DNA of 64,000 nt from NCBI GenBank assembly GCA_903813345.2, contig CAIIXF020000011.1:3310571-3374570 (forward strand). Direction: 5' to 3'. This document shows positions 1 through 64,000 of this stretch, in pieces. This DNA is from Owenia fusiformis (Eukaryota; Annelida; Polychaeta; Sabellida; Oweniidae). The position numbers and the translations under genes were made by a program. Below the pieces are notes generated by a model. That model was not told where the DNA came from and ran no database searches. It was given only the letters and a program-made list of their open reading frames with translations. Numbering within the stretch: the first letter of the stretch is position 1; each line of letters opens with the position of its first letter.

Positions 1-1266
1 TCGGGGTCCATGCCATTCTGATACTCATCACATCGTTCTGTCTTCAACTAGCAATACTAGTGTGAAGCTAAGAGGGGGAGAAACCCCAGGGTTCAAAGAT
101 GACATACGCTTATAATGTAAATCTGTATTGAGATGACATCGTCGCTGATTGGTTTAGCGAGTCGATCATTGATTGGTTTAAAACTAGGTCAATTTGAAAA
201 CTTTGAAAACCAAGATGGAGGGTACCTTTTCGACAAAAGGAGGTGTGCGAAGGAGGAAATCGTATGTCATCAATTGAATCATGGGGTTTTCCCTCCTCTT
301 TGTGAAGCTAATAGAAGGCCATGATTTCTCATGATGGGTCCATGTATAGTTTGGAAGAGGTTGATCCGTTCATTGATTTTAGACGTTTCATTATTTATAA
401 GGCCGACCTTATCATCGATACTATTACTCAAGAACAGCCTGTGTGTCTCATCGACACATATTTACGCTGCTCTCCAAACGTTTTGGAACCGGAAGTTAAA
501 TTTTGTCTCACTAATCAAAGTCCGTTTATTTTTGTAACTATTGTATTTAAGAAACACACCTAAGATCCAATCATTGTCAGACTTTGATATGCCTATTCAA
601 AGCTCCCCATGACTTATGAAGGGGAGTGTCGGTGACGTTGATTCGTCGATTGTAGCATCACACACGCAGGTGATTTTCCACAAAATGAGGAAGTGCAATG
701 ACTAATGCCATAATTGTCCTATCTAATGTACACTCCCTTCTGAAATCGCTTGGCATTTTAAGTTACCTTTTGGATCACATGTCTAAGCATTTTAATATTT
801 GATGATTCTAAATTAGCATCGGATCGCGGAGTGATAAATGTCCGATCGAATTTAATGAGATTTAACGATCTTATCGGTTAATAGCACTTGTACTATTGTT
901 AATTGTACAAAACATATCCACATTTAAATAAATATTGATATGCCATGATGATATGATATATGATATGATATTATACAATTATTTCAATCTAAAAATTCAG
1001 GCAATCCAAAGGGAAGGAGTCGGGCCTACAAAATATTCGAGGGTAAAAGAATAATACACTCAATTCATAGCACTTAATGTAAAGCCATAAACTACGTTCC
1101 ATTGGAAATTTGCATGTAACAGTGAAATATATATATTTCGCATGTACAATTTTCAACCAAATTGTTTAACCCAAAGTCTCACAGTAAAGTACAAAAATAG
1201 AAAAGGCATTGACTCCCTAGTCATTGGAATAATAATATCCGCCTATATATTCATTTTTTTAAGGTT
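1..1266. other. non-coding flank, nothing recognised
   Basis: AT-rich sequence. Short open frames exist (for example 321-563) but they lack a recognisable domain, splice sites or a start context that would support a gene. A short ATGATAT-type simple repeat lies near 940-975. Confidence 0.4.
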
Positions 1267-1289
1267 TTAATTTTCTAATCTAACATCTC

Positions 1290-2635
1290 TATTACATAAA
1301 TTGCAATGCAATGTCTGTCTTGGGTCTCTAATACATAAATTGCAATGCGATGTCTGTCTTGGGTCTCTGACACATAAATTGCAATGCGATGTCTGTATTA
1401 GGTCTCTAGCACATGTATTGCAATGCGATGCCTGTCTCGGGTCTCTAATGCATGAATTGGAATGCGATGTCTGTCTTGGGTCTCTAATACATGGATTGGA
1501 ATGCGATGTCTGTCTTGGGTCTCTAATACATGAATTGGAATGCAGTGTCTGTCTTGGGTCTCTAATACATGAATTAAAATGCGATGTCTGTCTTGGGTCT
1601 CTAATACATAGATTGGAATGCGATGTTTGTCTTGGGTCTCTAATACATGAATTGGAATGCGATGTTTGTCTTGGGTCTCTAATACATGAATTGGAATGCG
1701 ATGTTTGTCTTGGGTCTCTAATACATGAATTAAAATGCGGTGTCTGTCTCGGGTCTCTAATACATGAATTGCAGTGCAATGTCTGTATTAGGTCTCTAGC
1801 ACATGTATTGCAATGCGATGCCTGTCTCGGGTCTCTAATACATGAATTGGAATGCGATGTCCGTCTTGGGTCTCTAATAAATTAATTGGAATGCGATGTC
1901 AGTCTTTGGTCTCTTATACATGTATTGCAATGCGATGTCTTTATTGGATCTCTATAACATGTACAATGTATTGCAATGCGATGTCTGTCTTGGGTCTCTA
2001 ATACATAAATTGGAATACAATGTCTGTCTTGGGTCTCTGATACATGAATTTGATGCGATGTCTGTCTTGGGTCTCTAATGTATTAATTGGAATGCGATGT
2101 CTGTCTTGGGTCTCTCATACATGAATTGGAATGCGATGTCTGTCTCGGGTCTCTGATACATGAATTGCAGTTGAATGTCTGTTCTAGGTCTCTAGCACAT
2201 GTATTGCAATGCGATGCCTGTCTCGGGTCTCTAATACATGAATTGGAATGCGATGTCCGTCTTGAGTCTCTAATAAATTAATTGGAATGCGATGTCAGTC
2301 TTTGGTCTCTTATACATGTATTGCAATGCGATGTCTTTATTGGATCTCTATAACATGTATAATGTATTGCAATGCGATGTCTGTCTTGGGTCTCTAATAC
2401 ATAAATTGGAATACAATGTCTGTCTTGGGTCTCTGATACATGAATTTGATGCGATGTCTGTCTTGGGTCTCTAATGTATTAATTGCAATGCGATGCCTGT
2501 CTCGGGTCTTTAATACATGAATTGGAATGCGATGTCTGTCTTGGGTCTCTGATACATGAATTGAAATGCGATGTCCGTCTTGGGTCTCTGATACATGAAT
2601 TGGAATGCGATGTCCGTCTTGGGTCTCTAATAAAT
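1290..2635. repeat. 39-bp minisatellite, about 34 units
   Basis: Tandem units of 39 bp built around AATGCGATGTCTGTCTTGGG followed by TCTCTAATACATGAATTGG. Because 39 is 13 codons, both strands stay open for long stretches: plus strand 1301-1885 reads 15 copies of a 13-residue unit like LQCDVCLGSLIHE, and minus strand 1779-1267 reads units like HCNSCIRDPRQTS. Two blocks, about 1787-2086 and 2183-2482, are nearly identical with a 396-bp offset, so there is a higher-order duplication. Bidirectional openness without a start, splice sites or domain argues for non-coding satellite DNA rather than a repeat protein. Confidence 0.93.
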
Positions 2636-3030
2636 AAAGGACGATTCTCGGTTTGGAGAACGAAGTTCATCAATCTAGATGAGCATTATCCCTGCTTCTG
2701 ACAAATTTGATTTTTTTTACATAATATAGATTTGAATGTCTTCTTTTGAATAATCATAATTTAATTTGGGTAATATTTCTAGATTTTTCTCAAAAAAATA
2801 TTAGCGCAGTACACTGATGAACTTCTTTCCCCAAATAGAGACTTGTATTTTATTAAAATCGGTATAATTGAGCGTTATCCCTGCTCCAGACCAATTTGAT
2901 ATTTTTACATCTTGTAGATTTAAATGTCCTCTTTTGAATATTCATAGTTTAATTTGGGTAATATTTCTATATTTTTCATGAAAAAAATATTAGCCCAGGA
3001 GACTGTTCTCCAAACCGAGAATCGTCCTTT
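2636..3030. mobile_element. 395-bp MITE inside the minisatellite
   Basis: The ends form a perfect 26-bp terminal inverted repeat beginning AAAGGACGATTCTCGGTTTG (2636-2661 and 3005-3030). Minisatellite units lie on both sides, so the element inserted into the array. The interior holds two diverged direct copies of a ~130-bp segment (about 2678-2805 and 2870-3000), each starting GAGC(A/G)TTATCCCTGCT and ending ATATTAGC(G/C)CAG. No coding capacity and no clear target duplication. The superfamily is not recognised. Confidence 0.85.
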
Positions 3031-3265
3031 GGAATGCGATGTCAGTCTTGGGTCTCTTATACATGTATTGCAATGCGATGTCTTTCTTGGGTCACTATTA
3101 CATGTATTGTAATGCGATACCTTTCTTACTCCTTTGTTCCATGCATTGCCATTTAACACCTGTTTATTCTTTCTATAACATGTACTGCAATGCAATGAAG
3201 GTCTAACGTCTCTATTACATGTATTGCAATCAAATACCTGTTTATTCTCACAATTTCGTATACTT
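3031..3265. repeat. degenerate tail of the 39-bp minisatellite
   Basis: About six diverged units, recognisable by repeated ACATGTATTGCAATGCGAT-like cores, continue after the MITE up to the 3' end of the minus-strand peptide gene. Two units contain TTTATT (3163-3168 and 3241-3246), which on the minus strand are AATAAA polyadenylation hexamers. Confidence 0.7.
3241..3246 (-). promoter_or_regulatory. polyadenylation signal AATAAA of the small peptide gene
   Basis: The minus strand reads AATAAA 19 nt after the proposed TAA stop at 3268-3266. It lies in the degenerate minisatellite tail. A second hexamer lies at 3168-3163. Confidence 0.4.
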
Positions 3266-6200
3266 TTACCTGTCTCTACTTTGGAGTCTGTCGAGGAGCC
3301 GCTGCAAGACTTGCCTCGTTGTGGGTAGCGTTGGGATGTCGTTATTACTGTAGTCATAGTAATTATTCGTATCCTTCTCGTTGCTATAGTAATCTATAGC
3401 TTTGGCGTCTTCAAGAAAGCTTTGCCCACTCGATTCTAAAAGAGAAAATAAAATATTTTAAAGGCATATTTTAAAAAGGAAAAATATCGCTTAATTGTAG
3501 AGCCCAAATAGTATTATCATCCTTTATAATTCAAAATAGGTTTAATGTGGATTATAATATAAGATTTAAAATCTTTATAATGACGCGTTTTGAAGCCGAA
3601 AAGGCAGTCGTTTAGTCTCGTTGGTTTAAATACTGTTTTAGTCTTTGATATTTTCAGAAATTGAAAGTTATATCAAAATTGATTAATTTGTTAAATGTCA
3701 TAAGGAATAAAACATGGGATTAGAAACACAGCTTCTGGTATTTTATAAATTAAGTAATGATAGAAATTAAACGAAAACAAAAGGGACCATTCTCAATCAT
3801 GCAACCAAATTTGCATCAATCAGATAAACCGAAGTGCGAATCACGTACATAGTTCAAGCAATCGTCACTGTAAACAATTAATTTTTCGCTGATACATTGG
3901 ATTAGCGAACGGTCATCTATTGTTCCAATATATACGGTACTTTTGCTGTATATGTATTATACCCGGGTGACATGCAGAACAATTCATCAATTATTTATGT
4001 AAACGGAATATAAGTGCTTTTAAATAAACAAGAGCCTCTCCAGTGGGACCATCGTTTTTACGCATTGTTCCTATGGTACGTCAAAGAATCCAGAAATATT
4101 ATATTTCCAATTATAAAATATGTATGAAGTGAAGAGTGTCTACGAAGTGCAAATAGATATATTTAAATAATAGATTACCAGCAATTGATAGGACTTAAAT
4201 TTTGTGTATTGGTCGATTCTTCAAAAGTTTGAACTCAACCATCGTTGGTAAAGTGAATAAAGTTCAATACTACTATACTATATCGTACTGTATGTAAACA
4301 GTTTAAAAACGTGTGGTTTTGTTCTAAAAACGCCATAGTTGGCTTCTAGGGTACCTAGTGTGCCACTATTTGGTATCAAAATAAAGAAGAGGGGTTCAAC
4401 TTTCATTTGAATCACGAAAATAGCGATGTATGTCAAAATAGTTCCGAGGTGATCCTGTTTACTACGCGTTTGCCCGTCATCTCAGAATTCAGGAAATGGT
4501 AGCAAACGCGAGTTACAATAAATGGACGCTGATATCTCAAAAAGTAACCTGACTCCCTATAATTTTATGTAGATCAATCGAACCCCTATATGAACAGGTG
4601 CATTTTGATATGTAACACTATGGGGGAAAGCGTTTTATAGTTGATCACGAACGCCATATGTGCAAAGTATTGTTCTGAATTTTCGAATTTGGTGTTGGAT
4701 TACGGTACTCAAACCTTAAATAGTGACTGCCATCGAGGGCAATAGTGTAAATTATTCCCCGAGGGAATATCCTCTAAATTAAGAGATGTTCCTTAAATAT
4801 TTTTTGTATGTCAAAATTTTCCTGTGGTTTTCAAATATGTGATCGATTTTTGATAATACTGAAAATTCCCAAAGTTATCTAAGAAAAAGTGACACTTTTA
4901 CAATTCTGTCCTTGCAATTATATTGTTATTTCACATCAAGATGAAGAAAAATGTATTGAACATGTTTACATAAATTACAACATCATATCGAGGTGTGGTA
5001 TTTAGACACCAGAGGGTGGAAATTCAAACAAATAAAGGCTGCAGTAAGAGAGGTAATTTTGAGGTCATCTCTGAACTCTGGGAGGTTTCTCTCCAATTTT
5101 TCTCGACCAATTTGGTGTAGGCCTACACAATACGGCGCATCAATACAAAGTAAAAAATCCCCGTTTGGCCAGTTTTATTTTACAAAGCAGCTGATTGAGT
5201 GTGATTACTAATCGTTTGACATGTTTTACGAAATATACCAGAGGGGTAGTTTTTGATATGTTTGCTTAACGTATCACATAGCGATGTTGAGTATATCAAA
5301 TGTATATGTTGATATCATTAACGGCGGATGTAATGTAATTTGAATTTTTCTACAAATCCGTGCTTGTGTTTTTAACAATACTTAAATATAGAATAATCAA
5401 TCCAATGCGACACAAACTAAATTAATTAGTACTTCATTCAATAGATTGGCAATTGCTCTTCCAAAGGAAATGATTTTGTTTATTTATAAATTGTTTGCCC
5501 AGGGTATAATTAAAATATCAACGCGGTAGTCCGTGGGGCTATAACATTAAACACCGGTCGGGCGTAAATAGGGACGGATCCGGCTATAGTAATAAGTGAA
5601 AAAATATTTTTTTGTTTATAATTTAAGTAACCCTACTATCACACCAAACTAGTTCTCACTACGTTCTCGAAAACGGGCTTAAACGGATTTGACGTACTAA
5701 GAACCCACTAAGAACCGTTTGGGATCTGTTTACAAACTTCATGAAACTACTTGAACAAGTAGGTCCTCCAGAACTTAGAGCATGCTCAAAATTTTCTGTT
5801 GATCAAAAAACGTTGCCGAATCGGTTTTAAACTGTGTGCGAACTGAATGAACGTACCTACAACGTTCTATGGTCAGCTGTTTTAGAACTTCATGGACTTT
5901 CCCGGACGGGGAATGTGATTTAGAATTTTGAATCGATTCAAAATTCGATGGCGACCATACCGTTCTGTAATCAGGTCATGATGACCTTCTAGACTAAGGG
6001 ACGCGTTATACGACGTTATGTTTCGCGGTATATGGCATACATTCATGGTTGCGCGGTATATGTGATACGGGTGAATATGCCATACTCACCTGCGGTATAT
6101 GGCATATTCCGCAGGTGAGTATGCGATATTCCGCAGTGAATATGCGATACATTGATTTCAGTGAATACCCGATACTCATCTGCGGAATATGTCATACTCA

Positions 6201-7324
6201 CTTGCGGAATATGCCATATACCGCAGGTGAATATGACATATACCGCAGGTGAAAACGTGATACAGAAAGCCTTGATTTGATTGGTTGCGAGAATCGACTC
6301 TAAATGTAAAACTACCTGGATTACCAATATTGTTAGTGCGTCGAATACTAATATATGAATCCTTGATTGGTTGAGTAGGTTTATTACGCGCGATTGGTGA
6401 CTGGTACTTCTGCTAAGTTAATATATTCGATACACAGTACTGTTGATTCAGTAATCATTGTAATAATTTATAACGTTTTACTTGTTCGTTCAATCGATGA
6501 TATTGACAATTGCGTACTTCCGTATCACGTTCTCATTGGTTAGTGTGTATGCCATATACCGCAGGTGAATCTGTCATACAATGCAAGTGAATATGCCATA
6601 TTCGTTGCGGAATATGACATATTTTTGTATCGTGTTTACCGCGTAACACGTTACACACCGACGAAGTGCGACCTGAACGAACTGAGAATGAGATGGACGT
6701 ATTGAAGACTGTTTATGAACGAAGTAGCTAATTATTTTAGACGTATTTCCCGACCACAGCCAGATTGAGCCCGTTTTACGACGTTTTCGTAGGACTGGCA
6801 AGAACGGGTAAGAACTAGTTTGGTGTGATAGGGGGGTTAAATAGCGCAGTGTGACATTTGATTGTTTTGGGGACGTCATTATACGTAAATTCATTTATAT
6901 TATTTAATATATTATTTGGTGCATTGTTACCCATCTACTATTATATAAATGATAGAACAACTAACATCGACAATAGGTACTCTCTCTTTATTCCAAACTA
7001 ACATATACCATCAACTAAATATATTAGAACTATATATACCCGTATTCTGCTTAGGACACATTTGCTCCGATTTTCACTACGGCGCCCGGCTGATCGATTG
7101 AATATTTTGTTCAAAATTGAACAAAACATTTAATCGGCCGGGCGCCGGCCGAAGGATAGGAGCAAATGTGACACAGGCATAACTGAACTATAATACCAGC
7201 CAAAAAAGCCTACAAAAATGATATAAAAGTAACATACAAGAACGATAAGAAATTTATATTTACCTGCGGGAAGTCCCAATGTGGTCATACTAATTGTGAG
7301 AAGAAGCGTATAACACCTTTTCAT
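3266..7324 (-). CDS. small secreted peptide precursor, two coding exons, 76 aa
   Basis: Unrecognised gene. Exon 1 (7324-7264) encodes MKRCYTLLLTISMTTLGLPA, a textbook signal peptide (basic n-region, leucine-rich core, small residues before a likely cut after Ala20), and ends at a GCAG|GTAAAT donor in phase 1. The only long open segment met downstream is exon 2 (3435-3266). It is preceded by a pyrimidine-rich acceptor, TCTCTTTTAG, and is entered in exactly the matching phase. It adds 56 residues: an acidic, Tyr/Asn-rich stretch (IDYYSNEKDTNNYYDYSNND) and then an amphipathic basic C-terminus (TTRQVLQRLLDRLQSRDR) before TAA. AATAAA follows within 20 nt. The mature product has no cysteines, and no Gly-Lys-Arg amidation signal is seen. 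A possible CAG|GTAAAAG donor overlaps the stop, so a further exon cannot be excluded. A neuropeptide or other secreted peptide is inference; splicing is unproven. Confidence 0.55.
3436..5630. other. first part of the peptide-gene intron, nothing recognised
   Basis: AT-rich sequence between the acceptor of the minus-strand peptide gene and the Harbinger-like element. No exon-like open segment with flanking splice sites was seen on either strand. Confidence 0.4.
5631..6836. mobile_element. Harbinger-like non-autonomous element, copy 1 (interrupted)
   Basis: Starts CCCTACTATCACACCAAACT and ends with the inverted form, AGTTTGGTGTGATAGGGGGG, with TAA at 5628-5630 and TTAA after the right end. A three-base TWA target duplication is typical of PIF/Harbinger. 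Relative to copies 2 and 3 it lacks about 270 bp of the middle and is split by a 630-bp element (6019-6648). No transposase is visible. Sequence divergence from the other copies suggests it is the oldest of the three. Confidence 0.75.
6019..6648. mobile_element. 630-bp MITE nested in Harbinger-like copy 1
   Basis: Imperfect inverted ends (TGTTTCGCGGTATATGGCAT at the left; the right end reads TGTTACGCGGTAAACACGAT on the other strand) are flanked by CGTTA on both sides (6014-6018 and 6649-6653), a 5-bp target duplication. Next to the ends are clustered short inverted and direct motifs of the type TGCGGAATATG(C/T)CATACTCAC, about ten in all. Comparing with copies 2 and 3 shows the empty site. 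Confidence 0.75.
7054..7172. repeat. 119-bp imperfect hairpin with GGCGCCCGGC arms
   Basis: Left arm begins CACATTTGCTCC and carries GGCGCCCGGC and TTTTGTTCAA; the right arm carries the same blocks inverted, ending GGAGCAAATGTG. It lies 92 bp beyond the donor of the peptide-gene exon 1, inside the intron. It could be a tiny foldback element or form a stable intronic hairpin in RNA. Confidence 0.6.
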
Positions 7325-10300
7325 TTCTGTATTTGTTACTGTTCGAGAATGTTCGTACTTCAAATATGAAAGAAGGCCCTCTTTTTCGCTGATTTGTACT
7401 CCAAACGATGAATATTGAATTTACTCACTGATATCATAAAACGGTACTCCTTGTATTAATAGTCTTTCGCGTAATTGTTTCATGTATTACCTTAAGTACT
7501 ATTCTAGGGTACAAACAGTTGATTTTACGATACCCCGAAACTATAGTTATGACTGTTTTGTGTATTTTCCGTAGTGACTAACTAGTATTCTTACAATTAG
7601 CGTAATTTGAACATGAGTTTTAATAGTCTTTTATCCCGATTGTTCCCTTAATATAATTATATTGTTATAACATCTATTTGTTGATGCCGCAATTTGTAAG
7701 CTATGAAAACCATCGCCTTTGTTTACCAATGGTTCCCTAGTGAGTCTACGCTACAATCTCTAAACATAAAGGATCCATCGGCCTAAATTAATTGGTAAGC
7801 TTTTATCGGATCATCCGCGTTTTTTATATAATTTCTATTTGAATATACCGAACTTTCCAAATACGCCTTTGCACGATGTCCTCGGTTTACAAGACATTCA
7901 ATGAATCTTATTTCCTGGCGTTTATATAACTGATATCATTTTGAAATTCTGTGGGGACGAACCTTTGTACATCATGTGTATCTCATATGAGTTCGGAGGC
8001 GTTTAATAACTAATGGCGTATTGTCAAAATAAGGGAATGTATAGATCTATCGGAAACACGGAACATCGGGGGCAGATCCTTTGGTTTATAGGTGGGAACT
8101 CAGGGGTACAGAATAGTGTAAAAAGAATTGTGTATATACGGCTATGTGGGTTCCATCCAGTTCCTACGCCTTACATGACATAATAGGCTTTTATGGATAG
8201 AGAAATTGGTATTCCGCGCTTACCAAATACGACGAAATAGCATAAAACATGTAAAAACATAATAATAAACACATATTGTCGCAATACGCGAAGATAATGA
8301 TAACGTTAAATAAAACGATGTTGATTTTGGAAGACCTTATTTTCAAGAATCAATCATATACGATAGATTATCCTTAATACGATAAATTACGCAAACAAAA
8401 CTTAAAACAAAGGCAACAAAAGGCGCATTCCTCTATCTTGAATATGAAAACGATAAAATGATATGCTAAATAAACAGCTAAATCATATGGCTAAATACGG
8501 AATCTGAAAATAAAGAACGCTGCGGCGAAAGGTATATTTCTGAATGTGGAAACCAAAAAGTAATATTAGCAACATTTCAAACAAGCCATATTTTTAAGAA
8601 AAAAAAACTAAATTAATATCCAAGAAATTTTGCAAAATTTGGTTTAAACAAATATTTCCTGATATAAGCCAACCTCCCCATCCGAGCTAAAATGATCCGC
8701 CCTAAATTGTTCCATTCGTAATTCCCCCGCACTACATGCATTGATGACGTCATTTTTCTCATTCTGACGTTTCCGTTTGCTTTAATGTCTATGGCTTATA
8801 ATTTATTCATCTTATTTATGCTTATATAATTGGTATCGGTAACTGTTACTTCAATGTTTTCCTCCAGGTATAAGTTCTTGTATTGGGCATCATAGAGGCA
8901 AATGACCAAATAAGTGTATAAAAAGCTCTCAATTTGTCCTTTTGTAAGTTTCAGAAGTTCAGAAAATAGTTTCTATGGTTATTGATCGGCGTTTGGTTTT
9001 TTGAATGGCGATGTTAGCTGCTTTTTGTGTATAATAAAGAGTGTGTATTTGTCTGGGGTGTAGGAATTTATTAGTCACGATGGAAACATTCTGAAACCTA
9101 ATGAGTATGATTCAATTCAAAATGATTCAGCCAGTGAGTATTTTTCTCTATGACTCAAACACGTTTGCGTGCCCAGATCTTGGTGAAATATCAAGCACGA
9201 CGGCGTTTGCGTTATGTAGTCAAATGCGAAGTGGCAAACTGTCACATTCGAATGCCGTTCATCTACACGTATGTACACATTTCTTGTTATTTGTGTATTT
9301 TCATACGAGGAGTATTTCATATTATTTATTATCGCATCTTCATGTTAGATACATGACAAAAGCAAACAATCATTTGCAATTCGACCACTTTCCGTTATGA
9401 TTAAGAAATTACCTTTATATTATTTATAGGCAAGCGCAATATTTAACTATCCCTAATGTAAAATTGATAACACTCTCGAAACGCATCATTTATCTATCGT
9501 ATTGTACGCTATTCAAACGCGTATTTATACTCCGGTGATTAGTCGCAGTAGGTAGGAGTAATCGCCAAAAAATTGGATTCGTTGCTGAAAGATAAATTGT
9601 CGTAATATCGAGTTTGTAGACATATCTATACGTTTTTCTTGATGTTCGCTTAAATCGCATTTATTAATTAACGTCGTAACATAGTATGTTAAAAAAGATG
9701 CCGATAAGCTATATTAAAGCTTATCAATGACATTTTTATTTGTTTGGGGTTGGTATACATTTCGTTGAAAAACGAATTTAATGGTTTAAATCCACCTCCC
9801 CCCATCATCTATTTTAAAATGTTGATTTGTCTTTCAATTGAATATCAGATAACTCAAAACTCTTCTCTAGATAACGAATGCCATTTATCCCCTCCCTCCT
9901 CAAAATTAACTTCACTATCCCACAACTGTTGACTATTCCTACAACTGTATAATTTGACACAATCCCCCAAAATGTTACATGGATTGCTAGTGCAGATTGT
10001 TAATTATAATATTTACCTTTTGTATATGTAGCTTATTAACTAGGAGGGATTTATCCGAGAGACTAAAATGCATTGTCATATGATAAAACCTATATTCAGC
10101 CTCCTACATAAATAGTCCGTTTGTTTCATTAAAAGAGGGCATTGAGTAAACGTATAACTGCCAAATCATAAGTAATGTGTACACTGTATCTACGTTATAT
10201 ATACGTTAAAAGTGAATTGACAATTTGTGTGTCTTGATTCTGAAAAGAGGTATCGGTCACCTTCAAAGGCGGTAAACAAAATGTAATAACAAATATCATT

Positions 10301-10353
10301 TTCATATTTTACTGAATAGAACATATACGCTATGCGATCTGGCTTATTTATTG
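7325..10353. other. intergenic DNA, nothing recognised
   Basis: Upstream of the minus-strand peptide gene and far upstream of SLC13. Short open frames (for example 9101-9400) show no domain or splice context. No promoter could be fixed by eye. Confidence 0.35.
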
Positions 10354-10720
10354 TTATCCTACACTTAGTGTACAAAATGTATAATAACATTAAAAAATAA
10401 ATTTGATATTTATTGGCAAAATGACCGGAGGATATCGTGATGATATACTCCGGGCGGAGGATATCGTGTCGATGTGACAACATACTGCCAAAGTGACTCT
10501 ATTTGGCATGAAATTCATTTTGCAATGACATTATACATTAAGTACACTCCTTTTAAGTGTAGGATAATAAGAACATCCAATGATTTTTTTCAGAATATCA
10601 TTTTAATCTACTCGGTGATATTGATATATGCACTCGTTCGCTTTGTTCTTTCGTGCAGATATCAATATCACCTCGTAGATAAAAATGATATTCCTCAAAA
10701 TCATAGGATATCCCATGATT
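10354..10720. repeat. dispersed repeat with GGAGGATATCG units, copy 1
   Basis: A 214-bp part (10354-10567) has inverted ends TTATCCTACACTTA / TAAGTGTAGGATAA and carries two GGAGGATATCG(T)-type units. It is followed by a conserved hairpin whose arms are GGTGATATTGATAT and ATATCAATATCACC, separated by about 30 bases. The same order of blocks recurs at 53785-54139. Confidence 0.65.
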
Positions 10721-11968
10721 ATCAAACAAGAATACGTTACTACCTAAACGTGACTTCAAATAAAAATAACACATCTTGGTGTTTGTTTGACTGCTATTTG
10801 TTGTTGCTTTGTTTACTGCTTATTAAGGTGAGCGATACCACTTGTGTGTCTCCCGCATCATAGTCGCACTATAGGTCATGCAACCATAGGCGGTGAAACC
10901 ATAACGCCCCTATATGTCAATGGCAATATCATAACATTGTATGATGCCTGAGAACGATATCATATCTGAAACGAAAATTTCAAAATTAGTATGCGTGTAA
11001 GAGGAGATAAGGGGAGAGCGGGTCAAAAATGGCCGTGTGTCAAGAGGGGACACATACATGTCAAAGTGCTTATCTGGTCACAGAACGGCCTCATGGTCGA
11101 CACTCTTGTAGTGTGTGTCATAGTAAAAAATACATATGCTCGTCAGCAATCAATTAAAGTAAATACCTGTACTAGTGTTTTCCTAAAGTTTCTTCAGTTA
11201 CACTTAGCTTAATGAAACGAACAATGCATAATATATTCATGGAGCGTTGTTTCCAAATAATTGCCTAATCTACCCTGCTTTTTAAGGTAGAAGAAAACTA
11301 TGTGTTTTATAAATTTTATTGTAAATAGACAAATACTGTCTGCATTATACTATCTTATTCAAATGTTTATTTTGACCTTGGAACGATACCCAAGGGTAAA
11401 CTTTTTTAATGTTTATATATTTTTATGGAAATTCGAGCAAAGTGCCTTTACTATACTTTTAAATGTGATAGGTACCATTTTTTAAAGTTATAAATAACGT
11501 TCTTATGTGAATCAAGCTTTTTATACATGTTTTGAGCATTTAAGTGTTTCACAAATAAAAACCATTAAACTGATATAAACATCGTACAAATAAAACGAAA
11601 GAATTTAGGCTTAGGACATTTATGATAAGAATGATCAAGTTGTACATCTCATTGATCAACTTAACCTGACTTCACTCGTCCTGATGACCAATCATACACT
11701 TTTATTCGGGGCAATACGGACAATGGAGATACTTTTCAAGTATCGGACAAACACAGCGTTGTGGACACGTTAAGTTAAACGAGACTACGTTAAACTGATT
11801 TAAAAAAGTAGTTTGTACTTTCGAGTACAACCGTTTAAAATCTACTATAGAGCTCTTTGTACTTATATATTTAAACATTGAAACTAAACTTAAAATCAAT
11901 CGTAGTATGGATCTATAGAATAGTTTTGGATATTAACCTATAGTAGGTATTCGTAAAGTTGTGAGGAA

Positions 11969-14900
11969 ATGGATTATCAGGAAAGTGGTATAAGGAGTAG
12001 GTGCAGGCGGATAGGATCTGAGCTGTGGGCTTTTAGGCAAACATTTTTCATCATATGCACTCCACTTTTACTACTCCCGCTTCCATTAGCTATCCCGACA
12101 CAGGTGTGTAGTATAACGATACTCTCTTTTTTATAACGACTATAAAGGGTTAGAGAACTCTTAATGGGGGAGGGGTCTATCGAGTGCCTGTTCTCAATAT
12201 ATTAACCAATTTGTCTCAGGTTTAACAGGGGTGAGCGAGCGTATGCTGTCCCCTTGAATACACAAGTGACCTTTTACCATATTTCAAAAGACCCTTCTAC
12301 ATAGTTCAACATGTCGCTGATAAACTATCCTAGTCTGTCCAATTTTTGTGGCAGACAGCCCTATTGTGCTCGCCTACCTTACTGAGTAGAAATTAATATT
12401 TTGATTAACGGCACTTGTTAATCGTTATTATTCAGATTATCAATATTACAATTTGCAGTTAGCGAATTATGGCTACATCCTGATAGTCATCTAGTGACTG
12501 ACTGAGGTACTATTAGTCTGTATGACGTCATTAGTTCATTTTAGTTTATAAATATTTATATTTCAGCAATACTATCTAAGGTGTACATTTTTTCTGATTG
12601 TTCTCTATATTGACATCATGTGATTTTCAGCCAGCTTATTGCGGCTATATCCTTTTGTTGATGGCTATCTGGTGGGTGAGTGAAGCACTACCAATCTCTG
12701 TGACGTCATTGGTTCCATTGTTTGGCCTCCCATTGCTTGGTGTCGTCCCTGCAGGCCAAGTTTGCCTTAATTATATGAAGGTCGGTTTTAAAATTCATTG
12801 CTTGAAATTGTTTTTGATAAGAATCTATTGTCGGCTATTGAGAACAAAACAATTTATTTCATGTTATTTGACATTAATAATTTACTGCGTTATGTCAACT
12901 CACTATCGGTGACATATCATTATACAAAATATATACTACAGGGTGTCAAAAAACAACAGCATCCCCCCCCCTCTACAGCAAAATGCACTTCATGTTACAT
13001 AGAGTGTCATATCCCATCAGAAATACATCCTTACTGTATCCATTTTCAAGAGGGCCCCTATACATCAATTTCCATACCCTGTCTTTCACATTGAACTTAT
13101 ATTCTCAATGTAGTTGAGATCTGGCCTATTTCCTCTATATTTGTCATTTCCAAGATTTGACCTTAAACCAGTATAAAGTAGCAAACAAAGTACTGAAGTA
13201 ACAAAAGGGATTTTTTGCTGTTGATGGGGATGCCAGTTTTTTTGACACCCTGTACAACATTTTTCTGGATTTGGTTCGGTGTTCGGGGGTCGGCGTTTGG
13301 CGTCAGTAACAAATGCACGGTAGTGACATTTTACACGTTAATGCATCGTTTTCAATTCGCAAAACTCAGACACAATTTCTTCAAATAAGGTTTCCTTATT
13401 TAGAAAATGAACTACATGAATTCGAATGGGATAAACCTCATATTTCTAGTTACAATAACGTTATGTTTATTAAAAGTCGTATCTCATTGCAGAATGCAAA
13501 TGTATTGTTTCTCGGCGGTATAACAGTAGCGATAGCTATTGAAAGATGGAACCTTCACAAACGTATAGCGTTTAGGATTCTCCTTGTGTCTGGCTCGAAA
13601 CCAATATGGTAAGAAACATGGCATCACCATCAACCTATAACAATGTAAATGTATCCCTTTGATTATATCAAATCCCTATATGAAACACAATATATATCAT
13701 TGATACGGTATTAGCTACGAATGAGGAATTGTAATGTACACACAAAAATGAAGGGGGGGGGGGGTATTGCTAGTTCGTGCCTTGTTAAACGTTTTAAAAG
13801 CTATTTAAATTGCATTGGTGCGAAAATTTAACTGATATCCCAATACTATCTGTGAGGTTAAGCGTTTAGTGACATTCATACTTGTTTTAACTCATGCGCA
13901 TACTATAAATTTATTTAGTCATTCTATATATCTATATACGTTTATCGTTTACACAATGAACACATAGAGCTCAAGGTCTTACGTTTTACTGTTACTGCCT
14001 ACCAGTGTCTTATCATATATATCATAGTACGCATCTTTTCTAATACATGTTTTAAACGTTTACACCGACTTTAAATGAAAATTCAAGATGATGGCTAATC
14101 ATATTTATAAAGTCTGAAACAAAAATGAAAATGGCCTCTCTGCCGAATTATAGTCCAAAAAATCTTCATACTGTGTTTATATTGTTAGTGATTTCGTTTC
14201 TATTTAGTACCCGGGTACTACTATCAAATCCGGGAATTACTATCAAAACCGGGAATTTACTATCAAACCCGGGAATTTACTAACAAACCCGGGAATTGCT
14301 ATTAATACAGCATTTCTGCAGTTTACATTTTTGTCCAGTGTACTAGGTTAATGTTATTATATAGTAGTGAGTAATGATACTGACTCACAGTCTAGTGTTG
14401 ATCAAGGTTCATTCTTGGTAGGGTCTGGGAAACCAGACTCTAAAGAGAACTGGGAACTGTTTCTCTGAGCTAGAGCCGTATTCGTTAAAAGTAATAACCT
14501 GAAATGTTATAATGGTCCTCTTTCGATTCGTAACTACTATACAAACTTGCCCCTAACAGATAATGTTAGTAACTCAGTTCCGCTTATGGTACCCGGCACT
14601 TCTAATCTGTAAATTGCACATGCCGTGTAATGCTTTTCGTCCAGTGTATTCTATTCCTCAGGTTCATAAATGAAGGAAAAAAACTGTAGTTCATGTTTAA
14701 GTTTATCTGAACACTACACAAAGATGGGTAATTGATAAAATCATATCTTCTTTACCTTGATGTAGAATTTCAAGTGATGATATTGCCTAATAATGACAGA
14801 AACTAACATTATTTTGTTCAAAGCATGTTTTCCAAATTTTTAACAGCCATTTTGATTTTGAACCACGTGATCGTCGTGTCTTTCGACCAATCAGCAATGA

Positions 14901-17900
14901 TGATGACGTGTTCCAGTCATAGAAAATTTCGTTTAGTGTACGTGTATATCTGTCTCCTAGGTTGATGTTAGGGTTTATGTTAGTCACGTGGTTCCTCTCC
15001 ATGTGGATCAGTAATACTGCAACAACAGCAATGATGATACCCGTTATACAAGCTGTTTTAGATCAACTTGATCCAGCGAATACACCAGATTTTCAGGACG
15101 TCCCTGAAACTCCTCAAGATGGTAAGCTTTCTCATTTCGATACTGTATGCAAACCTGAATTAATATTGATTACAAAAGAGATGTGAAAACAAGCTGTTTT
15201 AGATCAACTTGATCCAGCGAATACACCAGATATTCAAGACGTCCCTGAAACACCCCAAGGTGGTAAGCTCGGTCAAACATTCTCATTTTGTTCATATAAA
15301 GAGAATATAACTCAGGAAATAGATATTGTATGCAAACCTGAATTAATATTGAGAAACGTTTCTTGTCCATGAGGGAACCTAAATAGATCAGAAAGAAATA
15401 CCGGTAGTTTGAATTATCATTGTTACACATTCAGTCAAAGTTAGACATACATCGATCACATCTAAAGATATTATGGTATTAAAATAGTTATGAACCTTTA
15501 CATTCTCAAAAAATCTTAAATGAAGAAGGTTAAAATGATAAAATAAAAAACGTTCACTAGACAAACAGGTTGGAATTAACACATAATAATCAGCGATTAA
15601 TTTTTTAGAATAATCATTAATAACCAGACACAGTCTGATCTTGACCTAGTTATAACTTTTTAAGGCTAGATACAATGGCAACAGGCATGGCCTTGCGATA
15701 ATCACTTTTTTCTTTACTGAATAACCGACCAACTGATTATCGTGACTGATTAAACTTCAAAGGGCTAATTACAAATGACACTGCTGGAATACAATCTCTT
15801 GTCTAAATAAAATGATCAACCTGTCTGTGATAAGAAGTATAAAGGAATTTAAAATGTATCTAATATATTATACAATTAGACAGACTGGCTATTCTAATCC
15901 GTTATGAAAAGCCATTTGTTTTTTCCACTACAGGATGTTTCTACGGAAGTTAATTTGTTTATCTTAGTGTTATAGGCATTGTCCCTTGACGCTTTTATGA
16001 AATAAATGAACTTTGTGATGGACTACAATTGTATATTTTTACATTACATTATTTTCATTTTAGGTGTCTCTTATTACATGTAGTTGCATAGCAGAAGTCA
16101 AATGTTATTCTCTCCGTGTGCCGAAAGCACTTATACCCGTAGCCAAGGGGTGGGGGTGGTTCAAGGAGTGCGAGTGAACAGAATTCGAATTGAATACAAA
16201 ATAGATACGTAGCATATAAATATATAAGTAAATAATGTCTAGCCAAGTCTTCTTTCATTTTCTGAACTTCAAATGCGCCTTTTGACGTGTGGTAACAAAA
16301 TACAAAATAAATAGTTATGTTTGTCCAGCTTGTTTTTTATATTAATTTGGCAATAAAACATGCATAAAGAGATAACAAATTGTGCACTGTGCACAACACG
16401 AATCCCCTCCCCGATCGGGTCGCGTTTACTGTGTATGTAATAATGTACAAAAGTAATGTAATAAAGACAATAATGCCCCCCCCCCTATTGCAACATTTTG
16501 TCAATTAATAGTATTAGCTCGGAGCATCAACACACGTTTGATTGAAATAATTCAAATCAAAGTTCCAAATGAATAAAGATAATGAAGGTTCTGTTTGACA
16601 TTCGAGAACAAGAATTTGTCCAGTCAAAAATAGATTTCTAATATTTGATTTTGATTAGATGTATTTATTGATCCTTGTTTTTAAAACTTCAGATGGTTCA
16701 CTCAATTCTGAAGTAAACAAAAAATAATCCTATACACGATTACTTGGTTCCCATGATACTGCCTATAACCTATAATACTCATTTATCAAAACAAATATTA
16801 ATTAATATGTCCGTCTGATTACATTTTGTTCCCTGACTCAAACTAAGCAAACCCCGATTACAGTTCTTAATTCTCCACTTGAAACGATTTAGCCAACATG
16901 ATACAATATGAAATTTGATTAATTATACATGTATAAAACCTATTGTTATCAAAACCCATAAATGCTCACAGATATAGTTTATTGATGGCTAATAACAGAT
17001 ATCAGGGGCGTAGCCAGCTTTCAGTCAGGAGGGAGTGCGATTGCCAAAAATATTTCGGTTTTCATTCGGGGGGGGTGCGATTGTGACATAAACAGGGGGG
17101 TGCGATTATGACATAAACAAGCCAAAAATGATTTTTATATTGAATTTTACAAAAACTGGATGCGAGTTCCTTCCAAAGTGAGCTAGAAGCTTCAAATAAA
17201 AAGCATTTAAAAGCTCTTTGAGTCCTCTTTCTCAGGGTTTGATTTTTATTGGTTTTCGCAACCCCCCCCCCTCCCCCTCCTCCTTGGCTACGCCTATGGA
17301 TATTTAGAAAGTTTCAAATAAATAACTCAGCAACCAACCACGCAAGTAACCAACCAAGCAAACGACCATCCAAGCAAGCAGGAAACTAAACAAGTAAAAA
17401 AGCAAACCATGCAACTTAGAAATAAAGCAAGCAAACAACCGACAAACCAACCAAGCAAGTAGCTAATTAAACTCTAATGCAAGAAACCAAGGAAGCAGCA
17501 AAGCAACAAAGAAAGAATTTTAGCAAGTAAACGGCCAATCAAGCAATCAATCGTGCTAATAAACAAGCAAACAAACAATCTACCATCCAAGCAACTAATT
17601 AACATAATTCAATAAAATCAAAATTTAACCTTGCGCACATTTGCTCTACGGTAATAATGAGTAATATATAACTATCATATTGATTGCATTTATTAAACAC
17701 AGAAATGAAACACATTGGAGCATAGTTAAATAATTGGGGATGGGAGGGGGTAGTGAACACAAGGGATACTGAATTCTTCCTCTTAAACTTAAATTTCAGT
17801 GCTTGAATGAAGGCTTCCCTTTAACAGATTTAGGGAGTTTCACTACTAGTTTCACTGAGATTGAATTTTTTCAATTGCCTTTGTTATAACATCTTATTTC

Positions 17901-20900
17901 AATACACTGGATATTATGTAAAAGTATTGATGTGTATTTCTTATTCCCGACAATCGAATTTCATATCAAATATTTTAATTATAGTTTTACAGTGGTATCA
18001 CAACGTTATTAATTGCTTCAATATATGCAACACATTTACAAGATTTTAGATTCGACTTTCTACACGATGATAAAATATTTTCTTGGTGATATTCTTTAAT
18101 TACTACTAATTAGTATAAACTATTGATTAAATTGCAGAAATCTGCTGCGTGATAATTGTTAATGAAAAATCTCGAATCCTGGTAATTGAAGTTGGACAGC
18201 TAAATAAAATCTAACATTAAATGAAATTCTAAAAGTGTGTTTCTTTTATTTTTTGTTTGGTTGATAATGAATTATAAAAATGATGTTTGAATAAAAAATT
18301 CAATTTCGCAAAAATTCATATTATTTAGCTAGACAAAGGCTATAGTTTGTTTATTCAACCTGATAATAATTGGGTGAATAATCACTTGACATAATAATCA
18401 GTTGGAATATTTTGCCATTGGCTACACATTAATAAGAATTGATTATCGTAATAGCCAGTGAAAACACTGGTTATTGTTGATTAATAAGTCTTGATAATCA
18501 GCGATAACCACCAATAATAGTCTCGATAATAGGTTTTAACCAGATAATAATCATTTATTCACTGATTATTTGTGATTAAAATTGTTTATATTTGGTCACT
18601 TCGCCCAGTGGTTGACATTTTAAGCTTATCTAGATAGTCATCCAAATCAATTGGAAACTGATATAGCGACCCGAGACACTTTAATGTGGCTTCGGGATTG
18701 CCTACAATATCGACTGATTTGAAAACATTGTCATTTAATTGTTTTTCATATTATACTTTACAGGTGCAGTATTAATCCTCGAACCAACCTCTCCAACTCT
18801 GAGTGAGTATGTATACATTAAAGTTAAGAAACATCGGAAGTGCGATCACTTCCGCAAATGATCCGTAAATTAAACAATAAATAACTGTTTTGAGGGTATA
18901 GTTCAGGTCGAAATGCAATTCTTATTTCAGATGAAGAAAAATCTCTGTTAGGGACTACCACAGAATCTGACATTGACGACATCAGTTTTTCAAATAACAA
19001 AAGGTACTTAAGCATTGTTTTAAAACGTGTCTAGAGGTCAGACTAACACTTTTTAAACTTCGGGCTCTTCTAAGTCCAATTCATGATGCATAACTGTGGA
19101 AAATGTATTGAAACAAGAAATGTTTTTACTAAATTCTCGAATAACTCTGGTCTAATTAAGTAAATTGTTTTCTTAATGTAGAAAATCAGCACTAGACTAC
19201 AAAGATCTCGAGGCCAGTATGAACAATGAAGCATTAAATGATAACAATACATACGACCTACCGTATGAAACAGAAGAAGCCACGAAGGGTGATAGAGCGG
19301 AATTTGAGGTTGGAGTTCCAGAAGAAAAATGTTTGACTCAAGAAGAAAAAGACTTCATCAACATTACAAAAGGCATGAATATATGTGTGTGCTTTGCTGC
19401 AAATATTGGTGGTGTAGCTACCTTAACGGGGACTGCTCCTAATTTGGTATTACAAGAATATGTCACAGGGTATGTGAAGTTCTTACGGCGTTCGAATCCA
19501 ACAACGAGTAATTGAATATCTTAATATTATTGTAAAGACATTGATGTGGTTCTAAATTTGCCATCATAATTGCTTGGCTTGGTTTCAAATTGTTAGTTAA
19601 TTAATATATTACATAACATATTTTGTTCTATTGTGATTTCTCGACCATATGACTGTTTCTCTGAAAAGAGTATCCACTTTTTACTTGCCCGAATCAGAGT
19701 GTGCATGTTATAATCACCTCGACGAATCATATATTTTTATTCTTTCAGGCTTTATAAGGCCCATGACAAAGACGACCCTATCAGTTTTACAGGATGGATG
19801 GCATTCGGCCTACCATTTGCAAGTATAGCGATAGTATTATGTTGGATATGGCTACAGTTGTTTTTCTTTGGTATTAAACAGTGAGTCCACTATTAAGCAG
19901 CCCAACTAAAAATTTAATTGATAAATATGTTAAAGTCAGAAGGGAGGGCCAAGTGAAGAAAAGTTTGACTACCGACTATGAACTTGAATCACTAGTTGTT
20001 TGAATATTTGCTAATACAAACGAGAGAATTGTCTTTAGAGGCCATTTAAAAAGCAGGAGTGTACATTGCTTTTGGCCAGCAGTGATGGTTTTTGCCTTTC
20101 TCAAATTCGTAAAACTCTCAATGAATGATAACTTAAGTCAACTACATTCTTCCAAATGTTTTTAGTTTGGATAAAAAAACACGTCGCTCTCGGAATACTG
20201 ACAGAGGTCTCTTGGTTTGCTCTGTCGACTTTTTGTATACGGACAATATGATAGCCTCGGAAGAACTGCTCTGCTAGGGGTACGATGGAATTACTCTCGA
20301 TATTTGTTTGCATTTTTTTTATCTAGGTCAGTATTTGGTTTTTGTTTTCGGAAGAAAGGCGTCCAAATGAATGATTCTCGGAAAGAGGAAGCAGTGAAGA
20401 GCGTTTTGAGAAAGGAGTATGAAAAACTAGGACCAATGTCGTAAGTGAAACACAGAATAACATCGTTTTACTTCATGTAAAGACTGTTTTAGTGTAACAG
20501 TGAATAGTGCCTTAGTTTTTTTGTGCATGAGATCATTAACAGAGATTTTTTTTAAATTATTCTTTCAAGTACTGGAATGTATATCTAAAATTGCTTCATT
20601 GGATTCTTTGCTATTTCCTCGATTTCAGGTTTGCAGAATGGGTAGTTCTGACTAATTTTCTCATACTGGCAGCTCTTTGGCTGACACGGGATCCAAGATT
20701 TGTTCCGGGATGGGGGACGTTGTTTAAGAAAGGGTAAGCTACGTTACGTTACTTCAACTTGGATAAAAGTGGTAAGGAGCATCATCTGAGTGTAAAAGTT
20801 TACTTGTAGGTCTAATCGACCGTACATTTTGTTCCATATCTCAATTATGAATTAATAAACTGGCGTGTTACGTTTTAGTTTCGTCACAGATTCAACAGTT

Positions 20901-23900
20901 TCTATCCTTATCTGTGTTCTGCTGTTTATTTGTCCATCCAGACGTCCAACGTTCTTTTGCTGTAGAAGATATGGAGGTATGAAGTATTTTCAATTTTCTA
21001 TTTAGTCAGCATACTCAGCCTGTCCAAGTTTTTTTTATTTCTGTTGTGAGAGGTCCTTTATTTAAATAGAGGTCCTTTATTTTTATTATCGTATATAAAC
21101 TATTGTGACTTTTTAAAATTCAATCCAAAATCAAAACAAATGCAATTATTTTTCTGATAAATAATTGGAATTGGAATGTTGCAATTACCGAATAGGATAG
21201 GACAAAATCTATGTGGAATAGTTTTGGTCACAACCAAGGTAGCATTTGCAAAATCAACTTTGGCTGGTGGATTAACCTACTCCATTCATATATATATTGT
21301 TTGGTTAAACAACAATTTTAAATGGAAAAAAACATATCCTTTTCTATAAAAACTGGATTAAGTCAGGATTTATATATCTGAACGATTTTTTTGATGATAA
21401 AGGGATTTTTATTAGTGAAAAGTATGTTTTTAACAAGTTGAATGACAGAAGAAATTGGATTAAAGAATATATGATAATTAGAAGTACTATCAAAATGGCA
21501 ATGAAAAATATACAGACAAATAGAGCTCAATTCACTAATATATTTTATAAATGTGATTTTATAGTAAATGGAAAATATGAAAAATTAGAAGGAAAAAGTC
21601 AAAGTTTTTCTACAATATATTAAGAAATAAACAGTTCGAGAGATCAAATTTAGAAAATGTTTAGAGTACAATGTTCAATTTTGCAAATACAAATAATTAT
21701 TTCAAAATCATATACAGACAAAAAATAAAAGAAATGCCATGTAAAAAAAATTCTGATTTTAATTTAAAATTCTTCATAATTGTTTATACTAGTACCCCGG
21801 ACAGGTTGTATGATGCAGTCGTTTTTTACTCTATATTTGCAATAGAACAACCATTCTTATTGAAATTTTCATATTTTATTCTGGAGACAATTTCCAACAT
21901 GGAAAATAAATGTTTCACCAAAATTTCCAATTTTATGATTTTGACGGGCTTTTTTCAAAAACACTACACTGTCAATAAAATACAGGTTTTTGCTTAAACA
22001 ATTGATCTTTTGACGTCATTTCAAAGATTGCCAGTCTAGCTATTGGATTTTTGACAGCCTAAAGTCTTTCCAGATGTATTTGATGCCATATTAATTATGG
22101 CTGATTATTGTTATTCATTTTAGTCATATTCAATAGGCCTTATATTATTACAGTGCATTAGGCCAATGGAAAACTTGTCATTCTGGGTCATGTTTCTCTG
22201 AAAACGCACCCTTTTCTCCACTGGGTTTTTCCGCCACCGTCACTCAGCATGCGAGCCCGTGGCACGTAAATTGTACCATGCTTTTAACATGTCAAATCTC
22301 CCTGACAATTTCATGATCAAATTTGACACAGCTGTATTTAACATCTCTGAAGGATCTAATGCCAAGCATACTTCAAATAGAAGATTCGTAATGTTTTATT
22401 TCATTTTGGACAGTATTGAACAGTGACCGGGTTGAACTTATGTCTGTGGACAAGAAGATTGACCTCCTCTATCTGGGCTCAATCTAGGGAACGCTTCACA
22501 AAACAAGACACAGAGCAACAAAGTTTTATTGGCCTAATGCACTGTAATAATATTGAATATGACTCAAGTGAATAACAATAATCAGCCATAATTATTTATA
22601 TGGCAACAGATATATCTGGAAAGACTTTAGGTGGCCGGAAATTCCATAGCCACACAATATTTGAAATGACGCAAAAAGTTCAATTGTTCAAGCAAAAACC
22701 TGTATTTTATTGACAGTGTAGTGTTTTTGAAAAAAGCCCGTAAAAATCATAAAATTGGAAATTTTGATAAAAAATTGTTTTTCCATGTTTGAAATTGTCT
22801 CCAGAATAAAATATAAAAATGTCAATAAGAATGGTTGTTCTATTGCAAATATAGAGTGAAAAAATGACTGCATCATACAACCTGTCCAGGGTACTATGGA
22901 TACATGATTAGTAAATGGAACAGAAATATAAGTTCAACCTACATCTTTTGTAATGAAAATCACACAGCGAAACATCTTATTTTTGATTGCCAGAAGGTTA
23001 GAAATATCTGGGAAGATGTTGGAGATATTTTGAATTTTAATGTTCAGTGGAAACACATTGTTGTTGGTTTTAACACAATAGACAGAAAAACTAGAAACAG
23101 AAATATTATTTTAACTATTGTTGCAAATTCAATTTATAAAAGATGGACAAACCTTAATGAAAAGCCAGATGTCTTGAGACAAACTAATTTTAGACAGCAA
23201 GTTTTATCAGACCTTTTATCTTACAACAGTGTATTTCTACTAAATAAATTCAATATGGATTTTGATATGTTTAAAAGAATTTGTAATATTTTATAAGAAG
23301 TAAGTTTTTGTAATATTTTATAAGAAGTAAGTTAAGTGTTTTTCTGTACTTGTATTGTATATATATTTTTAATGTATTAGTTCATATGTTATATTTTTGG
23401 GAATAAAAATTGTAATAATAAAAAAAACTACTCCATTCATATTTAAATGAGTTGGACATAAGAACGTAGATTAAACCAACAGTCGGCAGTTGAATTCGCA
23501 AATGCTACCTTAGATTTTAGTTGGGAATTTACTTCCACATGGCTTATTCTGTCTGTGAGTATTTTGATGTTGGCTTTTATATAGTTCTCAAGTAGCCTTT
23601 TCTCTTTTTTAAGTATACATACTTTCAAACCTACGTTATAGATACAAGTCCTAGCGGGCCAGTAGAACCTTTACTAGACTGGGAGACGGTATGGCATAAA
23701 TTCCCATGGGGAGTCCTCATCCTGGTTGGTGGTGGATTTGCCTTAGCGGATGGAGCCAAGGTACTCTTCCTATATCCCCTCGGGTAACTTTATCGTGGTC
23801 CACAATCATATTCCAGCCTGTTTGTATTTGGAATTTCAAATGTATCGAAATAATCATTTCATCATATCCTAACTAGGGAAAAATTGAGAATAAACATAAC

Positions 23901-25187
23901 CGGCGCAAGCCCTCTTCCCCATGTTAATTTCAAGTTACCTACCTTTTAAAGGAGGACTATTAACAGTTGATATTTTGCATTATAAAGGTATCCGGTTTAT
24001 CAGCATGGATTAGTAATCTGTTAGTGGAACTAGGGTCGCTTCCACCATGGTTGATGGTAATGGTTCTATCATTTGCTGTATCAATGATGACCCAGGTCAC
24101 CAGTAACACAGCAATTACGACGCTAATGCTTCCCATACTTGCAGATTTGGTACGCCTATTTTTAATTTTCCCAACTCATTTTAATTTTCCAAACTTTTTT
24201 GCATTTCGTTCATATTTTTTATAGAGCAGAGGTATTGCTTTCTACTCAGATATATTACTTCCCTCAAAACGTTTCTAGGATAACATAGCGGCAATATGAC
24301 GGTTGAAACTAAGTGTGGTAATTTTTACTACACTGCAACGTTTTTCACAATAGAAAGTAATCGTTAAAACAAACCACAACCAACGAAAGAAAAAAAAACA
24401 TTATTTAATGTTTCACTTGTCTTTTTAATTGTTTTCCAGGCGGCAAAAGTAGGACTTCACCCATTGTATATTATGATACCAGCCACAGTTGCTGCTTCTT
24501 GTGCCTTCATGCTACCTGTAGCAACACCGCCCAATGCAATTGTGTACGCATATGGAAAGATAACTGTCATGGATATGGTAAATATATCGTTATGATAATT
24601 ATGAAAGCGAGAGTCAAAACCAGCGTTTTATTATTAAATATTTGTGGGTTTGAATTTAACTTGTTGATTAACAGGTAAAATAATCTACCCCGGATAGTTT
24701 TTAATTGTTTCTACATTTCCACCATTTATATATCTATACAAAGGATCTAAAACGATGATTCATTTTGTTTGTTAAGATTTGTGAAAATAGACCAAACAAA
24801 AAAGATTGTGGTTGTCGAGAGCGGAGTCTGCCAATTAAATTCGTTATTTTCTATACTTACAGTGGTGACATACCCTTAATTTTAATTTTTTAATAGATCA
24901 TTATATTTTTATAGTTTTTACACAGGAATGGTATACTAGTATGACATTTTAAGTAAAATAAAGCTATAACATATAAGTCTATTGTATTTTAGATTAAGGC
25001 AGGGTCTATGACGACTATAATTGGAGTTCTTGTGATAACATTGTCTATATGTACATTTGGACGAGCAATATTTCAAACCGATGTTTTGCCTTGGCCGATT
25101 ACTACACATATAAACACTACATATGACCAACCATGGCTGAACTCTACCGTAGACGCTCCTCTTAATAATACTACTCCAGGCATATGA
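11969..25187 (+). CDS. SLC13-family Na+/di-tricarboxylate cotransporter, 15 exons, 674 aa
   Basis: Plasma-membrane symporter of the DASS/SLC13 family (NaDC/NaCT-like), expected to couple Na+ to uptake of succinate- or citrate-type acids. Exons: 11969-12103, 12631-12780, 13493-13608, 14961-15121, 18764-18802, 18931-19003, 19182-19469, 19749-19880, 20327-20440, 20629-20733, 20879-20976, 23642-23760, 23988-24149, 24440-24577, 24993-25187. All joins are GT-AG with matching phase and sum to 675 codons with stop. Landmarks: hydrophobic [15 protein letters not shown] (exon 1), [19 protein letters not shown] (exon 2), first SNT motif [15 protein letters not shown] (exon 4), second [13 protein letters not shown] (exon 13) and [15 protein letters not shown] (exon 14); the two SNT motifs form the Na+/substrate sites in the family. 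An acidic cytoplasmic loop (exons 5-7) makes it longer than the usual ~600 aa. An in-frame TAA at 11954-11956 supports the chosen ATG. The exact SLC13 member and substrate cannot be told. Confidence 0.95.
12456..12545 (+). pseudogene. decayed duplicate of SLC13 exon 2
   Basis: In intron 1, about 100 bp before the working exon 2, lies a segment aligning to the first ~90 bp of that exon, including the preceding CAG. Shared blocks include GGCTA(C/T)ATCCT and GACGTCATT(A/G)GTTC. The relic has small deletions and in-frame stops, so it cannot be used. It shows an old tandem duplication of this exon. Confidence 0.75.
12939..13252. mobile_element. 314-bp Tc1/mariner-like MITE in SLC13 intron 2
   Basis: Inverted ends CAGGGTGTCAAAAAA...CAGCATCCCC are flanked by TA on each side (12937-12938 and 13253-13254). 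TA target duplication and the CAGGGTGTC start fit Tc1/mariner-type MITEs. No coding capacity. Confidence 0.75.
14207..14303. repeat. short tandem repeat, about five 20-bp units
   Basis: Units of the form TTACTATCAAACCCGGGAAT in SLC13 intron 3. Each carries CCGGGAA, and the first block overlaps the palindrome AGTACCCGGGTACT. Confidence 0.75.
15190..15355 (+). repeat. partial tandem duplication of SLC13 exon 4 and its donor
   Basis: The segment starting CAAGCTGTTTTAGATCAACT and running through the exon 4 donor into the intron (about 15049-15175) is repeated here with a few substitutions and a short insertion in the intronic part. Both copies end with GTATGCAAACCTGAATTAAT. Confidence 0.85.
15203..15262 (+). 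CDS. candidate alternative SLC13 exon 4b (60 bp, symmetric phase)
   Basis: Within the tandem duplicate, the former coding bases GCTGTTTTAG look like a splice acceptor, and the duplicated donor (GGTG|GTAAGC) is intact. The segment between is exactly 60 bp, is entered and left in phase 1 like the exon 4/5 boundary, and has no stop. It would add 20 residues, repeating [19 protein letters not shown] of the first cytoplasmic loop. Whether it is spliced is unknown; skipping it also keeps the frame. Confidence 0.4.
17003..17298. mobile_element. MITE with CAGGGGCGTAGCCAGC ends, copy A
   Basis: Left end CAGGGGCGTAGCCAGCTTTC, right end TTGGCTACGCCTATG, flanked by GATAT on both sides. The interior has G-rich and C-rich tracts. 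hAT-like ends but a 5-bp rather than 8-bp repeat, so the family is uncertain. It lies in SLC13 intron 4. Confidence 0.6.
17325..17600. repeat. low-complexity CAA/AAGC-rich tract
   Basis: Degenerate simple repeat of words such as CCAACCAAGCAAG and AAGCAAAC over about 275 bp in SLC13 intron 4. No coding or structural meaning seen. Confidence 0.7.
21292..23427 (+). mobile_element. 5'-truncated L1/Tx1-like LINE in SLC13 intron 11
   Basis: Perfect 15-bp target duplications CTACTCCATTCATAT lie at 21277-21291 and 23428-23442, and the 3' end runs into an A-rich tail. Only the C-terminal part of ORF2 remains. It reads residues like [20 protein letters not shown] before an inner insertion, and afterwards a zinc-knuckle-like region [14 protein letters not shown] followed by a stop at 23296. 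The RT core and endonuclease are missing, and the frame carries stops, so it is dead on arrival. The clean target duplication suggests a fairly recent insertion. Confidence 0.75.
21790..22896. mobile_element. 1.1-kb foldback element nested in the LINE
   Basis: Long inverted arms of about 380 bp (21790-22165 and 22510-22896), with ends TAGTACCC(C/T)GGACAGGTTG. The 350-bp centre has no open frame. The arms differ by scattered substitutions. No transposase is present, and the target duplication could not be fixed. Confidence 0.8.
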
Positions 25188-26025
25188 TGCAATCATCATA
25201 GCTAATATAAATGTATTGTCAACAAGAATTTGGGATTTTTAAAAGAACATGGAAAATTATGTGATATTGTAAAATTGTGTGATATTAGACAGTCGTGTCA
25301 ACTGTCTAAAATTAGTGATATTTAAAATGGAGTGTAATCAGCATTCAATTTGATTTTCTTGAATAATTATGTCCATCTTCATTTTAAATATGTAATTTAA
25401 AACAAGTTCTGATTTGAAATTTCACACAATGGTCTATATTCTTGATAAGGTCTAAGAAAGTAAAACACTGAGAACAATATGGCTAAATGTCAAAGCATGG
25501 AAGCTATAATTAAGCGACTTTTCCATTAAAACATATTATTTTGTGATATTCTAAACTTCTACGACTCATACTCTGACTTGTGATATCATTGTGATGTTGT
25601 GATTGATTTTTATTTTAAATTTATGTAAATATCACCTCCTGAAATTAATTGAACTACGATGAATATGCTTGATAACATTTTTTTAATTGGAAAGATTGTA
25701 TAACATAACCTAGTCCAAAAAGGCAGCTAGTTAAAATACTACATTTGAATGAATTAGATGATATATCGCGGGTGTCTCATTCTGGAAGAATTTTCCAAAG
25801 GATGCCATATTTTCTTTAGTAGTTCATCATAAAGCATCTCTGTGTAACCTTGTTGAATTTGTGACACGGTATTACATGGTTACTATCACATTATAAGTTA
25901 AATGATGGAAAATCTCATTGTTTATACATATGATGAATAAGTGGTGTCACGCTTAAGGATCACCAAAACATACAGGACGTTTCTTGAACGTCGTAGTATG
26001 TACTGCATTTGTTACAACCATGTTA

Positions 26026-26031
26026 AATAAA
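26026..26031 (+). promoter_or_regulatory. polyadenylation signal after SLC13 exon 15
   Basis: AATAAA in the 3' region of the exon 15 form, only 40 bp before the acceptor of the alternative last exon. Use of this signal would end the transcript before that exon, so polyadenylation and splicing may compete here. Confidence 0.4.
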
Positions 26032-26071
26032 ATATCCATTATATAATATTATTATATTTTTGTTGTTACAG

Positions 26072-26272
26072 TTAAAATCAGGATTTGTGATGAACGTCAT
26101 GTGTGTGCTGGTCTCTACGCTTGGCATTAATGCCTGGGCTAATGTTGTGTACTCACTTGGGACGCTGCCCTGGAACTCAACGCACGCTGCTAGTGATCGG
26201 CTTATTCTAGGCACTAACAATAGCATGAACACTAATGTGAACCTAACAATAGAGCTTACAACTTTGTTATAG
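26072..26272 (+). CDS. alternative last exon of the SLC13 gene
   Basis: Acceptor TGTTGTTACAG leads in phase 0 to 66 codons and TAG: LKSGFVMNVMCVLVSTLGINAWANVV... This is homologous to exon 15 ([20 protein letters not shown]...) and is closer to the usual family ending, in which the last membrane segment reads roughly KxGxxMN...GVLVxTLxINTW followed by FPxW; LGTLPWN is seen here. Joined to exon 14 it gives 676 aa with a different C-terminus. The two last exons are probably mutually exclusive, arising from an exon duplication. Confidence 0.8.
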   Translation, partial: LKSGFVMNVMCVLVSTLGINAWANVVYSLGTLPWNSTHAASDRLILGTNNSMNTNVNLTIELTTLL

Positions 26273-26635
26273 CTTGTATAATGCTATATTATTTATACTA
26301 TAATGATTTGTAACATAATATAACTAAGCATCAATTGAAATTTTTACAAATTGCTTTCAGTGTAGTTTCATTATCTTTCTTTCTGTGTTGCTCTTTATCT
26401 TATTTAATTGCATGTAGGCACACATCTCTTGTTCCCATCGAAAGATACATTGACAACTCTTCTACACCACTTACCATGGTGACCTTTTCTAGGACATCCT
26501 TTGTCACGATACTACTTTCGTCAAACGTTTGCACGCTTGCACACTTATCAATTAAAAAACTAACAAGTCATCAGTTGGGATTACCACATTTTGGACCAGC
26601 AGAGTATTATAATATCATAATTTGTTCAAATACAA

Positions 26636-26641
26636 AATAAA
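26636..26641 (+). promoter_or_regulatory. polyadenylation signal for the alternative last exon
   Basis: AATAAA 364 bp after the alternative stop; the nearest good hexamer downstream. Confidence 0.35.
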
Positions 26642-27925
26642 CAAAGTCATCGGCTGTATGTTTCAGTGCTCGAATACCAAACACAGTCCATTCCAGTAAT
26701 TGGTAAATTATTCATAATATATACAATGCAAATATATAATCAACGTCGGTATTTGTTCTCTATTGATTCAGCACAGAGAAACAGACAGTAATGAATTTAA
26801 TTCTAAACAATGACGTACATGATAAACTTTCGATGCAAATTAATTAACACTAAATATGGACAACGTATTATTTATAACACTAATAGACGGGGGGGGCAGA
26901 TGACGTTGAAGTTGAAGAGGTACAGTAAAAAATCAAAGTCCCATAGTATCGGTCATTCAAAACTTTCTAGTGAGGTTAAGCTTATAATTAGATCGAAGTC
27001 CTTTTTTAAATTTAAAATCAAACACGTAATATTCTGTTGGCAAAAAAGGGTAATAACTAAATGTATATAAGATCTTCCTTTTTAGGAAAATAATGTGGTG
27101 AAATACTCTTACTGTATCTGGAGATAATTTGTAATCTGGAGGTAATTTGGTCGAACATTTGAAGAAATGAAACAGCAAAAATCGGGGGAGTTGATAAAAA
27201 ACACAGTATAGTACCTGATAGTACGTAATAAACTACAAATAAAATGTCAAGAGAGTCCACAATTCAACATTCAACTCCTTTACTTTAGTATCATCCACTC
27301 GTAATTTTAATCACGTTTGTAAAAAACAATCAATATGATGCATTTTCATAGTCATAAATAAGTGACATTTTTGTTCTAAAAATTATTAGCGGAGTCTTGT
27401 GATTTCAAGTTTTGACGGTCTAAACTTTGGAAGTATTTTAAAAACTGAAATTTCTACAAACTGGAATATAAATGGACATACACATTTTTTGACTTGCGCT
27501 GCAAAAGGATTAGATGTTCATTGTAGAAAAAACACAAACCCATTCGGGAAAAAGAGTGACAAGTCTGATAGCCAAAGTTAAATAATTAGCAACACTTATG
27601 AGTCTGGATGGTTTCGACCCATTGTCGAAATTTGGCCCAAAATTTCAGAAATAAAATGTTCTTCTTTCAAACAGTACGTAGTCTGTCGGTAATGTGGAAT
27701 GTTTTGGAAATGTGTTCATTTGGGCGCATAGAAAGTTCGAGGTAATGACCTTTAGCAATTTACCCTTTCTCTATTATATCAACTTTGTCATTGACACAGC
27801 TGAGCGGATCGTGAACTACTATACTGCAAGGTTAGTACATTTGTCTGATAAAAAGCTATTTACTTTATAAAAACAATTAGTTGATTGCAAACCTTGTATA
27901 TTGAAATCAACTTTTCATATAACAA
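26642..27925. other. intergenic DNA, nothing recognised
   Basis: AT-rich DNA between SLC13 and the repeat cluster. Short open frames only, with no support. Confidence 0.35.
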
Positions 27926-28708
27926 TTAAAGTCCCCGTCGTAAGTTTGAAAATATCTTTTAACATTCATTGACTATTTGTCATGACTTAAAAAGTTATTT
28001 TAGAGATTTTGAAAAAAAATTGAAAAAAGTTGTGAGCATTTCATTTCTCAAATATTCAAATTTCCCGCCATTTTTCAAAAAAAGTTGAACTTTTTTAATC
28101 ATTAAATATTTCTTAATGCATTTCAATGCAAAGATTGAAAAAAAGGACACACTATTTCAATAATAAAATGTCATATTTAATGGGCCACTTCAATGTTTGA
28201 GCATATCAAAAATATTTTTGCAACATTAGTGACTCAGGTTCCCAAAGCTTTTTGAAAATTTTTTTTTCGAAGTCAATCTTTTCTAAATATGCTATACTTC
28301 AATAATAAACCAATGTTGATTGTCTAGCCAGGTTAAAGGGAAGAATATATTATGTTTTAAATATCATTGTACCATTGGTTTCTATGAGAACTAAAATGTT
28401 GAAATGCATTTTTCTCGGAACCATTTTCATGCACTGATGAGTTCATTTCTCGCTTATTTATGAACAGATTTTCTTATTTTTCGGCAAAAAACAAACGAGG
28501 ATGCATGCTATGGATTGGTATGAATTGTGGCTAAGATATGTGTGACCTCTAAAAGTTAGTTTTAAATAATTCACAACTTTTTGAACAAAAAGTCTATCAA
28601 AAACTACTTTTGAAATTAAAAAAAAAGTTTCACATATAACACTTTGATAACATTGTTTAAGACTACAATATAAGCCAAAGTGGTTTAAACTTTATATAGG
28701 GACTTTAA
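27926..28708. mobile_element. dispersed element with TTAAAGTCCC ends, copy 1
   Basis: Ends TTAAAGTCCCC and GGGACTTTAA are inverted. The interior matches 47063-47828 block by block, for example TCTCAAATATTCAAATTTCC and GAGCATATCAAAAATATTTT-like words. Non-coding, about 780 bp. Confidence 0.65.
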
Positions 28709-29311
28709 CAAACACCCTGCTTAATTTATTATCATGGGAACCTAATTCTATATCCGTTATAAATGTATTCCCTTTTAAAAGTGAATAACGTGTCTAGTTT
28801 TGGAAATCAACCAGCCGTTTGAAAATCAAATATTTCTAATTATATCAATAGTACAGTACATACACTCCCCTCCATAAGTCACTGGGGGGGGGTATCGTGA
28901 TGCAACAACACCGTGTTGTTGCATCAAGATGGCCTACCTTCCGGTGATCGATTTTCGTAAGATATTTTGTTTTCTCAATTTAAACCCATTTCTAAGACGT
29001 GTTTCTCAATAATGCATATACGTGCAGTTAGTGCACGATCTATATTTTAAATAACTGTCATTTGTATACATGTAGCATCATCGAGAAGCGATTAATTCAC
29101 GGTTTTAGTTCCTCACTAATGATGCAACAACACCACACCGAAGATGCAAAAACACCCGTCTAGATTTGAGCAATGATGCAACTACCAATGTATGTCATAT
29201 TGTTAAACCATAAGGTAATATGATTTAGGTCCCAAAAAGGTAAATTGAGAGCGATACACTAATCCCAGGGGTCGTAAAATTATATTGGACATTTATATTA
29301 CATTGTACATC

Positions 29312-29683
29312 TTAAAGGGGCAATAAGGACTGTAGAGAAAATAGGAAAGTTTTTTCATTTTTTCTGAGCTATCAAGGCAACATTTGGTTTAACATCTTCT
29401 TTGACATACCTATTTTCTGAAAATGTATGGATAAATTATAAATTTCAGAATTAAAAAGTGTAAATTCAGTTCAAAGCTTCAAAAAGGGAACTTCCACTTT
29501 TATAATTTTAAGATCCTCCATGTTTCAAGAGGAATATCAGCTAAAATAATGTTTATCTAGGGAGTTTCTTTGTAGATAATAAAAATAGATGTTAGTCTTG
29601 ATGAAATATCCAAACTTAAATATATTTTGACACTGGTCCATGATCGTTGAATGACCCCTCAGCACTAATTATTGCACCTTTAA
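29312..29683. mobile_element. 372-bp MITE with TTAAAGGGGCAA ends, copy 1
   Basis: Ends TTAAAGGGGCAATAAGGACT and ATTATTGCACCTTTAA are inverted. It aligns along its whole length with 46294-46645 (shared AAAGTGTAAATTCAGTTCAA and ATATATTTTGACACTGGTC). Confidence 0.8.
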
Positions 29684-29792
29684 AAAACGTGTCGCTTCGT
29701 TTCATACTCTTTTATACCTAGGTGAACCTTTTCTGAAGTTAATGCATCTATCAAATATACACATTTCTAAACATATGATCTGGATCAAATAT

Positions 29793-30678
29793 ACACTCCC
29801 CTCCAAGAGTTTGTCAACCTTAGCACCCCCCCCCCCCCCCATTGAACTACTACGTGTTAAAACCTCTTTATATTTGAATTTTTATTTACAAAACCTACGA
29901 GGAAAATACTTATGATATTAATGGAAATGTAAATTGACTTTTTTTCCTATGCCTCCAAATTTTTCCAATTCTTTTGCTCAATTAAAATAGGTTGAAAATT
30001 GATGATAAATCAATTGAATTTTTGAAAATGGACATTCCCATGTTAACCAATGGGAAATGATAGGTTTGCCGCAAGTCATATGACAGAATATTCATCCATC
30101 CGAGTTCTTGTAAAAAATACAAGTTAGGTAGTCCATTGAATTTGCTAACTTTATTGAATAATAAAATTGATACGTTTTTCCAGGTTTCAAAAAGTTAAAG
30201 ATCTTCAAAGTCAAAATTATTATTAAAAAAACTCCTCCCATTGAAATAACATATGAGGCGAAAAGGATTTTCAAAAATGACTTTTAAGCTCTGTAACTTT
30301 AGTATTCAAAAAGTAATGAGCTGAACAATCAGCGTACAAAAAGTTAGATAATTCAATTTTCTATATAAAAAAATATGTTTTGGTGAATCCTTTACTGGAT
30401 AGATATCCTGAAATCAGATTTGTCCCGAACACACCATTTCCCATTGGTTTACATAGGAATGACGATTTTCGAAAATTCATCACAATTATCAATTTTCTAC
30501 CTTTATTGTAATTGAGGGGAAATTTGGGAAAATTTGGAGGCATTGGAAATGAAGTCAAGTTACATTTCAATCATGTATCTTCCTCACAGGTCAAGTGAAT
30601 ACAAATTCAAATATAAAGAGGCTTTAACACGTAATTCAATGAGGCAGCTAAGGTTGCCAAACTTTTGAAGGGGAGTGT
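29793..30678. mobile_element. 886-bp E2-family element inside E1
   Basis: Ends ACACTCCCCTCC and GGGGAGTGT with arms of over 250 bp; the arms share the inverse of ACGTGTTAAA(A)CCTCTTTA. It closely matches the outer E2 copy, including AACTCCTCCCATTGAAATAA. No target duplication is obvious. A poly-C tract follows the left end. Confidence 0.75.
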
Positions 30679-31808
30679 GCAACACAAAAATGACTGACAT
30701 CTGTTGACTTTCCATAATTATATTAGTTCTTTGTAAATAAAATCAGACCAAAATCAGAAATATTTACTTGACCAAAGCATGAAAAGTGTAAAAAAGCTAA
30801 ACATAATATTTCCAATAAACATGACTTAACGGGAAATCTATTTTATTCAATAATCAATCAACGCGATGATTTATTCTACGCATTCCTGACAAATAGGGTT
30901 CGGACCATTGGGATTCGAACGAATTTGGCGACCAGCCTTTTCACGTTTAAGTTGTCTAGGTCAAAGCAGTTTCAAGATGTGGGACATCCTCCGAACACAG
31001 GCCTCCAGACTTTGGACCACATTAGTGTCTGTTGTTATGATGTCATTTAGAAAGTAATTAACTTAGTGAGTAAACTTACATGTACTACAATATCATAATA
31101 TGTGATTGAATACTATTACTATGTATATCGTTTGGCTCGTATATCCTTTTAAGTTTGATAAAGACTTTGGCGTTGTTGCATCAGCACATTGGTGTTTTTG
31201 CATCATTGATAATAAACATAATGGTGTTGTTGCATCAATAGTGATGAACTAAAACCGTGAATTTATCGCTTCTGAATGATGCTACATGTATATCAACGAC
31301 AGTATTTTAAAATATAGATCGTGCGCTAACTGCACGTGTATGATTATCGAGAAACTTGTCCTAGAAATGGGTTTAAATTGGGGAAACAAAATATCTTGCG
31401 AAAATCTATCACCGGAAGGCCGGCTATCTTGATGCAACAACACGGTGTTGTTGCATCACGATACCCCCAAGTGATAAGTTTGGCAACCTTTTTTCCTCAT
31501 TGAACTACGTGTTAAAGCCTCTTTACCTTTGAATTTTTATTTACTTAACCTGCGATGAAAATACGTATACTATTGATGGAAACGTAATTTGACTTTAATT
31601 CCAATACCTCCAAATTTTCTCAATTTTTTTCTCAATTACAATAGGTCGAAAATTGATGATAAATTTGATGAATTTTTGAAAATCGACATTCCCATGTTAA
31701 CCAATGGAAAATGATAGGTGTGCCGCAAGTCATATGACAGAATATCCATCCATCCGAGTCCTTGCAAAAAATACGAGTTAGGCAGGCAATTGAATTTGCT
31801 AACTTTAT

Positions 31809-32533
31809 TTAAAGTGTCTCACATATTCGATCAAAATTTGCCATGCAAACATGTTAGTCTACTTTACTGACCCCCTTGCTGTAACAAGGAACCCAAAACA
31901 CATTAAAACGTAAACATAAACCAATTAGTCACTCCACTACGAAAGTGGGGGGTGTTAGCAGAATACGCTGTGTGCATGGACTAACACATTATTAGTGGTC
32001 ATTTACTGTGTCAACTTAGTAACCCTTGCATATCGTGCTCACTCAAGTATTGAATAATTTTTTTATGATCTAAATGTTTGTGGTTTATAAACAAAAGTGA
32101 TATATTTTAGTTAGAAATACATTAATTAATATATTCATTCAAACAGCACTAGAATGCGGGAAGAAAGAGCAATGGTGACAAAATGCAGACAGAATTTTCC
32201 GTAAGGGTTTAAAACATTTCTGAACACAATCATACATGTACTTCATGTGTACTGTTATTTTTAGTGCTGTATTTATAGATATAATTTCACGTATTAAAAT
32301 CATATTTTCCAACAAATGACTTCAAATTCGGAACCACACCCATATCACATTTTCTTCAATAACTCCAAACATGTGTAAACATTGACCATGTGCATATAAA
32401 TTCAGATTTCACGAGCTCTTTCCTATTCGAGTACCTCATACACCCCTGCATGGATTTGAGTTGGATTCGCCTTTTATACGTGAGCCGACACACTCGCAAA
32501 CGCTGATTGGATAAAGATTGCGAGAATCTTTAA
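31809..32533. mobile_element. 725-bp MITE inside the outer E2 element
   Basis: Its boundaries are set by comparison with the uninterrupted E2 copy at 29793-30678. Inverted ends are TTAAAGTGTCTCACA and TGCGAGAATCTTTAA. Non-coding. Confidence 0.6.
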
Positions 32534-33051
32534 CCAAAAATTGATATGTTTCTTCAGGCTCAACAAAGTTATAGGGCTTAAAAGTCAAAGTTGTTTTTCA
32601 AAAAAACTCTCCCATTGAAATAACACAGGAGGCGAAAAATTATTTTTAAAAGTGACTTTGGAGCACTGTAACTTTTATATTCATCAAATAAACTAAACAC
32701 TTGGTGTTTTAAAAAGTTAGACAATTCAATTTTCTATATAAAAATATTTTTTGCTGAATCTTTTACTGAAAAGATATTCTGATTTGCCCCGAACCCTCCA
32801 TTTCCCATTGGATTACATGTGAATGACGATTTTCAAAAATTCATCAAATTTATCATCAATTTTTGACCTATTGTAATTCAGGAAAAAAAATGAGAAAATT
32901 TGGAGGTATTGGAAATAAGGTCAAGTTACGTTTCCATCAATATTATAAGTTATTTCATCGCCGGATAAGTAAATAAAAATTCAAAGGTAAGGAGACTTTA
33001 ACACGTAGTTCAATGGAGAAAAAAGGTTGCCAAACTTATGGAGGGTAGTGT

Positions 33052-34068
33052 ACATAGTATTTTAATATAATAAGTAATTTAACTGGTATTGATTAATTTG
33101 TATTTGAGAAAGTGAATACAACAACAATTTTAATTAACAAGTGTCCAGAGGCAGCACAATAATGCCAAAGTTAAACATATTGGGAGTATACTTATAGAAC
33201 AGACTTCGATCCATAGAATAATTATACTAGAAAAAAGTATTACATATTATTCAGAAAGACCTATTCAAAGCGACAGAAGAGATCAAGTGACCAGAAAAAA
33301 CCTTGCAATCGACACTTCATCTGGTATTTCGAATAAGAAGGTAACCGGGTTACCTTATTCGGAGATAAACCAGTGTTGATGAAAGCTCCCCGAAAGGTGT
33401 AGACATAGGGTACGTTCGCATAAACCTATCATGTCCTTTCGTCATTAAAATCGTAAAACTTATAAATCAAAGGGTGAAAATCATTTATAACGCCACTCCT
33501 TCTATTAAAAGTAACCGGTGACTTTGCTACTTTTAACATTTAAATTTGTACATGCTAATTAAATTTGCCTGATGTTAACGCCTCTTGACTGATCATCAGC
33601 AGTTCGGTTACAACAAATTCTGTCAACGTTTTTATTCAAAAGGGAATACGTTAAGTTTTTTATCGTACCTAACAAAAGGTACGATATTGTAGTCAGCTTG
33701 TTTGATAAAAAGTTAACAGGAAAAATCAGTTATCTAAAGTGTAATTTCGTAAAAGTATAATTACTAAAACAACAGACAAAGCATTGTTCTAAAAGTAGAC
33801 GTGAAGTAAGTGAAACACATAAATCCAGGGCTGACAATATAAGTGCGCCCTAGAATTAACCAATTGGAATGCTTCCAGAATTCACCTTGAATCATGAATC
33901 AACGTTCTGTCAGCAGAACAAATAAAAAATGAACAGAAAGTAGTATTTAAATGGCTGGTCGTCCAGAAAGATATATCATTGTAACTGTAAATATCCGATC
34001 CTGGCGATTAACAGAGGTCGTTTCTTGACAAGATTGACGTTAACGTAAACAAGCAACAAAACCAAGAC
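33052..34068. other. upstream region of the EGF-NHL gene
   Basis: No gene seen. A TATTTAAA box at about 33943-33950 lies roughly 120 bp before the ATG and could be a TATA element, but its use is unproven. The palindrome GGTAACCGGGTTACC occurs near 33342. Confidence 0.35.
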
Positions 34069-37000
34069 ATGAGGGTGATTAAGTCATTATTCATGATGCT
34101 TAACGTTTACGGTAAGTGAAACTATACCCTCATTTGTTCGTAACATTGTTGGTTAGGCAGGGGTGTTATGTTTCTTTTTTTCGATATGAGTTTTGGTATA
34201 TTCCTTCCAATATTGATTTAGTTTTGATGCAAACGCTTTTGTTTTAAATCTAAACAGTCAATATGGTAAAACAAAATGTCTCTTCTGCGCATGTTGAAAA
34301 TGTTCACTAATAAATGTGAATTTCAGCACAGTATTCGTTTTAGGTTCATGCGCAAAGTTATTTGTTTTGATCGATTGATAATTACTTCAAAAAACGTGTA
34401 GTAATCATCACAAGCCTTAAAACCTAATTCAAAATTCCTCAACAGTTTGCTAGATTTGCTAACGTAGCCATTAGAATAAAATGCTGCTCATTGTAGACAA
34501 ACTATTGATTCACTTTGACAGTAAAATGTTTACCCGCACCTTTGAAAATTAAATAAAGGTGTGGTCATGCTTGGCATTAGCCGGATTTCCCGAAAATACG
34601 TAATATAATTCATTTGACTATATTATGTGAATATTAGATGTTCAAACCCACAACACAACGACTTATCAAGCAGAATGATAAAAACACAAAACGACCCCTC
34701 GATTACCCTTTTATATCACCAAACCTTAGATATATACCTTGCCTAGATCTGATGTAAATGTTCTCGTGCATCTAAAAAGGCTGGCATGTCGAAAATGAAT
34801 TATACCTGACTACATATTGACTGTATAACATGGTCCCATTTACACCGTTCCGTATTAGTGGTCTTGTTGACATTAATACGGAATAAATCTAAACATTACA
34901 TGAAAAATGGTGACCTTGTCCTACTCTAATTGAGATAATGTTTCACAGCACGTTCGCACGGCGATACTGTATAGCACATGCTCTAGGGAATTGATTCTAT
35001 TTTCCACTGTTGATAGAATAATGATAAAGCCTTAGGGTCAGTTTTGTTTGTAATATCTCCAAATACACGATTTCAGCATTTTAAAAACTAGATGCTAGTC
35101 CACGAGTTAATAAGGAATTGGTCGACTCAATAAGTCAATAAACGAAACGGTGCACACGTGAATGAAATGAAGCAATTAAGATAATTAGTAGACTGTTATA
35201 CAATGTTAGTATGTTTTAACCTGGGGTATAAAACACAATACCTTGAATCTGGGTTTCAATATCATGGGCATTTAAGTTTCAATTACAACTTCATTCGTCA
35301 TGGAGAGGATAATAGTGATAATATTTGTAGAGCTCTAATACCGCCAGGATATGAAGATCTAAAGAACGTACAAACCTCGTTCACTTTCACTGGCGATGAG
35401 GAATACACTGAACAAGCTGATGTTGTTGCTTGCTTCGAATCATCACTTCCTGACATTATAAATAAACAAAAGCATCGTTCCAACGTTCTTCATACTTTGT
35501 ATTAAAGCATTACGTTTACTACTTATTGCGCAGCTAAAAATTGTGCAGCATCTGTAAAAATACTGCACTAACCAAATGTAAATAAGCTCTTATTTAGGTA
35601 GCCTGGCTAAAAAAATATTATTTTCATACCAGAAATATACGCTGGAAGTACAACGTGCGGTCGAAAGTTTTCCCTTAGGCAAGATTCGTGGGAAGTGAAA
35701 GATACTATCAAAGAGGAAGTGTCAGCTTTGGCAAAGGATATTTCTAAACTAATAACAGGTGTCTCCACACTGACAAAGATCGTTTCCACCATGAAGTCTG
35801 ACATAGAAGCTAACATTGTTGGTATTAGAAGAGACATTGCTGCACAAGTTAAGACATCTACTGGTAAGTACAAGGTTCTGACAAGAACAAATGTCTAGCA
35901 AATTGAAATATATGTGTATCTCATTGAAAAAATACCTCACAATATATTTCCTTGTATCTGTGAACCTATTTTTCTCATTTTAAGGTCTCGTGATTTTGTC
36001 ACTTCCTGTTTTGTCATTGCCTGTACCACGAGTGTGATGTGTATTTTCAATGGGATATGGGATATGCACGATATAATCTCACTAGGCTGGATAAATTGCG
36101 TGTGTTTTTACATTTACAGATAAAAAGAATTGCGATTCGACACCCTGCCACAATGGCGGCACTTGCACCGAACAAGGAAATGGCTATACGTGTAAATGTA
36201 AGACTGGATATACTGGAATCAATTGTGAAACAGGTTTGGGAAATGGTTAATTGTTGCACTTGGTCACATAATAAAAACATTTTACAACTGGTATAACGTG
36301 GCAACAGAGCAGATACGTTTGCTTCTGTCTCGCACATAACAATTACAATACGGATTTACCTTATTAATACATATACTTCTTAGTAGTTGCAGATTTACAC
36401 GTAGACGGGTGTAGTTTTAAAAGTCCTTGTCAGAACGAGGGCACCTGTTTTGGCAGCGTTAACGGCTATACGTGTAAGTGCAAGGCTGGATATACTGGGG
36501 CGAATTGTCAGACAGGTATGACAATAAAGAGATAACAATAGAGAGTAACGCAGAACCTTGTGCGAGTCCTTCAAAGTCATCCAAATAATTGTAAGACAAC
36601 GCTATGAATTTTAATGTAGTCCCACAAGGCCCCATCTAATAAGCACTGGGAATTTGAAATAACTATCCGATTACATGATCTGTGCTTTCTCGTACTATTG
36701 ATTCATTAAGAAATGATTATAAACGTTTAACTTCATATTACAGAAGGATACGTTAATTGGTTTTGATTTTAACAAAACTAAACTTTCATTTGTATGTGTA
36801 TCACTGGTGATCCGCTCGATTACGCTGGTTACCGAAACGAACCGTTTCGGTAATAAAATGTCGGAACGTCGAAGGTACGAATTTTCTTTTTTGATTATTT
36901 TGCTCGTTGTAGGCAGAATCCATCCCTACGTCATTTTTTCTCACAAACGTGTATCAGTATCATGTTTTATAAAAGGTACATATTTGCGAAAATAGCTCAG

Positions 37001-38134
37001 AAGACAACAGAATCGCCGAATTAATTCCTCCCTTAAGTTACATAAACGGTAGGGGTTAAAAGTGCAGATCTTAACTGTTTTTCGAAATGCCGTTTCGGTA
37101 ACTTAAGTGAGGGATTAAATCGACGATTCCGTTGTCATCTGAACTATTTGATCGCAAATGTGTACATTTTCTTTATCATATGATACTGATACACGTTGTG
37201 ATAGAAATGCTGTCAGTGGGAATTCTGCGTACAACGTGTGAAATAAGGAAAAAAGAAAAATCGTGCCTTCGACGTTCCGACATTTTGTTACCGAAACGGT
37301 TCCAGCGTAATCGAGTGGATCACCAATGTGTATGTAATTACAGGTAAAGCTGGAAAACTGAAAAACAAACCAATTGTTGCAAAGCGAATGAAGAGACACC
37401 AAATAAAGGATATTGCGGTAACGTCAAGCGGAAATATTGCGCTAACAGGAGGGCCCCTTACTACAAACATATATGATAAAAACTATAATGCGATCAAAGT
37501 TATCGACAAGGTATTCGGTTATGTAGCAATAACTACTAACGACCAACTATTATTTACTGACTCTACTAAGACGATTTACGTCTATACAGCAGAGGGCATC
37601 CCTATACGTAATATAACCGTTAAAGGGTCGGCCTCAGTAACTCGGCTACGTGATATTACTACTCTGTCTACTGGTCAATTGGCTGTAATAGATGCTACTA
37701 CAGAAAGAGTGTATGGCGTTGATCCCTCTAACGGGGATCTCTCTCCTATCACGATGCCTTACTCGATGAATCGTCCTATTTATTTGACATCTAATAGTAA
37801 AGATGTCATCCTAGTCACTGACTATTATGGAGATAATATAAAAGGTTTTGATAAACTTGGAAATGTTGTGTTAACATATGGAACAAGGGGGTCGGGTGCG
37901 GGACAGTTGATGAGACCACGTGGTGTGTGCGTAGATAGCAACGATTATATCTTGGTCGCAGACAACAGCAATGGCAGGATACAACTTCTTACCCCTGAAG
38001 GTAAATTCCATAGCTACCTTCTTGCAATGAATATTAGTGATTTAAATCCATTTGCCGTACATATCAACCAAGTAGGGGATTTGCTGGTCGGAGATGCATG
38101 GGGACATCTGTTCGCTATCACATACAGGGAATAA
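34069..38134 (+). CDS. secreted coiled-coil, two-EGF, NHL-repeat protein, five exons, 433 aa
   Basis: Exons 34069-34111, 35633-35863, 36120-36233, 36393-36515, 37344-38134; all GT-AG and all joins in phase 1, the shuffling phase usual for EGF modules. Residues 1-20 ([20 protein letters not shown]) look like a signal peptide. Residues ~30-90 form a heptad-patterned coiled coil ([20 protein letters not shown] and on) after one cysteine that could link chains. Exon 3 (92-129) and exon 4 (130-170) each encode one six-cysteine EGF module with NGGTC or NEGTC and the GYTG(I/A)NC ending. Exon 5 encodes a beta-propeller; a canonical NHL repeat, [20 protein letters not shown] followed by [10 protein letters not shown], is near its end, and about six blades fit. 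No RING or B-box, so not a TRIM ligase. An extracellular oligomeric scaffold or recognition role is inference. Confidence 0.9.
34255..34700. repeat. dispersed repeat in EGF-NHL intron 1, related to 41590-42310
   Basis: Shared islands include CAGTCAATATGGTA, CTTCTGCGCATGTT, CATGCGCAAA and GCAGAATGATAA followed by AACACAAAAC in the same order. Family unknown. Intron 1 also holds an unsupported 100-codon open frame at 35203-35505. Confidence 0.4.
36808..37325. mobile_element. foldback element next to the acceptor of EGF-NHL exon 5
   Basis: Inverted arms of about 240 bp (36808-37050 and 37090-37325), starting GGTGATCC(G/A)CTCGATTACG and carrying ACCGTTTCGGTAA and ATGTCGGAACGTCGAAGG. The element ends only 18 bp before the exon 5 coding start at 37344, so much of the sequence upstream of this splice site is element-derived. 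Non-coding. Confidence 0.8.
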
Positions 38135-38135
38135 A
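38130..38135 (+). promoter_or_regulatory. AATAAA overlapping the EGF-NHL stop codon
   Basis: The last codons read GAA TAA A, so the stop codon lies within an AATAAA hexamer. Real use would give a very short 3' UTR; it may be chance. Confidence 0.25.
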
Positions 38136-38450
38136 CTTCGTCGAAAGATCATTCCCCGCTGAAGAACATTGCACCAATCCTGTTTGTCTAAATTCATATG
38201 CGTAACTAGAATAATTCAAATTGATGGACAATGACAATGACTATAATGCAATTTAAACTAATATTTGTTATAGTAAAGACAATATACTGATTTTTGTGAA
38301 ATTTCCAATATTCCAGATATTTGACCAAAAGTGTTAACAACATTTGGGGAGAGTATATTTCAATTAATCATATTAAGCATACGTACTTCATTGCTTACTA
38401 AGTCCGATTTGTTTTACACAAACGTACGCAACATATGACTTCTCCTCTAA

Positions 38451-39258
38451 CCCTACTATCACACCAAACTAGTTCTCACTACGTTCTCTAAAACGGGCTT
38501 CAACTGTGTACGAACGGACTGGACCTACTAAGAACCGTTTGGGATCTATTTACAAACGTCATCGAACGTACTCGAACGGGTAGGTCTTCTAGAACTTAGA
38601 CAATGCTCAAAATGTTCTCGTGGTCGTCACGTTCTACAATTAGAACGAGTGACAACGTACTAACGACGAGCTGGACGTACTACTAACGGAACCGTCGTAC
38701 TTCAATCCTACTAGGGACGTTTTAACAACGAGTTGAACTGTCTGAGGACTTGTTGAGAACGAGGTAGAACTAATTGCAAACGGGTTTAAACTGATTAAGA
38801 ACGTATTTAACACTGCTTATGAACGAGTTAGCAAAAATATAGCTATCACACCAAACAAGTTGCCACTGCGTTCTTCAAAACTGGTTTTAAACTGTGTGCG
38901 AACGGAATGAACGTAGCTGCAACTTTCCAAGGTCTATTTACGAACTTCATGAACGTTCTCCGACGGGAATGTGATTTTAGAATTTTGAATCGATTCAAAA
39001 TTCGATGGCGACCATACCGTTCTGTAATCAGGTCATGTTGACCTTCTAGACTAAGGTACGCGTTCTACTACGTTGCACACCGACGTGGTGCGACCTAAAC
39101 GAACTGCGAACGAGATGGACGTATTGAAGACTGTTTAAGAACGAAGAAGCTAATTATTTCAGACATATTTCCCGACCACAGCCAGATTGAGCCCGTTTTA
39201 CGACGTTTTCGTAGGACTGGCAAGAACGGGTAAGAACTAGTTTGGTGTGATAGGGGGG
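38451..39258. mobile_element. Harbinger-like non-autonomous element, copy 2
   Basis: 808 bp, with CCCTACTATCACACCAAACT and the inverted right end, TAA directly outside each end (38448-38450 and 39259-39261). The interior repeats many CGAAC/GAACG and GTACG words. A second, internal TIR-like block, TATCACACCAAACAAGTTGC, lies near 38844. It is nearly identical to copy 3 at 55528-56332, so both moved recently. No transposase. Confidence 0.85.
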
Positions 39259-39261
39259 TAA

Positions 39262-40997
39262 TGACATATAAATTGTTGCCTTTATGTCTCATAATATGAT
39301 CAGTTGGTTTCGTCGTGTTGACTTAATTGTAATATTTTTTTATGACGAATTCCTTTTCGACTTCACCTTGCTATCATAAATCACAATATATCCGGGGATA
39401 TATGATCGGGTCATCTTTACTCAATGACATTATAAACTGTTGATTGTTGGAGATTGAACGTCTTACGATCTTACTTAAGATGTTATCCTGATTCCACATA
39501 CTATATGAATCGTCCCTAATCCGAGTGGTTAATTTGCCGAATGGTCAAATTTTATCATTTTCCTAATTTAAATAACTTTAATGACAAAACTACCAATTAG
39601 ATACATCAACGAAGATAATATTTCCGACATTTAATCCGAACCTGGCAAAACTTAGACAATAGTTAAATTAAATGATTAGGCAAAATTACCACTGACTGTA
39701 TCCAATTCTACATACATGAACAATGTGTAGTATACATGCATTTTCTATTTGTATATTTGAACAATGTGTAGTATACGTGCATTTTGTATTTGTTGTAATT
39801 CATGTTTAGGTGTTATACATTTTTTGTTTTTGTAGAATATGTGCAGCCAAAAGCCGAATCGGTTCTCTATCATTTTTCTACATAATCGCAGTACAGTGAA
39901 GAATGGTATAGAAAAGTATTTGTTAGATTTCGTATATTTTTTTTATCCTATATATGTAATTGCTGGTGCAAATGTCATGTTGGTCTTGTTTGATATGTAA
40001 ACACATAATGAATAGCAAAATCACCAATAGTATAGTTATAATCAGAATTCAAAATTATATATTTGAGGGTACCTATTAGAGATGTCAAGACAATGTCTAT
40101 ACAGAATGGGATGGGAGAATATATCACTCAAAACCGCTTAAGTGTAAAATTAATGCCCATTTTTAACACTTATTTGTTTTCACTGATATGTGTTCTGTTC
40201 GGTGATGACATTTCGATAATGGACAAATGTGTCTACAGTATGCCACAAGAAGTTGTCTCTATTTATTTCATTGATTTGGGGAATGACTAGAGAATTTTTT
40301 CAAGTATAAGGGAGTTTAAGCTTGCATATAAAATCGAAACGCCAACCTATATGTATGACCAATCGTCCATACAGATACATCGCTTAAATATATTCCGTCC
40401 ACGTTTAGGTTGTGAAAAGCATTGCAAGCTTAACCTCCCTTATATGTCGGAATGTACATGGATACGCATTCTTTTAAGTGTGACATAAAGGCATGGGCAA
40501 ATGTGTTAACAGTCGGCTGAAGGTAAGTGTTTCTAAACGTGCACAATGCGTTGTCCATGTGGCAAATAATCAACAGAATAACACAATACAATTTCCTCGG
40601 GGCCTTAAACTTTTTGCCAATAAAGTCAAAATATGTTGTCAAGTTAAGAAGGGATGGGGAGTTTTACAAGGTGAATGAAAACGTTTCATCAAACGCATAT
40701 TCAAACGTATGGTCAGATACTGACAGTCTGATACCAGTTTGTATCATGTCTGCTTATAAAATCACTCGGTACCTATTTTATCAGGATGGCGTTTGGCTTT
40801 TATGATCGAAAAATAAAAGTATGCTTTGCTTTCTTCGTAAGTATTGAAACATAGAATTTTTCCTGAACAAAATATTGATTGATTTATTGAAAATAATGAA
40901 AATGAGAACAAACTTGGATATGATCGTATGAAACCTCACTTGTCATAGGATGAATTAGTTATCCCTGATACACCTTAGAAGGCAACAAGGCAATATA
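39262..40997. other. non-coding region, partly duplicated at 51.2-51.8 kb
   Basis: No gene seen. About 39700-40060 matches 51240-51780 in islands such as AACAATGTGTAG, GTACAGTGAA and GCAAATGTCATGTTG, in the same order; see the tandem duplication finding. Confidence 0.45.
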
Positions 40998-41130
40998 AAT
41001 CGGGATATCTTTGTAAAAATCGAGAGAAGTCGTGATTTTTGAAGAAAAATCGCAATATCTAGAGAAAATCGGGATTCATATGAAAAATTGGGATTTCTAG
41101 AAAAAAAATCAGGAGAAAAAAACGGTATTT
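40998..41130. repeat. degenerate tandem of GAAAAATCGGGATTT units, array 1
   Basis: About eight loose units such as AGAAAATCGGGATTC and GAAAAATTGGGATTT. Related to array 2 at 42545-42735. Confidence 0.6.
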
Positions 41131-41589
41131 ACATGGGTAATTTGATAAATACGTTTTCTGATTGCATTTTGGGCCTTTAACTATCTTTGTTTAATTGGCA
41201 TATCATCTGCATTAAACCAAGTAACACATCGTAATTGATTAATGTGAATACACCATCACAACTTGGCATTATGAAGTCAAAGAACAAAAATGTATCTATG
41301 CATCCAGTGCGTTGTATAGTATATCTCAGTCCGAGAACGATAGATTAAATAAAATTCTGGTTTCAAATAGTTAAAAGAAGATTAAATAAGCAAACGGTAT
41401 GTTGGATGTGTAGTTAGTTATTTTGTTTTATCACAAAAAGCTTTTGCATATTTGTTTTCACCACGTTCCAACTTTCATTGTAATGTCTTTTATATGCGTT
41501 TCGATTGTTCAGAATTTCTTAGTACCAGAACGTTCGATTTATTTCTGGTCTAAAATATTGTAGTTAAAAGAAGATGAAAGAGCTTAACA

Positions 41590-42310
41590 CAGTCAATATG
41601 GTACAACGAAAATGGGACTTCTGCGCATGTTAAAAATTTTCGTCAAAACTCAACTTTTGTTCAAGTTGATACGATTGTCTTTCGAACTAGAGACTTACCT
41701 CATTCGAAAGATCATAAAAGACTTTGTCTATACTGAAAATCTTAGATCCAAACATAGTAGAATTCGCCGTCAGTCCGCATTTGATTTTTTGAAGTGACTT
41801 TCGTAGATCGTCAGATTTCTCCGACTGATATCGGGTTATCTCAAATTGGTTCGTTTATAAATACGAATTTTTTTACCGTTGTAAGGCGCATGCGCAAAAT
41901 TGATTTATAAACGTTATTGGTTGATGGTTTTTCTCCTGAGCATGCGTGAAGTCTGATGAACACTTATGACGAAGACCGGAGCAAACATTACTAGCTCTCG
42001 AACGAAATTCCAAGATTCAGATCATTTCGCCGTGTTTGCTAAGCGTGTATACGTGAATGACAAGCTGTTTTGAGTAGATCAGGTACCTGTTTTAGACACA
42101 TCATTGATTTAGCTTGACATTGATGTGCACATTGGCACTTTTGAGCATTTTAATACAAGTTTTTACACTCTTAGCACGAGACGGGTTTTCGAAAAATCTG
42201 TTATCTGATTCACTCGATTATCGTATGGATATGTATTTCTGCTGACATTTCAACACCACATCACATAGAATTACGATGCAGAATGATAACAAAACACAAA
42301 ACAACTACTA
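41590..42310. repeat. dispersed repeat related to 34255-34700
   Basis: Begins CAGTCAATATGGTACAACGA and ends near GCAGAATGATAACAAAACAC. Islands match the copy in EGF-NHL intron 1. Class unknown, no coding. Confidence 0.4.
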
Positions 42311-42544
42311 AATTCCACTTGTTATTTCACAGGAGGTAAAAATGCAAACTCCCAAGATTCTTTGTAAGGGTCGTCAGACATCGGATTGGCCGCCATATTT
42401 GAAATGAAAATATCACTAAATAGAGGTCTGCGCATGTCTCAACATTTCGACTGAACAAGTGTATTTTGTATGTAAAGATAGCTACTGTATTTTGTTTTAT
42501 CACAAAACGCATCGTATACTTTCCTTTTTTGCGAGGTTTTGTAC

Positions 42545-42735
42545 GAAAATCGGGAGGGTATCATTTAAAAATCGAAATTATACTGAAAATCGTGGTGTCT
42601 CGTTAACAAACCCGGAGTTTTGAACATTAAATGGGGATATTTTATGAAAAATGGGAAATTTTCTCAAAATCAGGATATTAGAATCGGGTTTTTGAAAATC
42701 GGGATTTTGAAAAAAAATCGAAAAGAGCAATACAA
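42545..42735. repeat. degenerate tandem of GAAAATCGGGATTTT units, array 2
   Basis: Loose units including GAAAATCGGGAGGG, GAAAATCGTGGTG and TGAAAATCGGGATTTTG. Same family as array 1, about 1.4 kb away. Confidence 0.6.
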
Positions 42736-43581
42736 ATCTGAATTTCTCTTGATTTAAATCGGGATTTGACAGGTAAGCCATAATAATGATAAATGTTTTT
42801 AAGGTTGTCATTTTTCTGATGCAACATAAATATATCTTTTAAAGCAAATATATGGTCCTCAGCAATTATGTTATCAACTTCAAAAAAGCAGTATTTACAG
42901 AACCATAACTGTAAGTGCCTTTCATATAAAAGAGGCATTCAATTAATTATTGTGAAAAAGTATTATCTAAAGTTCATTCCAAACGACATTTTTTTAATGA
43001 TAAGTTCCATTGCCGTGTGTTTGTCATGTTTCACTCTGGTATAATGATACAGCTGGGCGAATTAAGTACTTAGTACAATGCTCCTCTCCGCACTTTATGA
43101 TACATTATTCTATAGCCTATTCTATTCTATCACACTAAATTATAATAGAATTTAACAATGAATATGTTCTACAGTTGTAGTTAAACAGTTATTCAACTAG
43201 CGAACATTGGATTTTCCTCATAATTATATTATATTAAATGTTATTATATCATACTATATTATAATTTCTTTTTTGAAAGTTATATTAACATATAACAAGA
43301 TATTAATTATCTATATTAATATTTTAAAAATGCAACTGGAACGTGTACAGTAGATGATAAAAAGCATTATTATTTCTCTGTAGTGATAATCAGCATGTGA
43401 TTGGTCAATCATGTACCATGTGACTAAGAATACCACAATTTTTTCCATTACTGTATGTCATCGATACGAAAGGATTATTTTTGAAAAATAAATAGAGGTA
43501 TTCAACGAATGTGACGTCACATGTATAGGCTACTGTAAGCATGTATTGTATTGTTTTGTATTTTGAATTTTTGAGACACTA
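42736..43581. other. AT-rich non-coding region
   Basis: No gene seen. 43020-43075 resembles 53468-53520 (GTCATGTTTC...AATTAAGTA), another anchor of the proposed tandem duplication. 43225-43330 is almost pure A/T. Confidence 0.35.
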
Positions 43582-44223
43582 CAGGGTGTCCCGAAAGTAT
43601 GCCCCCCCCCCCTAGGCAGACATATACCAGTGTCGTCATAGTATGTGTCATATACCATTTTAAAGCTTATCCAAAGTTACATTGATTCTCCAAGTATCAT
43701 GGTTTAACTCTCAAATGTGAAAAACTACAGGCATTTCAAAATTTAGTGTTTAGTTAAAATTATGTTTAATTTTACACCAAATCACTAGTCAATGTGTCCT
43801 CCCGGGCCATCTTAACAGCAGCAATTCTTTGCGGGTCAGATGGATATTGAGTTGGAAAAAGAGAACGGCGAGGGTAGAAACTCTAAGGAAACTCTTCTAA
43901 AGTCCCTTAATAGGTTTTAAGAGGGTTATAAAATTCCACACCCCTATTTGAAGGGCTTTTAAGGTCATATCTGAAAATAATTGCTGCTGTTAACATGGCA
44001 AAGGGGGGGCACATTGACTAGTAATGTGGTGTAAAATTGAACTTTATTTTGACAAAACACTAACTTTTTAAATGACTGTAACTTTTTCCCATTTGAGAGT
44101 TAAACCATGATACTTGGCAAATCAATGTAACTTTGGATAAGCTTTAAAATGATATATGACACATACTATGAGGACACTGGAATATGTCTGCCTAGGGGGG
44201 GGGCATACTTTCGGGACACCCTG
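43582..44223. mobile_element. 642-bp Tc1/mariner-like MITE
   Basis: Inverted ends CAGGGTGTCCCGAAAGTATG with TA outside each end (43580-43581 and 44224-44225). The arms extend over about 220 bp, including a CCCCCCC tract, CTAGGCAGACATAT and AGTTAAACCATGATACTTG-type words. Non-coding. Confidence 0.8.
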
Positions 44224-44508
44224 TATGTAATTAATAAATTAATATTGTTAAACTGTTAATATGTATTTCTTCTTTTCTTCCCAGACACGTAAATGAGTGA
44301 AATATGAAGCAAATATTAAATTATGTTTCCGTGAAATACCTGTATATATTTCTGGGGGATGTATTCCACTTGCCCTTTGGGCTGCGTGGGTTACGCAGCT
44401 CTCATACGCACTCAACATCATTCAATATTAGTATAGTATTGTTCAAAATGTCAACCAATTAAAAGCTTCCCCGTGGAACAACTAAAAAGCATAACTATTG
44501 TATTCAAC

Positions 44509-44598
44509 TATAAAACCTAATGTTTCGTGCATTATAACAACTATAACATATATTCTTCCGAATCTGTTAGCGACGGAGAAAAAAGAAAAAATGTTCGG
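44509..44598 (+). promoter_or_regulatory. TATA box and non-coding first exon of the C-type lectin gene
   Basis: TATAAAA at 44509-44515; a short exon would start about 30 bp later and end at 44598 in TTCGG|GTAAGTTTG. The same arrangement (CTATAAAACCTA, then TTCGG|GTAAGTTC) recurs at 54666-54719, and the conservation supports both. Upstream, CAACCAATTAAAAGCTTC is also shared. The exon carries ATGTTCGG, which after splicing would open a short upstream frame. Confidence 0.6.
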
Positions 44599-44866
44599 GT
44601 AAGTTTGATTATTCAATAAATCTTTCTGAATCAGTAAATCATGGTAATTATAAGACTTTATATATCAAAACGATCATACATTAGGAGAGTAATTTGTACA
44701 TTTTTAAAACTCGATCTGCAACCGAAATCAATCATTTTCACTCGTGAAAAGCATTTATTGGTGTTAATGTTGTATTGATATATGAAATGAATATATTTAT
44801 TTTAAAAAGTGAAAAGCATTTTAAATATTACATGAGGCAATCGTTGCAATTGAATGTTAACGTTAC

Positions 44867-46150
44867 CCCCTCATCTTATACACGCCTAACCATCGACAAC
44901 GTACAGTGCCAAAAACACGCCGTCGTACACTTTAGATGTACGGTGTCAATTTTAATCGAGTCGAAGCAAATACAATGTAGATTTGATGTAGGTTTTAAAA
45001 AAATTATCTGAGCAATACATTTAGGATTTCAAGTTTGATTTCGTGTGTGTTCGTTTGGGAAGACATTTAACTTTCTTGTAACGTTAAACGATTTTCAAAC
45101 AGTGCTCGGTTTTTTCGTGGTTAATCTACCCATATAATTGGTCGGTTGAAAAATGTTGTTTTTACTCATTTGCTTCGATCATTTCTTTGCCTGTCGTCTA
45201 AGAGTGTTGAATATTTTTTTTGAGAATATGTTTCTCTAAACTACACAATTTAGGACGGATTGAGATTAATATATATTCAAGTATTTATTGCAATTAAAAA
45301 GAATCAGAAATGTGCGTTGTCATCTCGAATGTACGTTGTCCCTGTAATTCAAATTCCTGAGATAAAATATTAAACAATGTAATGATTTCATTTCAAAATC
45401 TATTAACGGTTTTTATAAGTAAAAATTTATCTTTAACGAACATGTTATAAAAGCATTGTGGTGGTGGTACATTTGTGCCCATTAGGTGTGAGCTTTCAAC
45501 CCAAACTACCATGCGATTATTTGGCGTCTGTACCTTACGTTTTGTTAGTTACATTAATAGATAAATCTATACTAATAATCCAATAATTCAATCAAATTGA
45601 CAGAAGTATCTGTCCATCTTTCTGTTTGTGTAATGAAAAATACGTTGCCTGCATTAGGGTTAACTGAATTGAGTAAGTTTGAAGAGACAACGTACATTTG
45701 AGTTGACAGCGTACATTTATGATTTTTTAGATTATAGTCAAAACGTTAAATTTATTAAATCTTCAACAGACCTTAATTGTGTAGTTTGAAGAAACATATT
45801 CTCATAAAAATATTTGACACTCTGCTTAGACGACATTGGAATAAAAGATCAAAGGAAATGTGAAAAATAACATTTTCCAACCGACCAATTATATGGGTAG
45901 ATTGACAACGAAAAAAATCGAGCATTGTTCGAAAATCTTTTAATGTAATTAGAAAGTTAAATGTCTTCCTAAACGAATTCACACAAAATCAAACACGAAA
46001 TCCTTAATGTATTGTATCCTGTATGTATTTTCTAAAAACCTACACCATTGTCTTTGCTTCAAATCAGTTAATAGTGACACCCTACATCTAAAGTGTACGA
46101 CGGTATATTTTGTCACTTTACGTTGTCGATGGTTAGGTGTGTTTAGATAT
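44867..46150. mobile_element. 1.3-kb foldback element in lectin intron 1
   Basis: Inverted arms of about 320 bp. Left arm has CCTAACCATCGACAACGTAC and CGTCGTACACTTTAGATGTA; the right arm carries their inverse, ending near GGTTAGGTGTGTTTAG. Exact ends and target duplication are unclear. No coding. Confidence 0.7.
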
Positions 46151-46293
46151 CTGAAATATACTCATGTGTCAGGTATGGGTCTGTTTCTATGATGTACGTG
46201 ATTCGCCGCAATGAATACACCAAGTGCATTAACATTCTTTTAGTAGCAACTTCCGATGTGGTATCAGTAGGGTTATTCGAGCAACTTTGTAAT

Positions 46294-46645
46294 TTAAAGG
46301 GGCAACAAGGACTGTAAAGAGAAAATTCAAATTGCTTTACTTTTTCTGAGCTACCAGGGCAACATTTGGCTTTATATCTTCTTTGGCATACCTTGTTTTC
46401 TTGAAATGTATGGATAACCTATCAATTTCAGCATTAAGAAGTGTAAATTCAGTTCAAAGCTTCTATAAAGGGAGGCCCACTTATAGATTTTGTTAGATCC
46501 ACCACCTTTCAAGAGCAATATCAGCTGAAATAATGTTAATCGAGGGGGTTTCAATAGTTTTGATGAAGTATCCAAACCTAAATATATTTTGACACTGGTC
46601 GATGATCCTTGAATGTCCCCTCTGCACTAATTGTTGCACCTTTAA
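46294..46645. mobile_element. 352-bp MITE with TTAAAGGGGCAA ends, copy 2
   Basis: Ends TTAAAGGGGCAACAAGGACT and TTGTTGCACCTTTAA; aligns throughout with 29312-29683. It ends 18 bp before lectin exon 2 at 46664, so it supplies the sequence just upstream of the acceptor. Confidence 0.8.
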
Positions 46646-46738
46646 TATAGGATTTTTCTTCAGTCTTGAGACATGTCTGATACCTCTTCAAAGACAAAGT
46701 TATTTTGTATATTTCATGGAATCGCACATTTTTTAAGG

Positions 46739-48162
46739 ATGCAGACAACCAAAGCTGTCATTCTTCTGACAGTTGCGTCAGCATTTATTTCTGAGACAAT
46801 AGCCTGGTGTCCGGGTGGATTTTCCTCCTATGCTGGTCACTGCTACCTTTACGCAAAAGGTGCAGAGCCTACATTAACATGGTACGAGGCAAGTGCGTTA
46901 TGTGTTTCGCAGGGTGCATATTTGGTAAACATAGGCTCTTCAAGTGAGCAGGCGTATGTCGAACGCTTGATACATAATACTGCGAAAAAAAACTTTTGGA
47001 TAGGTAAGAGGATTTGAAGTTTAAATACGATAAAATGACGAGATACACTTATTGGACCAGCATTAAAGTTCAAATGTTATGTTTAAAATATGTTTTATAT
47101 GACTTTTAAAAGTTTTTAGAGATTTTTTCAAACAGTTGTTAGTTTTTCATTTCTCAAATATTCAAATTTCCCGCCATTTTCAAATAAAAGTTGAAATTGT
47201 TTTAGATCATCAAGCATTCCACAGTGTAAACATTATTTTTAACACCAATTCAAAGATTGGACAAAGGACGCACTGCTATAATAAACTGTCATCTAATGTG
47301 CCACTTCAACATTTTAGCATATCAAAAATATTTTGCAACTCAAGTGACGTCATCGTGATATCACTCAGGTGGCAAAACCGTTTTGGAAAAAATGAATTTT
47401 GCTAAATATGCTTAACTTAATAAACCAATGCTGATTGTCTAACAATGTTAAAAGGATCTATACATTAGGCTATGTTAGGCTTTGTTTAAAATATTATTGT
47501 AACAATGGTTTCTACTAGAACTAAAATTTTGAAACGCATCTTTCTCTGAACCATTTACATTCATGGATGGTTTAATTTTTTTTATGAACCAATTTTTCGG
47601 CAAAAAACACCCAAGGATGAATGCTATTGGTTGGTGAACTATCACGTACTAAAATATATATATGTGACCTCTTAAAGTTAGTTTTAATAAATTCACGATT
47701 TTTCGAACAAAATTCCTTCAAAAACAACTTTTTGAATTAAAAAAAAGTTCACATATCACACATTGATAACATAGGGTAAGAGTATAATATAAGCCAAAGT
47801 GGTCTAAATTCTATTTTTGGGGCTTCAAGCAATTATTCTTCAGAATTGAAAAATTACTTTATTGTAATTGTAACAATGCAGAATTTACTTAATTTTATAT
47901 TTCAAACTGTTTTGACTATTTATGTTTTCAATGTTGAAATGTAGGAGCAAATGATATTGGCAAAAGTCAGCAACATTGGACAAAGGGAAATGAAGTTTGC
48001 AGTTCTTGCGGGTATACTAATTGGGCGCCCGGTCAACCGTCTAGATATCATAGAGGCATCCGTCAACCATGTACGAACATTTGGGGTATAGTGGGTAATA
48101 AATGGGACGATGCAGGCTGCTCGGAACGTTTTTATTACATTTGTGAGCATGATAATGCATAA
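46739..48162 (+). CDS. secreted C-type lectin, single CTLD, 160 aa
   Basis: Coding exons 46739-47003 and 47945-48162 joined in phase 1; acceptor GATTTTTCTTCAG opens the first of these at 46664. The chosen Met gives signal peptide MQTTKAVILLTVASAFISET-IA; an in-frame Met at 46673 would add 22 residues that spoil the signal, so it is less likely. The rest is one CTLD (residues 24-157) of the long form: C24-C35 pair, TWYEASALCVSQGAYLVNIG, FWIGANDIG, NWAPGQPSRY, KWDDAGCSERFYYICE. Soluble sugar- or microbe-binding proteins of this size are usual in invertebrate immunity. The Ca2+/sugar triplet is QPS rather than EPN or QPD, and WND is WDD, so classical sugar binding is uncertain. An AATAAA lies 14 bp after the stop. 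Confidence 0.92.
47063..47828. mobile_element. dispersed element with TTAAAG ends, copy 2, in lectin intron 2
   Basis: Matches 27926-28708 along its length (CTCAAATATTCAAATTTCCC, AGCATATCAAAAATATTT). Ends are degraded (TTAAAGTTC / GGGGCTTCAA). It fills most of intron 2. Confidence 0.65.
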
Positions 48163-48175
48163 TAATGAAAAGTGT

Positions 48176-48181
48176 AATAAA
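48176..48181 (+). promoter_or_regulatory. polyadenylation signal of the C-type lectin gene
   Basis: AATAAA 14 bp after the lectin stop codon, in TGTAATAAAG. A short 3' UTR is implied. Confidence 0.55.
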
Positions 48182-48337
48182 GAAAATATCAACATGATAT
48201 TTACTTTGCTTTTTGTCTTTGACCCCAAAAAAAAAACAATGTTTACAAGAGTACCCTCTGGAGGAGCTTATTTTTCCGCGAACTTTAGCAATACCATAGG
48301 CTAAGGTCGATAGAAATAATTTTTAAATACAGATGGA

Positions 48338-48529
48338 ATGGTAATCGATCTGTGTATATCTATGTTAGAGAAAAAGATAATACTGGATTCTTTCTGGTGC
48401 TGCTATCTTTATATCGGCCCAGAACCTGAGCAATACCATGAATCACGATTTGTTTATAGTAAAGAAAAATTAACACAAATCTCATTCCATGCTAACTGGT
48501 GTTATGAATTTTTATTTCATTTGTGTTAA
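48338..48529 (+). pseudogene. decayed C-type-lectin-like terminal exon
   Basis: The open frame ends GPEPEQYHESRF... EKLTQISFHANWCYEFLFHL then Cys-stop. This resembles the tail of a CTLD (EPx motif, xCVxIS-like strand, tryptophan, paired cysteines, F(I/H)C ending) but lacks the GC and WxD residues and most of the fold. It sits 160 bp downstream of the lectin polyadenylation signal in the same orientation, so it is probably the remnant of a tandem lectin copy. The similarity is weak. Confidence 0.35.
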
Positions 48530-48669
48530 AACAACAGTTCGAGAGTAGTGCTTCTCGTATGATTCCCTGGATACTTTCATTTTCATTTGAGTTAAATATC
48601 TCACATATTTGAGTATTACATATCTTACACAGACACTATAGGGCATATACGTGTGGTAGGATAATGTAA

Positions 48670-48926
48670 CTTGATATCCTAAGGTAGAAACAGCTCCCCG
48701 TATTAATCTAACAGGAGCTGGTATCTTTATTCTGGCTAGACCCACAGAGAGTTCAAGCCAGCACAGGCCTTTTGATTATCGAGTTAGTATCACTCTTATC
48801 TAGTAATCAACCTCTTTGGTGAACTAGTTAGCATTAGCTGGCTCCTGTCGCCGCAACGTGGGATTGAACCCAGGATCTTTGAATCAGGAGTCCAGAGTGA
48901 TAACCTTTACACTACAGAACCGAAGA
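48670..48926 (-). mobile_element. tRNA-derived SINE
   Basis: On the minus strand the head (about 48926-48845) resembles tRNA-Gln: TAGTGTAAAGG fits an A box, CACTCTGGACTC the anticodon arm, GGGTTCAATCCC the B box. It is followed by a ~170-bp unrelated body. The arms no longer pair properly and the anticodon loop has an extra base, so it is not a functional tRNA. Body family not recognised; the 3' limit is approximate. Confidence 0.6.
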
Positions 48927-49171
48927 CTTTAAAATTAATGTTCAATATATGAGACTGCTTTTCTTTTCCCAGAAACCCTTTTTATTAAAAACATATGTTT
49001 AAGTTACAAAAGCGATTTTGTTAAAGTGTCTGTGCGATGCTCATGGGGTCAAAATTCAGTTTGTACATGTTTTAAATGAAGTAAACACCATTTACAAGTC
49101 AAACCATGTACCGTTCTTGTAAATCTTTCTGTAAATGTGAAATTTGATGTTCAAAATCGGGAACCCAAAGT

Positions 49172-49690
49172 CAAGTGCCAATCATGACATCACGATCAGA
49201 ACAGGTTTTAAACATGTTGCTGGAGTTTAAGATCTCCGAACGTGCTTATAAAGGGTCAGTGTAATTGATTGCCACTGCATTCAATGCACTGCGGAAATGA
49301 TTCAACTTCGACTACTTTGGAGCCACGATTTTTTCTCAGATGAGCGAAAAATATAATACCTCAATTAGAGCTCCCGACCCTGTGGTGCGTTTTCACAAAG
49401 CTAGTCATGCAGAATTACGTTCTGGCCAGTCAGAATACAGTATAAAAACTAACACGTTGAGTTGATCCTGTTACATAACTCTATGCTGTTTAAAATCTTA
49501 CAACCAAAAGGCATTGAACCATGAGGTGATTTTGAGAAGCGGTACTCCTATCTGGCCAATCAGAACACAGTATAACATGAACACTTTTGAATTAACATTC
49601 TAGTTGCATACCGCATTGCCGATTAAAATCCATAACCGATTCTGATCGTGACGTCATGTTTTTTCCAGGAAATCTTATTTTGGCACTGAA
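49172..49690. repeat. imperfect inverted-repeat element
   Basis: CAAGTGCCAA...CATGACATCACGATCAGAA at the left and the inverse TTCTGATCGTGACGTCATG...TTGGCACTG at the right. Inside, two direct copies of GGCCA(G/A)TCAGAA(T/C)ACAGTAT lie about 130 bp apart. Family and target duplication unknown. Confidence 0.4.
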
Positions 49691-51326
49691 AGACAATCCG
49701 ATGAAGATGTGAGTCTGTTGGTATACTGTTTCTACCAACCGATACCCATTGAATCTATTTGTGTAAAGAAAAATAAATGGAAATTACCGAATTGGCACTT
49801 TAAAATTAGATCACGATACCTTTAGCCGTTTCTGGGAAATATACCAGATGGACGGACAGACGTACTGCGCCGAGGTCTGACAAATCAGCCATACATTATA
49901 CAGGATGACAACATCATAATATAGTTTCAGTTCCAAAAATATCTGCGTTATGGTTTACGTGCACCACTTTTGGAGAGGCGGTTGTCTTGCCTACACCTGC
50001 TTCATGACTTGCTTCTACCCCCATGCAAGTGTAGGCCTTTTCTATTATGGCCTATTCACTCTACTATACCCAACCCCTAGAAATGCATAAGATACTCTGT
50101 TTGTCTAATTGTAAATGTTTAGTATATTTTTGAAAGTACCTTATTAACATCTAACAGCCATCCGATAAACCATTCATAAGGAACAGACAAATAAAATCAA
50201 ATAACACAATCATTACTATAATAAGCCAAATGGGTTGCTCATGAACACCAAATGCAAGGTATAGTAAAGTGTATTGAGGTTGATGCTTTTCTGGATATGT
50301 TTTAGATTGATATATAGATGGCAGCATAGGGAAGTTTGTCTCTGTGTGTCACTTCAACAATTTCATGCGTTGAACTATTTCAAGATTCGACATTCTGCCT
50401 TTTGAAACTATTGCCACCATTAACCCTTGTGTGTATAAGGTCTTGTTCATAACACTAATGGACGGGGGTCAGCTCAATTAAAAAAACATATAATAATCTG
50501 TTAGTCAGAAAATTTGACATTGGTTCAGTATTGGCTGAGAAAATCTCTCAGCTAGCAAAAATGAAATCTTGCAACTGGCCGTGTCAAAAATAAGCGTATT
50601 AGGCCAAAAGTTGCAGCATTGGCCAATTTTCATAATTTATTTTGCTTCTTACTATATATGCTATATGGTTCTATACTATATGGTACTGTACATAATTAAA
50701 ATACCATGTAGAATCAGATTTTTGTCCTGTATTCACTGATTTATATAAAATATTTTAAAATAAATAAAGCCATTCAAGATGACAGAACATTTCTCTCAAA
50801 AATTAGCGATTTTATTAAAATTTACTCTTAGCCAATTCTTTGCAAAGTACTTATGGGTTAGTGCATGCTTGATTATTTGTGATTTTCATTCCAGGGTAAA
50901 ATGATTTTGGCCGAGGGAAATATGATATTTACCGAACGAGCGTATATCCATTATACTATATGGTCTATCGACCGCTCCCCCTCCCCTTTTTTCAAATGAT
51001 GTAGTTTTAACCATTCTGAACACCTTTGCATGATTTTAGCCAACATTGACAAAAGCACCCCTCCCCCCTTAGCAGAAGCTCCCTCTTGGTAAAACCGCCC
51101 CCACCCTCCCATAGCAAAAACTGGCTACGGGCTGCTGTGCATGTATGTACAATATGTATGCAATTTTTCAAGTTTCAATATTATCAAACAATGCAATTTT
51201 CATAAACGTATAACAGATTGAATTGTTTTCCATATCATCCATGATACACAGGCATAATTACATTACATGCATTTTCTGTTCGTTACAATAAACAATGTGT
51301 AGGGCATTTGATTGAATAATACATTA
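49691..51326. other. non-coding, nothing recognised
   Basis: No gene seen on either strand. Around 50960-51120 there are C-rich tracts and TGGCTACGGGC, perhaps a worn end of the CAGGGGCGTAGCC MITE family. Confidence 0.35.
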
Positions 51327-51574
51327 CAGGGGCGTAGCCAGCTTTCAGTCAGGGGGGTGCGATCGCTAAAAAAATTCCATTTACAGTCGGGAGGGGGGGG
51401 GGTGCGATCGTGGCAGAAGCAACCCCCTCCCCCCAAAAAAAGATTTGTTTTGGATTTTACAAAAAATTATGCTACTTCTATAATGGCTATAAGCTTCAAA
51501 TAAAAAGCATTTTAAAGCTCCTTTCTTCTATCTAGTGGTTGTATCTTTATCCCCCCCCCCCCGCTACGCATATG
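51327..51574. mobile_element. MITE with CAGGGGCGTAGCCAGC ends, copy B
   Basis: Left end identical over CAGGGGCGTAGCCAGCTTTC to copy A at 17003; right end GCTACGCATATG. It shares GGTGCGAT-G motifs and AAGCTTCAAATAAAAAGCAT with copy A. Confidence 0.65.
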
Positions 51575-52001
51575 CATTTATTGTAGCTGGATTGATTCTT
51601 TATAGTTGTTTTTTGTTACACGATAGTCGTACAGTGAAAGGTAAATTGAAATGTTAGATATAGACATCGCTTATTAATGCGAATGATGATGCAAATGTCA
51701 TGTTGATCGTGTTTGATATGAAAACAGTTGATTATTTCAAAGTTTTCATGATCATTATAAGTTCAATGAACTTACAAAATTGTATATACACGTAGATGAT
51801 AAACGTATACAGTTGGATCTACGTATAAAGTTTACCTACATGTGTGTGGAACAATTGACCGCAAGCATTTTCTAAATTAATCGGCTGAGTAGGAACAGTA
51901 TCCAATCAAATACATTAACCATCAATTTGAAACACCAATCAAACCAGTAGGTTCTAGCAATTCCTGGAAACGACCCATTCAGTAGCTCAACAAATGACAT
52001 A

Positions 52002-52222
52002 CAGGGTGTTTCATAACGAGCATCTCTAAAAAGTCAATTTGAGAAGAGATGGGGTCTATATGTATGTACTATATATGAGCCTATTTTATTCTAGACAAAC
52101 ACATTTGGGTCAACTAAACATGCTACAATTCAAGAAAGTACAAAAGGCATCCATTTGACCTTTATTTATTACATTCCGAGAAGATCTTTCCTGACGAAAT
52201 ACCCACATTATGAAACACATTG
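52002..52222. mobile_element. 221-bp Tc1/mariner-like MITE
   Basis: Inverted ends CAGGGTGTTTCATAA and TTATGAAACACATTG, TA directly outside each end (52000-52001 and 52223-52224). Non-coding. Confidence 0.6.
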
Positions 52223-52224
52223 TA

Positions 52225-53784
52225 CGTCTTCTTATAAGTATAAGTATAAGTTGTATTTTACGTATGTGCGAAATCTCTCTATTATATGTCATTGATATGG
52301 CTTAATAATTAATAGGATAGACCAAGACAATGTGTTGAGAAAATAAGCGAGAAACAGTAGAATACAAGTTCTGTAAAATGCCAAACACAATAAAATATAT
52401 TTGCTCACGGCAAAGTGGTAGGTGCTTTTCAATGCATGATATGTCACAGAAGATGAATATAATTTGATATTCTATAAAATGTCATTTTCATATGAAGCAT
52501 GTTAATAATATTAAAAATGAATGTAAAAGCCAACCTGAATATTTCAGACAAATTCATGAAACGGTTTGGCTGGAAACCTGTAGACAAACCTCGACAAATA
52601 AGAGTTTAGGACTGAAAGTCCAAAATGGCTGCCTTAACAATTACCCAGAATACCAATGATCACAATATAGCAACCAAGGGTGCGATAAAAAATACATACG
52701 TATGTCAGGTTTAACCTATTTTTACATTAATGTTCATTATTGTACACAATCTACTTACTGTCATTTTGCTTGGACCTTGATGGACCGTTTGACCTTGACC
52801 GACCCTGGAATTAACTTGTATTCATAATCTGTCCCCCTCCCTTAAAATGTTTGCCCCAATACAATTCCCAAAAAGAATCATCCAATTTATATGCCAAGAT
52901 GTCCTCGATTAACATATCTAAATCTACGTTTTACCATTAAAGTCACTAAAATCCAATTTAATGGTTATTTTATGTACACCCTCGATAATGCAGATTCGAG
53001 ATGCTAGCATTCTTAACTCAACACGTAGTTGTGTATTCCGATTAAATCACATAAGCAAGGACCAGTATTATGGACTTCCAAATTCTAACAGTATGTTACT
53101 GTGTTTTAATAAAGGCCAATAATGTTCATACGACGATGAAAAAGGACAAGGACACTTATTACTTATAAACGCTGTTCTATCCGTAAAACGTATAGACTTG
53201 CAAAAAGAGAGCGCAAGCTGTGGTGACGTATTACACAAAAGCTATACGTATAAGTATAAGTAATCTTAAAAGGAAGCCAAATACGTTTAACTTAAATGTT
53301 CTTTTAACTGAACAATAACTGTATTAAGTATCGTTCCAATAATGTTTTCCTTGAATCTGAGATTAACATTCCTCGTATGTTAGTGTCAGATTGAATTAAC
53401 GTATCATAGTATATCTAAATATCACCTACAACGATATTACTTCAATAACAAGTTTAATTGTTCTGTTATTGTCATGTTTCCCTGGTAAACCAATAAATTC
53501 CTGTACAAATTAAGTATTATAACTATTACTATCCCTGTGCACAAGCCTACTACTTTCACTTGGGAGTGTTCTAAGTTATTGATAAACTATGAGTACTGGG
53601 TTTTAAGAGGAATAATAGCCGAGGGCCTTGGCTATTAGTTCTCCTGAGACCCAGTTCGAATTAAAATCTAACTTAAACCCAACACTGGCTCTTATGAAAG
53701 GTTAATGGCCAACATTATGTTTGTTCAAGGTCATTATTAACAAATCTATTTCAATATAATATAAAATATAACATAATATAATAT
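52225..53784. other. non-coding, nothing recognised
   Basis: No gene seen. Short TATAAG simple repeats lie near 52230-52255 and 53247-53265. Confidence 0.35.
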
Positions 53785-54139
53785 ATTATCCTACACTTAG
53801 TGTGCTAAATGTTTAATAACATTAGAAAATAAATTTGATATATATTGGCAAAATGAATAACCAGAGGATATCGCCACAATATACTCCGGAAAACCAATAT
53901 ACGGAGGATATCGCGACGATATACTCTGGAAAACCCAATATGCGGAGGATATTGTGACGATAAACTCCGCTTGCTGATTTCCCGCCAAATTGACTCCATT
54001 TGTGGCATGAAATTCATTTTGAAATGTAATCTACTCGGTGATATTGATATAGGCCTTCGTTCGCGTTGCTCTCTCGTGCAGATATCAATATCACCTTGTA
54101 GATAAAAATGATATTCTCCACAATCGTAGGATATCCTAT
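53785..54139. repeat. dispersed repeat with GGAGGATATCG units, copy 2
   Basis: Starts TTATCCTACACTTAGTG like copy 1 at 10354 and carries three ~35-bp units of the type CGGAGGATATCGCGACGATA followed by TACTC(C/T)GGAAAAC, against two in copy 1. The GGTGATATTGATAT / ATATCAATATCACC hairpin follows, again conserved. Confidence 0.65.
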
Positions 54140-54665
54140 AAATATTTCATCCAATAGTTGAGGTCAAATATATATGATAACATGCATTCATGACTCATTC
54201 GATGCGCTCACGAGTCAAATATTGATATCAACCCAAGGAAATATGATATCGTTCAAAACCATATAATAGATATGACTCTATATTCCAAAAATGCATATTA
54301 CACTATGTGATACAATTCTATTTAAGTTCATCACTCTGGTTTATATATATTTAAACATCTTTATTCATTTATTCAGATAAAAATGTTAGTACATCAATAT
54401 GTATGCTATTATAATTTTGAAAATTAAATATTGAAAAGGAGTTTTGGTCTAGTCGAAAATCTTGTTGTAATATTTTTTTCCTCTGAAGAAATGAATTTAG
54501 TTGTTTAAATATATGTAATAAAATGTTTTAGAGTTAATGATAAAAAGCAGTGGTGCTAAAAGTGTCATTTCTATCAACCAATTAAAAGCTTCACCGCGAA
54601 ACAATTGAATCATATTATTCTATTAAACCAAAAAACATGGTGTTTCGTGTACGTGTACCAATCCC

Positions 54666-54719
54666 TATAAAACCTAGTCTTTCAGATCAGTTTGCAACAG
54701 AAAGGAAAGAATACTTCGG
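54666..54719 (+). promoter_or_regulatory. second lectin-type TATA box and first exon
   Basis: TATAAAA at 54666-54672, then a short first exon ending TTCGG|GTAAGTTC at 54719. Upstream CAACCAATTAAAAGCTTC and downstream AAGTAAATCATGGT and AAAGCGATCATA match the lectin promoter region at 44450-44680. No coding exon follows within the window, so the gene body would begin beyond 64 kb, or the copy is a promoter without a gene. Confidence 0.5.
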
Positions 54720-55527
54720 GTAAGTTCAATTATTCCAGTAAGTAAATCATGGTCAGAATATTCTAATTCAAAGCGATCATAACTTTTTTTAAGATATAAT
54801 ATTTATTTCATATCGAGATATTACAATATATATATATATATCCCTTCAATCGCCCAATCATACTTGAAGCAATATCGACATATTAAAATGTTAACATGTC
54901 AGCCACCTTTTTAATAACACAAAGTCGCAGTGGGGATTTTTATTACTCTTCTTATTCTAAAAATGTTGAAAATATTGTAAACTTCATTCAATTTTCTCTT
55001 TAGAAATGTACATTTCAAAAAAGGTAGAAATCAAAGAAGGTAAAATCGAGGTCAAAATACATTTTCTGATAAATTGTTAATTTCTATTAAAAATATTTTT
55101 TCAAACTGGTATATTTCCTCAAAGAATTTCAAACTATCTTTGAGGTTAAACAAAAGCTTAAAACTGAACTTATGCGCTTTCTAACGGTGCAATGGAATGC
55201 GCAGTTGAACAATCAACAATTTCAAGTTCAATTAACTTATTTTTTCTTTAATATTCATATATTATTAGGTACTATAATTACCAATAAGTGATTTAGTAGG
55301 AAATATATCTATACTTGACTTGGTATTATTCCAGCATAATTTCGATCCATGATTTTTGCTAGCAACAACATAGCAATGACATTTGCAAAAATGGGGTAGG
55401 GGAGAACAAACAAAGTATAACAGTACGATTTGGGTAGGGTAATCATGATAACTCGGATACCACAATAACCTAGATACAATAGGTAGTTGCCAGTCTCACC
55501 ACCAAGTGGCTAATTTGGGTTAGATAA

Positions 55528-56332
55528 CCCTACTATCACACCAAACTAGTTCTCACTACGTTCTCGAAAACGGGCTTCAACTGTGTACGAACGGACTGGA
55601 CATACTAAGAACCGTTTGGGATCTATTTACAAACTTCATCGAACGTACTCGAACGGGTAGGTCCTCTAGAACTTAGACAATGCTCAAAATTTTCTCGTGG
55701 TCGTCACGTTCTATAATTAGAACGAGTGAAAACGTACTAACGACGAGCTGGACGTACTACGAACGGAACCGTCGTACTTCGATCCTACTAGGGACGTTTT
55801 AACAACGAGTTGAACTGTCTGAGGACGTGTTTAGAACGAGGAAGAACTAATTGCAAACGGGTTTAAACTGATTAAGAACGTATTCAACACTGCTTATGAA
55901 CGATTTAGCAAAAATATAGCTATCACACCAAACAAGTTGCCACTGCGTTCTCCAAAACTGGTTTTAAACTGTGTGCGAACGGAATGAACGTAGCTGCAAC
56001 TTTCTAAGGTATATTTACGAACTTTATGAACGTTCTCAGACGGGAATGTGATTTTAGAATTTTGAATCGATTCAAAATTCGATGGCGACCGTGCCTTGTA
56101 ATCAGGTCATGTTGACCTTCTAGACTAAGGGACGCGTTCTACTACGTTGCACACCGACGTGGTGCGACCTGAACGAACTGCGAACGAGATGGACGTATTA
56201 AAGACTGTTTAAGAACGAAGAAGCTAATTATTTCAGACATATTTCCCGACCACACCCAGAGTGAGCCCGTTTTACGACGTTTTCGTAGGACTGGCAAGAA
56301 CGGGTAAGAACTAGTTTGGTGTGATAGGGGGG
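55528..56332. mobile_element. Harbinger-like non-autonomous element, copy 3
   Basis: 805 bp, same inverted ends as copy 2 with TAA outside each end (55525-55527 and 56333-56335). Nearly identical to copy 2 along its length, so a recent insertion. It lies in the presumed first intron of the second lectin-type gene. Confidence 0.85.
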
Positions 56333-56335
56333 TAA

Positions 56336-57689
56336 CATGACATGTATATTAGAAAGTTCTCTCCAGAAACAATGAATATTCATCAGTTTTGATTGATCAA
56401 TTTTCATATTAACTCAATGTAGCTGATAGTTACACAAATGTAAATATGTCCAGCAAAGCAAAGGATTATCTGTTATGAAAGTTAAGATATTACACTTTTT
56501 GTGATTTTATAACAATTGGTCCAAGGGGGATCTCCCCGACCGAGTAGTCGATTTTCAAAAAAAATTTTGAAAGTTGAAAAACAATATTTTTAAACCACAT
56601 TTCTAGATGTAGTTTTACATGTAAATTTCAAATGTGACATCACTATCACTGTAGTATTGAATTGCCAAATTGTTTTCAAATTATGTTTTTGTTTAAACTC
56701 TGGAAGGTAACTCCTGAATCATTTGCCGATAATTGACCTGATTATCTGTGTTTGATCTGCCATCGTCATCCTCAAACATCTTTCTCTGTGGCTATTTGAA
56801 GGAGTGTTTTAATTCTCATTCCATGCAAAAATACCTAGAACAACTTAAGGGGAACATCAAAAGAAAAATCCAAAACATTCCACCGGAATTACTATGAAAT
56901 GTGATGAACAATCTAACAGTAAGGATACAGGCTGTCATCGAAATATGAGGTTAAATCGATTATGTGGTGTGAAAGGTAAAGGATTAAAGCATCAAAAAGG
57001 CAAGCCTGAAATAAAAATGGTGTATTGAGGAGAAAACTTTCATTTTTTGGCTACATGACCACGCAAAAAATGTCTGAAAATATTGATTGGTTTATCTGTG
57101 CTCTTGATATAATTTGGGGTATATTTTTTGAGACCCTGTATATACAAATGTGATCATTAACAGATCTTGTGTACTAACATATATAACCCAGTGTGTTCAC
57201 CTGCATATCTCAATATGTTTACCTAAACATCTAAATGTGATTACCTTAACAGTTCAATGTGTTTACCATATCTGTGTGTGTCTATCAGATCATTCAGATC
57301 ACGGGAGGCATATTTTGGGACACCCTGTAGATGAGCGTTTCGTATCGTATCCTAATTAAAAAATTAACTTACGTCCAATTGCAATCACCACTACACGTTT
57401 CTCATTGACTCAGCTGTGTGAAGTTCGTACACGTAAATGCCAACTGCGCGTTTCATATGGTGAACAGAGCATTAGTTTCATAAAATAAACATATAATTGC
57501 AAACTGACATTTCATGTAAATCAATTGATACACTGAAATAAAGTCATATAAAATGAATAAAAGACATGGACTCCTGAAGAACTATTTGTTGGGATAAATG
57601 TCGCATTCATATATGAAATATATAATGTTTTAAAAACTGAAAAGCTATTTAAATATTACATTGAGTATTGTATTTACTTTAACACAAAA
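56336..57689. other. non-coding with solo MITE ends
   Basis: No gene seen. GAGACCCTGTATA (57130) and GGGACACCCTGTAG (57315) look like single right ends of CAGGGTGTC-type MITEs, without matching left ends. 57590-57670 matches 44755-44840 (TTTAAATATTACAT-type words), an anchor of the tandem duplication. Confidence 0.4.
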
Positions 57690-57702
57690 AAGCAATTCAT
57701 CA

Positions 57703-60302
57703 ATTTTTTTATTATTTATTTATTTCATTGATATAGTTTAAAATACAATTACAATAGCATCCCTAAATCGCCAGAGGGCATTATATAGGAATGGTGAAAG
57801 GCTGGGGGTGGCAGGCAGACAGGGTCCCGGACCGGAGCAGGTGTGACAGGACAACAGGATATCAGAAAGAGAGACATGAGGGAGGGAATTAGCTATTGTC
57901 TATAATGAAGTCAAGTATCAGTGAAATGGCTTTAGAGTTTACATCTATGCTTAAGTTTGGGCTCCCTGTTTTCAAAATGGAGATAAAATCGTACTGGGGA
58001 AGATTATTATTAAGAGAAGGTTCTAATTCAGCAAGTTTATCCCAGAGATCCTGTCTTACTAAGGTTAAGCGATTGCACTGGAAAAGAATATGCTTTAAGG
58101 TTTGAGAGCTGCCACAAGCACAATTAGGGCTGTCAACATAGTTAAAATTATGGGCATAAAATTGAGCTTTAAAAAATAAGTCAGCTCTTACTTTATTCAC
58201 CACTATCTCATGCCGTCTAGAAAGATTGAGTTGACTTGTGGTCAAAATTTTAGAGGGGTTTTGAAGGAAAAGCCGTTGGTGTTTTTTGAAATTATGAAGT
58301 GTTTTCTTGGTTTTAATAGAAGGGGGGAGCTCTAGCCATTTTGAGATTGCAGAAGGTATTGCTGAGGATGAGAATCTAGCAGAGCATCTTATGGGCATTT
58401 TGAATGGATCAATGTATCTCAAGTTTCTATTCCTAACATTACTATACTTATCAAAAATGTCTGTGATATATGAGGGACTTGTACCATTGGCAACTTTGAA
58501 CATAAAATTATTTGATTGTATTCTACGTCTAGATTCAAGTGTTGGCCAGTTTAGGAGACTTAGGACCTTTTCTGTACTGCTCCCTTGGATGCAGCCAGAA
58601 CAATAGAGTGCCGCTGTGTAATATAGACTATCGAGTCTTCGCAAAAGAAATTTAGAAGCTGTGCCATATAAAATGGCACCATAATCAAAGTGAGGAAGAA
58701 TGAATGAGTTGAAGATTGTTTCTAGGTGCTTGCTCCCAAGCTTGAATTTGAGTTTCTTTAATGGGTTTAACATTTTTCTTATTTTGACTAGTAAATCACC
58801 AATATGCTTATCATAAGATAAACATGGGTCAAAAATGAGTCCTAAATGTTTGTGCTCGGTATCTCTTTTGATTTCTATATTGTTTAGTTTTGAAGTTGCC
58901 ACATTATCAGTTTTTGTTCTAGGTGAGTGAAAAATCATCTCAGAACTCTTCTCCGGTTTAAAATCAAGTGTTAGACCATTCTTCTACTTTAATTAGATTG
59001 GATTTTACCACTGCTTCTATTTGTTGTGGTTGTTTTGGGTCAAAAGGATGGTGTAATGAGGTATCATCTGCATAAATGTAGCAATGACCATCCAGATTGT
59101 CTGGAAGGTCATTGATATATATTAGAAAAAGTATTGGCCCTAGTATTGAGCCCTGTGGGACACCGCAGTTTATAAAATTAGTTTCTGAGTAATTGGAGGT
59201 CTCACCAGAAATTTGAACAGCAATTTTCCTGTTGGTAAGATAAGATGTGATCATTTTAAGGATTTGACCTGGAAAACCATATGCCTTGAGTTTATGGAGG
59301 AGTAACGAGTGCGGAACCCGGTCAAAAGCGGCGGCTACGTCCAAAAATATTGTTTTGGAGGCTTGTCCTTGTTCAAAAGTAGTTTGAAGAAAATGCTCGA
59401 TAGATTAAAGTTGATGAATGGTGCTATGACCAGGTAAAAATCCGGACTGATACTTAAAAAGAAGATCATTATCAAGTAAGTGTTTTCTGATTCTGTCAGC
59501 AAGAACCTTTTCAAAAACTTTGGATATGGAGCTTAGCAAGGTGATAGGTCTGTAGTTATTAACATTTGATTTATCATTTTTTTAAAGATTGGACAAACAT
59601 TGCCTATTTTCCAAATATCTGGATAAGTGCATTTAGTTAGAAGTTTATTAAATAATATGGTAAGAGGTTTTGAAATGGTATGAGCTGTAAGGGTCAACAT
59701 TTTGTTTGTGATATTATCTGGCCCGCATGCTTTGGAGGTATCTAAGGAGAGAATTATTTTCATAATTTCAAATTGGTCAGTCTTAGCGGAAATGAGTAAA
59801 GAATTTGTCCTCATAGGGAATAGAGGCAAATGGTCAAAACTGGCATCTGTATGGTTTTTAAAGGCAAAATAGTTCGTGAATTTGTTTGCAATATCAAGGT
59901 TATTTGAAAATGCGTGTCCAGTAATTTCATCATAAATGCTAGATATGCTGTTTTTCGTCAAATTTGTGCCTAAAAATGATTTGATGATTCTCCAATAATT
60001 TTTATCGGACTTTTTTAGCTGGTCAATTGATGATAAGGTTTTTTTTTCGTGATCTATTTTGGCTTGTTCAACAAGTTGGGCAACTTTAGTTGCCTGTTGG
60101 TCATATATTAATTTATTAAGTTGAGAGGGAGATTTGGAAAATTTCTTGTAAAGTGTTTTCTTCTTCGATAGTTCTTTTTTAGTGTACTGGTGATCCATGG
60201 CTGATCATTTGACCGAACAGTTATAATTTTATTTGGTATTCTGGATTTGTATATATCCATGAGTTTATTCATAAAGTTTGAGGTAGCCAAAATCTAAGTC
60301 TA
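57703..60302 (-). mobile_element. 5'-truncated non-LTR retrotransposon (CR1/L2/Jockey-like)
   Basis: Minus-strand ORF2 in pieces: linker and RT start (60290-59533, with SLDTSKACGPDNIT), the RT core (59570-58964: NNYRPITLLSSISKVFEKVL, LDVAAAFDRVPHSLL, CGVPQGSILGPILFLIYIND, YADDTS), and RT thumb/C-terminal domain (58938-57889, ending in a CxC...HILFQC zinc-knuckle-like motif). The endonuclease is missing. Frame breaks near 59580 and 58960 and a stop near 59400 make it inactive. A T-rich run at the left is the 3' tail. Perfect 13-bp target duplications AAGCAATTCATCA lie at 57690-57702 and 60794-60806, beyond a MITE at the 5' junction. The clade is a guess from RT motifs. Confidence 0.88.
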
Positions 60303-60305
60303 TAA

Positions 60306-60792
60306 CACCCCAGTCACATTTGTCGCACGGCGGTCGCAAGTCGACCGCAGATCAATTAAATCGGTGAATTTCTGCGGCGAGCGTAGAAAAACTACGCTCG
60401 CCTTGCGGCCTCCGTACGGCGTATGCAGATTTTTACAGGCCGCAGGGAAGGCGTAGAAATTATAATTCGGAGTTATAATTTTTGTTCATTTCTGAGATCG
60501 CCGTAGAAATCAACTGGCTAAACAAAATTGAATCATTATTTGTCAATGTTTCACGATCACTTTTCATTTGATATTACATCCTAGCACTTTGAATAACATT
60601 TATAAATTGTCCTGATGTAAATAAAATGAAAAAAACTATTATTTATCAATAGAAATAAAAAATTCACCGTGCGGCTGCCGTGGGAAATGTGACTGCAAAA
60701 GTATGAGAGCGCAGAAATTCAGCGGCGAGCGTAGAAAACCTACTGGCCGCAGAAATGACCGCAAGGTCGCCGTAGGAAATGTGACTGAGGTG
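60306..60792. mobile_element. 487-bp GC-rich Harbinger-like MITE at the LINE 5' junction
   Basis: Inverted ends CACC(C/T)CAGTCACATTT, with TAA outside each end (60303-60305 and 60793-60795). The interior has strong inverted words such as GGCGAGCGTAGAAAAACTAC followed by GCTCGCC. GC-rich ends contrast with the surrounding AT-rich DNA. Its right TAA overlaps the LINE target duplication, so it inserted exactly at the LINE junction. Confidence 0.75.
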
Positions 60793-61056
60793 TAAGCAAT
60801 TCATCATTGAAAACGCTACCACCTTATCTAATCCATTGCAGTGTGGCTAGACGAAATCCGTTGGTTCAGTCCTATCCATGTTATGTATCATAAGTTCACG
60901 TTTACATTATAGGGAATAGGGTCAATGCAAAAATATAACAGCAAATCGAAGAGATTTTGGATTTTCTAGTGAACACTGTGTCTTGTAGTCACTGTACATC
61001 TTCAATATGTATATAGTTTGGCAATCTAGGGAAGTTTCAGCTAATACATTCTAATA

Positions 61057-62770
61057 GGGATGTTTCAGCTATTCGGAATCTGAAAGTGAGCTTTAAAGGG
61101 AAAGTGAAAGTCAGATTTCAGGGGTCATGTCATAAGTTCAGTTGCATTAAACGTTTATTATAACTGATAAATCAATAGTTTCAAAGCTAAAAACATCAAT
61201 GTGCTTTTTAGAGAATATAGCAACATTATAATAATTTCAAGATGCTTTTATTTGTTATTCGCTGTGGATTACATTTATTACAAAGTATATTCTCTTGTAC
61301 TGAATATTACATGTATTGATAGAACAGTTGATTGAGCAGTTTAAGTAGTCTCAAAGAGATTAAGGTAACCGTTAACTTAATTAAAAGTACAAAAAATGGC
61401 AGCCATATATTTTTGACTAAGTCACATGATTTTGTATTCTGTTTTCCTTATATGTGAATGCATTTCCTGACTAAAGAGACATGTCAAAGGAAACTTCACT
61501 TTTAAACGCATTTTTTATAACTATGAATTGGAGGTGCTTGGGTCCCCAAAGCTAACATTAAGACCGTGAAATGAGGCTAATTTTTGAAAGTTTGAATGAG
61601 TAGCCTTGCAACAGTCAAACATTTGCAAGAATCCAAAATTTCCACAAATCATCTTACCTTACCAAGGAACATCGAAGGAGCATGAAAATGTGCTCTTCTT
61701 GCATTGTTAGAGTATGATAAAGCTCAAACCATAGTTTCTGATAAATATTCCATGTCCACCATTTTTCTTGTTGGAACTACTTCTAGACTTCCTGTAATCC
61801 TCATATAAGTTTTTGTGACTTCACCAAGGGGCATGGATTATCACCAGTATACTTTATATATAACAGTAATAATCATTATAGATACATAATTGATGTTTTT
61901 TAAATGTAAACAATGGATACATGAGTGAGGATTATTTTGGACTAGAATATAGTCCCAGCAAACAAAATGGTGGACATGAAATATTTAGAATTTACTTTGG
62001 TTTGAGCTTTATTATACTCTAACAATGCATGAAGTACACATTTTAATGCTCCTTCAGTGTTCCTTGGTAAGGTAAGATGATTTGTGGAAATTTTGGAGTC
62101 TTACAAATGTGTCTCCATTGCAATCCTACTCCTTGAAATTTTAAAATTTTATCCTCACTTCACCGTCTCCATGCTAGCTTTAGGAACCCATGCACCTCCA
62201 ATTCAGCATTTAAAAAATGTGTTTAAATGTGAAGCTTTCTTTGACATGTCTCTTTAGTCAGGAAATGCATTCACATATAAGGAAAACAGAAAACAAAATC
62301 ATGTGACTTAGTCAAAAAAATATGCCTGCCATTTTATTGTACTTTTGATTAACTTAAGCGTTACTTTAACCCTCCTTATACTAAGACCGGCACACAATTC
62401 TGTGAGCTTTGCCAGATGTTGTCGTGGGTGGCGAAAAAGTGTACCTATAACCTTAAAAACCTTGATGTGACCAATCACATGCTCTACATAACTCCGCCTA
62501 CTCCCAATTTTTCTGTTTAGCCGCTTACATTTTTACGTAAATTTAGGGGTTTTCTGCGTATTTCAGAACTTTTATACTTATAGGTATTGAGTTATCTTCA
62601 TCTGAGTCTGAGAGTAACTAGTGGAGTGTACAAACGGATAAAATTCTGAAATAAATTTTTTGAAATAAATTGTTGTTTCTTTCTAAACCCTTATGACGTG
62701 ACCCCTGAAATCTGACTTTCACTTTCCCTGTAAAGCTCACTTTCAGATTCCGAATAGCTGAAACATCCCT
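61057..62770. mobile_element. foldback element enclosing another foldback
   Basis: Arms of about 85 bp (61057-61140 and 62684-62770) begin GGGATGTTTCAGCTATTCGG and include AAAGTGAAAGTCAGATTTCA. They enclose 61360-62369. Non-coding. Confidence 0.65.
61360..62369. mobile_element. 1.0-kb foldback element with about 400-bp arms
   Basis: Arms 61360-61785 and about 61960-62369 share, inverted, TTCCTGACTAAAGAGACATG, CTTACCTTACCAAGGAAC and TTAGAGTATGATAAAGCTCA. Ends TTAAGGTAAC / GTTACTTTAA. No open frame of note. Confidence 0.75.
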
Positions 62771-62827
62771 AATACAAAGAGAAGATATTTGAACAACATT
62801 TCTTAAACTAAAACATGTATAATATAT

Positions 62828-63847
62828 ACGAGGGTTGATCATAAAGTTCTCATAATATCTCTCTTATTTCTTTATTTTTCAATATATTCTAATGAAATTT
62901 TCAGAGAATGTGCAGCATAGACTTATTAACTCAGCAAAAGTTAAGTTTAACAGAAATATTGAATAAGAAATGGTTGCCATAATAACGGGAAATCAAGGCA
63001 CCCGGGGCAAATAAAAGTGATTGAGAGAATAGCTCTAATTAACCATGTTAACACACATAATAAACTCTCATAAATGACCAAACACGTTCAAATGTTAACT
63101 TGAATATGTTGTTAAATGCTTTTACTATTAAAAAATTGATCATGTGGATGGTGTGATGTCATGGGGGATGCTTTCATGCTTCATTAGGTATGATACCAGA
63201 GTCTGAGACTCAAAGCTAATGATTAGAAATGACTGAGTAAGATAATGCAATAGATGTAGAGATCTTCTTAAAAATAAAATTCATACTGACAAAATGTTAT
63301 GTTAAGCATGTAGATCCTTTGGTCAGACTAAGCATGATCTAAAACAAATATATTGCTAAGATATCAACTGAATTATACCCTGTGTGTGGTCTGAACATGT
63401 TAAAAATGATCTAAAGGGGCAAAATCAATATTTTCGGAATATTTGACAAAACAGTCATAGGGTCTAACAGTCATTTCTAATGAAGCATAACAATCATCCA
63501 TTATGAGACCATACAATTCACATGGCCATTATAATAGTTCACAACAGTCAAAAGCACATATTATTTGACAATTTAACTTGTTTGATGGCTTATTAGATAA
63601 CTTATTAATATGTATTTAAACGTGGTTAAGGAGGGCTATTTTAGCTAGTTGTTTTATTTGCCCCGGATGCCTTGATTTCAGGTTACTATGACAACGTTTT
63701 CTTGTCTAACGTTTCTGTTATTCTAAATATTTTTCTCTGGATTAATGAAACATTTCATGCTGCACATTCTGTCAAGATTTCATAAGAAAATATTGAAAAA
63801 TAAAGAAATTAGAGAGACATTATGAGAACTTTATGATCAACCCTCGT
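62828..63847. mobile_element. 1.0-kb mariner-like foldback element
   Basis: Inverted ends ACGAGGGTTGATCATAAAGT with arms of about 260 bp, including GAATGTGCAGCAT and the inverse of CCCGGGGCAAATAAAA-type words. The GAGGGTTGATCA start is reminiscent of mariner ends. No transposase. Target duplication unclear. Confidence 0.7.
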
Positions 63848-64000
63848 GTGTATAATGCCGATTCAAATAAGTAAAATTTGGATTGATAACGGTAACAATT
63901 GAATCCAATCATAACTTCCACAAATCAACATGATACATCATAATTAAATTGTTTTTCAAAACAGTTATTCCATACCATAACCCCAAAAATATTATAAAAA
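63848..64000. other. non-coding window end
   Basis: AT-rich; nothing recognised. Confidence 0.3.

What the first reader, a model, noticed from the sequence alone, without database searches (positions are those of the whole stretch)
3266..7324. Hidden two-exon gene for a small secreted peptide on the minus strand
A signal-peptide exon with a perfect donor and, 3.8 kb away, a single open 170-bp exon with a good acceptor join in the one correct phase and give 76 residues, a stop and a nearby AATAAA. The mature chain is an acidic Tyr/Asn-rich stretch followed by an amphipathic basic tail, RQVLQRLLDRLQSRDR. I do not recognise the family. It could be an undescribed neuropeptide, hormone or antimicrobial precursor.
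Basis: partly seen in the sequence, partly recalled or inferred. Interest (0 to 1): 0.85.

Follow-up and report, generated by a model that had tools for sequence, protein, structure and literature searches.

The report
Front half of a secreted-peptide gene
Two short coding pieces on one strand very probably start a gene for a secreted peptide in an animal, but the proposed end of the protein is probably a splice site misread as a stop, so the working peptide likely lies outside this window.

Summary
The exons are as described and above chance. On the minus strand, 7324-7264 (MKRCYTLLLTISMTTLGLPA plus one base) joins 3435-3266 in frame: 76 residues. Exon 2's acceptor is the best of 392 AGs downstream of exon 1; the exon is 45% GC, its flanks 27%. 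A pair this good occurs in 2 of 150 shuffled windows, 0 of 150 if a second donor is also required; one other, probably false, pair occurs in the real window.

The claim of a complete gene is doubtful. The stop TAA (3268-3266) lies inside a donor, CAG|GTAAAA. Only 86 of 8145 stops do so, while 86 of 116 strong donors carry a stop there when reached in phase 2. I read exon 2 as internal, ending ...LQSRD(R/S), the next exon probably left of the window. The layout (signal exon, phase-1 intron, Cys-free pro-region with basic end, phase-2 intron, introns over 3 kb) matches published three-exon peptide precursors such as CCWamide/agatoxin-like peptides and conotoxins. No homologue was found; no animal genome collection was available. 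Family unassigned; interest moderate to low.

The parts
7264..7324 (-). Coding exon 1: ATG at 7324, MKRCYTLLLTISMTTLGLPA plus first base of the next codon (G); signal-peptide-like
   Evidence: two Lys/Arg then an uncharged hydrophobic stretch, mean KD 1.66, plausible LPA|ES cleavage; no dedicated signal-peptide predictor was available
3436..7263 (-). Intron 1, 3828 nt, phase 1, GTAAAT...TTTTAG; holds a TIR element (5628-6839) and a palindromic element (7045-7182)
3270..3435 (-). Coding exon 2 read as an internal exon of 166 nt: G|AA completes E, then SSGQSFLEDAKAIDYYSNEKDTNNYYDYSNNDIPTLPTTRQVLQRLLDRLQSRD and AG|, phase-2 end in an Arg or Ser codon; probable pro-region
   Evidence: Acceptor 11.23, donor 7.57, GC 0.452 vs flanks 0.273; fifth of 40 candidate internal exons by splice score
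3266..3268 (-).
3241..3246 (-). AATAAA proposed as polyA signal; weak evidence
   Evidence: 320 of 8145 stop triplets have one within 30 nt; another copy starts at 3168
1286..3127 (.). 39-bp minisatellite (main array 1286-2632, further copies 3029-3127, decayed copies to about 3240), which would lie in intron 2; judged non-coding
   Evidence: in the 30 copies counted, non-synonymous changes outnumber synonymous ones two- to four-fold in each of the six frames

Best explanation
The two exons are the first two coding exons of a secreted peptide-precursor gene on the minus strand. Exon 1 encodes the signal peptide. Exon 2 encodes a cysteine-free pro-region: an acidic Tyr/Asn/Asp-rich spacer followed by a basic, helix-prone end, ...RQVLQRLLDRLQSRD(R/S). 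Exon 2 does not end the protein: it is spliced at CAG|GTAAAA (3270/3269) to a further exon, probably beyond the left edge of the window, which would encode the mature peptide. Inferred working: the signal peptide directs the precursor to the secretory pathway, the pro-region helps folding or sorting, and a convertase cuts after the Arg-rich junction to free the mature peptide. Shown here: the sequence, the frame, the splice-site quality, the GC contrast, and the donor at the stop. Inferred: splicing at that donor, the off-window exon, and all processing.
For: Exon 2's acceptor ranks first of 392 downstream AGs. GC is 0.452 against 0.273 in the flanks; about 1.9% of 166-bp windows are as GC-rich. 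In the internal-exon scan, real sequence gives 40 candidates against 5 and 9 in the two reversed controls; 5, 0 and 0 score 18.8 or more (the cut-off is this exon's own score). Of the 6 distinct candidate loci with GC contrast of 0.12 or more and score of 14 or more, 3 of the other 5 match Pfam families: symporter at 23614 and 24440 (E 0.0027 and 9.4e-5, both under the curated cut-off), C-type lectin at 46773 (E 1.4e-6, above it). By codon use of the neighbours only the proposed frame of the six scores above zero. SP-exon plus open-exon pairs of this quality occur in 2 of 150 shuffles, and 0 of 150 when an internal donor is also required. A stop inside a donor scoring 7.5 or more: 86 of 8145 stops; 86 of 116 such donors start GTAA, GTGA or GTAG. 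Published three-exon secreted-peptide genes have phase-1 and phase-2 introns at these places.
Against: No transcript, no homologue, no exon 3 in hand. Donor 2 lacks the +5 G. The codon score is modest (3.2 bits over 54 codons; 36 of 1256 overlapping open windows score as high, several of them looking like real transporter exons; trained on 776 codons, mostly of membrane proteins; in the other five frames each stop was charged 6 bits, so that contrast is partly just the open frame). Exon 1 is a moderate signal peptide, rich in Thr and Ser. One more pair passing the same filters exists in the real window, on the + strand at 6497-6564 and 10659-10860; it lies in repeats, has no GC excess and is probably false, so shuffles understate the false rate. 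At loose cut-offs pairs are common (9 real, 107 of 150 shuffles hold one). The AG| split codon is expected at many phase-2 introns from the donor consensus alone.
Confidence: 0.55

Rival explanations
1. One reading: a complete two-exon gene for a 76-residue precursor ending at TAA 3268-3266, with polyA signal AATAAA at 3246. The mature 56-residue chain, or its basic tail, is the active peptide.
For: Frame, stop and AATAAA are present as described. GC is low (0.28 over 60 nt) after the stop, as it could be in a 3'UTR. No convincing third exon is in 1-3265 among acceptors scoring 2 or more.
Against: The stop is inside a good donor (about 1% of stops). The 3'UTR would be only about 40 nt. AATAAA near a stop is not rare here (320 of 8145) and a second copy lies in the decayed satellite. 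There is no dibasic site and no C-terminal Gly for amidation in the 56 residues.
Confidence: 0.17
2. The exons are the N-terminus of a larger extracellular or single-pass membrane protein, exon 2 being a flexible linker, not a pro-region.
For: A signal exon with a phase-1 donor followed by a Cys-free, Asn/Asp/Tyr-rich exon fits such a start equally well (inference). The gene would run off the window; the window also holds genes with extracellular-type domains (EGF exon at 36.4 kb, NHL frame at 37.2-38.1 kb, C-type lectin at 46.7 kb).
Against: The basic, helix-prone end at the exon border is more typical of a pro-region (inference). No sequence test separates the two.
Confidence: 0.18
3. Chance: one or both exons are not real, for example exon 2 is a real exon of another transcript and exon 1 is spurious, or neither is transcribed.
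For: Signal-like ATG exons with donors of 6 or more are found in shuffles (0 to 9 each in ten, mean 2.5; 2 in the reversed control; 6 real). A probably false pair passes the same filters in this window. No homologue.
Against: 2 of 150 shuffles for the pair, 0 of 150 with the internal donor; GC contrast; best acceptor in range.
Confidence: 0.1

Closest known systems
CCWamide / agatoxin-like peptide (ALP) precursor genes (PMC8557429, section 9 read)
   Same: Short precursor, usually three exons; [quoted passage not shown] a non-conserved peptide before the mature one; [quoted passage not shown] basic residues at that end.
   Different: The defining eight-Cys amidated peptide exon is not seen in the window; whether the split codon here is Arg or Ser is unknown; no sequence comparison was made.
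Three-exon conotoxin precursor genes (PMC3862624, passages read)
   Same: Signal, pro and mature parts roughly on three exons; intron 1 phase 1, intron 2 phase 2 in most superfamilies; introns over 3 kb. In the I1 superfamily the exon borders fall 2 bp before the end of the signal sequence and 1 bp before the end of the pro-region, as here.
   Different: The pro-region here, 56 residues, is longer than that of the one I1 precursor whose table row was shown; no mature exon is seen; the species is unknown. I take the match as a shared gene layout only.
NPY/NPF-type neuropeptide genes (PMC7314547 section 6 read; PMC8536682 passages)
   [quoted passage not shown] here R-D-AG|.
   Different: No Pfam match. 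NPF peptides are given as 36-40 residues; here 56 residues run to the split codon. The Pro residues do not fit positions 8 and 11. No exon starting F-G follows among acceptors scoring 2 or more in the window.

Membership tests
CCWamide/ALP precursor | Signal peptide in the first coding exon | tested here: met
   (by hydropathy and charge, no predictor)
[quoted passage not shown]
   Donor at 3270/3269 scores 7.57 and splits AG| (Arg or Ser); use of the donor is not shown
CCWamide/ALP precursor | Last exon with eight conserved Cys and amidated aromatic C-terminus | not testable with these tools
   No phase-compatible exon with more than one Cys in 1-3265 outside the minisatellite, among acceptors scoring 2 or more; DNA left of the window is not held
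Three-exon conotoxin-type precursor | Signal / pro / mature on three exons with phase 1 and phase 2 introns | tested here: inconclusive
   First two exons and both phases fit; third exon unseen
Three-exon conotoxin-type precursor | Superfamily signal sequence and mature Cys framework | not tested
NPY/NPF | RxRF/Y with phase-2 intron in the second Arg codon | tested here: inconclusive
   R-D-AG| is present; Phe/Tyr-Gly exon not found in 1-3265 among acceptors scoring 2 or more
NPY/NPF | Recognisable NPY/NPF sequence (profile match) | tested here: not met
   0 Pfam families listed for the 76 residues with E up to 10; HMMER's filters drop most matches above about 0.1, and the C-terminal exon is lacking
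NPY/NPF | 36-40 residue peptide after the signal peptide, Pro at 8 and 11 | tested here: not met
   56 residues to the split codon; Pro only at 35 and 38 of the chain after Ala20 (sequence)
Linear cationic antimicrobial peptide | Net positive mature chain | tested here: not met
   56-residue chain has net charge -3; only the 16-residue tail is +3

The most novel reading that the evidence does not exclude
Probability: 0.08. Interest if true: 0.55.

Novelty: new member of a known kind. Interest (0 to 1): 0.28.

Why it matters
If the gene is real it is one more small secreted precursor of the sort automatic annotation may miss: short exons, introns over 3 kb, transposons and satellite in the introns. 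The more general point is one of method: a stop codon that starts at the T of a GTAA donor is the normal look of a phase-2 internal exon, and small two-exon peptides proposed by eye should be checked for it before their C-terminus is interpreted.

Tried and rejected
Homology: Pfam for the 76 residues (0 families listed with E up to 10); PDB (one hit, a designed helical repeat protein, E 0.51, taken as chance); viral and prokaryotic contigs with 54 codons of exon 2 (20 and 197 pattern matches, none confirmed by tblastn); six peptide strings in 5.39 million papers (0). None of these sequence collections is meant to hold animal genomes, so these misses say little. Purifying selection could not be tested for want of relatives.

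A third exon inside 1-3265: acceptors scoring 2 or more, from 30 nt past the donor, were listed with their phase-2 continuation. The four I weighed outside the satellite (67, 1025, 225, 1216) give 12-21 residues to a stop, without family features; a weaker one (438, score 2.1) gives 53 without Cys; not accepted. The minisatellite as coding exon: rejected, since synonymous changes are the minority in every frame (30 of 35 placed copies, the 5 least alike dropped) and frames break along the array.

Exon 2's end as a decayed satellite copy: alignment to the unit not above shuffles for 3310-3255 (p 0.28), 3300-3262 (p 0.18) or 3265-3227 (p 0.36), while 3240-3190 and on is satellite. Rejected.

A paralogue in the window: none convincing. 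Helical amphipathicity as evidence for a membrane-active peptide: moment not unusual for its composition (p 0.17).

NPY/NPF membership: considered because of the R-x-R| junction, then lowered; the AG| split codon follows from the donor consensus at many phase-2 introns. Paper searches for gene layouts; passages of PMC4888303 and PMC10501145 were seen and used only as background.
Full report
What was checked. The window reads as animal DNA: 31-39% GC in 2-kb steps, spliced genes matching animal families, non-LTR element fragments by eye; no genome is held for it. I take it to be an invertebrate, by inference only; the species was not determined.

Is it more than chance? With splice matrices recalled from memory, exon 2's acceptor scores 11.23, the best of 392 AGs downstream of exon 1 on that strand and reached by 9 of 6163 AGs on both strands; the first donor scores 9.04 (41 of 7136 GTs as good). 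Exon 2 is 45.2% GC, its two 150-nt flanks together 27.3%. A scan for internal exons (acceptor and donor 6 or more, 80-350 nt, one open frame) gives 40 intervals in the real window and 5 and 9 in the two reversed controls; with a summed score of 18.8 or more, 5 against 0 and 0; adding GC contrast of 0.15 or more, 1 against 0 and 0, and that one is 3435-3270. The cut-off of 18.8 is this exon's own score; the exon at 24440-24577 misses it by 0.01, so the count of 1 is by construction and only the controls' zeros inform. Reversal also destroys real splice-site context, so these controls are lenient. Among the 6 distinct loci with GC contrast of 0.12 or more and score of 14 or more, three (23614-23783, 24440-24577, 46773-47003) match Pfam: sodium:sulfate symporter E 0.0027 and 9.4e-5, both under the curated cut-off, and C-type lectin E 1.4e-6, above it. 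The others are 20629-20733 (no Pfam match; lies among the transporter exons), 16064-16149 (no match), and exon 2. So at least half of what this filter finds here is real.

For the pair, I asked how often a signal-like ATG exon with donor 9 or more is followed within 10 kb by an in-phase exon open for 150 nt with acceptor 11 or more (cut-offs set just under the observed values). Real: 2 pairs. Shuffled: 2 of 150 windows have one. With a further donor of 7.5 or more at the end of the second exon: real 2, shuffled 0 of 150. At looser cut-offs (6 and 6): real 9, mean 2.0 in shuffles with 107 of 150 holding one; with the further donor, real 4 and 6 of 150. The second real pair at the strict cut-offs (+ strand, 6497-6564 with 10659-10860) starts inside a TIR element and ends in an inverted repeat, has no GC excess and a poor signal sequence; I think it false, which shows that dinucleotide shuffles understate the rate of false pairs in repeat-rich DNA. 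Signal-like exons alone, by a somewhat stricter rule: 6 real (one is the lectin's own signal peptide) against 2, 2, 2, 9, 0, 1, 3, 0, 0, 6 in ten shuffles and 2 in the reversed control; with donor 9 or more, 2 real against two single hits in ten shuffles and 0 reversed. Codon use learned from 776 codons of ten neighbouring segments gives +3.2 bits for the proposed frame and negative values in the other five, where each stop was charged 6 bits; 36 of 1256 overlapping open windows elsewhere score as high, several of them looking like unlisted transporter exons; the training segments, exon 2, the satellite and the 57.9-60.2 kb element were left out of the 1256. Taken together I hold exon 2 to be real at about 0.9 and its link to exon 1 at about 0.8; these are judgements.

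The stop TAA at 3268-3266 is bases +2 to +4 of CAG|GTAAAA, a donor scoring 7.57 (112 of 7136 GTs as good). In the whole window 86 of 8145 stop triplets lie in such a donor (1.06%), while 86 of the 116 donors scoring 7.5 or more begin GTAA, GTGA or GTAG and would therefore show an in-frame stop at once when the exon ends in phase 2. The AATAAA 19 nt on is weak support for a terminal exon: 320 of 8145 stops have one within 30 nt, and the same word recurs at 3168 in decayed satellite. It would also imply a 3'UTR of some 40 nt.

What it would then be. Exon 1: signal peptide. Intron 1: phase 1, 3828 nt. Exon 2: an acidic part (net -6 in 40 residues; five Tyr, five Asn, seven Asp in the 56-residue chain) and a basic end, RQVLQRLLDRLQSRD(R/S), net +3 with the last residue read as Arg, with no Cys and no internal dibasic site. 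Intron 2: phase 2, more than 3 kb if it runs off the window, containing a 39-bp minisatellite and an element with perfect 26-nt inverted ends. That layout is the published one for several kinds of secreted peptide precursor. For CCWamide and agatoxin-like peptides the signal peptide is in the first exon, a non-conserved peptide follows, and a phase-2 intron splits a basic codon just before the exon of the mature eight-Cys peptide (PMC8557429, section 9 read). For most three-exon conotoxin superfamilies intron 1 is phase 1, intron 2 phase 2, all over 3 kb, and in I1 the borders fall 2 bp before the end of the signal and 1 bp before the end of the pro-region (PMC3862624, passages read). For NPY/NPF the intron splits the second Arg of RxRF/Y (PMC7314547 section 6 read; PMC8536682 passages). 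A caution: the donor consensus itself ends exons in AG, so an Arg or Ser codon split after its second base is expected at many phase-2 introns; the agreement is a lead and not a test. Among acceptors scoring 2 or more I found no phase-compatible third exon in 1-3265 that begins F-G, or, outside the minisatellite, has more than one Cys.

Neighbourhood. On the + strand a SLC13-type transporter gene begins to the right: five segments from 13.5 to 24.6 kb match the symporter family in Pfam, one of them above the curated cut-off; the nearest solved relative of the 14961-15121 segment is SLC13A2, E 5.1e-13. It stands head to head with this gene. Further right are an EGF-like exon at 36.4 kb followed by an NHL-repeat frame at 37.2-38.1 kb, a C-type lectin at 46.7 kb, and what looks like a non-LTR element at 57.9-60.2 kb. 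No tRNA and no Rfam family at gathering score was found.

Verdict. A likely real start of a secreted-peptide precursor gene; the proposed active peptide is probably its pro-region and the proposed stop is probably a splice donor. Family undetermined. One transcript or the next stretch of the contig to the left would settle it.

Noticed in passing
1286-2632 and 3029-3127: 39-bp minisatellite, about 34 copies in the main array, open for 204 codons on both strands because its unit is 13 codons; synonymous changes are the minority in every frame.
   Followed up: yes
2636-3030: 395-bp element with perfect 26-nt inverted ends sitting inside the minisatellite (I8).
   Followed up: no
5628-6839: 1.2-kb element with 32-nt, 91% inverted ends, containing 22-bp palindromic repeats, inside intron 1.
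   Followed up: no
7045-7182: Short inverted-repeat element (50-nt arms, 72% complementary) 80 bp downstream of exon 1's donor (I5).
   Followed up: no
13493-24577: SLC13-type sodium-coupled transporter gene on the + strand, five segments with Pfam matches; open segments near 12.6, 25.0 and 26.1 kb look like further exons.
   Followed up: partly
22868-23296: Open frame on the + strand with a weak zf-RVT match (E 0.0028, under the curated cut-off), a reverse-transcriptase remnant inside the transporter gene.
   Followed up: no
36393-38134: EGF-like exon and an NHL-repeat frame on the + strand, possibly one gene.
   Followed up: no
46739-47003: C-type lectin start with its own signal peptide on the + strand.
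   Followed up: no
57889-60204: Non-LTR retrotransposon frames on the minus strand, judged by eye; of two of the three frames tested in Pfam one gave nothing and one only a chance-level match (E 0.28).
   Followed up: no
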